DNA from: a virus
DNA: 56,376 nucleotides
Direction: 5' to 3' (one strand)
Virus record (IMG/VR): IMGVR_UViG_3300031227_000051
Span: 1-56,376 of that record
Positions 1-56,376 of this stretch are shown in pieces. Each line of letters starts with the position of its first letter. Position 1 is the first letter of the stretch. The notes below the pieces were generated by a model. It searched no databases. It had not been told where the DNA came from and was given only the letters and a program-made list of their open reading frames with translations. Made by a program: the position numbers and the translations under genes.

Positions 1-2
1 TA

Positions 3-329
3 AAGAATCTTGAAAAGAAGTATGGTATTAAATTTGAAGCAGCCGGCGGTAATTTCACAAAGACTAATTACACAATGAAGTTATCAGCAAGCATTGTTGA
101 AAGTGGAAAAGTTCTTACAAGAGAATCAGAAGCATTTAAAAAGAATGCTCACCTTTATGGATTTAAATCTACTGATTTAGGGAGACAATTTCTCAAAAAT
201 AACACTATTTATAAGATTACTGGATTAAATACAAGAGGTCGTAAATTTAAAATTCTTGGAGAGAGAATGTTAGATGGTGTCGCTATGAAGTTTACCGTAG
301 ATAGTGTTCTTTCTGCTCTTAAGGGATAG
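3..329 (+). CDS. Hypothetical protein, 5' end outside window
   Basis: The frame is open back to base 3, so the gene probably begins upstream; an internal ATG at 75 has no good ribosome-binding site. The visible part is basic and soluble with no membrane segment, and ends TAG. I do not recognise the family. The next gene starts 6 nt later. Confidence 0.65.
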   Translation, partial: KNLEKKYGIKFEAAGGNFTKTNYTMKLSASIVESGKVLTRESEAFKKNAHLYGFKSTDLGRQFLKNNTIYKITGLNTRGRKFKILGERMLDGVAMKFTVDSVLSALKG

Positions 330-335
330 AAGATT

Positions 336-548
336 ATGATTACGAAAAACTTTAACAAAGAAGAACTGCAACTTATTTCACGAGCAATTAATTGTTCTGG
401 GGATGGTGGACACCCATTCGCAGAACCATCTCAAAAATCAATACAGTATTTTAAAGAAGATTATATTAAGAAATGTTTAACGAGATCACTCTCAAAAATG
501 ACAGATGAAGGAAGATTGATTGCAAATAAAATTTTGCAAAAACAATAA
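336..548 (+). CDS. Hypothetical small protein, 70 aa
   Basis: Soluble protein with a Gly/Asp-rich stretch (SGDGGHPFAEP, about residues 21-31) and an amphipathic C-terminal helix. It follows the upstream gene by 6 nt and precedes a lipoprotein gene by 12 nt, so the three are probably cotranscribed. Family not recognised. Confidence 0.65.
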   Translation: MITKNFNKEELQLISRAINCSGDGGHPFAEPSQKSIQYFKEDYIKKCLTRSLSKMTDEGRLIANKILQKQ

Positions 549-560
549 AAAAAGGAGTTT

Positions 561-947
561 ATGATGAAGAAAAGTTTAATTTTTATGCTAATTGTATTAA
601 TCGGTATGGTAATGTTAACTTCTGGATGTGCAAAGATGCGAAATGAAATGGCATCGGAAGGTGGGTTTTGGGGTTCCGTGACTGGAGGTGCGGAAGGTGA
701 CTATATAATTATATCACAATCAGGCGGATACATTATGGATGTGTGGAAGCTAAAGAATGTAATTGTTCAGAGTGCCTCTAGCTCTGATGGCTGGTTGTTT
801 CGTGATGATGATGGTAATGCAATTAATATTGGAGGAGATGTCAAAGTTATTAGAGTAAAAAATAAAGACTTTGAACAGTGGGACAAAATATATGAATATC
901 ATATGGAACTTGAATCTAAATCGTATCGAGATAAGTACTTTTATTAA
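561..947 (+). CDS. Small predicted lipoprotein, 128 aa
   Basis: The N-terminus has two Lys, a hydrophobic stretch of about 16 residues and a lipobox-like LTSGC (Cys about residue 23), the pattern of a type II signal peptide, so the mature protein would be membrane-anchored outside the cytoplasm. The rest is polar with a Gly-rich segment (residues 33-46). A strong AAAGGAG site lies at 551-557; the ATG at 561 or 564 could start. It is last in its transcription unit, with a terminator just after it. Phage lipoproteins sometimes act in superinfection exclusion, but nothing here shows that. Confidence 0.75.
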   Translation: MMKKSLIFMLIVLIGMVMLTSGCAKMRNEMASEGGFWGSVTGGAEGDYIIISQSGGYIMDVWKLKNVIVQSASSSDGWLFRDDDGNAINIGGDVKVIRVKNKDFEQWDKIYEYHMELESKSYRDKYFY

Positions 948-959
948 TACTTAAATTAA

Positions 960-996
960 AAAGAGCTAATAGAATTAATTTTTTATTAGCTCTTTT
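960..996 (+). terminator. Rho-independent terminator
   Basis: GAGCTAATA (963-971) pairs with TATTAGCTC (984-992), flanked by A-run and T-run. It closes the unit 3-947. The A-rich stretch from here to the promoter at 1155 shows no gene. Confidence 0.8.
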
Positions 997-1154
997 CCTG
1001 AAAAACATACTACTTTTTCAGCATTTTATTGAAAAAAATCGCCGCAAATCTATATGACAAAACAACTTACTTTGCGAAAAATTTATAATGGGATAAGATT
1101 TCTATCAAGCGGAACATTACAGAAATATAGCGAAAAATCCAAAAAATAAACTTC

Positions 1155-1182
1155 TTGACAAAATAAGATAAAAAGATATTAT
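1155..1182 (+). promoter_or_regulatory. Promoter, TTGACA-16-TATTAT
   Basis: TTGACA 1155-1160 and TATTAT 1177-1182, 16-nt spacer, followed by ATAAAGTGAAAG. Nearly identical copies lie at 36694 and 37597. It drives the 1237 unit. Confidence 0.8.
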
Positions 1183-1236
1183 TGAATCATAAAGTGAAAG
1201 AGAGAAAAAAGTAAAAAAACAAATAAAGGAGATAAA

Positions 1237-1623
1237 ATGATTGAGAAGAAATTTGACGAATATACGATTGAAGAATTAGAAAGCGAACTTGGGCGTCGTA
1301 GAGACATGGAAGAAATGGACAATGAGATTGAAAAATTAGAGAACGACAGACTTTCTCAAAATTTTGGGTTTACTGATGAACAGTGGCATATGTTGAATCA
1401 AGGTTATTCTGATATTAACTGGAGTGAGGCAAGTGTCAGACCTTGGTATATTATTTCCGAAAATGAGGACGAAGAGATATCGGGAATATCAGCAGTAACA
1501 ATAGAGGACGCCGAAGAAATGATAGACGAATTATATAGATCAAGTAAAAACATATTATTCATTCTGAAAGATGGGATGAAAGTTGATTTTTGCATAGAAT
1601 TAATTATTAATATAAGGAAGTAA
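1237..1623 (+). CDS. Hypothetical acidic protein, 128 aa
   Basis: Glu/Asp-rich protein; the first 45 residues look like an amphipathic coiled-coil helix (LESELGRRRDMEEMDNEIEK), followed by a Trp-containing segment and a short alpha/beta C-terminus. AAAGGAG at 1226-1232 supports the ATG. First gene of the unit leading to nicotinate phosphoribosyltransferase. Family not recognised. Confidence 0.75.
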   Translation: MIEKKFDEYTIEELESELGRRRDMEEMDNEIEKLENDRLSQNFGFTDEQWHMLNQGYSDINWSEASVRPWYIISENEDEEISGISAVTIEDAEEMIDELYRSSKNILFILKDGMKVDFCIELIINIRK

Positions 1624-1625
1624 TT

Positions 1626-1838
1626 ATGATCAATTCTAAAAGTAAAGAAATAAATTGGACGCCTTATTTAGCAACAGCTTATGCTGAGGGATTTTGTGAG
1701 GGAGCAGATGCGTCAAGAGAAGAGCAAATTCAGGCGTGGCAATATATTATTGATACAGGATTAGTATGGAAATTACAGGGTGGTTTCGGTAGAGCCGCTC
1801 AAGAGTTAATCAATTCAGGAATATGCGAGGAGAAATAA
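1626..1838 (+). CDS. Conserved phage protein (DUF7417-like), 70 aa
   Basis: Compact protein with a central pattern WQYIIDTGLVWKLQGGFGRA and a terminal 'LI..GIC'. This matches, from memory, a small conserved phage family (DUF7417-like) of unknown function. It starts 3 nt after the previous stop and ends 1 nt before the next start, a tightly coupled operon position. Confidence 0.75.
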   Translation: MINSKSKEINWTPYLATAYAEGFCEGADASREEQIQAWQYIIDTGLVWKLQGGFGRAAQELINSGICEEK

Positions 1839-1839
1839 A

Positions 1840-3027
1840 ATGAGTATAATTAAAAGTTTACTCGACACGGACGCTTATAAGTTCACGATGACGATGGCAG
1901 TTTTTCATACGCAATCAGAGGCAATAGTAAAATATGCGTTTAATTGTAGAAACAAAGGAATTAAATTAGGATTTTTAGAGTCAAAAGTAAATGTCGAACT
2001 GGATTCGTTATGCGAGCTAACATTTGCAAAGTCTGAACTTAAATCATTGCACAGCAAGATGCCTTATTTAAAGAGTGATTTTTTAGAGTTTTTACGATTA
2101 TTAAAGCTTAATCGTAAATATATTAATGTTCGTAATGTTGATGGAGATTTAAAGATATATATTGAAGGTCCCTGGATTTATACAATTTGGTTTGAAGTTC
2201 CTGTTTTGGCAATTGTTAATGAACTTTACTTTAAGTCATTAGGCTCGGACGCTAAGACTGTTGAACTGACTGGATTAGAAAGATTACACGAGAAATTAGA
2301 GAGAGCTATTTATGTTGATGATTTTACATTTGCCGATTTTGGAACACGTAGACGATATTCATTTGAATGGCACGACAAGGTGATTGCAGAGACATTAGAT
2401 TTTTTTAGAAATAATGGTAGAGCGGGAGAATTTTTCATCGGAACCTCAAATGTTTATATGGCAATTAAATATAACATCAAAGCAATTGGAACAATGGCAC
2501 ATGAATGGTTTCAGGGACATCAGCAGGCTCATGGAGTAAGTATATTTGATTTTCAAAAAGTAGCTCTTGAACGTTGGTCTCAAGAATATAGAGGACTACT
2601 TGGTATAGCATTGTCTGATATTATTGGATTTGATGCTTTTCTTAAAGATTTTGATTTACATTTTTCAAAACTATTTGATGGTTGTCGCCACGATAGTGGT
2701 GATCCGTTTGAGTGGTGTGAAAGATTAATTAATCACTATATATGCTTGAATATTGACCCTAAAACAAAAACTGCTATATTCTCAGATGGATTGGATTTTA
2801 CCAAAGCCATTAAACTATTTAGCGCATTCTATGGGAGAATCAAAGTGAGCTTTGGAATCGGAACCAATCTAACTAACGATCTTGGCTTACAACCATTACA
2901 AATTGTAATAAAAATGGTTGAGCAGAATGGAAGACCAACTGCTAAAATTTCAGACAGTCCTGGTAAGGGAATGTGTGAAAAGCCTTGGTTCGTAGATATG
3001 CTTAAAAATATATTTAAACTATATTAA
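1840..3027 (+). CDS. pncB: Nicotinate phosphoribosyltransferase
   Basis: Converts nicotinate and PRPP to nicotinate mononucleotide, the entry step of NAD salvage (Preiss-Handler pathway). Family motifs in order: DTDAYKFTM (9-17), FADFGTRRRYSFEWH (165-178), FIGTSNVYMA (199-208), GTMAHEWFQGH (217-227, His221 being the phosphorylated His of the family), CRHDSGDP (282-289), FSDGLDF (314-320) and FGIGTNLTND (338-347). The length of 395 aa matches the bacterial enzyme. All Trp codons are TGG. Phage NAD genes can refill an NAD pool emptied by host defence; the genome also carries an NAD-dependent ligase. No other NAD pathway gene is visible. Confidence 0.93.
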   Translation: MSIIKSLLDTDAYKFTMTMAVFHTQSEAIVKYAFNCRNKGIKLGFLESKVNVELDSLCELTFAKSELKSLHSKMPYLKSDFLEFLRLLKLNRKYINVRNVDGDLKIYIEGPWIYTIWFEVPVLAIVNELYFKSLGSDAKTVELTGLERLHEKLERAIYVDDFTFADFGTRRRYSFEWHDKVIAETLDFFRNNGRAGEFFIGTSNVYMAIKYNIKAIGTMAHEWFQGHQQAHGVSIFDFQKVALERWSQEYRGLLGIALSDIIGFDAFLKDFDLHFSKLFDGCRHDSGDPFEWCERLINHYICLNIDPKTKTAIFSDGLDFTKAIKLFSAFYGRIKVSFGIGTNLTNDLGLQPLQIVIKMVEQNGRPTAKISDSPGKGMCEKPWFVDMLKNIFKLY

Positions 3028-3069
3028 GAAGTTGATAATGAGATATGTAATTAGATATCGGGAGGAATT

Positions 3070-3435
3070 ATGAAAACTAATAAACAAGATTTTGTTGTAG
3101 CGGGAGAGAAAGATGACCAGTTTTATTTTTCGTTTGAGTTTCACGACAAGTATTTAAGTAGATTCTGCATGAGTGACTCAATTCATATACAGCAAGTTCT
3201 ATCAATTCTTATGAGAGATACCAAAATGAATCTACTTGTCAATTCTCTCAAGGATTTTGAAGTTATAGAATGGGATAGAGGGCAAGTCAGAGACGAAAGA
3301 GTCACATTCACCTGCAAGATTTGTGGCGTAAATCCTGTGATACATTGCGGAGTGTGTGTTGACCCAGAAGTCGGCACTGTTGATAAGATAATATTTATGA
3401 AATTTGAGGATGTTATAAATGATAATTTATTCTAA
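3070..3435 (+). CDS. Hypothetical protein with Cys cluster, 121 aa
   Basis: GGGAGG SD at 3060-3065 and ATG start. The C-terminal half has CKICGVNPVIHCGVC (about residues 81-95), a likely zinc-binding knuckle. The rest is mixed alpha/beta. No family recognised. Confidence 0.7.
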   Translation: MKTNKQDFVVAGEKDDQFYFSFEFHDKYLSRFCMSDSIHIQQVLSILMRDTKMNLLVNSLKDFEVIEWDRGQVRDERVTFTCKICGVNPVIHCGVCVDPEVGTVDKIIFMKFEDVINDNLF

Positions 3436-3564
3436 TTTGATATTAGTAAATTTAAAGTAATGAAAGCCTATAGTTATTTTAAACGTGACGATACTTACAT
3501 AGAATCAAAAGTACAAAAGAAGTAGTCATGAGACTGTATATTATCTCGAAGATAAGGAGAATAA

Positions 3565-3789
3565 ATGAGTGATAAATTAAAAATAATTTTAATGGAATAT
3601 ATCAATGCGTTAAATAAAATTCTTGAAGTGGAAAAGAAAACACAAAAAATTAAAATTACAAGAGAATGCAGAATATGTGGTGGACACGGAACGAACCCTG
3701 ACAAACCTCATGAGGTTTGTCGTACATGTAATGGTAAAGGAGAATTTACAGTTACAATAAATGTAAATAAAATAAAATTTATTAATTAA
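3565..3789 (+). CDS. Small zinc-ribbon protein, DnaJ-type CxxCxGxG
   Basis: 74 aa with a helical N-terminus and CRICGGHGTNPDKPHEVCRT plus CNGKGE, the CxxCxGxG..CxxCxGxG pattern of DnaJ/HSP40 zinc fingers, which bind zinc and sometimes client peptides. SD AAGGAGA at 3555-3561. There is no J-domain, so it is not a DnaJ itself. Confidence 0.75.
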   Translation: MSDKLKIILMEYINALNKILEVEKKTQKIKITRECRICGGHGTNPDKPHEVCRTCNGKGEFTVTINVNKIKFIN

Positions 3790-3799
3790 GGAATAAATT

Positions 3800-4258
3800 A
3801 TGAAAAAGAAAATAAGAGATATTACGGTTAATGATGTTGAATATAAATGGATGGTTAAAGATAAAGATGATAACTGAAGTCTTTATTTAACAGTATGGAT
3901 AGATAAGCAAAATAAGATCATTGATAATTTTCTACTTAAAGAGGGAGTAGCAACTCCAAGACTTGTTAAAGATATAATTGAATATTTTGTGCTCAATAAT
4001 GGTTCATTACCATTAATCAGCGAAAGTTATCAAAATTTAGCTGATATTAATCAGTATGCACAATTTAGTCATTTATCATATGGTGTAAAATTCAAGTATG
4101 ATTATTGTAGTTCAAAAATTTTTGTAAAAATTTCATCAAATACGATTGCTTTATGGGATAGTAACATGATTGATAAGACTTGGCTTGAGCAAGGTGTTTA
4201 TTCCTTTGATGATAATGATGATATAGAAAAATACGTTTGGATAGTAGAACAATGTTAA
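3800..4258 (+). CDS. Hypothetical protein, one in-frame TGA (Trp)
   Basis: Reading TGA at 3875-3877 as Trp gives a continuous 152-aa protein (..KDKDDN-W-SLYLTVWIDKQ..); under the standard code only fragments remain. SD AAGGAAT lies upstream. The C-terminus overlaps the next gene in an ATGTTAA arrangement, as expected of a full-length gene. Function unknown. Confidence 0.7.
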
Positions 4259-4785
4259 AGTTAAATGAATTTAGAGATAGAGCACATAAAAATGGAGTCA
4301 AACTTGGTCATTGGGACGCTCTTTATAATGATAATGTAGAAGCATCATTTGTCTTAATGTTTCTGGAAGTAGATGCAATGTATATTCTCTTTAGTAAAGA
4401 ATCATTAGTTACGAGTGCCAGTAATAACATTCAAGATAATTTTAAACATAGACTTGCAGAGTTGATAATCAGAACATTAGATTTGTGTGGTGAATTAAAT
4501 ATAGATGTTGATAAAATAATGAAAAAATGCACAATTGAAATATTAACAACTGACCCGTTCGCCAATGCAAGAACAATGATGCAAAAGATACTCGTATTAC
4601 ATGATTTAATTACATTTGCAGTGACTGACGACACCGGTTCTCGCTCAGACAATGATAACTCAATGTATGACAGTGAGAGTATAGTTAGAATTTTAATTGC
4701 GACATTGGAACTAGCTAGATATTCAAATATTGATATGAAAAAATATTTAAAAAATGTGATTGAATATAAAGAAAAGGAAGAATAA
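4252..4785 (+). CDS. Hypothetical helical protein, 177 aa
   Basis: Start ATG 4252 overlaps the stop of the preceding gene (ATGTTAA), which favours translational coupling over the upstream in-frame ATG at 4237. Largely alpha-helical and acidic, no motif recognised. Confidence 0.72.
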   Translation: MLKLNEFRDRAHKNGVKLGHWDALYNDNVEASFVLMFLEVDAMYILFSKESLVTSASNNIQDNFKHRLAELIIRTLDLCGELNIDVDKIMKKCTIEILTTDPFANARTMMQKILVLHDLITFAVTDDTGSRSDNDNSMYDSESIVRILIATLELARYSNIDMKKYLKNVIEYKEKEE

Positions 4786-4786
4786 A

Positions 4787-5110
4787 ATGACAATACTTGA
4801 AAATTACAAAGAAGCTTTGCAAAATCTCTATGATCACGTTGGATTTGAAGAAAATTGGGTTGTATACCCAATAGATGATCTGACAGATATGTACTGATTT
4901 GTTAATAGAGAAGAGATATATTACTCAGAATGTATGGAAGATTTTAAAACAGGAAGATATTACTCAGGAACGATTTGCACACAAAGATTATACGAAAAAC
5001 ACATATATGAAGGCGAAGATTATACAATGATATTTCTTGATTATCATGTTGATGGAATGAAATATTTTGCTTTCTTTAGAAATAATAAAAAAATTGATGA
5101 TCCAAGATAA
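4787..5110 (+). CDS. Hypothetical protein, one in-frame TGA (Trp)
   Basis: ATG 4787 starts 1 nt after the previous stop. TGA at 4895-4897 (..TDMY-W-FVNREE..) must be read as Trp to give 107 aa ending TAA. Rich in Tyr and Asp. Function unknown. Confidence 0.68.
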
Positions 5111-5128
5111 GATAAGGTAAAATAAAAT

Positions 5129-5419
5129 ATGATAAAACTTAAAATATCTGATTACTATACAATATATGGTAAATCATATAATGTGCGTACAAAATACACA
5201 TGGAATGTTAATTACGAGCATAACAATTTATTCATACCAGAAGAGTTCAATCAACTCTCACGAGTAGGTAGTGTAATTTTCGATATAGATGAAGAAATTT
5301 TATCAATTAAAGAACCTGGATTTGCAATGGATGATCATGCTTATGTTGAATTTAAATGTAAATCATTTAAAGAGGCAGAAGAGTTGATGAATAAATTTAT
5401 TATTATTAAAACAATTTAG
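5129..5419 (+). CDS. Hypothetical protein with YTIYG motif, 96 aa
   Basis: Contains DYYTIYGKSYNV near the N-terminus (about residues 7-18), one of more than a dozen occurrences of a Y-x-I-Y-G motif in small proteins of this window. Ends TAG. Function unknown. Confidence 0.7.
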   Translation: MIKLKISDYYTIYGKSYNVRTKYTWNVNYEHNNLFIPEEFNQLSRVGSVIFDIDEEILSIKEPGFAMDDHAYVEFKCKSFKEAEELMNKFIIIKTI

Positions 5420-5432
5420 AGTAAATTATATA

Positions 5433-5747
5433 ATGTATGTAAAAATTAAAACTTGGAAACAAATGGAAAAAGAATTTGGACTTGATCTGGATGGTGATAT
5501 TTGCTGTCGCTTCTCATTTACAAATGCGATGGAGAAGCTTGTGCCCAAAAATAGAACAATAGAAGTGGGAAAACGTAAAAATGATGGTCCTGAACTATAT
5601 TTTGAATGACATAATGGATTATATTATATAACAGAAAATATGATAGAATTTAAAGTGTATACAATATATATGGAGAATTATATAATGCTTGTTAAAATTA
5701 AAACTTGAGAACAAATAAAAGACAAATATATTGACAAAAAAGAATAA
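5433..5747 (+). CDS. 'KIKTW' family protein, two in-frame TGA
   Basis: Starts MYVKIKTWKQMEKEFGLD. TGA at about 5607 and 5707 read as Trp gives 104 aa. The end repeats the beginning of the family (MLVKIKT-W-EQIK) after a VYTIYMENY segment, as if a second copy had been fused and truncated. The paralogue at 6211 has TGA at the position that is TGG in this gene's first copy, direct internal evidence for TGA=Trp. Confidence 0.7.
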
Positions 5748-5758
5748 AAAGATAATAT
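5731..5758 (+). promoter_or_regulatory. Promoter, TTGACA-16-TAATAT
   Basis: TTGACA 5731-5736 and TAATAT 5753-5758; -35 lies within the end of the preceding gene. Drives the HigA-like gene. Confidence 0.6.
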
Positions 5759-5785
5759 TGAATTATAAAAAGAAAGGAGATTATT

Positions 5786-6202
5786 ATGAGAAATGACAAT
5801 TTAGCTTCTATTCCTATTCCTCCAGGAAATACTATTATTGAACAATTTGAAATGGATAGTATGAGCAAAGAAGAATCGGCTTTTGAACTTAATATTTCAT
5901 TAGAACATTTAAATGATATTATAGAAGGTAATTCGCCAATTACAGTTAAAATTGCTAAGAAATTAGAAACTTTATTGGGACTTCCAGCAATTTTTTGGTT
6001 AGGACTTGAAGAAAGTTATCAAAAAGCAATTAATGAGCAGAGTAATTATAATTTTACAATTCGTTGTGGTTGTGGATGTACTATCAGAAGTAATCATTTG
6101 TCCATTTTTTGCCCAGATTGCGGGGCAAATTATAATACAGTGGTAAATTTTTGTCCATCAAAGCAAGAAGATATAAAAAAGCAAAGATTAAATGATAAAT
6201 AG
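5786..6202 (+). CDS. HigA-like helix-turn-helix protein with zinc ribbon
   Basis: 138 aa. Residues about 8-80 have the HigA/XRE antitoxin pattern: PPGNTIIEQF, a five-helix domain with 'SMSKEESAFELNISLEHL', 'ITVKIAKKLETLLG' and FWLGLEESYQKA. Residues about 92-118 form a Cys-rich ribbon (CGCGCTIR..FCPDCGAN). No adjacent HigB toxin is visible, so it is an orphan regulator or antitoxin. SD AAAGGAGA, own promoter 30 nt upstream. Confidence 0.78.
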   Translation: MRNDNLASIPIPPGNTIIEQFEMDSMSKEESAFELNISLEHLNDIIEGNSPITVKIAKKLETLLGLPAIFWLGLEESYQKAINEQSNYNFTIRCGCGCTIRSNHLSIFCPDCGANYNTVVNFCPSKQEDIKKQRLNDK

Positions 6203-6210
6203 GCGATATA

Positions 6211-6507
6211 ATGTATGTTAAAATTAAAACTTGAAAACGAATGGAAAGAGAATTTGGTCTTGACAAAGACGGCGAAATTACATGTAAGGGAATATTTTTA
6301 AAAAAAATGGAAAAAGTTATGCCCGAAGATAGAATGATAGATATTCATAAGTATGGTAAACCTTATGATTTTGGATGACAGTCCGCTTCTGGATGTTGAG
6401 AAATATCTCGTGATATGATAGATTATGAAGTATTCAAAATTTACACAATATATGGAGAGCGATACAATATTGGTAAAAAATCTTGACAAAATAATGAAAA
6501 AAAATAA
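6211..6507 (+). CDS. 'KIKTW' family paralogue, several in-frame TGA
   Basis: MYVKIKT-W-KRMEREFGLD aligns with the 5433 protein, with TGA where that gene has TGG. Further TGAs follow FG, GC and KS. The C-terminus holds KIYTIYGERYNIG, the recurring IYG motif. 98 aa when TGA is Trp; under the standard code no protein longer than 7 residues would be made from this start. Confidence 0.68.
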
Positions 6508-6510
6508 TAA
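6483..6510 (+). promoter_or_regulatory. Promoter, TTGACA-16-TAATAA
   Basis: TTGACA 6483-6488 and TAATAA/AATAAT about 6505-6511, overlapping the 3' end of the preceding gene. Drives the phosphoesterase. Confidence 0.6.
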
Positions 6511-6540
6511 TGTGAATAAGATAAATAAAGGGAGAAAATA

Positions 6541-7143
6541 ATGAAAACATACTTCACCTCTGATTGTCATTTTCAGCATGCCAATATTATTCTGTATGCT
6601 AACAGAAATCGTTGGATTAAAAATGGTGATTTAAATAAAGCAGGAAAATGGATTAGTAGAGATATTGCTGATCAACGTGTCACTAAGATGGACTCCGCTC
6701 TTATAAAGGCTTTCAATCATAAGGCAAAAGAAGATGATATAGTTTATCATATTGGTGACTTTATTTTTAAGGGCGGAAGAGAAGCGAACGGTAAAACTAA
6801 TGCTCAAACATACGAAAATAAAATTAACGCAAAAGTTATTCATATTCTTGGCAATCATGATCGTAATAATTCTGTTAAGGGTGGCCTTGAAAATGGAATA
6901 ATAAAGTTTGCTAATAAGTTATTTTACTTAATTCATCGTCCACCAATAAGCATTGAAGAAATTCCCTACAATGTTAATGCAGTTCTTTGCGGACATGTTC
7001 ATAATAATTGGAAATATAAATTCATTAATGACATACCTATTATTAATATTGGAGTTGATGTGTGGAATTATAATTTAGTTTCTACTCAACAAATAGCAGT
7101 ATTTTATGACAAAATAATGAAAGAAAAAAAATCGCAAAAATAA
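6541..7143 (+). CDS. Calcineurin-like metallophosphoesterase
   Basis: 200 aa with the dinuclear-metal motifs in order: FTSDCHFQHAN (5-15, DxH), GDFIFKGG (about 73-80, GD), LGNHDR (about 101-106, GNHD), CGHVHNNW (about 153-160, GHxH). Phosphoesterases of this size are common in large phages; the substrate is unknown (2',3'-cyclic phosphates, nucleotides or protein phosphates are all possible). SD GGGAGAA. All Trp codons are TGG. Confidence 0.88.
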   Translation: MKTYFTSDCHFQHANIILYANRNRWIKNGDLNKAGKWISRDIADQRVTKMDSALIKAFNHKAKEDDIVYHIGDFIFKGGREANGKTNAQTYENKINAKVIHILGNHDRNNSVKGGLENGIIKFANKLFYLIHRPPISIEEIPYNVNAVLCGHVHNNWKYKFINDIPIINIGVDVWNYNLVSTQQIAVFYDKIMKEKKSQK

Positions 7144-7147
7144 TATT

Positions 7148-7346
7148 ATGAAAATCAAATATAAAATAGACGGTAGTGCAGGTTGTCTAACAGAATGTCC
7201 ATTTTTTCCTGGCGTGATGATTGGAAGTCTCACTTGTAAGGACTGTAAAATACAATCATCATTGTCACAATGATGATGATGATAAACAAGGATATGTTGA
7301 TTGTGTGCGTAAAACGTATAATATATATGGTGAAGAAATTAATTAA
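7148..7346 (+). pseudogene. Frameshifted small Cys-rich protein with YNIYGE end
   Basis: The first frame reads MKIKYKIDG..CLTECPFFPG..SLTCKDCK and then fails in a run of TGAs. Removing one A from the AAAA at about 7246-7249 continues into NHHCHNDDDDKQGYVDCVRK and ends TYNIYGEEIN-TAA, the recurring motif. Either a homopolymer sequencing error, a genuine mutation or a frameshift site. Confidence 0.5.
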
Positions 7347-7360
7347 AAAGAGGAGAGAAT

Positions 7361-7666
7361 ATGAATAAAACACAAGAAGTTAGCATCCCATTATCAGAGT
7401 ATTTAGAATTAAAAGAGATTCAAGAGCATGCAAAAGAGGTAAAGATTACAGAGAAATACGAGACCAAAACTCCTGATGGCGAAGATGACTTTCTTGGAAC
7501 AAGTGTCTCTTGGAAATCCGACGGCAAATGTTGGCTACATCTTGCCAACAAACTCAGAAATGCTGGGTTAAAATATAAGGAATTACAACAAAAATATGAC
7601 AAATTAAGAAGCATGAGCGTAAAAGAATTTAAGATGTTCAGAAAAGAACTTGACAAGAAATGATAA
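7361..7666 (+). CDS. Hypothetical coiled-coil protein, 100-101 aa
   Basis: SD AGAGGAGAG. Helical protein rich in Lys and Glu. The coding sequence ends AAA-TGA-TAA; if TGA is Trp the real stop is the TAA at 7664-7666. A tandem TGA-TAA leaves termination correct under both codes. Function unknown. Confidence 0.7.
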
Positions 7667-7689
7667 AAAAGAATTGTATTAGTAATACA

Positions 7690-7757
7690 TTGACAGAGTA
7701 GATATCGAAATTTTTGATAAGTACTTCCGATCTCAAAACAAAATTCTACTCTATCAA
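7690..7757 (+). promoter_or_regulatory. Long hairpin in 5' leader of the 7778 gene
   Basis: TTGACAGAGTAGA (7690-7702) is nearly complementary to TCTACTCTATCAA (7745-7757), one mismatch, enclosing 42 nt. It lies 20 nt before the start of the next gene and its AGGAGG-type site, so it could be a regulatory leader. The 5' arm also resembles a -35 box. Confidence 0.4.
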
Positions 7758-7777
7758 TTAAAAAATTTGGAGGTAAT

Positions 7778-8233
7778 ATGAATATTAAAGATTTAGAACA
7801 AGTATTTTTAATAGCTAGTTTTTCTAATAGAGAAGATAAAGGCCCACTTCGTGCTTGGATAGAAAAAGAAGATATAGAAAATAAAATTTACATTTTATAT
7901 ACAGAACAAGGCGAACATCTTGAGTTTACAGGATTTTCAGAACATATATTTAGAATGATGATAGTAAGAATGAAAGAATATGAGAGAATTGGTCAAGAAG
8001 GATTGATAAAAAAATGGGGTCATGCTTATGACGAACTTGAAAGATTACGTATAGAACGTGAATATTTAAGAAAAGATGAAATAGAAACTATAAAGTATTC
8101 ACATGATGATATAATTGATGATATTAGAAAACGCATTGAAGAAGTAAAAGATAATCCAGATAAGGCTCGTGAAGTTATTATGAATTGTGGTTTATATGAT
8201 AAGAATGGTAATCTAAAAGATCAGTACAAATAG
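7778..8233 (+). CDS. Hypothetical helical protein, 151 aa
   Basis: Strong TTGGAGG SD at 7767-7773. N-terminal alpha/beta region, then a long charged helix (residues 65-130) suggesting a coiled coil. Ends TAG, 11 nt before the next gene. Family not recognised. Confidence 0.72.
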   Translation: MNIKDLEQVFLIASFSNREDKGPLRAWIEKEDIENKIYILYTEQGEHLEFTGFSEHIFRMMIVRMKEYERIGQEGLIKKWGHAYDELERLRIEREYLRKDEIETIKYSHDDIIDDIRKRIEEVKDNPDKAREVIMNCGLYDKNGNLKDQYK

Positions 8234-8244
8234 AGGAGAGTAAT

Positions 8245-8523
8245 ATGATGATAGGATATCAAGTGAGCAAAAGATATGAAGATTTATGGCAAATAATTGG
8301 TGCTGGCGCTGAGGTAATCGCTTACATTAAATGTAACGAAGATAAAAGAAGTCATACGGGCGAAGTTTGCACTATGAAAATGGAAGGAAATTTTATGCAA
8401 GCACGTTCAGAAGAAACAATGTATTTCATGTATAATATGCAAGAAGGCAAGGAAAAATTTATAAATAAATGTCACGATTACAAAGTGGAATTTTTACCAC
8501 CAAGTATGGGCATTAATAAGTAA
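8245..8523 (+). CDS. Hypothetical protein, 92 aa
   Basis: SD AGAGGAGAG; two ATGs (8245, 8248). Met-rich soluble protein, no motif recognised. Last protein gene before the tRNA island. Confidence 0.68.
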   Translation: MMIGYQVSKRYEDLWQIIGAGAEVIAYIKCNEDKRSHTGEVCTMKMEGNFMQARSEETMYFMYNMQEGKEKFINKCHDYKVEFLPPSMGINK

Positions 8524-8529
8524 AAGTTC

Positions 8530-8557
8530 TTGACAAATTATCAGCAATAATTATAGT
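8530..8557 (+). promoter_or_regulatory. Promoter, TTGACA-16-TATAGT (tRNA island)
   Basis: TTGACA 8530-8535, TATAGT 8552-8557, then ATAGAGTGA. About 50 bp here are repeated almost exactly at 8676-8727. Confidence 0.82.
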
Positions 8558-8589
8558 AGTTATATAGAGTGATAAAGAGATTTTGTAAT

Positions 8590-8665
8590 GAATATTTAGC
8601 TCAATAAGTCGAGAGCCGTACTCAAGAAGAATTCAAAGATGTGGGTTGCAATCCCACGATATTCA
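8590..8665 (+). tRNA. tRNA-like gene with abnormal anticodon arm
   Basis: Acceptor GAATATT/GATATTC, D stem GCTC/GAGC and T arm GTGGG-TTGCAAT-CCCAC pair well, but bases 8618-8640 do not form a standard 5-bp, 7-nt anticodon arm and no anticodon can be assigned. No encoded CCA. It could be a decayed tRNA or a tRNA mimic. Confidence 0.5.
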
Positions 8666-8683
8666 TTATTAACTATAAAGTTC

Positions 8684-8711
8684 TTGACAAATTATCAGCA
8701 ATAATTATAGT
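8684..8711 (+). promoter_or_regulatory. Promoter, TTGACA-16-TATAGT
   Basis: TTGACA 8684-8689, TATAGT 8706-8711; duplicate of the promoter at 8530, here in front of a class II tRNA. Confidence 0.82.
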
Positions 8712-8735
8712 AGTTATATAGAGTGAAATTAGTGA

Positions 8736-8829
8736 GCGAGAATGGCGAAATGGTTACGCATCCCTAAAAGGGGATAGATAGATTATAGACGTATAACTGA
8801 TGCAGGTTCGAATCCTGCTTCTCGCACCA
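8736..8829 (+). tRNA. Class II tRNA, Leu-like, 6-nt anticodon loop
   Basis: Acceptor GCGAGAA/TTCTCGC, long variable arm (TTATA..TATAA), T arm GCAGG-TTCGAAT-CCTGC, A73 and encoded CCA. The anticodon stem ATCCC/GGGAT is perfect but closes only six bases (TAAAAG), so the anticodon (UAA or AAA) is ambiguous. Body features suggest Leu. Confidence 0.65.
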
Positions 8830-8834
8830 TAAGT

Positions 8835-8942
8835 ATAACGAGAAAGCTGTAATTAGAACAGTAATACATAATGTTAATCATAGTGCACAATGAGTTATGT
8901 ATTTCAGTGAAAGCTGATGGATGCAACGTCCTCTCTCGTTAT
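8835..8942 (+). ncRNA. Structured RNA closed by 9-bp helix
   Basis: ATAACGAGA (8835) pairs with TCTCGTTAT (8934-8942). Internal helices include AATACATAA/TTATGTATT and a GGATG-CAA-CGTCC hairpin. No T arm, so it is not a tRNA. Sits 5 nt after the CCA of the previous tRNA. Confidence 0.5.
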
Positions 8943-8962
8943 ATTTTAATTAATGAGTACAC

Positions 8963-9027
8963 AAAACGAAATCAATGTATAGTCAAGTAGTTGCCGGCGA
9001 CGAAAAAGGCATGACATTAATCGTTTT
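8963..9027 (+). ncRNA. Small stem-loop RNA
   Basis: AAAACGA/TCGTTTT closes an inner AATGT/ACATT helix and a TGCC/GGCA hairpin. Lies between two tRNA-like genes. Confidence 0.4.
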
Positions 9028-9041
9028 ATTCGACTCGTTAT

Positions 9042-9110
9042 AGAGAGGTATTGTAATGATAACATGAGGCAATCCCCTCGATGCAGGTTCGAATCCTACC
9101 CTCTCGCCCA
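9042..9110 (+). tRNA. tRNA-like gene, short anticodon arm
   Basis: Acceptor pairs 2-7 (GAGAGG/CCTCTC), D arm with AATGATA loop, T arm with TTCGAAT and encoded CCA are present. The anticodon arm is about 3 nt short (GAGG-CAATCC-CCTC), so no reliable anticodon; TCC (Gly) is possible. Position 73 is C. Confidence 0.5.
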
Positions 9111-9118
9111 AAATTAAG

Positions 9119-9275
9119 TAAGATAGAACAGGTATTCATTATCAAAATTTGTGCTCTGACGTGTAAGCGTACGATGAGAGAAGGTTTATCTATATCATGT
9201 ATGTCCTAACATAGACTTGGGTCTATCACGTGGAACTGAAGGACGAAAAAATAAATACAAGTCAGTTCTATCTTA
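9119..9275 (+). ncRNA. Structured RNA closed by perfect 11-bp helix
   Basis: TAAGATAGAAC (9119-9129) is perfectly complementary to GTTCTATCTTA (9265-9275). Internal hairpin ATAGAC-TTGG-GTCTAT. No coding potential. Comparable to the elements at 8835, 19670 and 11012. Confidence 0.55.
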
Positions 9276-9286
9276 TAGCATTCATT

Positions 9287-9359
9287 GGGCACTTAGTTCA
9301 AGACGGTAGAACAATCTCTGATTAGAGATTAAATACGAGTTCGAGTCTCGTAGTGTCCT
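9287..9359 (+). tRNA. tRNA, Ile(GAU)-like, 6-nt anticodon loop
   Basis: Acceptor GGGCACT/AGTGTCC, D stem GTTC/GAAC and T stem ACGAG/CTCGT are intact. The anticodon stem ATCTC/GAGAT closes six bases (TGATTA), so base 32 or 38 seems missing; the likely anticodon is GAT. CCA is not encoded. Confidence 0.6.
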
Positions 9360-9483
9360 TTGAATGCTTAAATTATTAAAAAAATGCTTAAAAAATGAAA
9401 AAAAAATGATTTTTATTTACCAAGCATATACTTATTAGAAAGAAACGGAAAGTCTCGAAAGAGAAGAAATAAGGAAAATTAGA

Positions 9484-9624
9484 ATGCGAAGAAATAAACA
9501 AAAATTTAGCGAACTCGAATCATTATCAATGTGTATGAATCCCTGTGGACCGATGGTCTATTTGAATCATAAACAAAAGATAGATGCGATTACAGGGACA
9601 AATGGGCTAATGGGATATATGTAA
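9484..9624 (+). CDS. Possible 46-aa leader peptide
   Basis: ATG 9484 follows AAGGAAAA (9470-9477) and runs 46 codons to TAA, with Cys-Pro-Cys-like MCMNPCGP in the middle. Its 3' end overlaps the left arm of an alternative hairpin upstream of a terminator, the layout of an attenuator leader. It may be non-coding. Confidence 0.4.
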   Translation: MRRNKQKFSELESLSMCMNPCGPMVYLNHKQKIDAITGTNGLMGYM

Positions 9625-9682
9625 GTTATATACAACAAAACTTCTCCATTAGACCCAAGAAATAAACCGCTTGGGTTTTTTA
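9604..9682 (+). promoter_or_regulatory. Possible attenuator: antiterminator and terminator
   Basis: CCCAAG (9654-9659) pairs with CTTGGG (9670-9675) before a T-run, a good intrinsic terminator. The same CCC belongs to CCATTAGACCC (9646-9656), which can pair with GGGCTAATGG (9604-9613). The two helices compete, so transcription toward the downstream tRNAs could be conditional. Confidence 0.5.
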
Positions 9683-9697
9683 TTTAGCCGAAAGTTC

Positions 9698-9725
9698 TTG
9701 ACAGATTTTTGATAAGAATTATAGT
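9698..9725 (+). promoter_or_regulatory. Promoter, TTGACA-16-TATAGT
   Basis: TTGACA 9698-9703, TATAGT 9720-9725; restarts transcription after the terminator. No gene is seen between it and tRNA-Met at 9831. Confidence 0.8.
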
Positions 9726-9830
9726 AGTTTTCTAAGATGAAAAGTAAGGGTCTTTATAAGAGAAATGAGACATTAATGATGTTTTGTTTTATAGAAGTGG
9801 CAATTGTGAAAGAAGAAAAAAATTTAGTGT

Positions 9831-9906
9831 GCCGTTATAGCTCAATTGGCAGAGCAATCGTTTCATGTGCGAAAGGTTACAGGTTCGATTCCCGTTAACG
9901 GCACCA
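9831..9906 (+). tRNA. tRNA-Met(CAU), elongator
   Basis: Acceptor GCCGTTA/TAACGGC, D stem GCTC/GAGC, anticodon loop TTCATGT, T loop TTCGATT, encoded ACCA. The 27-43 pair is an A-A mismatch. Confidence 0.85.
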
Positions 9907-9916
9907 TTTATATATT

Positions 9917-9973
9917 AAGGACATATACAGCAAATCAAAAAATACTATGGTTAAGTAAAAATGTGTCCTGTAT
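9917..9973 (+). ncRNA. Pseudoknot RNA family, copy 1
   Basis: P1 GGACATA (9919-9925)/TGTGTCC (9962-9968); P2 TACA (9926-9929)/TGTA (9969-9972) in H-type pseudoknot order; conserved ACAGCAAATCAAAA; P3 hairpin TACT-ATGGTTA-AGTA with a 7-nt loop. Lies between two tRNA genes. Confidence 0.65.
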
Positions 9974-9978
9974 TTAAT

Positions 9979-10045
9979 CAGGTAGTGGTCTAGTCCGGCT
10001 AAGACACAAGCATTGGAAGCGGAGGTTCGAATCCTCTCTACCTGA
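9979..10045 (+). tRNA. tRNA-Pro(UGG)-like, about 8 nt missing
   Basis: CAGGTAG/CTACCTG acceptor with the C1-G72 pair typical of tRNA-Pro, D stem GTCT/AGAC, loop ATTGGAA (anticodon TGG), T arm GGAGG-TTCGAAT-CCTCT. Only GC separates the anticodon loop from the T stem, so about 8 nt (most of the 3' anticodon strand and variable loop) are absent. It is the only Pro-type tRNA in the window. Confidence 0.55.
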
Positions 10046-10047
10046 CA

Positions 10048-10112
10048 CTTAACAATTGAACAACCTCCACGTGGTGTTAGGTGGAAGCGGGTAATGTCGA
10101 CAAATAGTTCAA
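10048..10112 (+). ncRNA. Three-stem RNA family B, copy 1
   Basis: TTGAAC (10056-10061)/GTTCAA (10107-10112) closes two hairpins: TCCAC/GTGGA with loop GTGGTGTTAG, and CGG-GTAATG-TCG. The copy at 18790 has compensating changes in both hairpins. It follows a tRNA that lacks CCA. Confidence 0.6.
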
Positions 10113-10151
10113 AGATAGATTTTTTATATATTTATAATAAGCAAAATACGA

Positions 10152-10228
10152 TGCGAGGTAGAGCAGTCTGGTAGCTTTTTGGACTCATAATCCAAAGGTC
10201 GGAGGTTCGAATCCTCTCCTCGCTACCA
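10152..10228 (+). tRNA. Initiator tRNA-fMet(CAU)
   Basis: Position 1-72 is a T-T mismatch (TGCGAGG/CCTCGCT), the unpaired end that marks initiator tRNAs for formylation; D arm GAGCAGTCTGGTAGCT and loop CTCATAA are initiator-like; encoded ACCA. The three stacked G-C pairs of most initiators are reduced to GGA/TCC. Confidence 0.85.
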
Positions 10229-10236
10229 AAATTATA

Positions 10237-10302
10237 AAGGACACATTCAGCAAATCAAAAATAAAAAAACACTGTTAATGTTAATAAAACGTGTCCTGAT
10301 TT
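10237..10302 (+). ncRNA. Pseudoknot RNA family, copy 2
   Basis: P1 GGACAC (10239-10244)/GTGTCC (10291-10296); P2 TCA/TGA (changed in concert relative to the ACA/TGT copies); CAGCAAATCAAAA; P3 hairpin AACA-CTGTTAA-TGTT. Confidence 0.65.
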
Positions 10303-10306
10303 TTAT

Positions 10307-10381
10307 GCGAGTGTAGCTCAGAGGCAGAGCACTAGGTTTCCAACCTAGGTGTCGAGATTTCAAAATTCTCCACTCGCTCCA
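10307..10381 (+). tRNA. tRNA-Gly(UCC)
   Basis: GCGAGTG/CACTCGC, D stem GCTC/GAGC, anticodon stem CTAGG/CCTAG with loop TTTCCAA, encoded TCCA. Confidence 0.9.
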
Positions 10382-10393
10382 TTTTTGTAACAT

Positions 10394-10470
10394 TGTCTCG
10401 TGGCCTAATTGGCTAAGGCACCGGAATTTGACTCCGGCTATTGCAAGTTCGAGTCTTGCCGAGACAACCA
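10394..10470 (+). tRNA. tRNA-Gln(UUG)
   Basis: TGTCTCG/CGAGACA, D stem GCCT/AGGC, anticodon stem CCGGA/TCCGG with loop ATTTGAC, T arm GCAAG-TTCGAGT-CTTGC, encoded ACCA. Confidence 0.9.
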
Positions 10471-10516
10471 TTTATTAATTCAATAAAAGAAACTAACAAT
10501 AGTAATTGTCTCGTGT

Positions 10517-10625
10517 CTGTCCGTGATATATGATACAACAATTATTTACGTTACGGAGTACGTATAGAAATATCAGGTATCAAAGACAGCCTGACGGGCT
10601 CTAACCGTGTAAGGACGTAAATAAT
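10517..10625 (+). ncRNA. Structured RNA, possible large pseudoknot
   Basis: CTGTC..GATAC (10517-10536) pairs with GTATC..GACAG (10577-10589), while ATTATTTACGT (10541-10551) pairs with ACGTAAATAAT (10615-10625). The two helices interlock. A GCC-TGAC-GGGC hairpin lies within. Confidence 0.45.
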
Positions 10626-10704
10626 AGACATAAAAAATATAGTTGTGATATGCGTCATATATATTTCTCTTGTTTATATAATAAAAAGTACTAAGGAGCC
10701 AGAA

Positions 10705-10908
10705 ATGCATGATCACGTAGTGATAAAAATTAGAGAAGATTTGCCGAGAGAGAATATGATATACTGTAAATCAGATGATATGGTCACTTTTACAGATTCT
10801 TTAAACAATAAATATAACGTAACAATTCCAATGGAGGGACTTCTTCCTGAATGGGATGAGTGTGAACGACAATGGTATTGGGTTGAAACACCTGGAATAC
10901 AAAGATAA
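10705..10908 (+). CDS. Hypothetical protein, 67 aa
   Basis: TAAGGAG at 10692-10698 favours ATG 10705 over an upstream in-frame ATG at 10645. Acidic, with a Trp-rich C-terminus (PEWDECERQWYW). It sits within the tRNA island. Family not recognised. Confidence 0.65.
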   Translation: MHDHVVIKIREDLPRENMIYCKSDDMVTFTDSLNNKYNVTIPMEGLLPEWDECERQWYWVETPGIQR

Positions 10909-10915
10909 TTATAAT

Positions 10916-10995
10916 GGGGTTGTTAAGGTAATGATTAATGTAAACCAACAAACGGAACATTAGTTATAAGAGTTCGACTCTCTTCGGCTCCACCA
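10916..10995 (+). tRNA. tRNA-like gene, 15-nt anticodon loop
   Basis: GGGGTTG/CGGCTCC acceptor (with G-T pairs), T arm AAGAG-TTCGACT-CTCTT and encoded ACCA are convincing. The anticodon-position stem AATGT/ACATT closes 15 bases (AAACCAACAAACGGA) without any T, so a normal U33 is impossible. It may be a tRNA mimic. Confidence 0.5.
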
Positions 10996-11011
10996 AAATT
11001 TAAAAAGAATC

Positions 11012-11050
11012 CAAGATTAGACAGTAATAGACAAATAGTGTCTAATCTTG
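11012..11050 (+). ncRNA. Perfect 11-bp hairpin
   Basis: CAAGATTAGAC (11012-11022)/GTCTAATCTTG (11040-11050) around a 17-nt loop. No T-run follows, so it is not a typical terminator. Confidence 0.45.
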
Positions 11051-11122
11051 AATTGAATAAGAGAGTTGAGATTAAAATTCATAATACATATTCTCAGTCA
11101 GATAAAATAATAAAAAAAGTTC

Positions 11123-11150
11123 TTGACAAATTATCAGAAAGAATTATATT
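11123..11150 (+). promoter_or_regulatory. Promoter, TTGACA-16-TATATT
   Basis: TTGACA 11123-11128, TATATT 11145-11150, then ATAGAGTGAAA; drives the structured RNA at 11187. Confidence 0.8.
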
Positions 11151-11186
11151 AGTAATATAGAGTGAAATTAGTGATAAAAAGAAATG

Positions 11187-11379
11187 AATTAGTTTTTACA
11201 TAGGACGGATTAGCGCCGTTGAAAGAAACTTCACCTTTCTAAATTGTTAGCTACTAAACTGAAAGAAATCATGTCGTGAAGTGAAATGTAGGAGACCCTG
11301 CTCTTTGGTGCATCAAAACAGGTAACGAGGAACAAATCGTTTATAAAATCTTGCTCATGTTAAACCGCATGAACTAATT
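11187..11379 (+). ncRNA. About 190-nt multi-helix RNA with own promoter
   Basis: AATTAGTT at the 5' end pairs with AACTAATT at the 3' end. Inside: ACGG-ATTAGCG-CCGT, ACTTCAC/GTGAAGT enclosing CTTTC/GAAAG, GTAGG-AGAC-CCTGC and TCATG/CATGA. No known class fits by eye. Confidence 0.5.
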
Positions 11380-11410
11380 AATTTATTTCTTTTTTGACAA
11401 ATATTAAATT

Positions 11411-11498
11411 GGGTAGGTAAATGCTAATCGGATAGGCAAGCAGGCTGTAACCCTGTCCTCGAAAGGGGCTGGAAGTTCGAGTCTTCCCCTGCCCACCA
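11411..11498 (+). tRNA. tRNA-Tyr(GUA)
   Basis: GGGTAGG/CCTGCCC, anticodon stem GCAGG/CCTGT with loop CTGTAAC, class II variable arm CCTC-GAAA-GGGG, encoded ACCA. Confidence 0.9.
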
Positions 11499-11507
11499 AA
11501 TTAAATG

Positions 11508-11568
11508 TCGAGAATGTAGTGTAATTGACTGGTTCGATAATTTTAATTTATTTTACAAAAATTCTCGA
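11508..11568 (+). ncRNA. Hairpin TCGAGAAT/ATTCTCGA before an HNH gene
   Basis: 8-bp perfect stem at 11508/11561 enclosing 45 nt that include GGTTCGATA. It could be a decayed tRNA-like element or the leader of the HNH gene. Confidence 0.35.
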
Positions 11569-11600
11569 ACTTATATACTTATAAATAGAGGTAAAAAATT

Positions 11601-12125
11601 ATGAAAAAGTCAGCACGAACAAATCTTAGAAAAAGAAGAAAGGCATTATTTGTGGAAAGAATGGGAGGCAAATGTTCTATTTGCGGATATAATAAGTGTA
11701 TTAATTCATTAGTATTTCATCATATTAATAAAAATGATAAGAATTATGAACCAGCACAACTAATGAATTTTTCTATCAAAAAGATAGAAAATGAATTAAA
11801 AAAGTGTATTTTAATTTGTGCAAATTGTCATGGAGAATTGCATTCAGAAAAATATGATTATAAAATTAATGTTCAAAAATATATTAGAGAATGAGTTGAA
11901 ATTGAATGTAAATTTTGTCATACAAACTTTTCAACAATGAATAAGAATAGAGTATATTGTTCACAAAAATGTAGTGATTTGGCATTACTAAAAGTTCCAA
12001 ATAGACCTACAAAAGATGAATTAAAAGAACTAATTTCCAACAATACATGAGTTGATATTGGAAGAATGTTTAGTGTATCAGATAACGCAGTAAGAAAGTG
12101 AGCAAAAAAATACAAATTAATATAA
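11601..12125 (+). CDS. HNH homing endonuclease, three in-frame TGA
   Basis: N-terminus: zinc-supported HNH domain with CSICGYNKCINSLVFHHINK and CILICANCHGELHS (about residues 28-81). After TGA (residue 98) the frame continues VEIECKFC..RVYCSQKC, then SNNT-W-VDIGRMFSVSDNAVRK-W-AKKYKL, a C-terminal helix-turn-helix in which Trp is exactly what the family carries. 174 aa. Free-standing, between tRNA-Tyr and tRNA-Asp; homing enzymes of this kind cut tRNA or neighbouring loci lacking the insert. Confidence 0.85.
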
Positions 12126-12130
12126 AATAT

Positions 12131-12204
12131 GAGGCTGTATCCATCTGGGAAGGAGCTACCCTGTCACGGTAGTAAGGCGGGTTCAATTCCCGTCAGCCTC
12201 GCCA
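12131..12204 (+). tRNA. tRNA-Asp(GUC)
   Basis: GAGGCTG/CAGCCTC, anticodon stem CTACC/GGTAG with loop CTGTCAC, T loop TTCAATT, G73, encoded CCA. Confidence 0.9.
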
Positions 12205-12219
12205 TTTTTAATTAAATTA

Positions 12220-12293
12220 GGAGAGGTGGTGTATTGGTCGCACATATGGTTGAAGCCCATAGAGTATCAGTTCAATTCTGGTCCTCTCCACCA
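12220..12293 (+). tRNA. tRNA-Phe(GAA)
   Basis: GGAGAGG/CCTCTCC, D stem GTGT/GCAC, anticodon stem TATGG/CCATA with loop TTGAAGC, encoded ACCA. Base 37 is G. Confidence 0.88.
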
Positions 12294-12330
12294 AATTAAA
12301 ATCTTGACAAAAATGATAAAAGAGGATTAT

Positions 12331-12561
12331 ATGATAACAGTTACTATAACAGAAAAAGATATGTCAAAACAAAATCGTATTGAACTACAGTATGAATGTA
12401 AAGATTGTCGTTTCAAGAAAAAATGTATAAAAGACCTTGGTGAAAATTATCAATCATTTATGGGATCTTATAATTGCAGAAGAACTTGGGCATGTAATTG
12501 TCAAGATAAAAAAAGAAGTTTTCTAAAAAGTTTTCTAAAAATATTTAGAAAAATAATGTAG
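12331..12561 (+). CDS. Small Cys-rich basic protein, 76 aa
   Basis: SD AGAGGA before ATG 12331. Cysteines CKDCRFKKKC and later NCRRTWACNC look metal-binding; the C-terminus is strongly basic. The TAG stop overlaps the first bases of the following tRNA. A possible TTGACA at 12304 precedes it. Confidence 0.6.
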   Translation: MITVTITEKDMSKQNRIELQYECKDCRFKKKCIKDLGENYQSFMGSYNCRRTWACNCQDKKRSFLKSFLKIFRKIM

Positions 12562-12643
12562 GGGTATAGCCAAATTGGTAAGGCTCTAGTCTGATACGCT
12601 GGGAAAACACCGTCTCTGAGTTCGATCCTCAGTGCCCCTACCA
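12560..12643 (+). tRNA. tRNA with GAU loop and long variable region
   Basis: AGGGGTA/TGCCCCT, D stem GCC/GGC, anticodon stem CTAGT/GCTGG closing CTGATAC (GAT in register), T arm CTGAG-TTCGATC-CTCAG, encoded ACCA. The variable region is 13 nt, too long for a normal tRNA-Ile; a Ser-type class II tRNA with shifted register is an alternative. Confidence 0.65.
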
Positions 12644-12778
12644 AAAAATTTAAGAATAGGCTATCGGGCTGAGGCGTTGGTTTACGAAAGAAGACCGAAA
12701 GTTTTAGTCCGTTCGTCATCATATTAAAAGAAGAAAAGTAGTGATTAATGAAAGTCACCAATAAATATTCGGCTGAAA

Positions 12779-12838
12779 AAGATAGTCACTTTTAGTCCAA
12801 TAAGTTATATAGTGATTGAACAATGGTAATACTATCTT
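12779..12838 (+). ncRNA. Small RNA closed by AAGATAGT/ACTATCTT
   Basis: 8-bp terminal helix (12779-12786/12831-12838) around a TCACT/AGTGA hairpin. The stretch 12644-12778 before it has no gene; it contains a GTGA/TCAC hairpin and a 10-base TTTTAGTCC direct repeat shared with this element. Confidence 0.4.
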
Positions 12839-12859
12839 ATCTATACTGCTTTTTATTAA

Positions 12860-12994
12860 AAACAAAGAAGATATCGTTATAGAGGTAAGAAAGGTTCGCC
12901 AGCTATTTAATTTTACAAACCGGAAATTGTACGATTGAATATACCGTGGTAATGGTTTTGCAAACCGTCAAAGCTGGACGAGTTTTCTTTGTTT
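12860..12994 (+). ncRNA. Structured RNA closed by 10-bp helix
   Basis: AAACAAAGAA/TTCTTTGTTT terminal helix followed by GCTTTTTTTT; inner CCAGCT/AGCTGG helix and GGTTT-TGC-AAACC hairpin. The T-run suggests the element ends a transcript. Confidence 0.5.
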
Positions 12995-13017
12995 GCTTTT
13001 TTTTACAAAAAATTATG

Positions 13018-13138
13018 CTAACTAGATGGTGAGAAAGTCATAAAGTAGATGTTACTAATTAGTGGCGGTAACCATATCTAATTTAACAGACTATAGTGAT
13101 GAAAAATGGCGAGTTACCCGTCTATTCTGTTTAGTTAG
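13018..13138 (+). ncRNA. Structured RNA closed by CTAACTA/TAGTTAG
   Basis: Contains TAGAT/ATCTA enclosing GTTAC/GTAAC, and a second domain ACAGA/TCTGT. No coding or tRNA signature. Confidence 0.42.
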
Positions 13139-13144
13139 TCTTTT

Positions 13145-13221
13145 GCTTCCTTAGCTCAATTTGGCAGAGTACCGGATTTGTAACCCGGAGGTTGTAGGTT
13201 CGAGGCCTACAGGAAGCACCA
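13145..13221 (+). tRNA. tRNA-Thr(UGU)
   Basis: GCTTCCT/AGGAAGC, D stem GCTC/GAGT, loop TTTGTAA, T arm GTAGG-TTCGAGG-CCTAC, encoded ACCA. The 31-39 pair is A-C, a mismatch seen in several tRNAs here. Confidence 0.88.
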
Positions 13222-13223
13222 TT

Positions 13224-13300
13224 GCCTCTTTAGCTCAATTTGGCAGAGCATCGGTTTCGTAAACCGGAGGTTATAAGTTCAATGCTTATAGGAGGCACCA
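13224..13300 (+). tRNA. tRNA-Thr(CGU)
   Basis: GCCTCTT/AGGAGGC, anticodon stem TCGGT/ACCGG with loop TTCGTAA, T arm ATAAG-TTCAATG-CTTAT, encoded ACCA. Tandem with tRNA-Thr(UGU) and very similar in its 5' half. Confidence 0.88.
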
Positions 13301-13309
13301 AAAATTGAT

Positions 13310-13389
13310 AGGGAGATGAACGGCAGGTTGAATAGTAGAGATGCATACTGAATTTCAGAAATAAAGTGGGTTCGAATCCGCTCTCCCTT
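13310..13389 (+). tRNA. Class II tRNA-like gene, abnormal anticodon arm
   Basis: AGGGAGA/TCTCCCT acceptor and a T arm around TTCGAAT are clear. Stem TAGTA/TACTG closes 8 nt (GAGATGCA), and ATTT-CAG-AAAT resembles a variable arm. No acceptable anticodon; CCA not encoded. Confidence 0.45.
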
Positions 13390-13401
13390 CCCTAAAATTA
13401 T

Positions 13402-13521
13402 GGCGAGGCAACAAGATTGACTTTTAGTTTGAGTGATGCACTTAGAATCATTTCAGCTATTAGTGACGACATTGTAATCTTCACACTCATAAGTTCTTGT
13501 TCAGTGTGATCCTTGCGACCA
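13402..13521 (+). ncRNA. tRNA-like RNA with ACCA end and enlarged core
   Basis: GCGAGG (13403-13408) pairs with CCTTGC (13511-13516), then G-ACCA. The 1-72 position is G-G. Inside are AAGATT/AATCTT and GAGTG/CACTC helices and a CACACT/AGTGTG hairpin rather than D and T arms. A second RNA with the same GCTTGC-type, G-ACCA end is at 16760. Confidence 0.45.
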
Positions 13522-13584
13522 AAGTTAAAGGTTCTGGGAGCGTGCCTAAAGAGAATGAATATCTCAGCTCTCTTCATTAAAATC

Positions 13585-13612
13585 TTGACAAGAAAATGAA
13601 AATAATTATTAT
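13585..13612 (+). promoter_or_regulatory. Promoter, TTGACA-16-TATTAT
   Basis: TTGACA 13585-13590, TATTAT 13607-13612, then ACATAGAGTGAAA. Confidence 0.8.
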
Positions 13613-13642
13613 AGTTTTTACATAGAGTGAAAAGAAACGAAA

Positions 13643-13723
13643 AAGTGTTGTAGTATACCTAGGATATGTTAAAGACTGACAGTACATATCGATCTATCTA
13701 ATTAGATAGATTTAACTACACTT
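13643..13723 (+). ncRNA. Structured RNA with perfect 20-nt palindrome
   Basis: AAGTGT-GTAGT and ACTACACTT form the ends; ATCTATCTAATTAGATAGAT lies within as a perfect palindrome. The hairpin AGAC-CGTAA..TTTACG-TCT and a CCACCA follow to 13760. Confidence 0.42.
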
Positions 13724-13774
13724 AAAAAAGACCGTAACTAGTTTACGTCTCTGTCCACCATTTATTTAAATTAT

Positions 13775-13848
13775 GACTCTCTAGTGAAATGGTATCACGA
13801 ATGACTGTTAATCATTGATTTCAAGTTCAAATCTTGAGGGAGTCGCCA
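13775..13848 (+). tRNA. tRNA-Asn(GUU)
   Basis: GACTCTC/GGGAGTC, D stem GTGA/TCAC, anticodon stem AATGA/TCATT with loop CTGTTAA, T loop TTCAAAT, G73, encoded CCA. Confidence 0.9.
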
Positions 13849-13862
13849 TAAATTAATCGAAT

Positions 13863-14022
13863 AATAATGCTATATATAGTTTGTACGGTCGAGAATCTTT
13901 ATAACGTTATAGTGCCGTACCTTATGTACTTGTTTGCGTACGTCTTAAGCTCCGATACCAAATAAGTTGTAATAATGTAAATTATTGTGTATAAAGCATA
14001 GTCAACTATGTATAGTATTATT
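13863..14022 (+). ncRNA. 160-nt RNA closed by 12-bp helix
   Basis: AATAATGCTATA (13863-13874)/TATAGTATTATT (14011-14022). Internal helices GTACGG/CCGTAC, GTAC/GTAC and CATAGT/ACTATG. Confidence 0.5.
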
Positions 14023-14036
14023 TTTAATTAAAGTTC

Positions 14037-14064
14037 TTGACAAAATATCGAGAATGATTATATT
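14037..14064 (+). promoter_or_regulatory. Promoter, TTGACA-16-TATATT
   Basis: TTGACA 14037-14042, TATATT 14059-14064, then ATAGAGTGAAA. Upstream of the RNA at 14100 and the permuted tRNA-Leu. Confidence 0.8.
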
Positions 14065-14099
14065 AGTAATATAGAGTGAAAGAAGAGAGTGAGAAAGTA

Positions 14100-14262
14100 A
14101 TAGTAAGTAAAAGCTATCGTACGTAAGCAGATAAAAAATCGCAGAGAAACTCAGGGTAGTCAATGTCTGCGTTGACATCTGGAAAGACAGACGTAAACCG
14201 GCACTTCTGCAGAGTGGGGCGATGTACCGGAAGCTTAACATTGAAGCCCGAAGTTAAGCACT
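14100..14262 (+). ncRNA. Region of strong hairpins
   Basis: GTCAA/TTGAC, CACT-TCTGCAG-AGTG and GCTTAAC/GTTAAGC hairpins in succession; no protein with a ribosome site. Boundaries uncertain. Confidence 0.35.
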
Positions 14263-14269
14263 TTATTAT

Positions 14270-14409
14270 AAGGATAATAACAGCAAAAACAAAAATTCAG
14301 AAATCCGATGGCTTTATGTCGTGTAGGTTCGAGTCTTACTTGTTGATTCTATTTCAACAATGGTGGAATTGGTAGACACGTCGGAAACAATTTTAACATT
14401 ATCCTGTTT
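14270..14409 (+). ncRNA. Pseudoknot RNA, copy 6, carrying permuted tRNA-Leu
   Basis: P1 GGATAAT (14272-14278)/ATTATCC (14398-14404); P2 AACA (14279-14282)/TGTT (14405-14408); conserved ACAGCAAA; P3 AAAATT/AATTTT flanks the tRNA. The insert replaces the 7-nt loop of the short copies. Confidence 0.65.
14296..14385 (+). tRNA. Circularly permuted tRNA-Leu gene (CAG-type loop)
   Basis: The 3' half comes first (14296-14347: loop TTCAGAAA, stem TCCGA, long variable arm, T arm GTAGG-TTCGAGT-CTTAC, acceptor TTGTTGA). After a 7-nt linker the 5' half follows (14354-14385: acceptor TCAACAA, D arm GTGG/ACAC, stem TCGGA). TCAACAA/TTGTTGA and TCGGA/TCCGA are perfect, and the long variable arm plus D arm are typical of Leu. 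Joining the outer ends would give a tRNA with an 8-nt loop containing CAG; the exact junction is uncertain. Confidence 0.72.
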
Positions 14410-14412
14410 TAT

Positions 14413-14488
14413 ACGGGTGTAGCTCAATTGGAAGAGTCCCGGTCTTATATGCCGGTGGTCATGGGTTCGAGCCCCGTCACCCGTACCA
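14413..14488 (+). tRNA. tRNA-Ile(UAU)
   Basis: ACGGGTG/CACCCGT, anticodon stem CCGGT/GCCGG with loop CTTATAT, T arm ATGGG-TTCGAGC-CCCGT, encoded ACCA. Reads AUA. Confidence 0.88.
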
Positions 14489-14509
14489 ATTTTATAAAAG
14501 GAAGTATTT

Positions 14510-14740
14510 ATGACAAAAGATGAATATATCAAAAAGGTAGAAGATTACTGCGAGGCATACGCTAATGCTAAATTATTTGTAAAAGAAGTAAATGATTATA
14601 ATGACGAAAGAGACGAAGAAGGAAGTTATCATGATTATATTCTTTCAATGTCAGCGAAAGATGAAATGACAGAACGTAAAGAAGATTTAATATCATTTTT
14701 ATATTCAAGTACGTATGAAGATGTAGAGATAAAAAAGTAA
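14510..14740 (+). CDS. Hypothetical acidic helical protein, 76 aa
   Basis: AAAGGAAG SD at 14498-14505. Glu/Asp/Tyr-rich, entirely helical in appearance. It lies between tRNA-Ile and a pseudoknot RNA. Family not recognised. Confidence 0.7.
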   Translation: MTKDEYIKKVEDYCEAYANAKLFVKEVNDYNDERDEEGSYHDYILSMSAKDEMTERKEDLISFLYSSTYEDVEIKK

Positions 14741-14759
14741 TAAGAATAATGAGCATATA

Positions 14760-14812
14760 AGAACACATACAGCAAATTAAAATAGTCATGAAAACTAAAA
14801 ACGTGTTCTGAC
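14760..14812 (+). ncRNA. Pseudoknot RNA family, copy 3
   Basis: P1 AGAACAC (14760-14766)/GTGTTCT (14803-14809), with base changes on both strands relative to copy 2; ACAGCAAATTAAAA; P3 hairpin TAGT-CATGAAA-ACTA. Confidence 0.65.
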
Positions 14813-14818
14813 TTATAT

Positions 14819-14895
14819 GGCGTCGGTAGCTTAACTGGTAAAGCACAAGATTGTGGCTCTTGAAGATACAAGTTCGATTCTTGCTCGTCGCCCCA
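14819..14895 (+). tRNA. tRNA-His(GUG) with encoded G-1
   Basis: G-1 (14819) opposite C73 (14892), the His-specific extra pair; anticodon stem CAAGA/TCTTG with loop TTGTGGC; D stem GCTT/AAGC; encoded CCA. One T-T mismatch in the acceptor. Confidence 0.88.
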
Positions 14896-14911
14896 TTTTA
14901 TAAATATATAT

Positions 14912-14987
14912 GCCTCTATAGTGTAACTGAACAGCACATTAGACTTCTAATCTTATAGTGAGGGTTTGAATCCTTCTAGAGGCGCCA
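14912..14987 (+). tRNA. tRNA-Arg(UCU)
   Basis: GCCTCTA/TAGAGGC, D stem GTGT/GCAC, loop CTTCTAA, T loop TTTGAAT, G73, encoded CCA. One mismatch in the anticodon stem. Confidence 0.82.
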
Positions 14988-14992
14988 AAATT

Positions 14993-15134
14993 AAGAACAT
15001 TTACAGCAAACCAAAAAGTTCGGAAAAACAGATTGAGTAACATCAATTATTTGCAGGTTATAGTCCTGTCGTCATAGTCTGGGGCGAAGTTAATACAGAC
15101 TTTAAACTAATAAACAAACAAAGTGTTCTGTTAT
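14993..15134 (+). ncRNA. Pseudoknot RNA family, copy 4, unknown insert
   Basis: P1 AGAACA (14994-14999)/TGTTCT (15124-15129); ACAGCAAACCAAAA; P3 AGTT/AACT encloses about 84 nt with ATTGA/TCAAT, GCAGG-TTATAGT-CCTGT (T-arm-like) and AGTCTG/CAGACT helices. A permuted tRNA is possible but the acceptor halves do not match well. Confidence 0.55.
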
Positions 15135-15141
15135 TTTATAA

Positions 15142-15224
15142 TGCGGGATGATGAAATGGTATCATGGGTCTGGCTTTAGTAGAGTCGGGCTAGTTTGGAG
15201 ATTCAATTTCTCTTCCCGCATCCA
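15142..15224 (+). tRNA. tRNA-like gene, extended anticodon stem
   Basis: TGCGGGA/TCCCGCA, D stem ATGA/TCAT, T arm GGAGA-TTCAATT-TCTCT, encoded CCA. The anticodon region is 24 nt instead of 17 and forms an 8-bp stem with loop TTAGTAG; no confident anticodon. Confidence 0.5.
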
Positions 15225-15242
15225 CTTTTATTAAAGAATTCC

Positions 15243-15270
15243 TTGACAAATTACTGAGAATAATTATAGT
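15243..15270 (+). promoter_or_regulatory. Promoter, TTGACA-16-TATAGT
   Basis: TTGACA 15243-15248, TATAGT 15265-15270, then ATAGAGTGAAA; 40 nt before tRNA-Glu. Confidence 0.82.
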
Positions 15271-15310
15271 AGTTTTATAGAGTGAAATTTAGTGAAAAAG
15301 AAATTTATAT

Positions 15311-15383
15311 GCTCTCATCGTCTAAATGGTTAGGATATAAGACCTTCAATCTTATGATGCGAATTCGAGTTTCGCTGAGAACA
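15311..15383 (+). tRNA. tRNA-Glu(UUC), C33 variant
   Basis: GCTCTCA/TGAGAAC (one mismatch), D arm GTCT..GGAT typical of Glu, anticodon stem TAAGA/TCTTA with loop CCTTCAA (anticodon TTC, C at 33), T arm GCGAA-TTCGAGT-TTCGC. CCA not encoded; a GIY-YIG gene follows. Confidence 0.78.
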
Positions 15384-15410
15384 CTTCCCAAACAAAATGA
15401 ATAATTAATC

Positions 15411-15446
15411 TTGAACTTTTTTTATTTCTAATATATATTAATATAG
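15411..15446 (+). promoter_or_regulatory. Possible second-class promoter before GIY-YIG gene
   Basis: CTTGAACTTTTTTTATTTCT followed by TATATATTAATATAG. A near-identical arrangement stands before the GIY-YIG gene at 25825, and similar ones at 11565 and 33793. Confidence 0.4.
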
Positions 15447-15468
15447 AGAAGAATAAGGAGAATACATA

Positions 15469-16347
15469 ATGAAAGTTCATTTTGTCTATAAGATTACAAA
15501 CACTATAAATAATAAAATTTATATTGGCAAACATTCAACAAATAATATTGAAGATAATTATATGGGCTCTGGTAAAATATTAATAAGAGCAATTAAAAAA
15601 TATGGTATTGACAAATTCAAAAAAGAAATTTTATATGAGTTTGACACACCTGATAAAGCATTTTCAATGGAAGCTAAAATCGTTAATAAAGAATTTATTA
15701 AAAGAAAAGATACGTATAATATTAAACTTGGTGGCGAAGGCGGATGAGATTATTTTAAAGGTACAGTTACAGTTAAAGACAAAAATGGAAATACATCCAG
15801 GGTATCCAAAAATGATTCCAGATATTTATCTGGTGAGTTATTTTCAATTGCAAAAGGCACTGTATCAGTCAAGGACAAGAACAACAAACACTATCGAATT
15901 GCATTAAATAATCATAAATACCTATCTGGAGAATTAGTTCATAACAAAACTGATTTAGTAACTGTTAGAGATAACGATAATAATACATTTAGCGTATCAG
16001 TAAATGACCCAAGATATTTGTCGGGAGAATTAGTTTTTCATTTAACTAATATTGCTACGGTTAAGGATAAAGATGATAATATATTTTGTGTGCCAGTAAA
16101 TGACCCAAGATATTTGTCGGGAGAGTTGGTTGGTATTTCAAAGGGAAAACATCACAGCGAAAAAACAAAGAAAAAAATATCAAAATCAGCAATGGGCAAA
16201 CATGTTGGCGAACTTAATTCTCAATATGGAACGTATTGAATTTACAATGAAAAATTAAAAGAAAGTAAAAAAATAACAAAAAAAGAACTGCAAAATTGAA
16301 TTGACAGAGGTTGAATTAAAGGCAGAAAAATAAATTGAGTTTTATAG
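15469..16347 (+). CDS. GIY-YIG homing endonuclease, several in-frame TGA
   Basis: 292 aa. GIY-YIG nuclease domain (residues 1-93): VYKITN..IYIGKHS, YMGSG, KYGIDKF, LGGEGG-W-DYF; the Trp after GGEGG is a family hallmark and is TGA here. Then four to five repeats ending in 'RYLSGELV' (DNA-recognition modules), a NUMOD3-type [18 protein letters not shown] segment, and a C-terminus with four more TGA-Trp codons. SD AAGGAG. Free-standing, just after a tRNA-Glu without CCA. Confidence 0.88.
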
Positions 16348-16366
16348 CTCATATAATTAAAGATAT

Positions 16367-16407
16367 GAGCGACAAACATATTAGTTGTTCATACGTGAGC
16401 GACAAAC
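16367..16407 (+). repeat. Two direct repeats GAGCGACAAAC, 30-nt period
   Basis: GAGCGACAAAC at 16367-16377 and 16397-16407; the first overlaps the right arm of a CTCATAT/ATATGAG hairpin. Confidence 0.45.
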
Positions 16408-16414
16408 TTTTTAT

Positions 16415-16504
16415 GGGCATGTACGCAAATTGGCAAAGCGGCTGGACTTAAAATCCAGTGTGGGTTTACCCCTAATAAGAGTTCGATTCTCTTCATGCCT
16501 ACCA
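16415..16504 (+). tRNA. tRNA-Leu(UAA), copy 1
   Basis: GGGCATG/CATGCCT, anticodon stem CTGGA/TCCAG with loop CTTAAAA, variable arm GGG-TTTA-CCC, encoded ACCA. Confidence 0.9.
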
Positions 16505-16510
16505 TAAATC

Positions 16511-16553
16511 TATCCCTCTTTATGGTTTTCGGTTCGACACCAAATAGGGACAT
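16511..16553 (+). ncRNA. Small hairpin element, relative of 22939 element
   Basis: ATCCCT/AGGGA closes GGT..ACC with TTTTCGGTTCGACACC; the element at 22939 has TTCTCGGCTCGACATC in the same place and its own closing helix. Both follow a tRNA and end in GACATCAA / AACGTCAA. Confidence 0.35.
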
Positions 16554-16644
16554 CAAAAAAAATAAACATTGGGGATAACAATGATGAAAGCATATGAATT
16601 TGAAAATGGCATGACAATTAAAGAATTAAAAGAAATATTTACTT

Positions 16645-16718
16645 GCGGCATTAGGTTAGTGGTAGACCATCGGATTTTCTCTCCGATAGCAACAGTTCAA
16701 TTCTGTTATGCCGTACCA
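16645..16718 (+). tRNA. tRNA-Glu(UUC), copy 2
   Basis: GCGGCAT/ATGCCGT, D stem GGTT/GACC, anticodon stem TCGGA/TCCGA with loop TTTTCTC, T arm AACAG-TTCAATT-CTGTT, encoded ACCA. Lies inside an open frame starting at ATG 16581, probably a truncated gene remnant. Confidence 0.85.
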
Positions 16719-16759
16719 AAAATAAGTACACTTCGACTGGTACCTATAAGTAAGTGTAT

Positions 16760-16899
16760 AGCAAGTGGTCTGGGTTTGACCAAGTTGCAAAGTAAATGTA
16801 TGTTTTGCAAGACGTATCATTTAACATTTGTGGAAACTAAAATCCTGACAGGTGATATCAGCCTGTACTAAAGCGGTTGGATTCCGTAGCTTGCGACCA
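16760..16899 (+). ncRNA. tRNA-like RNA with ACCA end and enlarged core
   Basis: GCAAGT (16761-16766)/GCTTGC (16889-16894), then G-ACCA. Internal GGTC-TGGGTTT-GACC, TTGCAAA/TTTGCAA, AATCC/GGATT and ACAGG/CCTGT helices. Same end architecture as 13402. A TACACTT/AAGTGTA hairpin precedes it. Confidence 0.45.
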
Positions 16900-16921
16900 A
16901 AATAATAAGTGAGGTTTTAAA

Positions 16922-17473
16922 ATGAAAAAGATTATATTTGAAGAAAAAGAATGTTATATTGCGTATAAAGTATTGCATGAAGATTTATCTAATTTTAAAG
17001 AAAATTATACTTACGAAACTGAAAATTGGTACTCAACTTTAGAAGTTGATATGACCGACGAATCCTGTTCTTATGGTTGTAATTTATTCAAAACAATTGA
17101 AGCAAGTTTTATTTTCATGAATCATGGTAAAATCTTTAAATGTTATGTTCCAATAAAAAACAATAAAATAAAATTTATTAATAATGAAAGTAAATTTAGA
17201 TGTCTTAAATTTTATTTAACTAATGAAGAAGTATTTTTAGATTATATTAAAAATTATGAAAAGTATTGGAATGAATTAACTGAAGACCAGAAAGAACGTA
17301 TTTGCATACATAATATCAATTTCAATTATGAAAAGTATTGGAATGAATTAACAGAATATCAGAAAGATTGTGTTTGTTCAAATAATATCAATTTCAATTA
17401 TGAAAAGTATTGGAATGAATTAACTGAATATCAGAAGAATTATGCTTGTAGAAGTACAGTAATAAAAGGTTAA
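16922..17473 (+). CDS. Repeat protein, 183 aa
   Basis: N-terminal about 115 residues are unrecognised mixed alpha/beta; the C-terminus holds three tandem copies of a 23-24-residue unit beginning NYEKYWNELTE and containing a Cys. The DNA repeats are also nearly identical, so the duplication is recent. Start ATG 16922 follows GTGAGG. Function unknown. Confidence 0.7.
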   Translation: MKKIIFEEKECYIAYKVLHEDLSNFKENYTYETENWYSTLEVDMTDESCSYGCNLFKTIEASFIFMNHGKIFKCYVPIKNNKIKFINNESKFRCLKFYLTNEEVFLDYIKNYEKYWNELTEDQKERICIHNINFNYEKYWNELTEYQKDCVCSNNINFNYEKYWNELTEYQKNYACRSTVIKG

Positions 17474-17477
17474 TAAC

Positions 17478-17504
17478 TTGACAAAATTATAGAAAACGTA
17501 TAAG
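17478..17504 (+). promoter_or_regulatory. Probable promoter, TTGACA-15-TATAAG
   Basis: TTGACA 17478-17483 and TATAAG 17499-17504, just after a stop codon and 38 nt before the next start. Confidence 0.55.
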
Positions 17505-17541
17505 AAAGTTGCCATTTTTAAAAATTTAAAAAGGAGATATT

Positions 17542-17757
17542 ATGAAAAACTTTACATTAACAATGAAAGAAGTTGAAAAACAAATTGAAGATATTAAAAA
17601 AATGAAATATGATACTGAAGGTGTTCATGTATTTGAGGACGATTTACATCATGATTTTATTTTACATATTGCAAATAACGGTACGAAAGAACAGAGAGAA
17701 ATGGCAAAAAGAATATTAACTACAGATGATATTATATCTGAAAGATGGTATTCATAA
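17542..17757 (+). CDS. Hypothetical helical protein, 71 aa
   Basis: Strong AAAAGGAGA SD. Contains 'ADDLHHDFILHIANNG'-like helix-loop segment (residues 31-47) and charged helices on both sides. Family not recognised. Confidence 0.7.
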   Translation: MKNFTLTMKEVEKQIEDIKKMKYDTEGVHVFEDDLHHDFILHIANNGTKEQREMAKRILTTDDIISERWYS

Positions 17758-17794
17758 CAGCATACAACTGAAAGTATTAAAAATAAATTTATAT

Positions 17795-17889
17795 GAGTGA
17801 GTATGCGAATTGGAATAGCAGGTGGACTTAAAATCCATTGGAGGATGAACCTCGTTAAATTAAGAGTTCGAATCTCTTCTCACCTACCA
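17795..17889 (+). tRNA. tRNA-Leu(UAA), copy 2
   Basis: Loop CTTAAAA, stem GTGGA/TCCAT, long variable arm, T arm AAGAG-TTCGAAT-CTCTT, encoded ACCA. The acceptor has one A-C mismatch (GAGTGAG/CTCACCT). Confidence 0.82.
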
Positions 17890-17895
17890 TTTTAT

Positions 17896-17922
17896 GCCCG
17901 ATTAGCTCAATTTGGGAGAGCG
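17896..17922 (+). pseudogene. 5' fragment of a tRNA before an HNH gene
   Basis: GCCCGAT-TA-GCTC-AATTTGGGA-GAGC-G is a perfect tRNA acceptor strand and D arm, but no matching ATCGGGC 3' half with a T arm follows. An HNH gene begins 118 nt later, so the tRNA was probably disrupted by that insertion. Confidence 0.55.
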
Positions 17923-18039
17923 TCATTGATAATATATAACTAAAATTCGTGTTAATTAAAAATGCAAAACTCATATAGAAATATACTAAATTTTTTAAGT
18001 TCGACTATATTTATTACTAAATAAGGAGAATGTAAAAAA

Positions 18040-18732
18040 ATGAAATGTAAATATTGCGGTAAAGAAATAATCAATCCAAAATTTTGTAACAATAGTTGTG
18101 CGGCAAAGTATAATAATAAGAAACGTGGCAAAAGAAGTGATATAACAAAAAAGAAAATTAGTGAAAGTTTAACTGGAAGAATTTCAGGGAAGAAAAAAGA
18201 ATATGTAGAGAAAATATGCCCAGTATGTAAGATAAAATTTTATGTCAATAAGAATAATAAACAAAAAATGAAAAGAATATATTGCTCAAAAAATTGCAAA
18301 AATAAATGCCCCATACTTAAAGAGAAATATTCAGAAATGGCAAAAAAAAGATGTAGTACGTTAGAAGAAAAAAATAGAATGAGAGAAATTGGGAGAAAAG
18401 GTGGCTTTGGTACAAAAGGATATTTAAAATCAGGCATAAGATATGAGTCACTATTTGAAAAAAAATGCTTCATTTGATTAGAAGAAAACAATATTAAATT
18501 TATTCCACACAAAAGATTGCCAAATAGTGCAAAAGTTACTGACATATACATTTCTAATAAAAATTTGTGAATTGAACTGGATGGAATAGATAGACGTAAA
18601 AAGCAAAAATTTCTAAAAGATAATATCAAAAGATGAGAAGAAAAAATTAAATTATATGAACAAAATGAACTTAATTATAAAATATTTTATAATACAAACG
18701 AATTAATAGATTTTATTGGGGAATTATTTTAA
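18040..18732 (+). CDS. HNH-type homing endonuclease, three in-frame TGA
   Basis: 230 aa. N-terminal zinc knuckles CKYCGKEIINPKFCNNSC and CPVCKIKF..RIYCSKNCKNKC, a NUMOD3-like SDITKKKISESLTGR, then after TGA-Trp a Vsr/PD-(D/E)XK-like half (ENNIKFIPHKRL..KVTDIYISNKNL-W-IELDG). Trp suits each TGA. SD AAGGAG. The last codons and stop overlap the 5' end of tRNA-Val, so endonuclease and tRNA share bases. Confidence 0.82.
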
Positions 18733-18788
18733 CGGTAGAATAATTGGCTTACATCCAATTGGCAAAAGTTCGATTCTTTTATTCCCTA
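18718..18788 (+). tRNA. tRNA-Val(UAC)
   Basis: GGGGAAT/ATTCCCT, anticodon stem ATTGG/CCAAT with loop CTTACAT, T arm AAAAG-TTCGATT-CTTTT, A73; CCA not encoded. Overlaps the upstream endonuclease gene by 15 nt. Confidence 0.85.
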
Positions 18789-18789
18789 A

Positions 18790-18854
18790 CTTAACGATTG
18801 AGCAACCTCTACGTGGTGTTAAGTAGAAACAGATAATGCTGGCAAATAGTTCAA
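18790..18854 (+). ncRNA. Three-stem RNA family B, copy 2
   Basis: TTGAGC (18798-18803)/GTTCAA (18849-18854) closes TCTAC/GTAGA and CAG-ATAATG-CTG. Versus copy 1 (10048), C-G became T-A in the first hairpin and G-C became A-T in the second. Like copy 1 it follows a CCA-less tRNA. Confidence 0.6.
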
Positions 18855-18877
18855 AATAAAAACAATAAGGTACTAAC

Positions 18878-19258
18878 ATGTCAAAAAAATTAGGAAGAAT
18901 TTATCGAGAAGAAGATGAAACAATGAATCATGATGTTCAACGACAATATTATGATATTTTAAAGCTTTGCAAATTTATTTCTAAAGAAGATACATGATTT
19001 ATCGAAGGAACAGAGGTTAAATTTGTTGGTAATGATATATTTATTTTATGAGGTGAATATAATAATGAAGATGTATTATTTAATGACAATCTATCATTAT
19101 TTGAGGGACTTACAAATTTTAATTGTAAAGAAAACGAATCGGCTCATATAGACCAAGAAAGCTGTTCATTTGAGGAATTTAAAATTATGTATAAAGATAT
19201 GAATATATCAGAAATGTCATTAAAAGATTTTAAATCCTTGACAAAATATCAGAAGTAA
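18878..19258 (+). CDS. Hypothetical protein, two in-frame TGA (Trp)
   Basis: 126 aa from ATG 18878 to TAA 19256 when TGA is Trp (SKEDT-W-FIEG, IFIL-W-GEYNN). Acidic. SD AATAAGG is modest. The -35 of the next promoter lies within its last codons. Function unknown. Confidence 0.65.
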
Positions 19259-19265
19259 TTATTAT
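19238..19265 (+). promoter_or_regulatory. Promoter, TTGACA-16-TATTAT
   Basis: TTGACA 19238-19243, TATTAT 19260-19265, then ATAGAGTGAAA; drives the RNA at 19299. Confidence 0.8.
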
Positions 19266-19298
19266 AGTTTTATAGAGTGAAAAAAGAATTTAATGTAA

Positions 19299-19450
19299 AG
19301 ACTTACATCTTTAATGTTATTCGTAATGACCTTATGTGAAAGCATTCCGATGAATGAGTTATTAGAAACCCGGAGCATTAAAGAGGTTATTGAGTGGGTG
19401 GAGCTTTATAAGCGTAGAAGCTCGCAAGTGTAATTCCGGTCTGTAAGTCT
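19299..19450 (+). ncRNA. 150-nt structured RNA with own promoter
   Basis: AGACTTACA/TGTAAGTCT (9 bp) closes the element; inside, TCTTTAATG/CATTAAAGA (9 bp) holds TAATGAC/GTTATTA and CATTC-CGAT-GAATG; a second domain has GAGC/GCTC. Class unknown. Confidence 0.55.
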
Positions 19451-19460
19451 CTATTTATAT

Positions 19461-19538
19461 GCAGGTGTAGCAAATTATTGGTTTTTGCAACGGACTTTTA
19501 ATCCGCCAATGCAGGTTCGATTCCTGTCACCTGCACCA
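19461..19538 (+). tRNA. tRNA-Lys(UUU)
   Basis: GCAGGTG/CACCTGC, D stem GCAA/TTGC with long loop, loop CTTTTAA, T arm GCAGG-TTCGATT-CCTGT, encoded ACCA. Confidence 0.88.
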
Positions 19539-19548
19539 AAAAATTATA

Positions 19549-19654
19549 TGAGATCATCAGGAACGATGTTATATACGAGATATTAGTAAATTTATGAACG
19601 TAAGCATAAATGAAAACATCTCTAATAAGGAGGATTCAATTCCCTTCGTCTCGT
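19549..19654 (+). tRNA. tRNA-like gene with greatly enlarged middle
   Basis: TGAGAT/GTCTCG acceptor, D stem CATC/GATG and T loop TTCAATT are recognisable; between them ATTAG/CTAAT encloses an ATTTATG/CATAAAT hairpin instead of a normal anticodon and variable arm. Confidence 0.42.
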
Positions 19655-19669
19655 CAAAATTCATATAAG

Positions 19670-19813
19670 TGTGAGGTAAGTTAAACTGGTAAAAAGCACT
19701 CTTACGAGAGTCGAAGTCCGATGGTCGGTATGGTATCTCAAGTACCAATAACGCCGAAACAGGTTCCTGACAGCAGGAGTAAAGCTAATTGATCGGATTT
19801 AACTTACCTCACA
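19670..19813 (+). ncRNA. 144-nt RNA closed by a 16-bp perfect helix
   Basis: GTGAGGTAAGTTAAA (19671) is fully complementary to TTTAACTTACCTCAC (19798). Inside are ACTCT-TACG-AGAGT, CCGA-TGG-TCGG, TGGTA/TACCA and TCCTG/CAGGA hairpins. One of the clearest non-tRNA structured RNAs here. Confidence 0.6.
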
Positions 19814-19843
19814 CAATAAAATAAAAAATAATAGAGGTATAAT

Positions 19844-20086
19844 ATGTCAAAAAAAGTTTATCGTTACGTTTTTTACAAACTTCAGCCGGTTTTCGCAATT
19901 TCTTCTGCAGAATCTAAAAATGATTTATCGATGAATTTCAGTAAAAATGGTTTTGATAAGGGCGGTCATTTTGTTGAATTAAATGATGAAAGAGAGTGTA
20001 TAAGAAATAAAATTCCTATCGAAACAATTGATAGACTAAATGAATGTCATAGTATATCATTTATTGAAGAAATTAAAGATGATTAA
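19844..20086 (+). CDS. Hypothetical protein, 80 aa
   Basis: SD TAGAGG. Basic N-terminus (MSKKVYRYVFYKLQP), soluble, no recognised motif. Twelve nt after its stop tRNA-Cys begins. Confidence 0.7.
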   Translation: MSKKVYRYVFYKLQPVFAISSAESKNDLSMNFSKNGFDKGGHFVELNDERECIRNKIPIETIDRLNECHSISFIEEIKDD

Positions 20087-20097
20087 AGAATTATATT

Positions 20098-20174
20098 GAC
20101 TCAGTGACCGAATGGTTTAAGGTAACGGATTGCAAACCCGTTTATTGAGAGTTCGAATCTCTCCTGAGTCTCCA
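20098..20174 (+). tRNA. tRNA-Cys(GCA)
   Basis: GACTCAG/CTGAGTC, loop TTGCAAA, stem ACGGA/CCCGT with a 31-39 A-C mismatch, T arm GAGAG-TTCGAAT-CTCTC, encoded TCCA. Confidence 0.88.
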
Positions 20175-20200
20175 TTTTATAAAAGTAATTAAAAATGATT

Positions 20201-20294
20201 TTAATTGTTACATGGCTCAACTACAGCACACGAACAATGTTCGTGGTACATTATAGACACTGTTGTAAGGTTAGAAACTTACTGTAATAATTAA
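20201..20294 (+). ncRNA. Structured RNA with CACGAAC/GTTCGTG hairpin
   Basis: TTAATTGTTACA/TGTAATAATTAA terminal helix; perfect 7-bp CACGAAC-AAT-GTTCGTG and GTAAG/CTTAC hairpins inside. Confidence 0.5.
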
Positions 20295-20367
20295 TGATCG
20301 AACCACTGATCAATACGTTGACCAAGTATGAAATTCATAGAAACTATAAGAGACTCGATCAGTCATT
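20293..20367 (+). ncRNA. Structured RNA closed by ACTGATC/GATCAGT
   Basis: AATGA..TCATT and ACTGATC (20305)/GATCAGT (20357) form the ends; contiguous with the preceding element, so both may be one transcript. Confidence 0.42.
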
Positions 20368-20381
20368 ATTTTTAAATTATA

Positions 20382-20410
20382 TTGACAGAAAAGCAATAAA
20401 GAAGTATATT
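20382..20410 (+). promoter_or_regulatory. Promoter, TTGACA-17-TATATT
   Basis: TTGACA 20382-20387, TATATT 20405-20410; drives the DNA ligase gene. Confidence 0.7.
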
Positions 20411-20470
20411 GTCTTTATAAGTGATAGAGAGTTATTAAATTAAAAATAATAAAAGACAATAGGAGAAGAT

Positions 20471-22360
20471 ATGAGTTTAAGCTTTAAAGAAAGGGAATAT
20501 TTAAGACACAAGAAGTTATATTATTCAGGTACACCAGAAATTAGTGACTCAGAATTTGATGCATTAGAAGATGATATTAAATTAACAATTCCAAATAGTT
20601 TCGTATTGTTACAGGTTGGGTCAGAATTAGAAAAAAGTTCTGAATATTTAGTTAAGCACAACAAAGAAATGTTATCATTGAATAAGACAAGAGAAACTAA
20701 AGATATATATTCTTGGGCAAAAGGTGAGGAATTAGTTATAAGCATTAAAGAGGATGGTACAGCAACTAGTTTAATTTATGATGATACTAATAACTTCGTA
20801 ATAGCAAAAACAAGAGGTGACGGTATTTTTGGTAAGAATATAACTAATAACTTTCAACATGTAGTTTTCCCAAGACATATATCTCATTCTGAGAAATCAA
20901 TCGAAGTTCGAGGCGAATCAGTGATTACACAAGACAGTTTTGATATGCTTACTAAAGAATGTAAGAAAAGAGGGATAGCCGAACCTAAGTCTATCAGAAA
21001 TATAGTTGCAGGATTATTAAGTCCAACAAGAGAACACGATATGGATTTAGCTAAATATGTAGATTTTGTAGCTTATGAAGTTATTGGTGTTGATGTAGAA
21101 ACCGAAATGGAAATGTTTAGACTATTGGACTCCTGGGGATTCCAAATTCCATTAACGATCAAAGTAACAGATACAGTAGAAGATGAAGTTAGAAGATACG
21201 CAGATTACAAAGATACACTTCCTCACTTGTCAGATGGATTGGTTTTTACGATTAATAACAGAAAAGCTCAGATTGGTCGTGGGAGTACAGGTCATCACTT
21301 CAAGGGTAAGATGGCTTTTAAATTAGAAAGTGAAACAGGAATTACTACAGTAATAGATATTATAGAAAAAACGAATAGAACTGGAAAAGTTAGTTTTGTT
21401 GCAATTGTAGAACCTATATTTTTATCTGGTGGAAATATTACAAAAGTTACTCTTCACAATGCTTCTCAGGTAAAAGCTCATCAGTTAGCAGTTGGAGATA
21501 AAATTAGAGTAACTCGCTCAGGAGAAGTTATTCCAAAGTTATTGAATGTAGTTGAACATAATGGTCAATTTAGTTTACCAACACACTGTAATAGTTGCGG
21601 AAGCAAATTGAAATGGTCAGACACTAATGCAGATTTAATGTGTAACAATAGTGATTGTGACAGTAGTAATATTACAAAAATTATTCACTGGATTAAAGCA
21701 GTAGGTATCGAAAATGTTGGTGCGAAAACAGTTCAAAGATTATTCGATGAAAATTTGATCGAAAACATTTTGGACTTATACTTATTAAAATATGGTGACA
21801 TTAGTTGCTTAAGAGGATTTGGTTCTCGCAAAGAAGAAATCATAATTGAGAATATCAATAAGAGTAAAAATATCACGATAGACAAAGTAATAATTGGCAT
21901 GGGATTTCACGGTATTGGCAAAACATTTACCAAAGAATTGACAAAGATATTTCCCAATATCGAAGCAATGAGAATGGCAACTGTAAATGATTTGTTAAAC
22001 ATTAAAGGTATTGGTGATGTAACAGCAAATGATTTTTTCAATAATTTCCCAAAAATTAATAAAATGTATTCTGATTTAATAAAGTTAGGATTTAATATTA
22101 CAGAAGGAGAAAAACAAATGATAACCTCTCTTAACATTGAAGATTTAAACTTTGTAATTACTGGTAAACTATCGCAAAGTAGAGCAGTAATCAAAAAGTT
22201 AATAGAAGAAAATGGTGGTAAGGTATCAGGTAGTATTTCAAAGTCCACTGACTATCTTGTTGCGGGAGAAAAGTGCGGAGCAAAACTGCAAAAAGCTAAA
22301 GATAATGATGTTACAATTATTACTGAAACTGAATTGTTAGATATGCTAAATGTAAACTAA
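20471..22360 (+). CDS. ligA: NAD-dependent DNA ligase
   Basis: Seals 3'-OH/5'-P nicks in duplex DNA with NAD as AMP donor. 629 aa, slightly shorter than the 650-700 of bacterial LigA. Order of features: short N-terminal Ia region; adenylation motif SIKEDGTATSL (Lys93); TRGDG; SLSPTRE-like region; OB fold (VGDKIRVTRSGEVIPK); four-Cys zinc finger (CNSCGSKLKW and MCNNSDC); helix-hairpin-helix repeats; C-terminal BRCT domain from about residue 555. All Trp codons are TGG. SD AGGAGA. NAD consumption links it to the pncB gene at 1840. Confidence 0.94.
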   Translation: MSLSFKEREYLRHKKLYYSGTPEISDSEFDALEDDIKLTIPNSFVLLQVGSELEKSSEYLVKHNKEMLSLNKTRETKDIYSWAKGEELVISIKEDGTATSLIYDDTNNFVIAKTRGDGIFGKNITNNFQHVVFPRHISHSEKSIEVRGESVITQDSFDMLTKECKKRGIAEPKSIRNIVAGLLSPTREHDMDLAKYVDFVAYEVIGVDVETEMEMFRLLDSWGFQIPLTIKVTDTVEDEVRRYADYKDTLPHLSDGLVFTINNRKAQIGRGSTGHHFKGKMAFKLESETGITTVIDIIEKTNRTGKVSFVAIVEPIFLSGGNITKVTLHNASQVKAHQLAVGDKIRVTRSGEVIPKLLNVVEHNGQFSLPTHCNSCGSKLKWSDTNADLMCNNSDCDSSNITKIIHWIKAVGIENVGAKTVQRLFDENLIENILDLYLLKYGDISCLRGFGSRKEEIIIENINKSKNITIDKVIIGMGFHGIGKTFTKELTKIFPNIEAMRMATVNDLLNIKGIGDVTANDFFNNFPKINKMYSDLIKLGFNITEGEKQMITSLNIEDLNFVITGKLSQSRAVIKKLIEENGGKVSGSISKSTDYLVAGEKCGAKLQKAKDNDVTIITETELLDMLNVN

Positions 22361-22369
22361 GGAGATAAA

Positions 22370-22595
22370 ATGAGTAAACATATAAATCTTTATAAACTCT
22401 ATCACGAAATAACGGGAGAAATGATTCTTGATTGGTCAACTAAAGAAGAAATACTGTTAAAATACGAAAACAAGAGGATTAATTGAAGAAGATTTATCAA
22501 TGAATACTTTTGACCCTCATGATTTTTGAGATGGAATTCATGAAATAGAAGAAGCTCCACATAATAAAAAAGAAAAGAAAAGAAATAATAGATAA
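22370..22595 (+). pseudogene. Frameshifted small protein with in-frame TGA
   Basis: Begins MSKHINLYKLYHEITGEM; after LLKYENK a one-base shift at about 22471-22473 is needed to continue as GLIEEDLSMNTFDPHDF-W-DGIHEIEE to TAA 22593-22595, where TGA again falls at a plausible Trp. SD AAGGAGA. Could be an assembly error. Confidence 0.5.
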
Positions 22596-22598
22596 TAA

Positions 22599-22723
22599 AA
22601 GGATACATACAGCAAATCAAATTAGGACTTGTAATCCCCATTTGTTGGTTCGAATCCAGCTCTTAATGTGTTAAAGCGTTAGGATTGCTTAATTGGTAAA
22701 GCAGGTAAAACGTATCCTGTATT
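22599..22723 (+). ncRNA. Pseudoknot RNA, copy 5, carrying permuted tRNA-Thr
   Basis: P1 GGATAC (22601-22606)/GTATCC (22712-22717), compensated relative to GGACAC/GTGTCC; P2 ATACA (22607-22611)/TGTAT (22718-22722); CAGCAAATCAAA; TTA/TAA flanks the tRNA insert. Confidence 0.68.
22625..22705 (+). tRNA. Circularly permuted tRNA-Thr(UGU) gene
   Basis: The 3' part comes first (22625-22668: GGA-CTTGTAA-TCCCC, ATTT, T arm GTTGG-TTCGAAT-CCAGC, acceptor TCTTAAT, G73), then a 9-nt linker, then the 5' part (22678-22705: acceptor GTTAGGA, TT, D arm GCTT-AATTGGTA-AAGC, A, GG). Joining ..GG to GGA.. rebuilds a perfect GGGGA/TCCCC anticodon stem, a standard CUUGUAA loop and a tRNA of exactly 72 nt. The order in the genome is therefore inverted relative to a normal tRNA gene. 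Confidence 0.78.
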
Positions 22724-22733
22724 ATCTATACTT

Positions 22734-22819
22734 GGCTCTCTAGGAGAATTGGAATATCCAGCGTCCTTAGAAGTCGTGCCTTAACAGGTGTCTCGGTTCG
22801 AGTCCGAGGAGAGCTACCA
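22734..22819 (+). tRNA. tRNA-Leu(UAG)
   Basis: GGCTCTC/GAGAGCT, loop CTTAGAA, variable arm GCCT-TAAC-AGGT, T arm CTCGG-TTCGAGT-CCGAG, encoded ACCA. One T-T mismatch in the anticodon stem. Confidence 0.86.
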
Positions 22820-22851
22820 AATATATAATCAATAAAAGTTTTAGTTTATAA

Positions 22852-22928
22852 GGTCGTCTAGCCCAACTGGAAGAGGCGCCAGCTTCAAACACTGTACAGT
22901 CTGAGTTCGAATCTCAGGATGACTACCA
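22852..22928 (+). tRNA. tRNA with loop TTCAAAC (CAA, possibly UCA by shift)
   Basis: GGTCGTC/GATGACT, D stem GCC/GGC, T arm CTGAG-TTCGAAT-CTCAG, encoded ACCA, total length standard. The anticodon stem CCAGC/ACTGT pairs at only three positions. In register the anticodon is CAA, but the variable loop is 5 nt (not Leu-like). One base earlier the loop would read CTTCAAA with anticodon UCA, which would decode UGA, but the stem then does not pair. Confidence 0.6.
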
Positions 22929-22938
22929 AAAACAGAAT

Positions 22939-22985
22939 CTCGTTTTATCAATGAATTCTCGGCTCGACATCGAGCAGAAACGTCA
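22939..22985 (+). ncRNA. Small hairpin element, relative of 16511 element
   Basis: CTCGTTT/AAACG closes a CTCG-GCTCGACAT-CGAG hairpin. Precedes the SD of the methyltransferase by 10 nt, so it may be its leader. Confidence 0.38.
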
Positions 22986-23007
22986 AATTAATGCAAAAGG
23001 AGTTGTG

Positions 23008-23802
23008 ATGAAGTTTACGGAAATAAATGATTTAAATTTAAAAGAATGAAAAGAAATTCGAGAAGAGCTATATATAACAACAAACGCTCTTTGATATACT
23101 GGACACGATGATTACAACTTGTTTAAGATACCAAAAAGAGATTTCTTACCTGAAAATTCAAAAACCTTTCATGGATTATTTATTCCAGAAATACCATATC
23201 AATTCATATCAAGATTTACAAAAGCCGGTGAAACAGTATGAGACCCGTTTTCAGGAAGCGGAACAACGCACAAGGTTGCTAAAATACTTGATAGAGAGTG
23301 CATTTCAACTGATTTAACGCCAACGGAAGATTTTATTGAATATGGTGACGCATTAACATATAAACCTCAAAAAAACGTACAAATGATATTTTTACATCCT
23401 CCTTATCATGATATCGTAAAGTACTCTGACAAAAGAGACGACATATCTAATTGCAAAGATGTTAAAAATTTTTTAATTAACTTTAAAAAGATAGTTGACA
23501 ATGTTACTCAGTATCTAGATGATTCAAGAATTTTAATATTAGTCTGTGGTAATATATACAAAAATAGTGAAGAAGTTTCTCTTGGTATATATTGCAAAGA
23601 AATTGTTAGAAATGCAGGATTTAGACTGAAGAGTCATATCATTAAAGATTATGGATGAACAAAAGGAGCCAAGAATAATAATTTAATGTATTACAGAAGA
23701 TTAAAGGGTGGATATAATAATTTTTATGGAGATAATATTTTTATATTACAAAAGAAAAAGTCATTCAATATTATTGATTTAAATGATATTTATAATAGTT
23801 AA
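23008..23802 (+). CDS. DNA methyltransferase (N4C/N6A type), four in-frame TGA
   Basis: 264 aa when TGA is Trp. Motif I is AGETV-W-DPFSGSGTTHKVAK (about residues 69-86, the SAM site), with the Trp before DPF encoded by TGA; motif IV is FLHPPYHDIVKYSD (about 130-143, catalytic xPPY). Other TGAs lie at KE-W-KEIRE, AL-W-YTGHD and DYG-W-TKGAK. Under the standard code the gene is in pieces. SD AAAGGAG before ATG 23008. Motif I preceding IV gives a gamma-like order. No cognate restriction enzyme is visible, so it probably protects or marks phage DNA. Confidence 0.85.
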
Positions 23803-23809
23803 AATACAT

Positions 23810-23895
23810 GCCTCTGTTGGCAAAGTGGTGAAGCTAGCAGGCTAAGAACCTGCCCCTTTTTAGGGTTGAGAGTTCGACACTCTCCAGAGGCACCA
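23810..23895 (+). tRNA. tRNA-Leu(AAG)
   Basis: GCCTCTG/CAGAGGC, anticodon stem GCAGG/CCTGC with loop CTAAGAA, variable arm CCCT-TTTT-AGGG, encoded ACCA. A34 would normally be deaminated to inosine. Confidence 0.87.
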
Positions 23896-23919
23896 TTTTT
23901 AATTAAAGGAAGTTAATAA

Positions 23920-24156
23920 ATGATTAAAATAACAGTAGAATTAATACCATTTGGAATTGGCAAACCGAGAAAAATTGGTGAGGCCAAAATCTGAAATGAT
24001 GCAACTGGGTCTCAAACAACAGGAAATTATGGGTATAAGTTGTTTGGTAAAAAGAATAAATTAATGAAAGAAGGAACAGTAAAAAATTTTAAAAGAAAAC
24101 AAAAACATGTCTGAGAATTATTATATTTATCACTAAAAGATAAGTATGAGAGATAA
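23920..24156 (+). CDS. Hypothetical basic protein, two in-frame TGA
   Basis: 78 aa from ATG 23920 to TAA 24154 with TGA as Trp (GEAKI-W-NDATG, KHV-W-ELLYL). Gly/Thr-rich middle, very basic C-terminal half, possible nucleic-acid binder. SD AAGGAAG. Confidence 0.62.
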
Positions 24157-24161
24157 AAATC

Positions 24162-24189
24162 TTGACAAAATAAGTTAGATAAACATTAT
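24162..24189 (+). promoter_or_regulatory. Promoter, TTGACA-16-CATTAT
   Basis: TTGACA 24162-24167, CATTAT 24184-24189; 20 nt before tRNA-Leu. Confidence 0.65.
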
Positions 24190-24208
24190 TGATTATGTAA
24201 TGCAACTT

Positions 24209-24298
24209 GCTCCGATGGCGGAATCAGGCAGACGCTGCGGCCTTAAAAGCCGCTTGGGTAATATCCCAGTATGAGTTCAAGTCTCATTCGGAGCACCA
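24209..24298 (+). tRNA. tRNA-Leu(UAA), copy 3
   Basis: GCTCCGA/TCGGAGC, anticodon stem GCGGC/GCCGC with loop CTTAAAA, variable arm TGGG..CCCA, encoded ACCA. GC-richer and better paired than the two other UAA copies. Confidence 0.92.
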
Positions 24299-24330
24299 AA
24301 TATTTAAAAATAAAAAATAGGAGAATGAAG

Positions 24331-24399
24331 ATGAAAAGAGAAAATTTCATTACTAAGTGGAACGAAAGACGAGAACGTTATGACAAAAGAGGAGCATAA
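24331..24399 (+). CDS. Possible 22-aa peptide
   Basis: SD TAGGAG and ATG 24331; MKRENFITKWNERRERYDKR.. ends TAA 2 nt before a GTG start of the next gene. Highly basic; could be a leader coupled to the membrane protein downstream. Confidence 0.4.
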   Translation: MKRENFITKWNERRERYDKRGA

Positions 24400-24400
24400 A

Positions 24401-24583
24401 GTGAAAATTAAAATAATGATTAATTTGGAAATTTTGATTTTAGCATATTTGTTGATATTTCATGTTTTTGATGTGTCAGCATTTATTTCAACAATAGTAG
24501 TAATTGGTTTGTGTCTCATTTTTGAAAATGCAGAAAAAATTTACAATAAATTACTTAATTCGCAAAAGAAAGTGACAAAATAA
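24401..24583 (+). CDS. Small membrane protein, 60 aa
   Basis: GTG 24401 follows AGAGGAG at the right distance; an upstream in-frame ATG (24380) is less likely. Residues about 8-45 form two adjacent hydrophobic segments (ILILAYLLIFHVF and FISTIVVIGLCLIF); the C-terminus is basic. Function unknown. Confidence 0.62.
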   Translation: MKIKIMINLEILILAYLLIFHVFDVSAFISTIVVIGLCLIFENAEKIYNKLLNSQKKVTK

Positions 24584-24588
24584 CATAT

Positions 24589-24662
24589 AGGTCTGTGGTG
24601 TAATGGTAGCATGTGGGTCTCCAAAACCTTTGGTGAGGGTTCAAGTCCTTTCAGACCTGCCA
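24589..24662 (+). tRNA. tRNA-Trp(CCA)
   Basis: AGGTCTG/CAGACCT (A1-U72), loop CTCCAAA, G73, encoded CCA: all Trp identity elements. It reads UGG; UGA decoding would need a second tRNA or relaxed reading. It has a U11-A24 pair, the pair created in the Hirsh UGA suppressor but also found naturally in some bacteria. Confidence 0.9.
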
Positions 24663-24682
24663 AAATTATAAGTGAGAAAATT

Positions 24683-24832
24683 ATGAAAACGATAGAAGTT
24701 TTGTATAAAAAGTTAAAAGTAAATACTTATCAGTGTAGTTATTGTGGTTGGGTTTTCAGCGAAAGCAAATATCATAGATTAAATGATTACAGTCTTTGTT
24801 CTGGTTGTTTTCGTAAAATTACTACAAAATAA
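24683..24832 (+). CDS. Small zinc-finger protein, 49 aa
   Basis: ATG 24683 follows GTGAGAA. CSYCGWVFSESKYHRLND and LCSGCFRK form a four-Cys ribbon. Basic; may bind nucleic acid. Confidence 0.65.
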   Translation: MKTIEVLYKKLKVNTYQCSYCGWVFSESKYHRLNDYSLCSGCFRKITTK

Positions 24833-24849
24833 TAAAATATGAACTAACT

Positions 24850-24923
24850 GGGGATGTGATGTAACGGTAACATAATACACCTGCAATGTATTTCTAAGAG
24901 TTCGATTCTCTTCATCTCCACCA
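24850..24923 (+). tRNA. tRNA-Ala(UGC), C33 variant
   Basis: GGGGATG/CATCTCC, anticodon stem ATACA/TGTAT with loop CCTGCAA (C at 33), T arm AAGAG-TTCGATT-CTCTT, encoded ACCA. Confidence 0.8.
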
Positions 24924-24931
24924 TTTAATTT

Positions 24932-25007
24932 GCCCTCGTAATTCAACTGAATAGAATATTCGGCTACGAACCGAACGATACGGGTTTGACTCCTGTCGAG
25001 GGTACCA
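24932..25007 (+). tRNA. tRNA-Arg(ACG)
   Basis: GCCCTCG/CGAGGGT, anticodon stem TTCGG/CCGAA with loop CTACGAA, encoded ACCA. Confidence 0.9.
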
Positions 25008-25030
25008 AATAAATTAGAAACTTAAATTAT

Positions 25031-25112
25031 GGAGAGTACCGACAAGGTGTCAAACTGGATTCGAAATTCAGGGACGTTACGGCGTAAGTTTCGATTACTT
25101 TACTCTCCTCCA
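25031..25112 (+). tRNA. tRNA-Ser(CGA)
   Basis: GGAGAGT/ACTCTCC, anticodon stem CTGGA/TTCAG with loop TTCGAAA, class II variable arm, T arm with TTCGATT, encoded CCA. Confidence 0.87.
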
Positions 25113-25156
25113 GAATTTTATAAAAAAGCATACAATAAAAGAAAAGGAGAATTATT

Positions 25157-25318
25157 ATGCCAAGAAGAGACGGAACTGGACCTGATGGACAGGGATCAAA
25201 AACAGGTAGAAAATTAGGAAATTGCGAAAAAAAAGAAAATCCACAATCAAATAGACTTAAAAGAGGACTTCGAGATATGGGTATAGGTCGCTGGAAAATT
25301 GTAAATAAACCAAAATAA
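25157..25318 (+). CDS. DUF5320-like small protein, 53 aa
   Basis: MPRRDGTGPDGQGSKTGRKL..NC at the start is the pattern of DUF5320 proteins (P-x-RDGTGP-x-G-x-G). The Met/Cys-rich part usual in that family is lost. SD AAAAGGAG. Function unknown. Confidence 0.65.
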   Translation: MPRRDGTGPDGQGSKTGRKLGNCEKKENPQSNRLKRGLRDMGIGRWKIVNKPK

Positions 25319-25373
25319 ATTATTTCATTCTTGACAATTTCAGATATATTTACTTTAATTGATTTAAATCAGT

Positions 25374-25458
25374 GGAAGAGTCGACAGTGGGGCAGTCAAG
25401 CAGTTTTGAAAACTGTGGCGTTACGGCGTTGGGGGTTCGAGTCCCTCCTCTTCCGCCA
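25374..25458 (+). tRNA. tRNA-Ser(UGA)
   Basis: GGAAGAG/CTCTTCC, anticodon stem GCAGT/ACTGT with loop TTTGAAA, class II variable arm, encoded GCCA. Reads UCA. Confidence 0.9.
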
Positions 25459-25498
25459 TTTATATTGTATTAAATTAAACGAAGTCAAGGAGACAGAA

Positions 25499-25651
25499 AT
25501 GAAAGAACAGATTTCGGATTTGAAGAAGATAAGAACTATTAGCGAAATACTTGGCGAAATTTTAAGTCTTTCAAGTAATGAGACTAGAACAGTTATTGCG
25601 AGAATTGGTACACAGCGATATGAAGAAATGTTATATTTATTACTTATTTAA
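25499..25651 (+). CDS. Hypothetical helical protein, 50 aa
   Basis: AAGGAGAC SD and ATG 25499. Two or three short helices (residues 1-40), no motif. Ends 8 nt before tRNA-Ser(GCU). Confidence 0.6.
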   Translation: MKEQISDLKKIRTISEILGEILSLSSNETRTVIARIGTQRYEEMLYLLLI

Positions 25652-25658
25652 TAAAAAT

Positions 25659-25740
25659 GGAGAAATACGTTAACTGGTAAACGGCTCGGTTGCTAACCGT
25701 GTGGCCTACGGGCTTCAGAGTTCGAGTCTCTGTTTCTCCG
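25659..25740 (+). tRNA. tRNA-Ser(GCU)
   Basis: GGAGAAA/TTTCTCC, D stem CGTT/AACG, loop TTGCTAA, class II variable arm, T arm CAGAG-TTCGAGT-CTCTG, G73; CCA not encoded. A GIY-YIG gene follows. Confidence 0.86.
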
Positions 25741-25766
25741 ATTTTTGAATAAAACAAACAATTAGT

Positions 25767-25804
25767 CTCGAACTTTTTTATTTTTCATATATACTAATAT
25801 AAAG
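25767..25804 (+). promoter_or_regulatory. Possible second-class promoter before GIY-YIG gene
   Basis: CTCGAACTTTTTTATTTTTC then TATATACTAATATAAAG, matching the sequence before the GIY-YIG gene at 15469. Confidence 0.4.
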
Positions 25805-25824
25805 AATGATTAAGGAGAATAATT

Positions 25825-26697
25825 ATGAAGTTTAATTTTGTTTATAAAATTACAAATATAGTTAATAATAAAATTTATATTGGCAAACATTCAACTGATA
25901 ATATTAAAGATGGATATATGGGTTCTGGATTATGTTTAGGTAGAGCTATTAAAAAATATGGCATTGATAAATTTAAAAGAGAAATATTATATGAATTTGA
26001 TACAAAAAAAGAGGCTTACTTAATGGAAGCAAAAATAGTTAATAAAGAATTTATTAAAAGAAAAGATACCTATAATATTAAACTTGGCGGAGAAGGTGGT
26101 TGAGACCACACAAGAAAAATGGTTACAATTAAAGATTCTACTGGAAATTGCTTTAATATTCCCATTAATGATCCTAGATATTTATCTGGAGAGTTAATCG
26201 GTGTAACAAAGGGGTTTATCCCAGTTAAAGATGAAAATGGCAATACTAGTCAAGTATCAGTAAACGACCATAGATATTTGTCAGGAGAACTAGTTGGCAT
26301 AGCAAAAGGTTTGGTTATGGTTAAAGATGAAAATGGCAATACTAGTCAAGTATCAGTAAATGATCATAGATATTTGTCAGGAGAACTAGTTCATATAGCA
26401 AAAGGTTTGGTTATGGTTAAAGATGAAAATAATAACATTTATAAGGTATCAAAAAATGATTCAAGATATTTGTCAGGTGAATTAGTTGGAATTTGAAAAG
26501 GCAGAAATCATTCAGAAGAAACAAAAAGAAAAATATCAAAATCTAACAAAAACAATCATATTGGAAAGTTAAATTCTCAATATGGAACATGTTGAATTAT
26601 GAATGAAAAATTACAAAAAAGTAAAAAAATAAAAAAAGAAGACTTACAATATTGACTAAATATAGGCTGAAGTAGAGGAAGAAAAATGTCAATATAA
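25825..26697 (+). CDS. GIY-YIG homing endonuclease, several in-frame TGA
   Basis: Paralogue of the 15469 protein, about 80% identical over the nuclease domain: [40 protein letters not shown]. Four 'RYLSGELV' repeats follow, then GI-W-KGRNHSEETKRKISKS (NUMOD3-like) and a C-terminus with further TGA-Trp codons aligned with those of the paralogue. 290 aa, SD AAGGAG. Follows a CCA-less tRNA-Ser. Confidence 0.88.
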
Positions 26698-26857
26698 ATG
26701 TAATGATGATGAAATTGAGACATCCGAAGTGGTAGTAGAGTATCGTGGGGCGGAATGCAAATAACCAAGCAGAGGGGTTCGACTCCCTGATGCGTAGGAC
26801 CAAGCGATAATGCAAGTATCAAATCTTGCTCATTATATTTAATACAAGGAGTAACAA

Positions 26858-26971
26858 ATGACAAATCGTAAAGTAATGATTCAAACACAAAATAACAATT
26901 TTTTAGCAGTCAATCAATATCTATCTCATGTCGAAATAGATGAATTTATGAAAAAGATTTACAATAATTAA
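26858..26971 (+). CDS. Hypothetical short protein, 37 aa
   Basis: SD CAAGGAG at 26845-26851 and ATG 26858. Too short for the family to be recognised. The stretch 26700-26857 contains tRNA-like fragments (a T-loop TTCGACT and an ACCA) that I could not fold convincingly. Confidence 0.5.
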   Translation: MTNRKVMIQTQNNNFLAVNQYLSHVEIDEFMKKIYNN

Positions 26972-27133
26972 AAAATATGGGATAGTTCATGTTAGTATTT
27001 ATCATCATTATACTGCTTTTACTCACTTAATGTTAGTAAAAATCGTCATACACTTTTTTGTTAATAAAATATTAACTTGACAGATTTGAGTATAACTGAT
27101 AAGTTACATATAAGAATAAAAAAGGAGTTAATA

Positions 27134-27412
27134 ATGAAATTAAAAATATCTAGTGTGAAAAGCTCTTACAGTAAGTTAACCATAACTGCTGACGAAGTAC
27201 GATTGAAACTTATGAATCAAATATCAGAAGCAAGTAAAATTAGAACTATCGATTTAACAAAGACAATTATGAATACAATAGATAAAAATTTACTAACAAT
27301 GACATTGCGTGGCAACTTTATTTTTGATAAATTTGATAATGACAATCTGTATATAGCACTAAAATATAATACCAAACCCAGAAAATGTGAAGCGTATTTT
27401 AGCGAAAAATAA
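27134..27412 (+). CDS. Hypothetical protein, 92 aa
   Basis: AAAGGAG precedes ATG 27134. A TTGACA at 27077 may be its promoter. Mixed alpha/beta, basic; no motif recognised. Confidence 0.68.
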   Translation: MKLKISSVKSSYSKLTITADEVRLKLMNQISEASKIRTIDLTKTIMNTIDKNLLTMTLRGNFIFDKFDNDNLYIALKYNTKPRKCEAYFSEK

Positions 27413-27416
27413 CGAT

Positions 27417-27578
27417 AGAGAGCATCAGATATAAGAAATTATATGGGCATACGAAGGAAAGAAATAGGGAATAGTTTTTTGAGAAATGCTATTAGCACTT
27501 AGAACGCCACACTACCCTTGTGGAACCTGTTCGGTCGGAGAACAAAAGGTATAGATCTATTCGCCTCTGGGTGCTCTT
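27417..27578 (+). ncRNA. 160-nt structured RNA
   Basis: AGAGCATC..GGGTGCTCT terminal helix; internal ATATAA/TTATAT, CCACA-CTACCCT-TGTGG and GTTC/GAAC hairpins. Lies between two protein genes and could be a leader of the gene at 27606, whose SD is 11 nt downstream. Confidence 0.48.
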
Positions 27579-27605
27579 TATTAATAAAGAAAGGAGTCTT
27601 TGTTT

Positions 27606-27947
27606 ATGAAAAAAAATATGAGATTAACATTTAAAGAAAAAGGGTTTCCAATGGGAAGATTAATATCTGGAAGTAAATTCATGTATCGTGATATTCACCC
27701 AAATAATTTAGTAATATTTAATGCTAATATTATTGATGTTAAGACAAGAGATAATGTTTGGTGTGGAGATTTAGATATTACATTTGACGCCGAGAAATTA
27801 ATAGAATTATCAGATGAAGTTGATACAGAATATTTAATACTAACTGAACATGATTCTATTGATAATTATGTTTGGTCAACAAAAACTGGAGTTAGTGAAA
27901 AATACAAAGAATATTTCAATGATAATTTACTGAAGAAAACTAAGTAG
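27606..27947 (+). CDS. Hypothetical protein, 113 aa
   Basis: AAAGGAG at 27589-27595, ATG 27606. Mostly beta with a possible metal/nucleotide site not recognised. Ends TAG, 8 nt before a run of three small membrane-protein genes. Confidence 0.7.
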   Translation: MKKNMRLTFKEKGFPMGRLISGSKFMYRDIHPNNLVIFNANIIDVKTRDNVWCGDLDITFDAEKLIELSDEVDTEYLILTEHDSIDNYVWSTKTGVSEKYKEYFNDNLLKKTK

Positions 27948-27955
27948 AGGAAAGT

Positions 27956-28156
27956 ATGGCGAAGAAAAGAGAAATTTCAGCATTTATGTGTATGATATAT
28001 TATATAATATTATCAGTTAGTCTTATAATATTGAAGTTTGCGAATATAATAAAGACAGATTGGTTAATGGTTCTTATACCCATTTATGTTCCTATTGTGA
28101 CAATAATTATAATTATACTTTTTTTGGTATTTTTGAGATTTCTCTGTAATGATTAA
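27956..28156 (+). CDS. Small two-TM membrane protein, 66 aa
   Basis: Two hydrophobic segments with the pattern 'ILKFANIIKTDWLMVLIPI', a diverged member of the same family as the next two genes (TM_Fragile-X-F-like). Basic N-terminus. Confidence 0.65.
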   Translation: MAKKREISAFMCMIYYIILSVSLIILKFANIIKTDWLMVLIPIYVPIVTIIIIILFLVFLRFLCND

Positions 28157-28203
28157 ATAAGAAAAATTTATAACACAAAACAAATAAAAAAGGAAGATAG
28201 AAA

Positions 28204-28395
28204 ATGGAAAAGGAAACAGTTGCAAATGGAGGAGTCGGATTTTTTGGATGGTTAGCTCTTATTTTTATAGTATTAAAATTAACTAAAGTTATAACTTGGA
28301 GTTGGTGGTTGGTTACGTTACCTCTTTGGGGGCCTATTGCAATAATTATACTTATTGTAATAATAATAGGAACGGTTAGTCTATCAAGCAAATAA
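28204..28395 (+). CDS. TM_Fragile-X-F-like membrane protein, 63 aa
   Basis: 'GFFGWLALIFIVLKLTKVI' then 'WSWWLVTLPLWGPIAIII': two transmembrane helices joined by an aromatic turn, the signature of this common small phage and prophage family of unknown role. SD AAAAAGGAAG. Confidence 0.78.
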   Translation: MEKETVANGGVGFFGWLALIFIVLKLTKVITWSWWLVTLPLWGPIAIIILIVIIIGTVSLSSK

Positions 28396-28446
28396 CATAT
28401 TCAAATAAAGCAGATTGAATTACAATACAAAATGAGGAGTATGAGA

Positions 28447-28668
28447 ATGAATAAGAATAATGGAATGGGATTTGGAGGATGGTTAACGCTTACCTTTATT
28501 GTATTAAAATTAACGAAGGTTATAACTTGGAGTTGGTTATGGGTTTTGTCACCAGTTTGGATAGCCTTAGCTTTATTACTATCTCTTTATATAATTCTTT
28601 ATTTTGTCGAAGGAATATCAGTAAATAAACGAGTCAGACGATTTAAATGGTATGAAAGAAATAAATAA
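28447..28668 (+). CDS. TM_Fragile-X-F-like membrane protein, 73 aa
   Basis: 'GFGGWLTLTFIVLKLTKVI' then TWSWLWVLSPVW, closely related to the preceding gene, with a longer basic tail (RVRRFKWYERNK). ATG 28447 sits 7 nt after AGGAG; ATGs at 28432 and 28441 are alternatives. Confidence 0.75.
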   Translation: MNKNNGMGFGGWLTLTFIVLKLTKVITWSWLWVLSPVWIALALLLSLYIILYFVEGISVNKRVRRFKWYERNK

Positions 28669-28710
28669 AACGAGCAGATAACTACTCAATAATATCTGCT
28701 CGTTTTTGTA
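28668..28710 (+). terminator. Rho-independent terminator
   Basis: AAACGAGCAGATA (28668-28680) pairs with TATCTGCTCGTTT (28693-28705) followed by TT. Ends the membrane-protein unit. Confidence 0.85.
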
Positions 28711-28728
28711 TAAATATACAAAAAATGA

Positions 28729-28755
28729 TTGACAGAATTTGATGACTATTATATT
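28729..28755 (+). promoter_or_regulatory. Promoter before clpX
   Basis: TTGACA 28729-28734, TATATT 28750-28755 (15-nt spacer); 31 nt upstream of the clpX start. Confidence 0.65.
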
Positions 28756-28785
28756 GTAATGTAAAAGATAATAAAGGAGACTTTA

Positions 28786-30102
28786 ATGATAAAAGACAAG
28801 AGTCGTAAATGTTCTTTCTGCGGACGTACCGAAGATGAGGTTGAATTTCTCATAGCGGGAATTGATGGTAATGCTTGTAATGATTGTATCGAGATAATTC
28901 AAACTGTATTTGAGAATATTCAAAAAAGAAAAGATGATGTAGAGAACGGGTTTGAAATTCCTAAACCAAAAGAAATTCACAAATTTTTAGATGAATATGT
29001 AATTGGGCAAGAAAGTGCAAAAAAGACAATATGTGTCGCCGTTTATAATCATTATAAACGAATACTTCAGCAAATCGAAGATGATGACGTTGAAATAGAG
29101 AAAAGTAATATTTTAATGGTAGGACCAACAGGTTCGGGCAAAACATTTATTGCCAAAACATTAGCAAAATTTTTAAAAGTGCCTTTCGCAATTGCCGATG
29201 CTACCACTCTAACAGAAGCAGGATATGTAGGCGATGATGTCGAGAATATTTTAGTTCGTTTACTACAAAATGCAGATTATGATGTAAAGAAAGCAGAGAG
29301 GGGAATTGTATATATTGACGAGATTGATAAAATAGCTCGTACATCCGAAGCTCGCTCTATAACTCGTGACGTTTCAGGGGAAGGTGTTCAGCAAGCTATA
29401 TTAAAGATGTTAGAAGGTGCAAAAGTAAATATACCACCAAAAGGTGGACGAAAACATCCACAACAGGAAATGATTGAAATAGATACGAAAAATATTTTAT
29501 TTATCTCTGGCGGAGCATTTACTGGGTTGAAAACTATAATTAAGGGTCCTGATAAAGAAAAAACTATTGGATTTAATAGTGTACTCAGAGTCGAGAATGA
29601 TTCTACTGATGATGTCGATATGCTCTCAAAATGTACTTCTGATGATTTAGTTAAATATGGACTTATTCCAGAATTGGTGGGTCGCATTCCTATTGTTTCA
29701 TTTTTGGAAGAATTAAATAAAAAGGCATTAATAGAAATACTTACCGAACCTAAGAATGCAATTTGCAAACAATTTAAAAAACTTTTTGAGATGGAAGGGG
29801 TTGAATTAAAATTTAATTCAGCAGCCTTAAACGAAATTGCAGAAATTGCCTCTAATCAAAAAACGGGCGCCCGCAGCTTAAGAGCTATTATGGAAAAATT
29901 TATGCTTGATATAATGTATGATATACCAGATATGAATGCAAAGGAATGTAAGATTACCAAAGGTGTAGTGTCCGGAAAAACAAAACCAAAATATATCTTA
30001 AATGAAGATGAAAAATATGTATGTTCTCAGTCTACGCCGAAGTTGAAGTATGAAATTTCTGAATCCCCGATTGAGTTTGAAATTAAAGTTTGTCAAAAAT
30101 AG
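28786..30102 (+). CDS. clpX: ClpX-like AAA+ unfoldase
   Basis: ATP-driven protein unfoldase, normally the partner of ClpP. 438 aa, close to bacterial ClpX. Zinc-binding domain with Cys 9, 12, 31, 34 (CSFCGR..CNDC); Walker A GPTGSGKT (113-120); [15 protein letters not shown]; Walker [25 protein letters not shown]; a TIGFNS segment at the site of the IGF loop that docks on ClpP; sensor 2 [15 protein letters not shown]. It could use host ClpP or work alone in remodelling. No clpP in the window. The stop is TAG; readthrough would continue in frame into the next gene. Confidence 0.92.
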
Positions 30103-30111
30103 GAGATAATT

Positions 30112-30879
30112 ATGTCAACAAACTATACACGAATGATTGAAGAAGAGAAAGAGACTAGTTTTGAAAGGTTTATATTAACTTGTGCAAAAGCTTTTGGTGC
30201 ATGTATTGATATGAGAGATGAACCATTAGACAAAAAAATTCCAATTTTTACTCCAGATAACTACTATACCGAAAAATTAGTAAGGAATATAAAGAGATTA
30301 AAAGAATTTAATTCTTTTACAGAAACTGATTTTAAGAGAATGACTGTCGAAAAATTCAATAACAGAATGAAAATTCACAAAGAATATATTAAAGAGGCAT
30401 TAGAATTAAAAAATAAATATGACAATATGTTAAAAAAAGTTGAAGAATGGACACCGCCTACAGAAGATCATGTTGACTTAAAGCAGTTTATGATTGAACA
30501 AATAAAAATGTCTGTCTCAGCAATTTATGAGTCATCACATTATCCAGTTTTATTAACTGTTAATGAATTTAAATCGAATGAATTAACTAAAATTTCACGT
30601 AATATTAAATATTGCATAGAAGAAAATGAAAAAGAAATTAAAAGAGCAAATGAAAGAAATTTATGGATCAAACAATTACGAGAAAGTTTGCTCCCAACAG
30701 AAAATATCGTAAAATTAGATCGTAGTGATTTGATTAAAGGCAAACACGACACTCCAGTTGAAAAAATCGATATATCTCACTTCAAAAACAAGTCAGTAAA
30801 TTTGCACGATATTATGAGAGCAGATAAGATTTTTTTCATTGACGGTAATATAACAAAAACACTTAAAGATAGGTTTTAA
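30112..30879 (+). CDS. Hypothetical helical protein, 255 aa
   Basis: SD AGGAGA 9 nt after the clpX stop. Long charged helices over residues 55-110 and 150-190 suggest coiled coils. No motif recognised. Being in an operon with clpX, it might be an adaptor or substrate, but this is only context. Confidence 0.7.
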   Translation: MSTNYTRMIEEEKETSFERFILTCAKAFGACIDMRDEPLDKKIPIFTPDNYYTEKLVRNIKRLKEFNSFTETDFKRMTVEKFNNRMKIHKEYIKEALELKNKYDNMLKKVEEWTPPTEDHVDLKQFMIEQIKMSVSAIYESSHYPVLLTVNEFKSNELTKISRNIKYCIEENEKEIKRANERNLWIKQLRESLLPTENIVKLDRSDLIKGKHDTPVEKIDISHFKNKSVNLHDIMRADKIFFIDGNITKTLKDRF

Positions 30880-30892
30880 AAAGAGGCAAATT

Positions 30893-31516
30893 ATGAGAGA
30901 AGTATGGAAAGAGTTTTTTAGATTAAAGAGTAATGAAATTAAACTTTGGATTAAGTATGATTTCAGACAAACTATTTTACCGGCAATATTTATACTTTTG
31001 GGTGTTACTCACTTAATCACATCACTTTTGTTCTTGGGAGTAATTATGCTTGAACAAGAAAATATAAATATGTTTTTTGGTTATTATAGTATATCATTTT
31101 TAATTTGGCCATGTGTCGGTCTTATTTGGATAACAAATAAAGTTATGAACTGGCTAATAGATGATTGGGAATTATCAAAATTAAGGAAAAATAATGTTAC
31201 AAGAAAAGAATTACTGAAGTATTATTTAAAATTAAAATATACGGAAATCAGTCATTGGTTTACCAATGAATTTATTAAACCATTTGCTACGGCAATTGCT
31301 ATTTTATATTTTATATGGTCATTTGCCTGTATGTTTCTTTGGATAGTTTTTCCTCGTGATATGAATCAGTATTTATTCTTTATGGCGGTATCATTTTTAA
31401 TTTGGGTGTGTATTTTTCTTATTATTATGGCAAATAAAACTATGTCTTGGCTATCAGATAACTGGAAACTGGCAAGGAAAAATATTAATTATGAGGAAAG
31501 AAGAAATGAAAAGTAA
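30893..31516 (+). CDS. Four-TM membrane protein with internal duplication
   Basis: 207 aa. Two similar halves, each a Trp-rich amphipathic start, two transmembrane helices and a conserved 'SFLIW' / 'NKxMxWLxDxWxL' end (residues 58-95 and 155-195). Cytoplasmic ends basic. Function unknown; the 3' end overlaps the next gene by 11 nt. Confidence 0.75.
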   Translation: MREVWKEFFRLKSNEIKLWIKYDFRQTILPAIFILLGVTHLITSLLFLGVIMLEQENINMFFGYYSISFLIWPCVGLIWITNKVMNWLIDDWELSKLRKNNVTRKELLKYYLKLKYTEISHWFTNEFIKPFATAIAILYFIWSFACMFLWIVFPRDMNQYLFFMAVSFLIWVCIFLIIMANKTMSWLSDNWKLARKNINYEERRNEK

Positions 31517-32231
31517 TAACACTTTAAGCGGACGTATGAAGTTATACGAGAGTGTCAATAGAGATTATCTAGTACCTAATATGTCAACAATTATTAGACT
31601 ATACGGCAAGGCATTTCATAGTTTTACGAAGGGAATGAAAAGACCATTCGATGTAAAACTTATGGATGCAATGAGTGATACTGCAAAATATTTATGCAAA
31701 AACATCATGGGATGTAAAATTGCCTATATTCAGTCAGATGAGATTACACTGTTATTGACAGATTTTGATACTATCAATACAGAACCTTGGTTTAATGGGA
31801 ATATTCAGAAGATGGTATCTATTGCGGCTAGTATGGCAACTGCAAAATTCAATGAGTTAATTGATTCTCAAAAACTTGCAATGTTTGATGCGAGAGTGTT
31901 TCAATTACCAATATGCGAGGTAGTAAACAATTTTATTTGGCGACAACAAGATGCAGTAAGAAATAGTGTTCAATCAGTTGGACAAGCTTATTTTTCACAC
32001 AAGGATTTACACAGGAAGTCTTGTTCTGATATTCAAGATATGTTAATGACAACATATAATGTAAATTGGAATGATTATCCAACTTCTCAGAGAAGAGGTC
32101 GTTGCGTTATTAAAGAAAAATTTCAACATAATGGAGTTGAAAGAACTCACTGGATTACGGATAATGAAATTCCAATTTTTACAAAAGATAGAAATTATAT
32201 TGACAAATTAATGAAGTTTAATAAAATGTAA
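31506..32231 (+). CDS. Thg1-like tRNA guanylyltransferase family protein
   Basis: Thg1 family members add nucleotides in the 3'-5' direction to tRNA 5' ends (G-1 of tRNA-His, or repair). 241 aa; palm-domain signatures IIRLYGKAFHSFTKG (29-43) and AYIQSDEITLLLTD (73-86), then the AxxNARxF-like MFDARVFQLP and NxVxWRQQDAxRNS region (about 140-160). The first metal ligand is unusual: family members have R-x-D-G, here RLYG, so Asp is replaced by Tyr (one base change), which may abolish or alter catalysis. ATG 31506 is preferred for its GAGGAAAG SD. Confidence 0.85.
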   Translation: MKSNNTLSGRMKLYESVNRDYLVPNMSTIIRLYGKAFHSFTKGMKRPFDVKLMDAMSDTAKYLCKNIMGCKIAYIQSDEITLLLTDFDTINTEPWFNGNIQKMVSIAASMATAKFNELIDSQKLAMFDARVFQLPICEVVNNFIWRQQDAVRNSVQSVGQAYFSHKDLHRKSCSDIQDMLMTTYNVNWNDYPTSQRRGRCVIKEKFQHNGVERTHWITDNEIPIFTKDRNYIDKLMKFNKM

Positions 32232-32252
32232 TTAAATAAAAAAGGAAAGAGA

Positions 32253-32615
32253 ATGATAAAAGAACAGATGATAGAGATAGTTAAATCCGGATTGTCTTGG
32301 ACGGCTCAGCAAGCACCCGAAATTATGGGACAGTTAATATTATGGAGAACATGTGATTATATTCTCGGAATTATTTTCAGTTTAATAATATTAATAATTG
32401 TATATCGTATTTTTTTAAATACAGAACATAAGATTGAAAGTGATGAATTCGCAGATTGGGGAGATTATATCGTTACGGCCGTTATACTAGCAATGGTGGG
32501 ATTATTTTTTGTAATAGTTTTGATATGTAATATTTACTTTTTGTTGCAGATATCAATAGCTCCCAAGGTATGGCTGATTGAATATATTTCTGATGCGATG
32601 CGTTGTATTAATTAA
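32253..32615 (+). CDS. Two-TM membrane protein, 120 aa
   Basis: SD AAAGGAAAG. Hydrophobic segments at about residues 36-56 and 76-102, with an acidic loop between. An amphipathic N-terminal helix contains GLSWTAQQAPEIMG. Function unknown. Confidence 0.72.
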   Translation: MIKEQMIEIVKSGLSWTAQQAPEIMGQLILWRTCDYILGIIFSLIILIIVYRIFLNTEHKIESDEFADWGDYIVTAVILAMVGLFFVIVLICNIYFLLQISIAPKVWLIEYISDAMRCIN

Positions 32616-32635
32616 GATTAAAAATTGGAGACTAA

Positions 32636-33007
32636 ATGATAAAAAAAAGTTTATTACCCTGTATAATATGTGGTAGACACTATGACGAATTTGACCCGAA
32701 GAGAGCAGAAATGCCTTTCGATGCTGATAATTTTTGTTCGCAAAATTGTTATAATAAATACAAAACTATACAGGAAGAATATTATAATCGGCAAAGAGCT
32801 AATAAGGAGAATCTTAATTCCAAACTAAAACGATGTCCTTGTTGTGGCTCAAATGCAGAGATACTCAATCACGAGCGTGATGACCCAGAAATTGGTATGG
32901 ACTTTGGCGTATATAATATTAAATGTATTAATTGCAATATACAGACAGAGAAGGTAGAAAAAAATGAAATTGAAAAGGCTATAAAACAATGGAATACAAG
33001 AACTTAA
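32636..33007 (+). CDS. Lar-like zinc-ribbon protein, 123 aa
   Basis: Two zinc ribbons: CIICGRHYDEF..FCSQNC (about residues 10-40) and LKRCPCCGSNAEIL..IKCINCNIQ, ending EIEKAIKQWNTR. The second half matches the Lar (restriction alleviation) family, CPFCG..C..C..eAi..WN.R. Members modulate host type I restriction-modification; here it is inferred by similarity only. Confidence 0.78.
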   Translation: MIKKSLLPCIICGRHYDEFDPKRAEMPFDADNFCSQNCYNKYKTIQEEYYNRQRANKENLNSKLKRCPCCGSNAEILNHERDDPEIGMDFGVYNIKCINCNIQTEKVEKNEIEKAIKQWNTRT

Positions 33008-33008
33008 T

Positions 33009-33299
33009 GTGGGACATATGCTATTAATCAAACCTAGAAATCTAATCAAGGCATTAAAGCAACAAGGACCTTTAAAACGAGCTTTTAGAAACTTCTTTGT
33101 GACAGGCAATGCTTGGGGTATGTTCCACAAACGAAGTCATATTAGAGATTCTGGTAAGGAAAAAATTATGTATAATACAGAAGCGTCCGCCACAAAAGGT
33201 GCGAACGCTATGAAAAGAAAATATAACAAACACTTTAGTGTGTATAAATGTATATTTTGTAATGGTTATCATATAGGAAAGAACAGAGAAAATAAATAA
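33009..33299 (+). CDS. Small zinc-finger phage protein
   Basis: The C-terminal 43 residues (MYNTEASATKGANAMKRKYN..VYKCIFCNGYHIG) match a very common small phage family with a C-x-x-C-x-x-x-H finger. A GTG at 33009 extends it to 96 aa; ATG 33168, after TAAGGA, gives the usual family length and may be the true start. Confidence 0.65.
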   Translation: MGHMLLIKPRNLIKALKQQGPLKRAFRNFFVTGNAWGMFHKRSHIRDSGKEKIMYNTEASATKGANAMKRKYNKHFSVYKCIFCNGYHIGKNRENK

Positions 33300-33365
33300 T
33301 AGGTACAAGTATGAGAAAAGATGAATTGATGAAGATTATTGACTAGTGTTTCTAAGGAGTATACC

Positions 33366-33536
33366 ATGAAAAAAAGCGAATTAAAGCGTATAATAAAAGA
33401 AGAGATGGAAAAGGAAGAACGTCAATTCGCTCAAAACCGATCTATGAATGAAAACCTGAGATATAATATTTATGGAGAAGTTGTAGTGTCTATAAAAGTC
33501 GTAACCGAAAGTATAGATAGTATACTTGAATTTTAA
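33366..33536 (+). CDS. Small protein with YNIYGE motif, 56 aa
   Basis: AAGGAG before ATG 33366. Charged helical N-terminus (KRIIKEEMEKEERQFAQ) then RYNIYGEVVVSIKV. Member of the dispersed IYG-motif group. Confidence 0.68.
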   Translation: MKKSELKRIIKEEMEKEERQFAQNRSMNENLRYNIYGEVVVSIKVVTESIDSILEF

Positions 33537-33571
33537 AAACATTTCGAAGACAACATTTTTAAAGGAGAATA

Positions 33572-33781
33572 ATGATGAATAACTTTGCCGAAATGAATAG
33601 AGTTGGGTGCAGAAGAAGAACAGGCGCACAAATGTTTACACCAAAGTTTACATCAAAACAAAGATATGATATTTACGGAAATATTATAATGTCATCTAGT
33701 AAAAGTTCGTGGGAAGAATATGTCAAAAATTACAAAATCTCTTTAAAAAATTGGATAGAAAATTGGAAATCAGATATGTAA
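33572..33781 (+). CDS. Small protein with YDIYGN motif, 69 aa
   Basis: AAAGGAGA before ATG 33572/33575. Basic N-terminus, KQRYDIYGNIIMSSS in the middle, Trp-rich C-terminal helix. IYG-motif group. Confidence 0.68.
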   Translation: MMNNFAEMNRVGCRRRTGAQMFTPKFTSKQRYDIYGNIIMSSSKSSWEEYVKNYKISLKNWIENWKSDM

Positions 33782-33861
33782 AAAATAAAAAATCTTGATA
33801 GTTTTTCGTCATATATATACTAAAGCATAGAGGTGTAAGCGTCACTTACATTTTCTTATAT

Positions 33862-33935
33862 GTCTCTGTAGCATAACTGGATAATGCTTTGGTTTTCTAA
33901 ACCAAGAATCGCAGATTCGAGTCCTGTCAGAGATA
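33862..33935 (+). tRNA. tRNA-Arg(UCU), copy 2
   Basis: GTCTCTG/CAGAGAT, D stem GCAT/ATGC, anticodon stem TTGGT/ACCAA with loop TTTCTAA; CCA not encoded (ATCA). Preceded at 33793-33826 by CTTGATAGTTTTT..TATATATACTAA, similar to the sequences before the GIY-YIG genes. Confidence 0.85.
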
Positions 33936-33960
33936 TCAAAAATTTAATATTGGAGTAATA

Positions 33961-34809
33961 ATGATTAAAGAAGGAAATATCAGATTTCTAAAGACCGCCG
34001 GAAATAAATTTAAGTATATAGATGTAATTAGAAAAGAGATCGACAAGATCGAAAAGCCTTACGTATATGTGGAGCCATTTTTAGGTTCTGGCTCTATATT
34101 AATTAACTGTATTGATGATGATATTATATCTTATGGATTTGATTCTAACGAAAATATAATTAATATATTTAAACATTTCAAAGATATTAATTACGAGGAA
34201 TTAGAACATTTTTACAATACTTACGTTTTAAAATTTGGCAACATAGGAAAAGAAAAGGAAGCATATTATTCATATAGAAATGAAATATATAACAAATTAT
34301 ACTACAAAAATAATAACAAATATTCATCTATGGCATTATATTATTTAATACGAAGTTGCATAAATTCAATGATAAGATTTGGTCCTAATGGTTTCAATCA
34401 GTCATTTGGAAATCGTGGGAGAGATATATATTTAACAAAAGAAAGTCTTGATTTCTATAAAGAAAAAACAAAAAGTGCAAAATTTAGCTGTATTAATTTC
34501 TTTGATATACCAACAAAGCTGTTCGATAATAAAAATATATTATGGTTTCTGGATCCTCCATATGTGGGAATGGGTCATGTTTCTTATCAAGATAACTTTT
34601 CAAAAGATAATTTTGAAAAATTTATTGACATAATCACAAATAAAATAAAGGGAAAGATTTTATATACAGATACCTGGAATGAGATTCATGATATAAAATT
34701 AAAGAATTGGAGAAGAATAGTTTTAAATAAAAGACTATTAACAATATCCCCTCAATTGAAAAAAAAGAATGTAGCTGGTAAAGTAGAATATTTATACTGT
34801 AATTTTTAA
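33961..34809 (+). CDS. Dam-type DNA adenine methyltransferase
   Basis: D12-class N6-adenine methyltransferase, 282 aa. FLKTAGNKFKYIDVI (N-terminal motif X region), YVEPFLGSGSILIN (motif I, SAM binding, about residues 36-49), target-recognition region with RFGPNGFNQSFG, and catalytic FLDPPYVG (motif IV, DPPY, about 196-203). SD GGAGTAA. Methylates DNA, probably GATC-like sites; no partner nuclease is present. All Trp codons are TGG. Confidence 0.9.
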   Translation: MIKEGNIRFLKTAGNKFKYIDVIRKEIDKIEKPYVYVEPFLGSGSILINCIDDDIISYGFDSNENIINIFKHFKDINYEELEHFYNTYVLKFGNIGKEKEAYYSYRNEIYNKLYYKNNNKYSSMALYYLIRSCINSMIRFGPNGFNQSFGNRGRDIYLTKESLDFYKEKTKSAKFSCINFFDIPTKLFDNKNILWFLDPPYVGMGHVSYQDNFSKDNFEKFIDIITNKIKGKILYTDTWNEIHDIKLKNWRRIVLNKRLLTISPQLKKKNVAGKVEYLYCNF

Positions 34810-34813
34810 TAAG

Positions 34814-34841
34814 TTGACAAAATAAGACAAAAGAATAGAGT
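34814..34841 (+). promoter_or_regulatory. Probable promoter, TTGACA-16-TAGAGT
   Basis: TTGACA 34814-34819; the -10 (TAGAGT 34836-34841) is weak. Downstream ATCATAAAGAAA resembles the other promoters. Confidence 0.5.
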
Positions 34842-34937
34842 TGTATCATAAAGAAACAAGCTCGATGTGATTAACATAAAACTTGCATAGTAATATAGAG
34901 CTTGTTACTATGCAAATAAAAAGTTAAGGAGAATGAT

Positions 34938-35183
34938 ATGAGTAGAAGTTTTAAGAAAACAGCAGGATTTACCTATGAAAGTTCAACCCACATTAATTTT
35001 GAAAAAAGACAAGCAAATAAGAAAGTAAGAAGAGCAAATGAAGTTCCGAGTGGAAGAGCATACAAAAAATTATTTGATACGTGGAATATTAGAGATACGA
35101 ATCATCGCTACTACTCTGAAGCTCAGGTCAGAGAATACGTTGAAAAGTATAATGGCAAAAAATACAAAATGCTTATAAAATAA
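34938..35183 (+). CDS. Conserved basic phage protein, 81 aa
   Basis: Starts MSRSFKKTAGF, with RRANEVPSGRAYKKLFDTW in the middle; strongly basic. The pattern recurs in small phage proteins with an 'R.yKkl..sW.I.D' core, function unknown. SD AAGGAGA. Confidence 0.7.
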   Translation: MSRSFKKTAGFTYESSTHINFEKRQANKKVRRANEVPSGRAYKKLFDTWNIRDTNHRYYSEAQVREYVEKYNGKKYKMLIK

Positions 35184-35222
35184 TTTGATAATAAATACAA
35201 AGGTTTTTTATCATTTTTAGCG

Positions 35223-35256
35223 AAAGACACATTAGAAATAATGTGTCTTTTTTTGT
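35223..35256 (+). terminator. Rho-independent terminator
   Basis: AAAGACACATTA/TAATGTGTCTTT with a T-run, immediately before the next promoter. Confidence 0.85.
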
Positions 35257-35268
35257 ATTTAAATAATC

Positions 35269-35296
35269 TTGACAAAATAAGATAAAAGAATATTGT
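35269..35296 (+). promoter_or_regulatory. Promoter, TTGACA-16-TATTGT
   Basis: TTGACA 35269-35274, TATTGT 35291-35296, then ATAGAGTGAAA; drives the DNA glycosylase unit. Confidence 0.8.
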
Positions 35297-35332
35297 TGAA
35301 TTATAGAGTGAAAAAGAAAAGGAGAGATAAAG

Positions 35333-35593
35333 ATGGAAAAGGGAAAAGTTATTTATTTTTCGGATGTGTCTGATAGTGGTGCTTATCAGGTAATAGCGGA
35401 GAAAATCGTAGTTGAAGATAGATATGAAAAGAAGACAGTTTATTCCGGTAGAGAGTGCCATTGTTTTGAAGATTCGAGAGGTCATTATCGAGAACTTCCG
35501 ACTTATTTATGTTTTGAGAATTTAAATGATTTATTTAAAGAGATAGAAAATTCGTTTAATGGAAATTTGACTACATCTCCCTATATGTGGTAA
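35333..35593 (+). CDS. Hypothetical protein, 86 aa
   Basis: SD AAGGAGAG. Beta-rich N-terminus with CHCFEDSRGHYREL in the middle. Overlaps nothing; the next ATG is 5 nt after its stop. Family not recognised. Confidence 0.7.
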   Translation: MEKGKVIYFSDVSDSGAYQVIAEKIVVEDRYEKKTVYSGRECHCFEDSRGHYRELPTYLCFENLNDLFKEIENSFNGNLTTSPYMW

Positions 35594-35598
35594 TTAAA

Positions 35599-36048
35599 AT
35601 GCAAACATTTTTAATTAGTGAAAATCCAGAAGAAACGGCAAAAATATTAGATTATCGTAGATTAGGGAAACAGAGAGTTGAGACAATTCAAATATTAAAT
35701 TCATTACTTAATCTTAATGAAAACAAGAAAGGTTGGAAAAATCACCCAGCAGTTAAAATGTGGAAAGGTTACGAATCTTATTTACTCAAAGTGTATTTAA
35801 AGGCCATTATTAATGAATGGATTAGCCGTGGCTATAAAAACGATAAATGTGCCATTAGATACAAACAATTATATAAAATATTAAAAGATAAAAAAATAAT
35901 TAAGCCTAAATGGTTTAGTGAAGATTTTTTTAATTCGCACAAATCAAATTTGATTAGAAAGAAGCCAGAATATTACAGACAATATTGGTCAGATATACCG
36001 GATAATATAGAGTATATTTGGCCAACAAAGCAATCCGAGGTGTTATAA
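35599..36048 (+). CDS. MSMEG_6728-family (pyrimidine-dimer glycosylase-like) protein
   Basis: 149 aa with the family signatures KILDYRRLGKQRVETIQIL (about 14-32), NHPAVKMWKGYE (about 48-59), and RKKPEYYRQYW..YIWP near the end. The family is annotated as a pyrimidine-dimer DNA glycosylase relative; the mechanism is not well established. Start ATG 35599 chosen over the in-frame GTG 35587. Adjacent to a uracil-DNA glycosylase, suggesting a DNA base repair unit. Confidence 0.85.
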   Translation: MQTFLISENPEETAKILDYRRLGKQRVETIQILNSLLNLNENKKGWKNHPAVKMWKGYESYLLKVYLKAIINEWISRGYKNDKCAIRYKQLYKILKDKKIIKPKWFSEDFFNSHKSNLIRKKPEYYRQYWSDIPDNIEYIWPTKQSEVL

Positions 36049-36705
36049 ATGACAAAAAAAGAGCAAATTACTTTATTAGAAGAGAAGTATAAACAGATTA
36101 GAATTAATGATGAAGCTGGTAATTATGATACGTTACAAGACATCAATCCAATAATATATGGAGGCAATATTAATGCTGATATAATGGTAATAGCCAGAGA
36201 TTTGGGTGCTGATGAAGTTAAGCAAAATCAACCTCTTATAGGTAGAGCTGGACAGTTGTTTAGAACTGTCGCTAAATATTATAATATATTTGATGATATG
36301 TATCTAACAAATTTAATTCCATACAAACCATTTAAAAATGTAGTATTTGAAAAAGAAATTAGAGAAAAATATTTAGATTTGTTGAGAGAACAAATAAGAA
36401 TAATACAACCAAAAATAATAATGACACTTGGAAAGGAATCATTAGAAACGATAAGAAATGAAAATATTAGTTCTGTTTTGAACAGAATTAAATATCTTTA
36501 CTCAAATAGATTAATTTGTGTAGATAATGTTTTGAATACTGGAATAGATGTTAAATGTTTACCTATGGCTCATCCATCATTTTTGATAAGAAAGGGTATA
36601 ACTTCTTCAAATGTGATAAGTAATAATTCTGAATATTCTCAGTTATATTTAAAACTACCCATGCGTATGGGAAGAGCGATATTAAATAAAAAGTTGACAA
36701 AATAA
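36049..36705 (+). CDS. Family 4-like uracil-DNA glycosylase
   Basis: 218 aa. Motif for uracil binding IVIARDLGADE-like (MVIARDLGADEVKQNQP, about 47-63), GRAGQLFRTVAKYY (about 67-80), YLTNLIPYKP, and the second motif AHPSFLIRK (about 178-186). The usual four iron-sulfur cysteines of family 4 are not evident, so it may be a cluster-less phage variant. Removes uracil from DNA. Starts directly after the upstream stop (TAAATG). Confidence 0.85.
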   Translation: MTKKEQITLLEEKYKQIRINDEAGNYDTLQDINPIIYGGNINADIMVIARDLGADEVKQNQPLIGRAGQLFRTVAKYYNIFDDMYLTNLIPYKPFKNVVFEKEIREKYLDLLREQIRIIQPKIIMTLGKESLETIRNENISSVLNRIKYLYSNRLICVDNVLNTGIDVKCLPMAHPSFLIRKGITSSNVISNNSEYSQLYLKLPMRMGRAILNKKLTK

Positions 36706-36721
36706 GATAAAAAGATATTAT
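36694..36721 (+). promoter_or_regulatory. Promoter, TTGACA-16-TATTAT
   Basis: TTGACA 36694-36699 inside the last codons of the UDG gene, TATTAT 36716-36721, then ATAAAGTGAAA. Confidence 0.8.
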
Positions 36722-36749
36722 TGAATCATAAAGTGAAAAGGAGATAAAG

Positions 36750-36896
36750 ATGAAGAGTAATGCAAGAGTTTATACACGAAAAAGACCGGCACACTCTGAT
36801 GATGCACATACGAAAAATAAGCGTTGGTTCAAGCAGAAGGGAAGAAAAAGTGCGAGACGTTTTTTTAAGACAGAAATGCAAAAACAGGAGATATAA
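36750..36896 (+). CDS. Hypothetical very basic protein, 48 aa
   Basis: SD AAGGAGAT, ATG 36750, ends TAA 36896, 1 nt before the next ATG. About a third Lys/Arg (RVYTRKRPAH, KQKGRKSARRFFK); probably binds nucleic acid. Confidence 0.62.
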   Translation: MKSNARVYTRKRPAHSDDAHTKNKRWFKQKGRKSARRFFKTEMQKQEI

Positions 36897-36897
36897 G

Positions 36898-37131
36898 ATG
36901 ATTAAGATTAGACTTGATAAAAATATAGAATCAGTAATTTACAGTAAAAGCGGAAATGAAAAAATAATCAAAGATAGAGATTTTAAACTGGTTGGAGATA
37001 TTTTTAGTGTTATTAATCAATTTGTCGGAATGGCTACGGCAATAGAATTTATAAACGGAGAGATTATTCTTATTAGCAAAGGTATGTTTGATAATGTAAT
37101 CTCTAATACATTATTCATACACGAATTATAA
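36898..37131 (+). CDS. Hypothetical protein, 77 aa
   Basis: AGGAGA 12 nt upstream of ATG 36898. Beta-alpha pattern, no motif recognised. Confidence 0.65.
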   Translation: MIKIRLDKNIESVIYSKSGNEKIIKDRDFKLVGDIFSVINQFVGMATAIEFINGEIILISKGMFDNVISNTLFIHEL

Positions 37132-37148
37132 AAATAGGAGTTCCAAAG

Positions 37149-37595
37149 GTGAATAAAAAGTCAAAAAAATGGGTCAAATTTATTGGCAGTTACAAAGATT
37201 TAACTCAAAAATATGGATATGTATTTCAGAAACTTTGCGCCGAAAACTATGAAACGTATAGTAAAGAAGCGTCAAGACATTCCACTAATACTGTATGGAT
37301 TTGGTCTGCCGAAAATGAAGTTGAATGGAGCAGTTTTTTTGGTTTATCATACCTTGTCTTTGAAACAGCTAAGAACTTTGTTATGCCTATTGATAAAAGC
37401 TTTGTTAGATTTATAATTGATGAAAAAGAAGAAACAATTGATAGAGTTGATATGAACAATATTACACATAAATCAATAGATGTGTGGGGCACACTTTTAC
37501 CAGGATTTAAACTATTATTATTAGACGACAAGACAATTAAATTGATAAATGAACTCTGGGATAATAATCTTATCGAAATAATTTCAAATAAATAA
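37149..37595 (+). CDS. Hypothetical protein, 148 aa, GTG start
   Basis: GTG 37149 after AGGAGTT. Mixed alpha/beta, aromatic-rich middle (NTVWIWSAENEVEWSSFFG). Family not recognised. Confidence 0.7.
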   Translation: MNKKSKKWVKFIGSYKDLTQKYGYVFQKLCAENYETYSKEASRHSTNTVWIWSAENEVEWSSFFGLSYLVFETAKNFVMPIDKSFVRFIIDEKEETIDRVDMNNITHKSIDVWGTLLPGFKLLLLDDKTIKLINELWDNNLIEIISNK

Positions 37596-37596
37596 A

Positions 37597-37624
37597 TTGA
37601 CAAAATAAGATAAAAAGATATTAT
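37597..37624 (+). promoter_or_regulatory. Promoter, TTGACA-16-TATTAT
   Basis: TTGACA 37597-37602, TATTAT 37619-37624, then ATAAAGTGAAAGAG; near copy of the promoter at 1155. Confidence 0.82.
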
Positions 37625-37664
37625 TGAATCATAAAGTGAAAGAGAAAAGAAGGAGATTTAAAAG

Positions 37665-38021
37665 ATGGCGTTTATAACAATAGAGACTCTTGATAGTGAA
37701 GAAACTTACAATGGTGTTAGTGTAGAGACATATAATCACAAAAAGAAAACCTGGAATAGTGGTGATTTTACAAAAGATTGGTATAGACTTAATCGACATA
37801 TTTATCAAAAAACTGATATATGGAAAGAGGGAGTAATGCTGTCTTCCTCTGTCGACCATTTTATTATGGATTCAGAAGACTATGAATCGAGATGGTTAAA
37901 AACAGAAAATGATGTTGCTGTTTTCGCAGAAAATTACGATTATAATGACCCAGGATTACAATTTTTTATTCCAAAAGGAACAAATCCAACCTGGGATGAA
38001 CATTGCAATAGATGCCGGTAA
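37665..38021 (+). CDS. Hypothetical acidic protein, 118 aa
   Basis: SD AAGGAGA. Trp-rich with many Asp; the C-terminus ends DEHCNRCR, a possible metal site. Family not recognised. Confidence 0.7.
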   Translation: MAFITIETLDSEETYNGVSVETYNHKKKTWNSGDFTKDWYRLNRHIYQKTDIWKEGVMLSSSVDHFIMDSEDYESRWLKTENDVAVFAENYDYNDPGLQFFIPKGTNPTWDEHCNRCR

Positions 38022-38037
38022 GTATAAAGGAGGGTAA

Positions 38038-38448
38038 ATGATTTTAGCACATTTTGATGCACAAGATTATGATATTGACAGAAGAATGTTTCAGGCATTA
38101 ATGAATGATTATCAAATTACTGCCTATTCCGTAAGAAAGGAACTCCCAGCGGTTATCACTGCTTTTGATATTATTTTTCTTGATTTTGGTGGTACACCAC
38201 ACGATGAGTATCCAAATTGGATAAATAAAATGTCGGAAGATTACCCAAACATTAAGTTCGTAATTATTACATCTTATAACAAAGAAGATTGGGAATGTGA
38301 AAGAGCATTTTATTCAATAGTGGAAAGACATAATGTAAAAATAATGAATAGAGCTAGCGAGAATATTATACGAGAACTTGAATATGCTGGATACAATCCA
38401 AAAGAGAAAAAATTAAACGTTACAATAAAAGATCCGAGAAGAGGATAA
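38038..38448 (+). CDS. Receiver-like alpha/beta protein, 136 aa
   Basis: Alternating beta/alpha with 'ITAFDIIFLDFGGTP' (Asp in the position of the phospho-acceptor) and 'IKFVIITSYNKEDWE', resembling a CheY-like receiver fold. The N-terminal acidic pair expected of true receivers is replaced by HFDAQDYDID. It may be a diverged receiver domain like the one at 43313. SD GGAGGGTAA. Confidence 0.6.
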   Translation: MILAHFDAQDYDIDRRMFQALMNDYQITAYSVRKELPAVITAFDIIFLDFGGTPHDEYPNWINKMSEDYPNIKFVIITSYNKEDWECERAFYSIVERHNVKIMNRASENIIRELEYAGYNPKEKKLNVTIKDPRRG

Positions 38449-38453
38449 TAAAA

Positions 38454-38666
38454 ATGAAAAACTTCAAAATGTTTTACGATGCATTAGAAGGACTAATGTG
38501 GAGTTGGGGCGGAAACCCGCCACCAGAAGCGGTCTGGGCATTCAATGACTTTATTGATTGGTACGAAAAGGAAACTGGAAATATTATTGGAATACGTATT
38601 GAAGATGAAGAAGAAATTCTTGAATATAAAGAAATCATGAATAGACTTTGTGATTTTGAAAAATAA
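38454..38666 (+). CDS. Hypothetical acidic protein, 70 aa
   Basis: ATG 5 nt after the upstream stop; WSWGGNPPPEAVWAFNDFIDW is distinctive and recurs in phage proteins of unknown function. Last gene of its unit. Confidence 0.7.
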   Translation: MKNFKMFYDALEGLMWSWGGNPPPEAVWAFNDFIDWYEKETGNIIGIRIEDEEEILEYKEIMNRLCDFEK

Positions 38667-38696
38667 ATTAACAGTGATTCTTTGGTAAGAATAATA

Positions 38697-38724
38697 TTGA
38701 CAAAAAACGATGAATTATTATAGT
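38697..38724 (+). promoter_or_regulatory. Promoter, TTGACA-16-TATAGT
   Basis: TTGACA 38697-38702, TATAGT 38719-38724, then ATAAAGTGAA. Confidence 0.82.
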
Positions 38725-38761
38725 AGTAATATAAAGTGAATAAAAAAAGAAGGAGCGAGTA

Positions 38762-39376
38762 ATGAGTTGTTTTTGTGCTAGCACGATATCAATTGATAAA
38801 TATGCCAAAACATTTAGATTGAAAGGCGACGATAATAATGTAACTCCTCGCTCCAATGGTTGGACAGAGTGTGAAGATATTTCTCTGTTAATTCCACTTA
38901 TTGATGGTGGTATGATAAAATTTACAAGAAGAAGTGACAAAAATATTACAGTCGAAAATATTATTAAGGAATATGCAAGAAAAATAAAAGAATTTTGCGA
39001 TCTAGAGGCTTTTCATTCCAGTAATTTAACAAAAAATTCGAAAAAGAAAATTGAAATGTATGCCGAGATAAACGAACTTCAATATGCATATCCACTTGCT
39101 CAGAATAAATTGCGTATTTTAACAAATCAATCTCTTTTAATGGGAATTAAAAAATTACAAGATGAATTTGTTGAAAAAATTATTTCTTTTAAAATCGACA
39201 ACACGATTGTTGTAATTGTGTTATTATCTACACACACTTATGTTCGTAAAAACTTAAAGTATCGCTTGTTTACCACAGTAAATATTAACGATGCAAAAAG
39301 ATATACCAGAGTTAGAGCAAACGACATAATGAAGGGTTACAGAAAAAGTTCGTGGGATATTATTATTGATACATAA
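38762..39376 (+). CDS. Hypothetical protein, 204 aa
   Basis: AAGGAG SD. Basic C-terminal half with 'IVVIVLLSTHTYVRKNLKYRLF' (mixed hydrophobic, not a clear TM). No motif recognised. Confidence 0.7.
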   Translation: MSCFCASTISIDKYAKTFRLKGDDNNVTPRSNGWTECEDISLLIPLIDGGMIKFTRRSDKNITVENIIKEYARKIKEFCDLEAFHSSNLTKNSKKKIEMYAEINELQYAYPLAQNKLRILTNQSLLMGIKKLQDEFVEKIISFKIDNTIVVIVLLSTHTYVRKNLKYRLFTTVNINDAKRYTRVRANDIMKGYRKSSWDIIIDT

Positions 39377-39464
39377 TACTGAAAGAATAATTTGTGCGAC
39401 TACTATTGTCTTTAATGCTGATCAAACAAGAGCGAATGTTTATATTAAAAACTAAGGAGATATT

Positions 39465-39788
39465 ATGGGAAATTCGGTTTCTTTTTGCACGAGAAAGGAG
39501 GAGAAGTGTTCTCATTGTGGTGAAATAATAAATACGATATTGGAAGACGAAATTGCTTTCTGAAATAAATATAATGATTTAACAATTTATATTTTTGATA
39601 ATTATTATTCTAGCGATGATAACGCATGGCAAGAATGTTTTGAAATTACAGAGGAAATAATACTTGATATAATAGACAAAGTTGAGAAAGGATTAATACC
39701 AAATGAATACGGAAGTTCATTAGAGAAATTAAATAAGGCAAAAGATATTATACTTGATGGCGAAAAAGTTTATATATATATAAGATAA
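39465..39788 (+). CDS. Hypothetical protein with Cys pair, one in-frame TGA
   Basis: 107 aa with TGA 39561-39563 read as Trp (DEIAF-W-NKYND). N-terminal KCSHCGE may be half a zinc site; the rest is acidic and helical. SD AAGGAGA. Confidence 0.65.
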
Positions 39789-39799
39789 AGGAGTATTTT

Positions 39800-39958
39800 A
39801 TGGAAGACAAGAAAGTTGTAATTAAGTTGACGCTCGAAATTAAGGCAAAAGATTATATTAAGGGATTTGCCTGTGATTTATTTGATAATTTAAATGAAAT
39901 TGGTAATGTAACACTTAACGATATTAAGTTAGTAACTAACGAAACTGACAAGAAGTAA
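39800..39958 (+). CDS. Hypothetical short protein, 52 aa
   Basis: AAAGGAG then ATG 39800 to TAA 39958. Alternating charged/hydrophobic beta pattern (KKVVIKLTLEIKAKDYIKG). The next gene begins 2 nt later. Confidence 0.6.
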   Translation: MEDKKVVIKLTLEIKAKDYIKGFACDLFDNLNEIGNVTLNDIKLVTNETDKK

Positions 39959-39960
39959 TA

Positions 39961-40185
39961 ATGGAAAAGACACTCAATAGAGACGACCCAGTCCTTGTAG
40001 AATTTAGTACTCGATTAATATCCGGCGAACCAATGAGAAAACTGTTTGAGTTTGGATATTACAATAAGGATTGGTGTATTGTTTATAAACGTGGCGAAAG
40101 AAATATGCAAGATGCTCTTGCCTTTGATCACAAAAGAGTCAGACTTGCAACAAAAGAAGATTTGGAAGAATATTGGTGGGGATAA
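39961..40185 (+). CDS. Hypothetical protein, 74 aa
   Basis: Beta-rich; 'DDPVLVEFSTRLISGEPMRKLFEFG' and a terminal 'LATKEDLEEYWWG', seen in small phage proteins of unknown function. Coupled to the preceding gene. Confidence 0.68.
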   Translation: MEKTLNRDDPVLVEFSTRLISGEPMRKLFEFGYYNKDWCIVYKRGERNMQDALAFDHKRVRLATKEDLEEYWWG

Positions 40186-40205
40186 GAAATAAAAAGATAA
40201 ATAAT

Positions 40206-40233
40206 TTGACAAAATCATCAGAAAAACTATAGT
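40206..40233 (+). promoter_or_regulatory. Promoter, TTGACA-16-TATAGT
   Basis: TTGACA 40206-40211, TATAGT 40228-40233; followed by a run of six GA dinucleotides at 40245-40257. Drives the RNA ligase unit. Confidence 0.8.
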
Positions 40234-40297
40234 AGTTTTATAAGAGAGAGAGAGAGATAATATGATGAGTTAGAGATAAAACTAAAAGGAGATGATG

Positions 40298-40468
40298 ATG
40301 AAAAAGATTCTTGTTAGCTGTTGTAAGGACTGCCCGTATTACAGATGGAATAGTGGAATGGGTTTTGATGAGGATTGGGATTCTTGTGCTAATACTGGCA
40401 AGGATATATCTGATTATCTTAACACGATACCTCCTTTCTGTAAATTGAATGATAGTGATGAAAGATAA
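40298..40468 (+). CDS. Small Cys-rich protein, 56 aa
   Basis: AAAAGGAG then ATG 40298 (40292 and 40295 also in frame). CCKDCPYYRW..CANTGKDI..PPFCKL: four or more Cys in a metal-binding arrangement common in small phage proteins ('C..C.y......C...g....i..iP..C.l'). Confidence 0.65.
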   Translation: MKKILVSCCKDCPYYRWNSGMGFDEDWDSCANTGKDISDYLNTIPPFCKLNDSDER

Positions 40469-40481
40469 TAAGGAGTAAATT

Positions 40482-41516
40482 ATGAAATTTGTAAAATACA
40501 GAAGTATGGAAAACTCTTATCGAGAAGGGTTTATGAATAAGATTGCTGAACAGGGATATACACGTTCTGCAATAGTATGGGTGGGTACCGAAAAGGTTCA
40601 TGGTGCTAATGGTGGATTATGGACGGACGGCGTTGAAGTAAAAATTTCAAAGAAGTCTCAATTTATAAGTGAATCAGAAAATTTTTATAAAGCTAATGAA
40701 ATACGTGCAAGATATGAAAGTGACATTTTATTCATACGTAACACGCTTAAAGCATGTGACCAGAATATTGTATCTATATGTGTTTGTGGTGAGATATTTG
40801 GCGGGATGTATCCCCATCCAGATGTCGAAAGAATTCCTAATGCAAGTAAAATTCAGAAAGGTATATATTACATACCTCATAATGACTTTATAGTATTTGA
40901 TATAATCACAACTGATGCTGACGGAAATGAAAAATTTCTTACCTGGAATGAAGTCAAGGAAGTTATTGCACTCACTGGATTAAAAACCGTACCTGAACTT
41001 ATTGTTGGAACATTTGACGAAGTTATGGGTTACACCAACGAGGGTCAGAGCGAAGTTCACAAGCTGTATGGTCTTCCAACAATAGAAGATAACATAATGG
41101 AAGGCGTTGTAGCAAAGCCAATTAAGACTGAATTTCTTAGAGATGATTCGAGAGTTATTGTAAAAAACAAAAACGATAAGTGGACAGAGAAAGCTCATGC
41201 ACCAAAGCGAATACGTGAAGAAGAAGAAGTAAACGAAGCAATCGGTCCTATTATCGAGGAAATTAGTACCTATGTTACTGAAAATAGATTGCGTAATGTT
41301 TTATCTCATATTGGGGAGGTTACTAGTAAAGATTTCGGAATAATAAATAAAGAATTTGTCGGTGACATTATGAAGGATTATATCATCGAAAACGGAAGCG
41401 AAGATTTGAACTCTCTTGAAAAAAGTGACAAGAAACTTATTAGTAAAAGTCTAAATAGACAAACAACTACTATGATTAGAAGTAACTTTCTAAATATCAT
41501 AGACAATGAGTTTTAA
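40482..41516 (+). CDS. Rnl2-family RNA ligase
   Basis: ATP-dependent RNA ligase that joins 3'-OH and 5'-P ends, best known for sealing nicks in duplex RNA such as cleaved tRNA. 344 aa (T4 Rnl2 is 334). Nucleotidyltransferase motifs in order: I TEKVHGANGG with Lys38; III CGEIFGGMY (about 106-114); IIIa DFIVFDI; IV MEGVVAKP (about 207-214); V VIVKNKNDKWTEK (about 225-237); helical C-terminal domain. SD AAGGAG. Confidence 0.92.
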   Translation: MKFVKYRSMENSYREGFMNKIAEQGYTRSAIVWVGTEKVHGANGGLWTDGVEVKISKKSQFISESENFYKANEIRARYESDILFIRNTLKACDQNIVSICVCGEIFGGMYPHPDVERIPNASKIQKGIYYIPHNDFIVFDIITTDADGNEKFLTWNEVKEVIALTGLKTVPELIVGTFDEVMGYTNEGQSEVHKLYGLPTIEDNIMEGVVAKPIKTEFLRDDSRVIVKNKNDKWTEKAHAPKRIREEEEVNEAIGPIIEEISTYVTENRLRNVLSHIGEVTSKDFGIINKEFVGDIMKDYIIENGSEDLNSLEKSDKKLISKSLNRQTTTMIRSNFLNIIDNEF

Positions 41517-41893
41517 TGAAAAAAATCAATGTTTGAGCAATTATAATGCCTGAAAATTATGAACTTCGTGAAAAGGTGATTATTGCATTACTAACTGGGG
41601 GAGTAGATTGGTGTGATGGAGATAGTAATTGGGACTATTTTACTGGTACTGATTGTACGATTATTTATGTGAACTATGACGACAAAAATCAAATATGCAC
41701 CGATGGTAGTGAGAAACTTAGCGAAATAGTTGCAGTAAATAGTAGAATGAGAAAGAGAACTTTTGAGTATATAAAATATCAAAAGTTCTTAGACAATCCT
41801 TCAATCATAAAGGCGTGCAAACCTAATACGAGAAAATACAAAATAGTCTCAAACAAATCGTACATTGGTAAAAGTTTAGTTTTAGATAATTAA
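41516..41893 (+). CDS. Hypothetical protein, probable TGA near N-terminus
   Basis: ATG 41516 overlaps the ligase stop (TAATG); reading TGA 41534-41536 as Trp (MKKINV-W-AIIMPENYELR) gives 125 aa. If TGA were a stop, the start would be ATG 41546, which has no SD. Acidic; 'WCDGDSNWDYF' and 'KYKIVSNKSYIG' are notable. Function unknown. Confidence 0.62.
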
Positions 41894-41909
41894 AAAATGA
41901 GCGATATAT

Positions 41910-41990
41910 ATGTGTAGTTGCGGATGTAGTGAAAACGGTAATATCATAAGAATATTAAAAATAAATGGAAACAACTCTGAGAGGTTGTAA
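41910..41990 (+). CDS. Possible 26-aa Cys-rich peptide
   Basis: ATG 41910: MCSCGCSENGNIIRILK to TAA 41990. No clear SD. Uncertain. Confidence 0.25.
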   Translation: MCSCGCSENGNIIRILKINGNNSERL

Positions 41991-42018
41991 AGAGCGATTA
42001 CAACCTTGAGAGGTTGTA
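41969..42018 (+). repeat. Two adjacent GGTTGT hairpins
   Basis: ACAAC-TCTGAGAG-GTTGT (41971-41988) and TTACAACC-TTGAGA-GGTTGTAA (about 41998-42019) share GAGAGGTTGTAAA. Both could act as weak terminators. Confidence 0.45.
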
Positions 42019-42039
42019 AAATATGTTTATCAAGAAGAA

Positions 42040-42061
42040 ACACCCTATTTCAGTAGGGTGT
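42040..42061. terminator. Bidirectional terminator
   Basis: ACACCCTA (42040-42047)/TAGGGTGT (42054-42061). A T-rich tract follows on the minus strand (TTTCTTCTT) and a weaker one on the plus strand; it sits between rightward genes and the leftward ORF whose stop touches it. Confidence 0.75.
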
Positions 42062-42234
42062 TATCTTTGAGTAGTCACTTCAAATTTGAACAAATTACGT
42101 TTGCAACCGCATTGTTCGACTAATTCCCGTCTTGTTTGAGCTTGCATCAGAGGCTTACCGGGTCTTTGCCAACATCGTCTGAACGAGGTCCGAACTCCTT
42201 CTACACTTGGCAGATGAGTCATTAAAAAAGCCAT
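42061..42234 (-). CDS. Leftward GC-rich small basic ORF, 57 aa
   Basis: The only plausible leftward gene. From ATG at 42234 (or 42222): MAFLMTHLPSVEGVRTSF.., then RRCWQRPGKPLMQAQTRREL and CGCKR. The stop meets the bidirectional terminator. GC content (about 47%) is far above that of its neighbours, and it uses CGT/CGG Arg codons unlike them. A perfect ATTCTCAT-CGTA-ATGAGAAT palindrome (42233-42252) lies at its start. Suggests recent transfer; family not recognised. Confidence 0.5.
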   Translation of the reverse strand: MAFLMTHLPSVEGVRTSFRRCWQRPGKPLMQAQTRRELVEQCGCKRNLFKFEVTTQR

Positions 42235-42314
42235 TCTCATCGTAATGAGAATTTAACTCTTTGTACATCTTGGTACATGAGCTTTATATATATATGAGTG
42301 AGTTCACTTTTGTA

Positions 42315-42342
42315 TTGACAAATTTTTGATTAATAATATTGT
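42315..42342 (+). promoter_or_regulatory. Promoter, TTGACA-16-TATTGT
   Basis: TTGACA 42315-42320, TATTGT 42337-42342; 28 nt before the next gene. Confidence 0.75.
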
Positions 42343-42369
42343 TGAAACATAAAAGAAATAGGAGACAAT

Positions 42370-42702
42370 ATGACGGATTATAATGATAACAAAGAGTTTT
42401 GAACGCAAGTTTACAATTGGGTGGCAGAGTGGTTTTATGTGTATGAAAACGCCGCATTTACTACGGAATCAATATACGAAGCTCTTATAAGGGCCGAGAT
42501 GATAGCCGAAGATTTTGAAATACCAACTTTTGAACAATTTGAGAATAACTTTCATGACTGGATAGGAAATTATAGAGATTATGACTTTGCAGACAAGTAT
42601 TTTGTTGAAACGAGTATTGGTTGGGTATATACTTCAAAGTCTCATTTATTAATGGAAAGTATAAAATTTCTTGAAGATAAATTAACAGAAATGGTATATT
42701 AA
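42370..42702 (+). CDS. Hypothetical protein, one in-frame TGA (Trp)
   Basis: TAGGAGAC then ATG 42370; TGA at residue 11 (DNKEF-W-TQVYNW) read as Trp gives 110 aa. Acidic, aromatic, helical. Without recoding the gene would lack a start with SD. Confidence 0.68.
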
Positions 42703-42728
42703 GAGAAGGAATATAAATAGGAGTTATA

Positions 42729-43067
42729 ATGATAGTTTATGGAATCGTTGAAGGTTGTGAATGGGAGGGAGAAGAGATTGGAAACGAACTTTATGTTTGT
42801 AAAAGTGATGCTATTGATGTAATAAAATCGAACACCTCGATAAACGAATGTTATGGTGGTAACGAAGATTATTGGAAAAAAGGTGGAGGTTATATTGGTG
42901 TCAGAGAATTTGAAATTCAAGACAAAACAATTAAAAATTTTGCAAAAGATAAGATTAAGGAAATTTTAACTAAGATGGGCGAATTGCAAATTAATCTTCA
43001 GAGTAAATCTGCAATTGAGTTTTATGCTAACGAAATAAATCAAAAGATAAATCAAAAGGAGAAGTAA
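42729..43067 (+). CDS. Hypothetical acidic protein, 112 aa
   Basis: AGGAGTT SD. Gly-rich middle (CYGGNEDYWKKGGGYIGV), helical C-terminus. Function unknown. Confidence 0.68.
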   Translation: MIVYGIVEGCEWEGEEIGNELYVCKSDAIDVIKSNTSINECYGGNEDYWKKGGGYIGVREFEIQDKTIKNFAKDKIKEILTKMGELQINLQSKSAIEFYANEINQKINQKEK

Positions 43068-43069
43068 GA

Positions 43070-43306
43070 ATGACAGTAGGAGATTTAAAGATTGACGAAC
43101 ATTACAAGCTAACTTATCCGAATGGCGCTGAATGTGTGGCAATTTTTAGAAGAATAATTACTTATCCCGCAGCCTGTTTACCGAGTGATTATGTATTTGA
43201 ATGGATATCGGGAGAAGATACTCTTCCTAAAACCTCAGGCATTCCAGGAATGTTTTTTCCACTAACGGCCGGAATTTTAAATTATGTAACTATAACAAAG
43301 GTTTAA
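43070..43306 (+). CDS. Hypothetical beta-rich protein, 78 aa
   Basis: AAGGAGAAG SD overlapping the upstream stop. Compact, few charges; no motif recognised. Confidence 0.68.
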   Translation: MTVGDLKIDEHYKLTYPNGAECVAIFRRIITYPAACLPSDYVFEWISGEDTLPKTSGIPGMFFPLTAGILNYVTITKV

Positions 43307-43312
43307 TTAAAA

Positions 43313-43672
43313 ATGATTAAAATATTTATATTAGAGGATGATGATAATAGAATAAGACAGTTTCGTAAGAATTTTACAAATGCTGAACTTACTATTACAA
43401 AAAATAGCAAAGATGCTATAAAAATATTACGGAAACAACTTCCGTATGACTATTTATTCTTAGATCACGACTTGGGTGATAAACGGATGACTCGAAGTGA
43501 TGAAAATACGGGATATGAAGTGGCTCAATGGTTAAGCAAAAACGCATTGAAAAAACCGAAATTAGGATTATACATTCATTCTTTAAACACGCCTGGTGCC
43601 AAAAACATGCGTGGAGTACTTGGGTATGGATCACTTGTTCCATTTGTTTGGCAAAAAGTTATAAGATTTTAA
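43313..43672 (+). CDS. Cyclic-phosphate-processing receiver-domain protein
   Basis: 119 aa, stand-alone receiver-like domain: FILEDDDNRIRQF, 'DYLFLDHDLGDKRM', NTGYEVAQWL and 'LYIHSLNTPGAKNM'. The LDHDLG and HSxNxxG-xxxM features are those of the receiver domain predicted (Burroughs and Aravind) to process cyclic phosphates in RNA repair operons. It lies just before the tmRNA and near RNA ligase genes, consistent with RNA-end processing. Confidence 0.8.
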   Translation: MIKIFILEDDDNRIRQFRKNFTNAELTITKNSKDAIKILRKQLPYDYLFLDHDLGDKRMTRSDENTGYEVAQWLSKNALKKPKLGLYIHSLNTPGAKNMRGVLGYGSLVPFVWQKVIRF

Positions 43673-43682
43673 AAATTAATTT

Positions 43683-44042
43683 GGGAGTGAAAAGGTATCG
43701 ACAGTGAGTCTTTCCTTAAACAATTCACATCATGTCTGCAACAAACATGTAAAACTATGTTGTAATTTTTCAAATGGCGAAAGTCTATTAATGGCGGCGT
43801 AAGCCTCTCCTAATGTAATGGCTATTCTTTCTCTATTATAAATTAGGTCAGTATGAAGGATAATCCGTAATCACTTAATGGATGACAAGATAAAGCGTGA
43901 GAACGTAATGCAATCGACTAGGATGCTGTGTTTTGTTTGTATGTTTATTTATCACATGATATAATAAAATATACTAAGTGTGTAAAAAAGATTGTGGTAG
44001 GTTACTTGTTGGACGTGGGTTCGACTCCCACCACTTCCACCA
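43683..44042 (+). ncRNA. ssrA: tmRNA (transfer-messenger RNA)
   Basis: 5' GGGAGTG (43683-43689) pairs with CACTTCC (44032-44038), A73 and CCA encoded. The 5' part has AAGGTATCGACAG, matching the tmRNA D-loop region, and the 3' part a canonical T arm GTGGG-TTCGACT-CCCAC (44015-44031). A tag frame inside reads NGESLLMAA-stop (43773-43802), with the AA end typical of degradation tags. Rescues stalled ribosomes and tags nascent peptides. About 360 nt, normal size. The first tag codon is uncertain (TCA or AAT). Confidence 0.88.
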
Positions 44043-44071
44043 AATTAAAAAAACAAGAAAATGAGAGAAGA

Positions 44072-44218
44072 ATGGAAACCAAACCTAACAAATGACTGTA
44101 TAGGCCTTATTATGATATTTATGGTAATATTATAAGATATGCTTATACTGGTTCAAATATTATAAGATATGCTTATACTGGTTCAAATTTTGAAACATTC
44201 ATCATTCAAGTAAGTTAA
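44072..44218 (+). CDS. YDIYGN-motif peptide with duplicated segment, 48 aa
   Basis: ATG 44072 after GAGAAG; TGA at codon 8 read as Trp (TKPNK-W-LYRP). RPYYDIYGNIIRYAYTGSN followed by a second copy of 'IIRYAYTGSN' from a 30-nt tandem duplication (44144-44203). Confidence 0.58.
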
Positions 44219-44226
44219 GAGGTATC

Positions 44227-44388
44227 ATGGGACATAAAAAATCAAACATAACTTTTGATTTAGACAAAATAAAGAAAAGACTTTACGAAATGAGAAATGA
44301 AAAGTCTTTAAAATCGAGACCTTACTATGATATTTATGGCAATGTTATTAGAAAAGGGATTCACTCACAATGACTAAAACAAAAGTAA
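44227..44388 (+). CDS. YDIYGN-motif protein, 47 or 53 aa
   Basis: AAGAGG before ATG 44227. Basic helix (LDKIKKRLYEMRNEK) then RPYYDIYGNVIRKG. TGA 44371-44373 overlaps the next ATG as ATGA, the classical stop-start overlap; if TGA is Trp the protein ends five codons later at TAA 44388. The one place in the window where TGA might act as stop. Confidence 0.6.
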
Positions 44389-44561
44389 CATATATTTACT
44401 CATCTCTTCGTGACTATACTACGATTGAACATTTATTGCATTGCTATGATATTTATGGTAATAATATAATTACAATATTTAAAAATATTCCAACGAGTTA
44501 TTGTGCTCAAATAGATTTGAACGAATGAACTATATCAGATAAAGACGAAAGTGATATGTAA
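44370..44561 (+). CDS. YDIYGN-motif protein, 63 aa, one in-frame TGA
   Basis: ATG 44370 inside ATGA; HCYDIYGNNIITIFKN in the middle; TGA near the end (IDLNE-W-TISDKDESD) read as Trp. Function unknown. Confidence 0.58.
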
Positions 44562-44597
44562 ACGACATTATTTTAAAAGAGAAGGAGAAAAATAAAT

Positions 44598-44771
44598 ATG
44601 GGTACAGGCTGGCAATACGATGAAAGAAGAAAGCTATTAAAAAAAGATCACATATTTAAACATAAATATCCTAGCCATCCTAGCTATGATATTTATGACA
44701 ATGTTATGAACATTTATCGTGAGAGAGACATTTATTGTAAGGTGGAATATCTTAATGATAAATGTCAATAA
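44598..44771 (+). CDS. YDIYDN-motif protein, 57 aa
   Basis: AAGGAGAA SD, ATG 44598. PSYDIYDNVMNIYRERDIY; basic N-terminus. Fourth consecutive gene with the motif. Confidence 0.62.
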   Translation: MGTGWQYDERRKLLKKDHIFKHKYPSHPSYDIYDNVMNIYRERDIYCKVEYLNDKCQ

Positions 44772-44866
44772 TTATCACAAAGAAAATGAAAAATTGTAAT
44801 GATTGTGCAATAGACATTCGTGATGAAATATTCACAAAAAATTTATACAAAAAAGGAGATATAAAT

Positions 44867-45121
44867 ATGGTTACACAGTCAAGAAGTCTTGCTGATTATT
44901 GCATATGTCAGCCAACTACACCCACAACAATTATACAGAAGTTTCGATTACTTTTCAAAAAGAAACAATCAATAGATACAGTGGTATATAAAAATGAATT
45001 GACAGAAACAACTCATCACATTAATTATAAGATGTTAAATAACAAGAAATTTATACTTATGGATTACTATGGCGAAACAATTACATTACCTGATATTCAA
45101 ATCATATGTAAGAAGAAATAA
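44867..45121 (+). CDS. Hypothetical basic protein, 84 aa
   Basis: AAAAGGAG supports ATG 44867; the frame is open back to ATG 44762, which would add 35 residues with a CNDC pair. Basic middle (KFRLLFKKKQ). Function unknown. Confidence 0.6.
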   Translation: MVTQSRSLADYCICQPTTPTTIIQKFRLLFKKKQSIDTVVYKNELTETTHHINYKMLNNKKFILMDYYGETITLPDIQIICKKK

Positions 45122-45574
45122 ATGAAAACAATTTTTTAGATTTTGATGGTGTACTAAATAATGGGAAGTTTTTGGCGACTAATTTTTATAATTTCCCAGA
45201 TTTGATTATGAGAGAAAAGGTTGAGATATTGAATTATATCATAGACAAAACAAACGCTAACATTGTATTTTCAACATCCTGAAGGGAAGAGTTTTCTCAG
45301 CATGAACTGATTGCAATACTAGAGAGTAGGATTTAAGTATGAAGACAAATGTGTTGGAGTTACACCCATAACCTTTAATAACGAAAGAAGCTCAGAAATA
45401 AGACAATATATTGCTGAGAACTCTATTGACTACTATGTTATCTTAGATGATAATGGTGAAGAGTTATTAGAGCTTGGTGACGAAAATCAGAAGCTTTTAG
45501 TCAATTCAAACAGCGGACTCACCATGATAGATGCAGAAAATGTAATTAAAATGTTTAAAAAACAAGCTGAGTAA
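45122..45574 (+). pseudogene. HAD-family RNA repair-type gene with two frameshifts
   Basis: ATG 45122 reads MKTIF-TAG; one more T in the T6 run (45132-45137) would give MKTIFLDFDGVLNNGKF, the first HAD motif. The frame continues KTNANIVFSTS-W-REEF (TGA as Trp) to LESR, where a second 1-nt shift restores GFKYEDKCVGVTP..IRQYI..YYVILDDNGEE (HAD motif III/IV). The layout matches HAD domains of 'Swiss army knife' RNA repair proteins. Broken gene or read errors in homopolymers. Confidence 0.6.
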
Positions 45575-45587
45575 GAAATAAAAAATA

Positions 45588-45615
45588 TTGACAAAAATAC
45601 AGAAAATACTACTAT
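45588..45615 (+). promoter_or_regulatory. Promoter, TTGACA-16-TACTAT
   Basis: TTGACA 45588-45593, TACTAT 45610-45615 (TATAGT also at 45613). Confidence 0.72.
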
Positions 45616-45645
45616 AGTAATATGAATAACAAAGGGAGATAAGAA

Positions 45646-46410
45646 ATGAAAAATTATAAAGTTATAGCAGATTTTGATGAAGTAAAGAAAATGATAGATT
45701 TATTCCCAGAATTACTTCCTAGCGAAGTGTTTTTCCTTTCATTATCTGCAAGAAAGAAGTATTTAACTGAATCTGAGAGAGAAATATATAATGTTAATCG
45801 TGCCGAAATGTTTGATCGAGTTATTGTTAGAGAAAAATCCTACGAGAAATTTCATAAGATTATGAGCAGAATGGAAACAAATGTTGAAGGTTTTACAACC
45901 AAATCTGGAATGAGTTATCCAGAGTCCTGCGTTGTTACTTATATTAATATAAATCCATCAAGTATGTTAAAGGCTAATGCTGAATATATGGCTAAGATTA
46001 ATCACTATACATTTGAAATGACTCAGGCTCTTTTGAATGGGAAACGATGTGATTCAATAATGAAAAAATTCAGCAAATTAGATGTTGAGTTAATGAATTG
46101 TATTCAAAGATGTCGTGGACAAAAAAAGTTTATTGATATTGATTTTGATATTGATAAGACAAAAGAATTTGAAGTTCTCGAAAATTTTATAAATTTTATG
46201 AAAGAAAATGACATTACCTATCATGTTATAGAAACAAAAAGTGGTTATCATGTATTAATGGAACGTTCAACAATTAATTGCAATTTTTACAAGAAAGTTG
46301 CAGAATTACATGAACTTGTAAATGATGAAGTTATTGTCAACAAGAATGAAATGATACCTTGTCCAGGAACATTACAGGGTGGACATTTAGTTCGTTTCTT
46401 GGATATGTAA
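45646..46410 (+). CDS. Primase-like (archaeo-eukaryotic type) protein, 254 aa
   Basis: C-terminal half has the order expected of an AEP-type palm: KFIDIDFDIDKT (metal-binding DxD, about 161-172), VIETKSGYHVLMERS (basic S-x-H region), and NEMIPCPGTLQGGHLVRFLD. The N-terminal half is helical and unrecognised. Proteins with this core occur in phages near RNA ligases, but primase activity is not established. SD GGGAGA. Confidence 0.6.
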   Translation: MKNYKVIADFDEVKKMIDLFPELLPSEVFFLSLSARKKYLTESEREIYNVNRAEMFDRVIVREKSYEKFHKIMSRMETNVEGFTTKSGMSYPESCVVTYININPSSMLKANAEYMAKINHYTFEMTQALLNGKRCDSIMKKFSKLDVELMNCIQRCRGQKKFIDIDFDIDKTKEFEVLENFINFMKENDITYHVIETKSGYHVLMERSTINCNFYKKVAELHELVNDEVIVNKNEMIPCPGTLQGGHLVRFLDM

Positions 46411-46418
46411 AAAGTAAC

Positions 46419-46670
46419 ATGAATGATTTGAAAATTGGCGATGTTGTTTATATTAAACAATCCAAAGGTCATAGCAACTGGGTTAAAGATTTATATAACA
46501 AGAGATTAACTATTAAAGAAATAACTCAAGACAATACTGAACGATATTCATTGTATGAGGACGTGATACCGCCGGCTTATTTGCCCATTACCTGGAGACG
46601 TGATGAATTAATTGCTAAAGCAGAAATCCCGTTCGCATACAATATCTGGGGAGAATTATGCATAAAGTAA
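46419..46670 (+). CDS. YNIWGE-motif protein, 83 aa
   Basis: ATG 46419 chosen over an in-frame start within the upstream gene. SH3-like beta segment (LKIGDVVYIKQSKGHSNWVK), ends FAYNIWGELCIK, a variant of the IYG motif at the very C-terminus. Confidence 0.65.
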   Translation: MNDLKIGDVVYIKQSKGHSNWVKDLYNKRLTIKEITQDNTERYSLYEDVIPPAYLPITWRRDELIAKAEIPFAYNIWGELCIK

Positions 46671-46945
46671 TATTAAATCACGGAGAAGATTGGACAAAAT
46701 ATATAGGAACAAAAGTTCGTATCATTAGTGGAGGTATGGGAGCGTTGGGATCAAACGATAAGATTGGATATTTAGTAAGTTCAAACAGTATAGTAAGATC
46801 AGGCTCTGGACGAAACATGGATTACCCAAGAGTAAAAGTTAAAGGTGTTGTTTGGGGTTTATGTCACGGATGGAAAATAGAAATTCAAAAAAGAGAAAAG
46901 ATATATGACATTTATGGAAATGTCGCAATAACAAAGAGGAAGTAA
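46658..46945 (+). CDS. YDIYGN-motif protein, 95 aa
   Basis: Overlaps the upstream gene by 13 nt. Beta-rich KOW/SH3-like (TKVRIISGGMGALGSNDKIG) body, C-terminus KIYDIYGNVAITKRK. Shows the motif as a tail on a folded domain. Confidence 0.7.
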   Translation: MHKVILNHGEDWTKYIGTKVRIISGGMGALGSNDKIGYLVSSNSIVRSGSGRNMDYPRVKVKGVVWGLCHGWKIEIQKREKIYDIYGNVAITKRK

Positions 46946-46947
46946 AA

Positions 46948-47388
46948 ATGAGAGAAGAGTTACAAAATAAATTATACGAAAAATGGCCAAAGTTATTGTC
47001 AAATCTTAAAAAAAATAGAAAAGCGAATGGCTCACCATTATCTTGGGATGGAATTGACGTTGGTGATGGTTGGTATGATATTGTTGATACATTATGTAAA
47101 AATATAGTATTATATTCACGTGAATATAATAGATCAAACGTTGATAAGTTTGACTGTAAAGTTCAGCAAATTAAAGAAAAGTTTGGCGGATTAAGATTTT
47201 ACATAGATGGCGGAGACAATCACATTCATGATTTAATTAGTAAGGCAGAAAATACTTCTGAAATAGTCTGTGAATTATGTGGTACATTCGATGATGTCGG
47301 TAAAACAGATGGTTGGATAACTACAATATGTCAAGAGTGTCATAGCAGAATAAATGACAATAGACATTGGAGAAAAATAGGAGATTAA
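46948..47388 (+). CDS. Conserved phage protein with zinc site, 146 aa
   Basis: GWYDIVDTLC, QQIKEKFGGLRFYIDGGD and CELCGTFDD..ICQECHSRI are signatures of a widespread phage family of unknown function; the last part forms a four-Cys zinc ribbon. SD AAGAGGAAG. Confidence 0.75.
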   Translation: MREELQNKLYEKWPKLLSNLKKNRKANGSPLSWDGIDVGDGWYDIVDTLCKNIVLYSREYNRSNVDKFDCKVQQIKEKFGGLRFYIDGGDNHIHDLISKAENTSEIVCELCGTFDDVGKTDGWITTICQECHSRINDNRHWRKIGD

Positions 47389-47392
47389 TAAA

Positions 47393-47620
47393 ATGATTAT
47401 AGAAAAAGTAGAATCAACAATTATTACAAAATGTTTTAAATGACAAACAGATGATTTTATTGAATGACTCGAAAAAATATCTAAAAGACTAAATATTGAT
47501 ACGACATATTTTATTAAAAAGAAATGGTTTAGTAATCAAATAAGAATTGTAATGATTGGTCTTGATAAAGATGTTGAGAAATTAGAGCATAAAATTAAAG
47601 TTAAATTATTGTATGGGTAA
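47393..47620 (+). CDS. Hypothetical protein, two in-frame TGA (Trp)
   Basis: 75 aa from ATG 47393 to TAA 47618 with TGA as Trp (KCFK-W-QTDDFIE-W-LEKIS). Ferredoxin-like beta-alpha-beta pattern; second half is 'IRIVMIGLDKDVEKLEHKIK'. SD TAGGAG. Confidence 0.62.
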
Positions 47621-47768
47621 AAATAGCTTGGCAAGAATTCTAACATAATTAAATTTAGATTTAATGAAAGCATGTTAGAGATACGAAGTGAAAAAGAAAA
47701 ACAAAGGAGATTGTAATGAGATATGGTTAGGTTTATATCCCAGAACGAACTAGGGAAAGAGATCCGCC

Positions 47769-47832
47769 CCTTATTTTGTAATTGTTTCGATACAGTTACG
47801 AAAAGAAAGAATAACTAAAAAACAAAATAAGG
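47769..47832 (+). promoter_or_regulatory. Leader hairpin overlapping the SD of the 47842 gene
   Basis: CCTTATTTTGT (47769-47779) is perfectly complementary to ACAAAATAAGG (47822-47832), which includes the start of the AAGGAG site of the next gene; the loop holds TTTCG/CGAAA. Pairing would hide the ribosome site. Upstream, 47640-47690 has a CTAACAT/ATGTTAG hairpin. Confidence 0.5.
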
Positions 47833-47841
47833 AGATTCAAA

Positions 47842-48186
47842 ATGAATCATGCATATCAGAAAATTAAGGAAGAGTTAAAGACGTTAGGACTAAAGATTAG
47901 AAAGCAGAAATTAGAAAGAAAGGAAATGTGCAGAAAATATCAGGATACTTGGAAAATAGATATGGATATTGTCCATAACAAATTTGAATTTAGACATAAA
48001 CATATTGCTCGTTGTTTACTAAGTGGTCGTAGTTATGAGCAAATTGAACAACCTCGTGAGAGCAGAAAACCTAGTTGGAGAAGCATTAATGAATACAAAA
48101 GGCAATTTATCGAAAAATACGAAGCCTATACCGCAGCACAACTCTCAAAAGCAGAAGCGGAAATTCTAACTGTTTTAGGATACTAA
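47842..48186 (+). CDS. Hypothetical helical basic protein, 114 aa
   Basis: Long charged helix over residues 1-60, then 'RHIARCLLSGRSYEQIEQPRES', followed by a second helix. Reminiscent of small DNA-binding or scaffold proteins, but no family recognised. Followed by a terminator. Confidence 0.7.
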   Translation: MNHAYQKIKEELKTLGLKIRKQKLERKEMCRKYQDTWKIDMDIVHNKFEFRHKHIARCLLSGRSYEQIEQPRESRKPSWRSINEYKRQFIEKYEAYTAAQLSKAEAEILTVLGY

Positions 48187-48196
48187 TATTACACAA

Positions 48197-48232
48197 AAAT
48201 GCCGGGCACTTTGATGTCCGGCATTTACTTAA
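48197..48232 (+). terminator. Rho-independent terminator
   Basis: AAATGCCGG (48197-48205)/CCGGCATTT (48218-48226), then ACTTAAAA. Confidence 0.78.
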
Positions 48233-48253
48233 AAATACAAAAAAGGAGAGGAT

Positions 48254-48568
48254 ATGCATGAACTAACAATGTATGTAATGGTTCGTAATGATTTACCAAA
48301 ATCATATCAGGCTGTACAAGCTGGACATTCAGTTGCCCAATTTATGCTTGAGCACAATGATACAGCAAAAGCCTGGAACAATCAAAGACTTATCTATTTA
48401 AATGTTGATACCTAGAGTGATATAGATAAAATGATTTATAAGATAAAAAAGTTAAATATTGAATATTCATATTTTAAAGAGTCTGATATTAATAATGAAA
48501 TAACTGCGATAGCAGTTATTGTTGACGAAAGCAAAAGACGCTACTTTAAAAAACTAAGATTAATATAG
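48254..48568 (+). CDS. Pth2-type peptidyl-tRNA hydrolase with in-frame TAG
   Basis: MYVMVRNDLPKSYQAVQAGHSVAQF (first part, residues 6-30) is the Pth2 signature (K/R-x-D-L.. ..GQxxAQxxHA-like); the second half (IDKMIYKIKKLNIEYSYFKE..EITAIAV) completes the fold. Codon 54 (48413-48415) is TAG, between DT and SD; the frame then runs intact to TAG 48566-48568, 104 aa in all. Pth2 frees tRNA from peptidyl-tRNA. A tRNA with CUA anticodon begins 11 nt downstream, so the TAG may be read by suppression. SD AAAAGGAGAGG. Confidence 0.78.
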
Positions 48569-48578
48569 AATAATCTTT

Positions 48579-48653
48579 CGCAGTATAGTTCAGTGGTAGA
48601 ACAATGAATTCTAAACTCATGTGTCGTAGGTTCGATTCCTACTACTGCGACCA
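48579..48653 (+). tRNA. Amber suppressor tRNA (anticodon CUA)
   Basis: CGCAGTA/TACTGCG (perfect), TA, D arm GTTC-AGTGGTA-GAAC, anticodon stem ATGAA/CTCAT, loop TTCTAAA with C34-T35-A36, variable GTGTC, T arm GTAGG-TTCGATT-CCTAC, A73, encoded CCA. The stem register is fixed by ATGA/TCAT; the 31-39 A-C mismatch also occurs in tRNA-Thr(UGU) and tRNA-Cys of this genome, where the anticodon is certain. CUA reads UAG. The charging amino acid is unknown; C1-G72 is unusual in bacteria outside tRNA-Pro. Confidence 0.85.
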
Positions 48654-48775
48654 TTTTATTTTTGTATAAAAGTATCTTTTTATAAACGATGTTAAAGTTA
48701 TAGAACTCGATATTTATATAAGAATGTCATTGACGAAATAAGGTTACGAAAATAATCAAAAAGGTAGGAACACAA

Positions 48776-49072
48776 ATGAATCAAAATACTTTCGGTTCAA
48801 CAAAGGCCGCAAATGATTTGGTATTACATTTAGAAACAGAGAAGATAGAAAAAAAAACAATTGCAAAAATCAGTCGAAAAATTACAGATTACAATCGAGG
48901 ACTGAATGTTATTAGTAGAATTGAGGATGGCAAAATCAAAGCGTCATTATTAAAACTATGAGCAGAAATGAATTTAAATGCCGTAGATAATATGAATGTT
49001 TCAGAGAATATTATCAGTCATTTAAAAAATGTACAATTAGCATATTTAAAAAGAAAAACTTATAAGAAATAA
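48776..49072 (+). CDS. Hypothetical protein, one in-frame TGA (Trp)
   Basis: 98 aa with TGA 48959-48961 as Trp (ASLLKL-W-AEMNLN). Helix-rich; 'TTIAKISRKITDYNRGLNVISRIEDGKIKASLLKLW' resembles an XRE-like helix-turn-helix with the last helix entered through the TGA. Might be a small regulator. Confidence 0.6.
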
Positions 49073-49093
49073 ATTTATTATATAGGAGGTTAC

Positions 49094-49381
49094 GTGCTAT
49101 TTCTAGTTAAAAAAGGCACTAATGTAATTGTTGCAAAAGATATTAGCGACAAAAGTTTTCAACAAGATAGTTTAAAAAAGACAAAAGCGAAATCAGATAT
49201 GGCCTTTTCAAGAGACCTTATCGTGTTGGATCCTTTTGGGCTAAAAGAAGGTGCAATAAATCAACTAACATCCAGTAACGATGACATTAACGAGTTATTA
49301 GCAAAAGGATATTATGGCTTTAAAAACAAAAATACTGACCACATTTTTCTAATTCGTTCAGAAAATCTCAAACTATTTTAA
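49094..49381 (+). CDS. Hypothetical protein, 95 aa, GTG start
   Basis: TAGGAGG six nt before GTG 49094. Mixed alpha/beta, basic N-terminal half; not recognised. Confidence 0.68.
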   Translation: MLFLVKKGTNVIVAKDISDKSFQQDSLKKTKAKSDMAFSRDLIVLDPFGLKEGAINQLTSSNDDINELLAKGYYGFKNKNTDHIFLIRSENLKLF

Positions 49382-49387
49382 AAAATA

Positions 49388-49415
49388 TTGACAAAAAAGA
49401 CAAAAGAATTATAAT
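49388..49415 (+). promoter_or_regulatory. Promoter, TTGACA-16-TATAAT
   Basis: TTGACA 49388-49393, TATAAT 49410-49415: both hexamers match the sigma-70 consensus. Confidence 0.88.
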
Positions 49416-49441
49416 AGTATTATAAATAAAGGGGAGATTTT

Positions 49442-49783
49442 ATGAGAGATTTGGTTCAAAAGATTTTAAATAGTAAGTATGGTAGATTAGTAATACTTTT
49501 CGATATGCTTTTGCAACTATCAATGCTTTTGGGAGCTGAATATTTAATTGATACTAAGCAGTATATACTACTGTCGATGATAGTTGTCATATTTGCGGTA
49601 AAATGTTATTATATTTCATATGTAATTATTAATGATTATAATATAAGACTTATCAAAGCAATAAATAATGAATCTCTAACGTGGCCACAGTGTCATAAAG
49701 AAACGTTAGAGTTTCACGATTATAATGAGTATGGCTGCGAAATTGTTTGTACAAATTGTAATTATTCAAAAGAGAGACAATAA
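49442..49783 (+). CDS. Membrane protein with C-terminal zinc ribbon, 113 aa
   Basis: Two transmembrane helices (about residues 17-35 and 42-62) followed by a soluble tail with CHKETLEFHDYNEYGCEIVC and TNCNY, giving a C-x-H/C-x-x-C type ribbon. GGGGAG SD. Next gene starts 1 nt after its stop. Confidence 0.72.
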   Translation: MRDLVQKILNSKYGRLVILFDMLLQLSMLLGAEYLIDTKQYILLSMIVVIFAVKCYYISYVIINDYNIRLIKAINNESLTWPQCHKETLEFHDYNEYGCEIVCTNCNYSKERQ

Positions 49784-49784
49784 A

Positions 49785-50177
49785 ATGAAGATAGCATTTG
49801 ATGTTCACGGTGTTATTGCTGATAGATCAGATTTATTTAAACCCTTATTAAAGATGCTTAAAGAAAACGACATTAATGTTGTAATTATGTCAGGACCAAC
49901 AAAGAAAAGAATTATTGCTGAACTAGACAAGCTCGGTTATACAAAAGAGCATTATGATGATATTCTCTCTGTCGTTGATTACTTAAAAGGCAAAGATGTG
50001 AAGATGTGGCTTGATTACAAAAATGACTGGTGGGCTAGTGATGTAGATTGGTGGAAATCCAAGGGCGAAATGTGCAAACAAAACAAAGTTGACGTGTTGT
50101 TTGATGATAGTGAACAGTATAAATCTGGAATGCCTCCCGAAACCTTGTTTATTTTATTCAAAGATAAAATAAAATAA
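49785..50177 (+). CDS. HAD-like phosphatase, 130 aa
   Basis: MKIAFDVHGVIADRSD carries HAD motif I (DxxG with the second Asp replaced: F-D-V-H-G), VVIMSGPTKKRI motif II, and VDVLFDDSEQYKSG motif IV. Small capless HAD, as in phage nucleotidases or polynucleotide phosphatases. D-V-H lacks the general-acid Asp of phosphatases, so activity is uncertain. Confidence 0.75.
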   Translation: MKIAFDVHGVIADRSDLFKPLLKMLKENDINVVIMSGPTKKRIIAELDKLGYTKEHYDDILSVVDYLKGKDVKMWLDYKNDWWASDVDWWKSKGEMCKQNKVDVLFDDSEQYKSGMPPETLFILFKDKIK

Positions 50178-50178
50178 A

Positions 50179-50205
50179 TTGACAAAATTGGTTACTCATT
50201 ATAAA
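50179..50205 (+). promoter_or_regulatory. Probable promoter, TTGACA-15-TATAAA
   Basis: TTGACA 50179-50184, TATAAA 50200-50205, 85 nt before the next start. Confidence 0.62.
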
Positions 50206-50289
50206 TTGTCTTTGTTGTATGAGAAGTTTCATTAGTGGTATGGATGAATTAGATTAAATAAAAAGTAATAATAAATTATGGAGGACATA

Positions 50290-51006
50290 GTGGACAAGAA
50301 ACAAAAAATTAAATTTGTTGATGAATTATTGGTCGAGGTTGTTGAGCAGATAGAAAAACGTAGTGACGTTTATATTTCGTCAAACTTTGATTTAAAGACA
50401 GGCATTTTAGAGAACGAATGTCTGAATGAACATATTGAGAAATCAATAAATAAAATGCTTCAAAAACGTAACGAAAACGCAATTGCTAACTCTGTTATAG
50501 ATGACGAGTTATACAAAAGATTAATGAAGGGTAGGACCATTGTTTGGTCAGATGTTACGGGTTCTGTTATGGAGTCTGGATTTGATGTAGCTCTTAGTGT
50601 AATTAAAGATAAAGAAGGGAAAATTGTTTGCAAAATGAATGACGAAATTGTTGAGCTAATTATGAGTAAACTCGCAGTAAAAAATGATATTATTAATGGT
50701 TACTTAATTTCATCCGCCGGAGAGCGTCAAATCTTACTTCCATCTGAAATTAAAAATCTAAAATTTTATGAGGCGGAAGATGTGTATGATTATATGGGTA
50801 TTGAAATTATCGATCGTATTAAAAATTTATTCGTTTGTATTTCAAATGAAGGTGCGAAAGTAATATCAGACACCCATAATAAAAAATATATTGGAACATT
50901 GATCGATGCTAACAACAAAGATTTGATTGGTATTATAGAATCAAATCGAGATCGGAAAGAATTTCAAGCCGAATTACTAATACAAGAGAGTCAAATCGGA
51001 AAATAG
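50290..51006 (+). CDS. Hypothetical protein, 238 aa
   Basis: GGAGG at 50280-50284 fits GTG 50290 better than ATG 50278, which lies within the site. Alpha/beta with no recognised motif; contains two similar 'V-I-S-x-x-G' segments (residues 95-105, 195-205). Ends TAG, followed by a terminator. Confidence 0.7.
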   Translation: MDKKQKIKFVDELLVEVVEQIEKRSDVYISSNFDLKTGILENECLNEHIEKSINKMLQKRNENAIANSVIDDELYKRLMKGRTIVWSDVTGSVMESGFDVALSVIKDKEGKIVCKMNDEIVELIMSKLAVKNDIINGYLISSAGERQILLPSEIKNLKFYEAEDVYDYMGIEIIDRIKNLFVCISNEGAKVISDTHNKKYIGTLIDANNKDLIGIIESNRDRKEFQAELLIQESQIGK

Positions 51007-51022
51007 ATAATGAATTAAATTT

Positions 51023-51058
51023 AAAACGGTATCGCCCAAAAGCCTTACCGTTTTTTTT
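51023..51058 (+). terminator. Rho-independent terminator
   Basis: AAAACGGTA (51023-51031)/TACCGTTTT (51046-51054) with a run of eight T. Confidence 0.9.
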
Positions 51059-51070
51059 GTAGGAGAGATT

Positions 51071-52105
51071 ATGATGAAAACTGGTAAAAAAATTTATTTA
51101 AAACAATTAGCGGCAATATTTAATGATATGCCAGAAGCGGTATACGTAGTTGAACTTTCCAGTTATAAAATTTTATATTTAAACAAATTTCTTTTAAAAG
51201 CACTAAATATTGATGAGTGCAATTATAAGGGAAAGCAATGTTATGAGTTGTTGCAAGGTCTGTTAAAGCCATGCTCATTTTGTACAAACAAATCTTTGGA
51301 CAATCAAACAATTACATGGTCACACAGAAATTGCATTAATAACAATATATATCGTTGTATTGACAGAAAGGTATATATTGGCGATGCAGCAACGCCAGCG
51401 AAATTAGAGATTGCAATTGATATTACTGATGTTATTGGATATCAGGATGAAATTTTAAAAAATCAAAAAACATTAAAGAATAAATTAAAAGAAAAGGAAA
51501 TTTTAATAAAAGAAATACATCATCGTGTAAAAAATAATACTCAATTATTAGTTAGCTTATTACATCTACAAAGTATGAAAACAAGATCAAAGCCAATCAA
51601 AAATGTATTACTTAAAATAATAGAAAGAGTAAAGGCCATTTCTGCAACATATAACTCTTTATACTTAAATGATGATTTGGGTAAGATTAACTTGTCAAAA
51701 CATATTGAAGAAATTATCTCAAGTATTTCATTATCAATACTTGAGCCATATAACATTATAATTGAAAAGAATATTGAAAAAGATATAATAGTGGAAAACA
51801 TAAATAAAGTAACTCCATTAGGCATAATCATAAACGAATTGTTATCCAACTCTGTAAAGCATGCTTTCGTTGAAATTTCAAACAAAGAAACAAAAAATAT
51901 AATAATTAGTTTGACAAAAAATGAGGATACAATTCTACTTACAGTAGAAGATAACGGACTAGGGTTACCACCTGATTACAGTCTAAAACGGCAAATGACA
52001 ATGGGCTCACTTTTAGTTAGTACTTTAGCATCACAATTAGGTGCAAGAATAAAATATAATTCGGAAAACGGTACAAAGGTTACGTTAAGTTTTAAAATAA
52101 AATAG
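51071..52105 (+). CDS. PAS-HisKA_2 sensor histidine kinase
   Basis: 344 aa, soluble. Residues about 10-120: PAS domain (AVYVVELSSYKILYLNKFL) with a CSFCTNKSL insert common in bacterial PAS proteins; about 125-215: coiled coil and HisKA_2 phosphotransfer helix KEIHHRVKNNTQLLVSLLHL with the acceptor His; 245-344: HATPase_c with N-box IIINELLSNSVKHAF, G1 VEDNGLGLP and GSLLVSTLASQLGA. Autophosphorylates on His in response to an unknown signal. No response regulator with an output domain is nearby; receiver-like proteins at 38038 and 43313 are candidates. Rare in phages. SD AGGAGAG after a terminator. Confidence 0.9.
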   Translation: MMKTGKKIYLKQLAAIFNDMPEAVYVVELSSYKILYLNKFLLKALNIDECNYKGKQCYELLQGLLKPCSFCTNKSLDNQTITWSHRNCINNNIYRCIDRKVYIGDAATPAKLEIAIDITDVIGYQDEILKNQKTLKNKLKEKEILIKEIHHRVKNNTQLLVSLLHLQSMKTRSKPIKNVLLKIIERVKAISATYNSLYLNDDLGKINLSKHIEEIISSISLSILEPYNIIIEKNIEKDIIVENINKVTPLGIIINELLSNSVKHAFVEISNKETKNIIISLTKNEDTILLTVEDNGLGLPPDYSLKRQMTMGSLLVSTLASQLGARIKYNSENGTKVTLSFKIK

Positions 52106-52113
52106 GAGAATCA

Positions 52114-52608
52114 ATGTTAGATAAAATCAGAAAAGATTTAGTGAAAGCTATCAAGAACAAAGAGAATGCAAAACGAGACGCTTTGAGATTGATAATAAAC
52201 GCCATTAATATCTACAAAAAAGATAATAACAAAACAGACAAAGATATTAAAGATGCATTAATTCATTCTTTAATACGAACAGAAATTAAACAAATTAGAG
52301 ATTTACTCATACATGCTTTAAATGAGAGACGAATTGAAATGTTAGAAGAGTTAAACGAAAGATTAAATATTTTTGATAGTTATATGCCTTCACAAATGCA
52401 TGACGATGATATAGAACGAGCATTACTTGTTATCGCAAATGACTTTAATATAAAATCAATAACAAACAGAGATAGAGGCACTATAATAAAGAAGGCAATT
52501 AGTGTATTTCAGGGAAGAGCAGATGGTCCTAGAATTAATCGAATATTGACGCAAATCATTAAAAGAAATGAGGAGGAGCAAAGTGAGCAAGAGATACACT
52601 TTATATAA
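52114..52608 (+). CDS. YqeY/GatB-tail family protein
   Basis: 164 aa, two-domain helical protein matching YqeY: 'AKRDALRLIINAI', 'RLNIFDSYMPSQMHDDDIERAL' and 'GTIIKKAISVFQGRADGPRINRIL'. YqeY resembles the tRNA-binding tail of the GatB amidotransferase subunit and probably binds tRNA; its precise role is unknown. It is coupled to the upstream kinase (9 nt) and overlaps the next gene. Confidence 0.85.
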   Translation: MLDKIRKDLVKAIKNKENAKRDALRLIINAINIYKKDNNKTDKDIKDALIHSLIRTEIKQIRDLLIHALNERRIEMLEELNERLNIFDSYMPSQMHDDDIERALLVIANDFNIKSITNRDRGTIIKKAISVFQGRADGPRINRILTQIIKRNEEEQSEQEIHFI

Positions 52609-52804
52609 CTTATCAGAAGAAGATATGGAGCAGTTATTAACGACAATTACTACCGAAAGATCATACAGTAGAACTGCCGAACAAACAGAGCTGATTTCTG
52701 TTGATTTCGCTGATGAATCATTTTTAGATGGTACACCAAAGTATAAAATTGAAATAAGCTCAGACAATGACGAATTAAAAAAACGTTTTGGGCACAAAAA
52801 ATAG
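52583..52804 (+). CDS. Hypothetical protein, 73 aa, GTG start
   Basis: GTG 52583 preceded by AGGAGGAG, overlapping the YqeY gene by 26 nt. Acidic, helical; function unknown. Ends TAG. Confidence 0.65.
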   Translation: MSKRYTLYNLSEEDMEQLLTTITTERSYSRTAEQTELISVDFADESFLDGTPKYKIEISSDNDELKKRFGHKK

Positions 52805-52813
52805 GAGGTTTAG

Positions 52814-53179
52814 TTGATTTATATTGTAATTATATTACACTTTTTGTCAGACTGGGTTTTTCAGCCTAGAAATGTTGCGAAACGAAAATCAAGCTCATTA
52901 AAGTGAATGGCAAAGCATTTAATTGTAGTACATCTCATGTTTACTGTATTGGCTATGTACTTACATATTTCTCACTATTGAGTTATTTTAAATACGATTT
53001 CTCATTTTATCATTGACAAAAATATATGGACTTTATATAAGAAGATAAGAGTTGGTGATGATTATCCGAAAGAGTATCTTGAAAAAAATAAGTATGCAGA
53101 GGATTATTGATATTTTTTCACAATAGCAATTGACCAGATGATACATTTATCAATATTAATGTTCATTTTTGTAAGGTAG
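52814..53179 (+). CDS. DUF3307-like membrane protein, three in-frame TGA
   Basis: TTG 52814 after TAGGAGG; 121 aa when TGA is Trp (SSLK-W-MAKHL, SHY-W-VILN, AEDY-W-YFFT). LHFLSDWVFQPRNVAKRK, HLIVVHLMFTV and SHFIIDK match DUF3307 (H-x-x-x-D-x-x-x-Q ... H ... H-x-x-I-D), a small multi-TM phage family. Under the standard code only the first 33 residues would be made. UAG readthrough would fuse it in frame to the next gene. Confidence 0.75.
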
Positions 53180-53185
53180 AAGATT

Positions 53186-53452
53186 ATGAGCTACAATATA
53201 TATGGCGAGCATTTAGAATTTGAGAGAGAGATTATTCGATCTGACGACATCGTAAGTGTAGTTTCAGTACTTCACATGAAGCTTAAAGAGAGGGATACGA
53301 ACTGGTTAACGGCGGAGAATTTGGGAATATCTCTTGGTGATAAATTCACAGTAAGCAAGGTTAGTAAGGACTACAGAGGACTTTGGTTGCATTTAAATAA
53401 TTTACGTTACGCTCGCCCAATAGAAAAATTTTCAAAAGTAGATAAGAAATAA
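53186..53452 (+). CDS. YNIYGE-motif protein, 88 aa
   Basis: Begins MSYNIYGEHLEFEREI: here the motif is at the N-terminus. Beta-rich body (GISLGDKFTVSKVSKDYRG) resembling an SH3-like barrel. No strong SD; 6 nt after the upstream TAG. Confidence 0.68.
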   Translation: MSYNIYGEHLEFEREIIRSDDIVSVVSVLHMKLKERDTNWLTAENLGISLGDKFTVSKVSKDYRGLWLHLNNLRYARPIEKFSKVDKK

Positions 53453-53548
53453 TGAACGCCCGTACAACCATGGTGAAAAACTAGAAGGTAAAATATGGAT
53501 AAGGTTTATGTTGGAGTTAAATGCTTTAATACAAAAAAGGAGTAAGAA

Positions 53549-53884
53549 ATGAAAAAGGTTGTGATAATTACATTAATGTTTTTAATGTTTGGTATGATGT
53601 ATGCAGAAGGCGGAATGGAAATGAAAAAAAGTGATTGGATTCACATGCTTGCACCAGGAATCGGTGATGTTGTAGGCGAGCAAGCGTTACTAACTTTGGG
53701 TGTTAACAAAGATGTTGCTGAGTTTGGAACTCTTGCATTGGGATGTACATGCGTTATATTGCATGAATATTATATCGGCGTTGGAACGAAAGAAGATATT
53801 GAATTAGGACTTATGTCATTGGCTACTGGTTGGATTTTTAATAGAGCCATAAATGCAATATTTAGAAAAGATAATAAGAAATAA
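53549..53884 (+). CDS. Membrane protein, 111 aa
   Basis: N-terminal hydrophobic segment (VVIITLMFLMFGMMYAEG, possible signal peptide cut after AEG) and two further Gly-rich hydrophobic segments (about 38-75, 85-100). AAAAGGAG SD. Function unknown. Confidence 0.72.
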   Translation: MKKVVIITLMFLMFGMMYAEGGMEMKKSDWIHMLAPGIGDVVGEQALLTLGVNKDVAEFGTLALGCTCVILHEYYIGVGTKEDIELGLMSLATGWIFNRAINAIFRKDNKK

Positions 53885-53885
53885 T

Positions 53886-53914
53886 TTGACAAAATTATCT
53901 ATCAACAATACACT
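53886..53914 (+). promoter_or_regulatory. Probable promoter, TTGACA-17-TACACT
   Basis: TTGACA 53886-53891, TACACT 53909-53914; 26 nt before the next start. Confidence 0.55.
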
Positions 53915-53939
53915 GACAAGGTAAATTAAAAAAGGAGGT

Positions 53940-54215
53940 ATGCATTTAGTTGTAAAGGCAGATGTTAATGATGGAGATTATATTAACGAAACAACCCCAA
54001 TAAGCGATCAGAAAGAGCTTGATGAAATAATTGAGATAATCAAAGAGATACCGAAAACTGATCATAATTATGAAGATTGGGAATGGTCCGAACTTAAAGA
54101 AAATTTCGAGGAGTATATGCCTTCTCTGAATAATGAGAAGATTCATACAATAACGTCAATAGATATTAATGTTATAGATATTAATGTTATTGAGCATATA
54201 AAAAGTTTACTTTAG
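53940..54215 (+). CDS. Hypothetical acidic protein, 91 aa
   Basis: AAAGGAGG almost touches ATG 53940. Acidic, helical; the C-terminus has a short repeated 'DINVIDINVIE'. Ends TAG. Confidence 0.68.
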   Translation: MHLVVKADVNDGDYINETTPISDQKELDEIIEIIKEIPKTDHNYEDWEWSELKENFEEYMPSLNNEKIHTITSIDINVIDINVIEHIKSLL

Positions 54216-54225
54216 CAAAAAATAC

Positions 54226-54254
54226 TTGACAAAATATCACAACAAGAATATATT
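54226..54254 (+). promoter_or_regulatory. Promoter, TTGACA-17-TATATT
   Basis: TTGACA 54226-54231, TATATT 54249-54254. Confidence 0.65.
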
Positions 54255-54291
54255 AACAAAGTAATTTAATAAACAAAGTAAGGAGGAAATA

Positions 54292-54555
54292 ATGAAATGG
54301 AATAAAGAATCAGAAACAAATTGGACAAAAGAGTTTAGTTTTGGTGATGAATTTATTGAAATTAAAATTAATCATTACAAGACAATGAAGAATGGTTTTT
54401 ATTTATCGCTCTCTTATGAGGGCAAGAGAAAACAATATCTTTCGACATCTAAAGGTTTGAAATCATTTGATGAGGCCGAAAGTTTAGTGATACCTTCTAT
54501 TAAAAGTCTTATTTCTGAATTGCAAGTGATATTGAATGATTTAAAAAACGAGTAG
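54292..54555 (+). CDS. Hypothetical protein, 87 aa
   Basis: AAGGAGG SD. Beta-rich first half and a long C-terminal helix; no motif recognised. Ends TAG. Confidence 0.68.
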   Translation: MKWNKESETNWTKEFSFGDEFIEIKINHYKTMKNGFYLSLSYEGKRKQYLSTSKGLKSFDEAESLVIPSIKSLISELQVILNDLKNE

Positions 54556-54559
54556 GAAT

Positions 54560-54890
54560 ATTACACTGTCTTGATGATCTAACGCTCATAATTTTCAAGA
54601 TATAAGTTACAGGTTGTAACGCTATTAAAAACGATGATGGGCTATTTGTAGGGCATCAAAACCTTGGTGAATGACTTGGCCAATGGGGTTAATAATAAAA
54701 TTAAAATTAAGATCAAATCCTAAGACAAGTCAATTAGGTAGTAAATAGAGCAAGATAACTGAAGCATTACACAATGCTGGTTTGTAAGACTGAGGGTTTA
54801 TTAACTCATGTGTATCATCTTTAAATTATATGAGAAAAAAGATGATGAAATTAGGGTTTGAGAGTGCGGGAACCTCAATCAGTTTTTTTG
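54560..54890 (+). ncRNA. Structured non-coding region ending in terminator
   Basis: No gene is seen. GTTACA-GGT-TGTAAC (about 54610-54625), ATCATCTTT/AAAGATGAT (about 54818-54845), then the terminator TTGAG (54858)/CTCAA (54874) with a T7 run. Possibly an untranslated RNA downstream of the 54292 gene. Confidence 0.4.
54857..54890 (+). terminator. Rho-independent terminator
   Basis: TTTGAG-AGTGCGGGAAC-CTCAA followed by TCAG and seven T, upstream of the rtcB promoter. Confidence 0.7.
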
Positions 54891-54917
54891 CTCTATTTAT
54901 TTTTTTATATAAAGTAT

Positions 54918-54945
54918 TTGACAAAATCAGAGAAAATAATATTAT
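54918..54945 (+). promoter_or_regulatory. Promoter, TTGACA-16-TATTAT
   Basis: TTGACA 54918-54923, TATTAT 54940-54945; drives rtcB. Confidence 0.82.
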
Positions 54946-54973
54946 AGTAACATAAATAGAAAAGGGAGAGAAA

Positions 54974-55564
54974 ATGTTTAAAATTAAAGGCAAGTATACT
55001 ACGGCAACAGTACATATAGATAATATTGACGAAACTGCAATAGCGCAAATAACTAAAATGGTCAATAACTCATATTTTACGAATCCAATACACATTATGC
55101 CTGATACACATGCGGGGAAGGGCAGTGTTATTGGTTTTACTATGCCATTAAAAGGATTAGAAATAATACCTAACATAATTGGCGTTGATGTAAATTGCGG
55201 TATGGTTTCCATAAGATTAGGTAATATGTCAGATAAGAAAAAAGATAAATTCAATGCAAAAAACGAAAAGTTTATGGCAAAATTAGATACAAGAATAAGA
55301 GAGTTAATTCCTATGGGATTTAACATACACGAAGCTAACGACTTAAACTCAAAAATAGAACCTGAAAAGATTTTAAAGAAGATAGCTTGTGATGCTCAAC
55401 TCGAAGCGATTAAGTTCGCACATAAATTTTATAATGAATTTGGAACAAAAATAATCGACAAAATGCCTGACTATTCATCTGATGAATATTTCAAGACAAT
55501 TATGAAACGTACAGAAATAGATAACTCACGTTTTTTCAATAGCCTAGGAAGTCTTGGCGGTGGT
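54974..55564 (+). CDS. rtcB: RtcB RNA ligase, first exon
   Basis: GTP- and Mn-dependent ligase that joins a 3'-phosphate or 2',3'-cyclic phosphate to a 5'-OH, healing broken tRNAs. Visible: MPDTHAGKGSVIG (42-54, metal-binding), GVDVNCGM (70-77, the metal Cys), and ..NSLGSLGGG at the end. Family members continue N-H-F-I-E, but here the frame runs into RMIASGP and a stop, because a group I intron begins after GGT at 55564. The second exon lies beyond the window. SD AGGGAGAG. Confidence 0.9.
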
Positions 55565-56376
55565 AGAATGATTGCTTCCGGGCCAAGACAATAATATAAA
55601 TATACCGAAATTTCTTCTGATTGACTTGGAATCCCAATTACTGGGAGACAGGGCGCAAGGGTAATGCTAGCGTGAGAGACTAAGTGAAGAAACATCCAAA
55701 AGATGAAGCGATAGTCCGAACTTAGGTATAAGTAATTTTAAAAACCTAAGAGATAAGCAGAAATGACTTATCCTGCTCTTTATAATCGAATAGTTAGTGG
55801 TAATTGTGGGAACTTTAGGAGAAGAAAATCACTATATTTTTTAGATTTCTAATACTTATATATAAAAGTTAGGAGATTAAAAAATAATGGAATGTTTAAT
55901 TTGTGGGCGTAAATGTAAAACACAGAGGGGTTTAAGTAATCACGTCAGTTCAAAACATGGCATGAATAGAAAAGAATATAGCGATAAATTTAATCTTAAT
56001 TTAGTAAGATATTGTAAAACTTGTGGCAAAATTCTTTCAAAAACATGTTTAGGAGATTATTGTAATGTTCACAGAAAACGAAGTGGGAAAGATAACCCTT
56101 TTTTCGGAAAATCTCATTCGAGAAAGACAAAATTGCTTATAAAAGAAAAATGTGCAATTGCATCAAAAAAACTATGAGAACAAGAATCTTATCGTAAAAG
56201 TGTTATAGATGGTGCAACTGGGAAAAAAAGAAGTCAAAAATTTAAAGATACCCAAAGGCTCAATGCGCTCAAACAATTTGAAAACAAAGCACAAAGAAAA
56301 CTCCGAAGTGATATTATGAAAGAAAACTGAAGAAATGGCAAAGTTGCTTGTCAACCTCATGTTTCTTTTAATAAAT
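55565..56376 (+). mobile_element. Group I intron in rtcB (3' end outside window)
   Basis: P1: exon CGGTGGT (55558-55564) pairs with GCTTCCG (55574-55580), ending in the required U-G pair at the splice site, one mismatch. P7: GACTA (55678-55682)/TAGTC (55712-55716) within R- and S-like sequences GAGAGACTAAG and GATAGTCCGAAC. P9: CTTAGG (55721-55726)/CCTAAG (55745-55750). An HNH gene lies in its 3' part. It interrupts the conserved SLGGG-NHF active-site motif. Confidence 0.8.
55887..56376 (+). CDS. HNH-type homing endonuclease in intron, partial
   Basis: ATG 55887 with TAGGAGA SD. Zinc fingers CLICGRKCKTQRGLSNHVSS and CKTCGKILSKTCLGDYC, NUMOD-like GKDNPFFGKSHSRKTK, then TGA codons at KL-W-EQES and EN-W-RNG that read as Trp. 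Open to the window edge. Presumably cuts intronless rtcB. Confidence 0.82.

What the first reader, a model, noticed from the sequence alone, without database searches (positions are those of the whole stretch)
48254..48653. Amber suppressor tRNA directly behind a gene with an in-frame TAG
Seen: the Pth2-type gene has an intact frame except for TAG at codon 54 (48413-48415); 11 nt after its stop lies a full tRNA with anticodon CUA. The two are very likely cotranscribed. TAG also ends about 14 other genes, so suppression must be partial, timed or selective. Pth2 itself acts on peptidyl-tRNA, so full-length Pth2 would report on, or depend on, suppressor activity. Inference: a self-contained switch in which Pth2 is made only when the suppressor tRNA is charged.
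Basis: partly seen in the sequence, partly recalled or inferred. Interest (0 to 1): 0.9.

Follow-up and report, generated by a model that had tools for sequence, protein, structure and literature searches.

The report
Stop-codon-gated tRNA hydrolase with linked suppressor tRNA
In many large bacterial viruses, a gene for a tRNA-cleaning enzyme carries a deliberate-looking 'stop' signal that only a special tRNA, usually encoded right beside it, could read through; this suggests a built-in genetic lock and offers a purpose for the unexplained stop-reading tRNAs of giant phages.

Summary
A Pth2-like gene (48254-48568) has an in-frame TAG at codon 54, and a complete tRNA-CUA (48579-48653) starts 10 nt behind its stop.

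Relatives make it far more than a local oddity. Of 70 clusters of Pth2-like genes in IMG/VR, 41 have no start codon between the conserved domain and the first upstream in-frame stop. In all 41 that stop is TAG, preceded by ATG, at codon 3-5 (one at 7). tRNA-CUA makes up 45 of 87 tRNAs within 1 kb of these genes and 1 of 104 beyond 3 kb. Most of these loci show no sign of genome-wide TAG recoding. The same early TAG is in cultured phages (Serratia BF, Cronobacter GAP32, Pectobacterium CBB, Salmonella Arash, Acinetobacter ME3, Xanthomonas XacN1). ME3, Arash, GAP32 and BF each have exactly one suppressor tRNA, 0.4-3.3 kb from the gene. RaK2, whose copy lacks TAG, has none. A neighbouring HD-like gene also carries TAG.

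Best explanation: an amber gate, where UAG decoding by the linked tRNA permits translation. Caveats: in the window's own clade the gene-tRNA pair is conserved but TAG usually is not. One early-TAG genome has no detectable CUA tRNA. Readthrough, inserted residue and purpose are untested.

The parts
47842..48186 (+). ORF of 114 aa directly upstream; homologue precedes Pth2 in L002 and appears fused in frame to Pth2 in L085
   Evidence: homology judged by eye from the translations; no PHROG or PADLOC match; Pfam not run on it
48197..48226 (+). strong RNA hairpin between the upstream ORF and Pth2, no U-run behind it
   Evidence: -18.7 kcal/mol, z -6.1 against shuffles; not called as terminator
48243..48251 (+). 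Shine-Dalgarno-like AAGGAGAGG before the Pth2 ATG
   Evidence: sequence
48254..48568 (+). Pth2-like peptidyl-tRNA hydrolase gene, 104 codons plus stop if codon 54 is read
   Evidence: Pfam PF01981 31 bits; PDB profile and fold matches to Pth2
48413..48415 (+). in-frame TAG, codon 54, followed by A (UAG-A context)
   Evidence: lies at the first residue of a helix in the model
48566..48568 (+). second in-frame TAG, the gene's own terminator (the clade members checked end in TAA or TGA)
48579..48653 (+). tRNA with anticodon CUA, C1-G72, A73, encoded CCA, A31.C39 mismatch (4-bp anticodon stem), short variable loop

Best explanation
This is one member of a widespread phage cassette: a divergent Pth2-like hydrolase gene (in one lineage with an HD-domain-like partner gene) that cannot be translated in full unless UAG is decoded, linked to the gene of a tRNA-CUA that can decode it. 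Without charged tRNA-CUA, RF1 ends translation (after 2-4 codons in most members, after 53 in the window). With it, the hydrolase is made, so its level follows suppressor activity. The phage otherwise uses UAG as a stop. Shown here: the frames, the stops, the linkage and their conservation. Inferred: that suppression happens, that it is the gate, and what it is for. Most likely purpose (weak): a hydrolase made in proportion to suppression, clearing peptidyl-tRNAs that stop-codon readthrough or drop-off produces, or deacylating the suppressor tRNA itself as negative feedback. For the window, the cassette is the pth2-tRNA-CUA operon of its clade, in which a TAG sits inside the gene in 5 of 25 tree members, at different sites.
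For: 41/41 clusters without a start before the domain have TAG, never TAA/TGA, with ATG upstream: TAG at codon 3 x25, 4 x10, 5 x5, 7 x1; next base A/G in 40/41. Control ORFs of the same loci: 18/1086 with ATG-stop-no start, 6 of them TAG (Fisher p 8e-41). CUA is 45/87 of tRNAs within 1 kb, 1/104 beyond 3 kb. Among sister genes 70-84% identical the CUA tRNAs are about 60-75% identical, near the 65% mean of random CUA pairs, so anticodon and place are kept, body is not. Coverage gain from reading TAG as sense is about 0-0.1 in most loci, against 0.39 in recoded Lak. Cultured genomes: ME3, Arash, GAP32, BF have one suppressor tRNA each, 0.4-3.3 kb away; RaK2 without TAG has none. Second gated gene: HD-like neighbour with early TAG in L100, L110, L095, L119, L053, LR745206, and in the HD-Pth2 fusions of XacN1 and CM1; TAG at codon 47 in GAP32, CBB, BF, intact in ME3 and Arash. 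Window clade: tRNA-CUA 0-20 nt behind the gene in over half of the 24 loci listed.
Against: In the window clade 19 of 25 tree members have no in-frame stop, so no gate is visible there although the tRNA is present. LR745206 has early TAG in both genes but no detectable CUA tRNA. In XacN1 and CM1 the CUA tRNAs lie about 100 kb away. Lak and LR745208 have a UUA tRNA near but no in-frame TAA in the gene. TAG still ends 12 of 84 window ORFs. Clusters are related, so p-values overstate independence. In Mycobacterium IkeLoa a GTG start directly follows the TAG, so that case is ambiguous; L002's early TAG overlaps the upstream gene. The window TAG rests on one assembled sequence, no reads.
Confidence: 0.8

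Rival explanations
1. Window only: the codon-54 TAG is a tolerated nonsense mutation, dying gene or sequencing error; the suppressor tRNA next door relaxes selection and there is no switch.
For: Codon 54 is not a conserved TAG site; most clade members have no stop; a HAD-like gene at 45112-45574 looks frameshifted, so the assembly or phage may carry lesions; the terminal codon is TAG too.
Against: TAGs inside this gene recur in 5 of 25 clade members at different sites; no excess of in-frame TAG elsewhere in the window; the rest of the frame is intact and folds well.
Confidence: 0.2
2. Minigene control: ATG-x-TAG is a 2-4 codon minigene that releases peptidyl-tRNA, the enzyme's substrate; the hydrolase is made by re-initiation, not readthrough.
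For: A length of 2-4 codons fits minigenes with high drop-off (lambda bar type, from general knowledge), and the gene product is a Pth2-like enzyme (for the lengths).
Against: The short ORF is in frame in all 41 clusters with no ATG, GTG or TTG before the domain; it does not explain exclusive TAG or the linked CUA tRNA; internal TAGs are no minigenes.
Confidence: 0.05
3. These phages have simply recoded TAG as an amino acid (code 15) and the TAG is an ordinary sense codon.
For: Lak relatives are recoded; L078 (+0.17) and L092 (+0.15) may be; a TAG can occur at a second site (L031, LR756501).
Against: Coverage gain from TAG-as-sense is near zero in most loci; TAG ends genes in the window and in ME3, Arash, GAP32, BF; TAG is placed at codon 3-5.
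Confidence: 0.05
4. The tRNA-CUA mainly acts on host or phage terminators and sits with Pth2 because both belong to a translation-rescue module; the TAG in Pth2 is a by-product or a safety catch.
For: A tmRNA lies near the operon in L100; many TAG-less members keep the adjacent tRNA; the literature proposes Pth2 for ribosome rescue in jumbo phages (PMC7824862).
Against: Does not explain exclusive TAG at codon 3-5 in 41 clusters and again in the HD-like gene.
Confidence: 0.2

Closest known systems
Stop-codon-recoded phages (code 15, Lak, crAss-like) with suppressor tRNAs
   Same: Phage-encoded tRNA with a stop anticodon; in-frame TAG in phage genes
   Different: Recoded phages carry TAG in many genes; here one or two linked genes carry it and TAG still terminates others
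Orphan suppressor tRNAs of standard-code jumbo phages (e.g. XacN1, PMC5852040)
   Same: Same tRNAs; the XacN1 paper reports CUA tRNAs and found no target gene
   Different: Here a target is proposed: XacN1's HD-Pth2 gene reads MK-TAG before its annotated start
Pth2 of jumbo phages (PMC7824862) and archaeal/human Pth2
   Same: Fold and weak sequence similarity
   Different: Divergent EPD-type branch, gated by a stop; many of these phages also have a canonical ungated Pth2
Pyrrolysine genes with in-frame TAG and dedicated tRNA
   Same: In-frame TAG plus dedicated CUA tRNA
   Different: No pyrrolysyl-tRNA synthetase over the model cut-off in 10 phage records or L002's record; tRNA bodies are diverse
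Theta ribozymes next to phage suppressor tRNAs (PMC10879173)
   Same: Link suppressor tRNA maturation to expression of stop-containing genes
   Different: No ribozyme family match at the window locus

Membership tests
Pth2 (PF01981) | Profile match over the curated cut-off | tested here: met
   31 bits against 23, read through the TAG; some relatives fall below (GAP32 17 bits, ME3 16 bits)
Pth2 (PF01981) | Pth2 fold | tested here: met
   AlphaFold pLDDT 96, Foldseek top hits are Pth2 entries, TM 0.7-0.8
Pth2 (PF01981) | Hydrolysis of peptidyl-tRNA | not testable with these tools
   Catalytic residues not verified; needs an assay
Amber suppressor tRNA | Complete cloverleaf with CUA anticodon | tested here: met
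Amber suppressor tRNA | Charged and decodes UAG in the host | not testable with these tools
   Inference from co-conservation
Genome-wide TAG recoding (code 15) | TAG as sense codon in many genes | tested here: not met
   Window TAG 1/1288 candidate events against TGA 6/2284 and TAA 17/4109; coverage 0.55 to 0.60 against Lak 0.39 to 0.78
Pyrrolysine system | PylS gene present | tested here: not met
   No match over the cut-off in 10 phage records and L002's record; the window's phage is incomplete and was not itself tested

The most novel reading that the evidence does not exclude
A new class of gene control: standard-code phages keep a dedicated stop-anticodon tRNA whose evolved job is to open one operon (Pth2-like plus HD-like enzymes) by decoding a conserved amber codon just after the start, making the enzymes a sensor and governor of suppression or of tRNA charging in the infected cell.
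Probability: 0.6. Interest if true: 0.95.

Novelty: new variant of a known kind. Interest (0 to 1): 0.88.

Why it matters
Large phages with an otherwise standard code often carry stop-reading tRNAs for which no use was found; published work says so for XacN1 (PMC5852040) and for the UAA-suppressor tRNA of all 51 Lak genomes (PMC8346664). This gives XacN1-type CUA tRNAs a concrete, testable target, and a UUA tRNA also lies near Pth2 in Lak. It also shows why these genes are missed: PHROGs splits them into pieces at the TAG (phrog_26054, phrog_34073, phrog_14850), and GenBank entries truncate or omit them. If the gate is real it is a tRNA-operated on-switch, of interest for phage biology, annotation and genetic-code engineering.

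Tried and rejected
Pattern scan for the window's own tRNA in IMG/VR: no match. PF01981 at genome search sensitivity missed L002's gene. First family-wide alignment too diverged to scan with. UAG as a start codon: considered and set aside, since an ATG stands 2-6 codons upstream in frame in all 41 clusters. Pyrrolysine: no PylS over the cut-off. tRNA isotype of the CUA tRNAs by nearest neighbour: no consistent answer, so the inserted residue is not predicted. Genome-collection pattern scan for the early-TAG motif: nothing. Defence models: no match. Intron-aware tRNA search for LR745206: no CUA. Promoter/terminator scan of the locus: no more promoters than chance.

Full report
WHAT IS THERE. The window is a 56,376-base IMG/VR record, apparently a fragment of a large phage (35 tRNAs, ClpX-like, NAD ligase, RtcB-like genes). 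At 48254-48568 an otherwise intact frame encodes a Pth2-like protein with TAG at codon 54; the next feature is a complete tRNA-CUA at 48579-48653 with encoded CCA. The read-through protein matches Pfam PTH2 across the TAG, folds at pLDDT 96 with Q in that place, and its best solved neighbours are archaeal and human Pth2. The gene upstream (47842-48186) has a homologue in the same place in L002 and, judged from the translation, is fused to Pth2 in L085, so the transcription unit probably reads ORF114 - Pth2 - tRNA-CUA, with a strong hairpin before Pth2. The genome reads TGA as Trp but uses TAG and TAA as stops.

RELATIVES. The single close viral relative of this protein (L002, 45% identity) has a sense codon at the TAG site and yet has a different tRNA-CUA directly behind the gene. 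Huge phages with related genes also had stop-anticodon tRNAs nearby. Translating their 5' ends showed an in-frame TAG at codon 2-4 in most of them. A motif scan of IMG/VR (EPD[IL]xN[QE]xTA) then gave 105 stretches.

STATISTICS. 91 usable loci form 70 clusters. In 41 clusters no ATG/GTG/TTG lies between the conserved domain and the first in-frame upstream stop. In every one that stop is TAG and an ATG stands 2-6 codons before it (TAG at codon 3: 25; 4: 10; 5: 5; 7: 1); the base after TAG is A or G in 40. If such stops were ordinary bounding stops, 21% would be TAG (225/1086); control ORFs in the same loci show the ATG-stop-no-start arrangement in 18/1086, 6 with TAG. CUA tRNAs are 45/87 of all tRNAs within 1 kb, 12/78 at 1-3 kb, 1/104 farther. 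The clusters are related, so these p-values are not of independent events; on the tree at least four changes of the early-TAG state are forced by supported branches.

THE tRNA. Its body turns over: pairs of sister genes 70-84% identical have CUA tRNAs about 60-75% alike, near the 65% mean of random CUA pairs. What is kept is the anticodon and the place. This points to UAG decoding as the selected function.

CULTURED PHAGES. Early TAG: Serratia BF (MTH*), Cronobacter GAP32 and Pectobacterium CBB (MAQ*), Salmonella Arash (ML*), Acinetobacter ME3 (MT*), and the HD-Pth2 fusion genes of XacN1 and CM1 (MK*). ME3, Arash, GAP32 and BF have exactly one suppressor tRNA in the genome, 445, 1007, 2824 and 3260 bases from the gene; RaK2, with a TAG-less copy, has none. 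XacN1 and CM1 have theirs about 100 kb away; LR756511 8 kb away; LR745206 has early TAGs but no detectable CUA tRNA, by ARAGORN, by a hand-made scan or with introns allowed.

A SECOND GATED GENE. Next to Pth2 in one lineage lies a protein with an HD-like signature (HD Pfam match below cut-off in ME3 only; phrog_14850). It is fused to Pth2 in XacN1 and CM1. It has its own early TAG in L100, L110, L095, L119, L053 and LR745206, and a TAG at codon 47 conserved in GAP32, CBB and BF, where ME3 and Arash have an intact frame. PHROGs holds the 46-aa stump as a family of its own (phrog_26054).

THE WINDOW'S CLADE. 25 tree members including the window (SH-aLRT 96) have no clear early TAG (L002/L049 is ambiguous). 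In over half of the 24 loci listed the tRNA-CUA starts 0-20 nt behind the gene, and the gene ends in TAA or TGA in all of them. Five members, the window among them, have a TAG inside the gene at different sites, with a tRNA-CUA nearby in each. L078 among them may be a recoded phage. So the pairing is older or more stable than the stop, and for this clade the gate is either gained and lost repeatedly or only one of the uses of the tRNA.

HOW IT LIKELY WORKS. Without charged tRNA-CUA, RF1 ends translation at the UAG. When the phage's tRNA has accumulated and is charged, a fraction of ribosomes continue and the hydrolase (and HD-like protein) are made. A purine after UAG is, from general knowledge, a favourable context for amber suppression. 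Several of these phages have a canonical, ungated Pth2 as well, so the gated one is probably specialised; a tmRNA lies near the operon in L100. I favour a hydrolase matched to suppression, either clearing products of readthrough or drop-off, or limiting the suppressor itself. That last step is inference.

KNOWN OR NEW. Recoded phages and their suppressor tRNAs are known (PMC8346664, PMC10879173), as is Pth2 in jumbo phages (PMC7824862, PMC3622015). The mycobacteriophage tRNA-array paper notes a Pth2-like gene in cluster C arrays (PMC5966550). In seven full-text searches I found no paper that links a gated Pth2 to a suppressor tRNA; the library lacks most subscription papers. I rate it a new variant of a known kind (suppressor-tRNA decoding in phages), with a distinct architecture: a dedicated tRNA for one operon in an otherwise standard-stop genome.

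Noticed in passing
window 24589-24662 and genes such as 15469-16347, 22951-23802, 25825-26697: TGA is read as Trp in many genes, yet the only tRNA-Trp in the window has anticodon CCA; its anticodon stem appears to be 4 bp (T27.T43 mismatch), the feature linked to UGA decoding in PMC13092985. The block 28786-46000 has few in-frame TGA.
   Followed up: partly
window 45112-45574: A HAD-like gene appears split by a frameshift near 45336, a lesion or an assembly error.
   Followed up: no
L082, L025, L081, L071 directly upstream of Pth2: Open frames begin with a duplicated Pth2 5' piece including the early TAG and continue into another sequence, in L082 and L025 with HNH-endonuclease-like features, as if an endonuclease invaded the gene and inherited its amber gate.
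   Followed up: partly
L003, L080, L013: Lak phages and LR745208 have a UUA tRNA next to Pth2 instead of CUA, without an in-frame TAA in the gene; Lak's universal UAA-suppressor tRNA is unexplained in PMC8346664.
   Followed up: partly
tRNA-CUA of L018, L039, L048, L058, L061, L084, L088, L113, L124 among others: Several CUA tRNAs have C33 in place of the near-universal U33 (8 of 52 nearest ones).
   Followed up: no
L014 (Mycobacterium phage IkeLoa): The Pth2 start region reads ATG-TAG-GTG, and a tRNA-CUA is the next feature, 250 nt behind the gene.
   Followed up: partly
LR745206 around 337-346 kb: Early-TAG Pth2 and HD-like genes without a CUA tRNA, near open frames weakly similar to a class II aminoacyl-tRNA synthetase core.
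   Followed up: no
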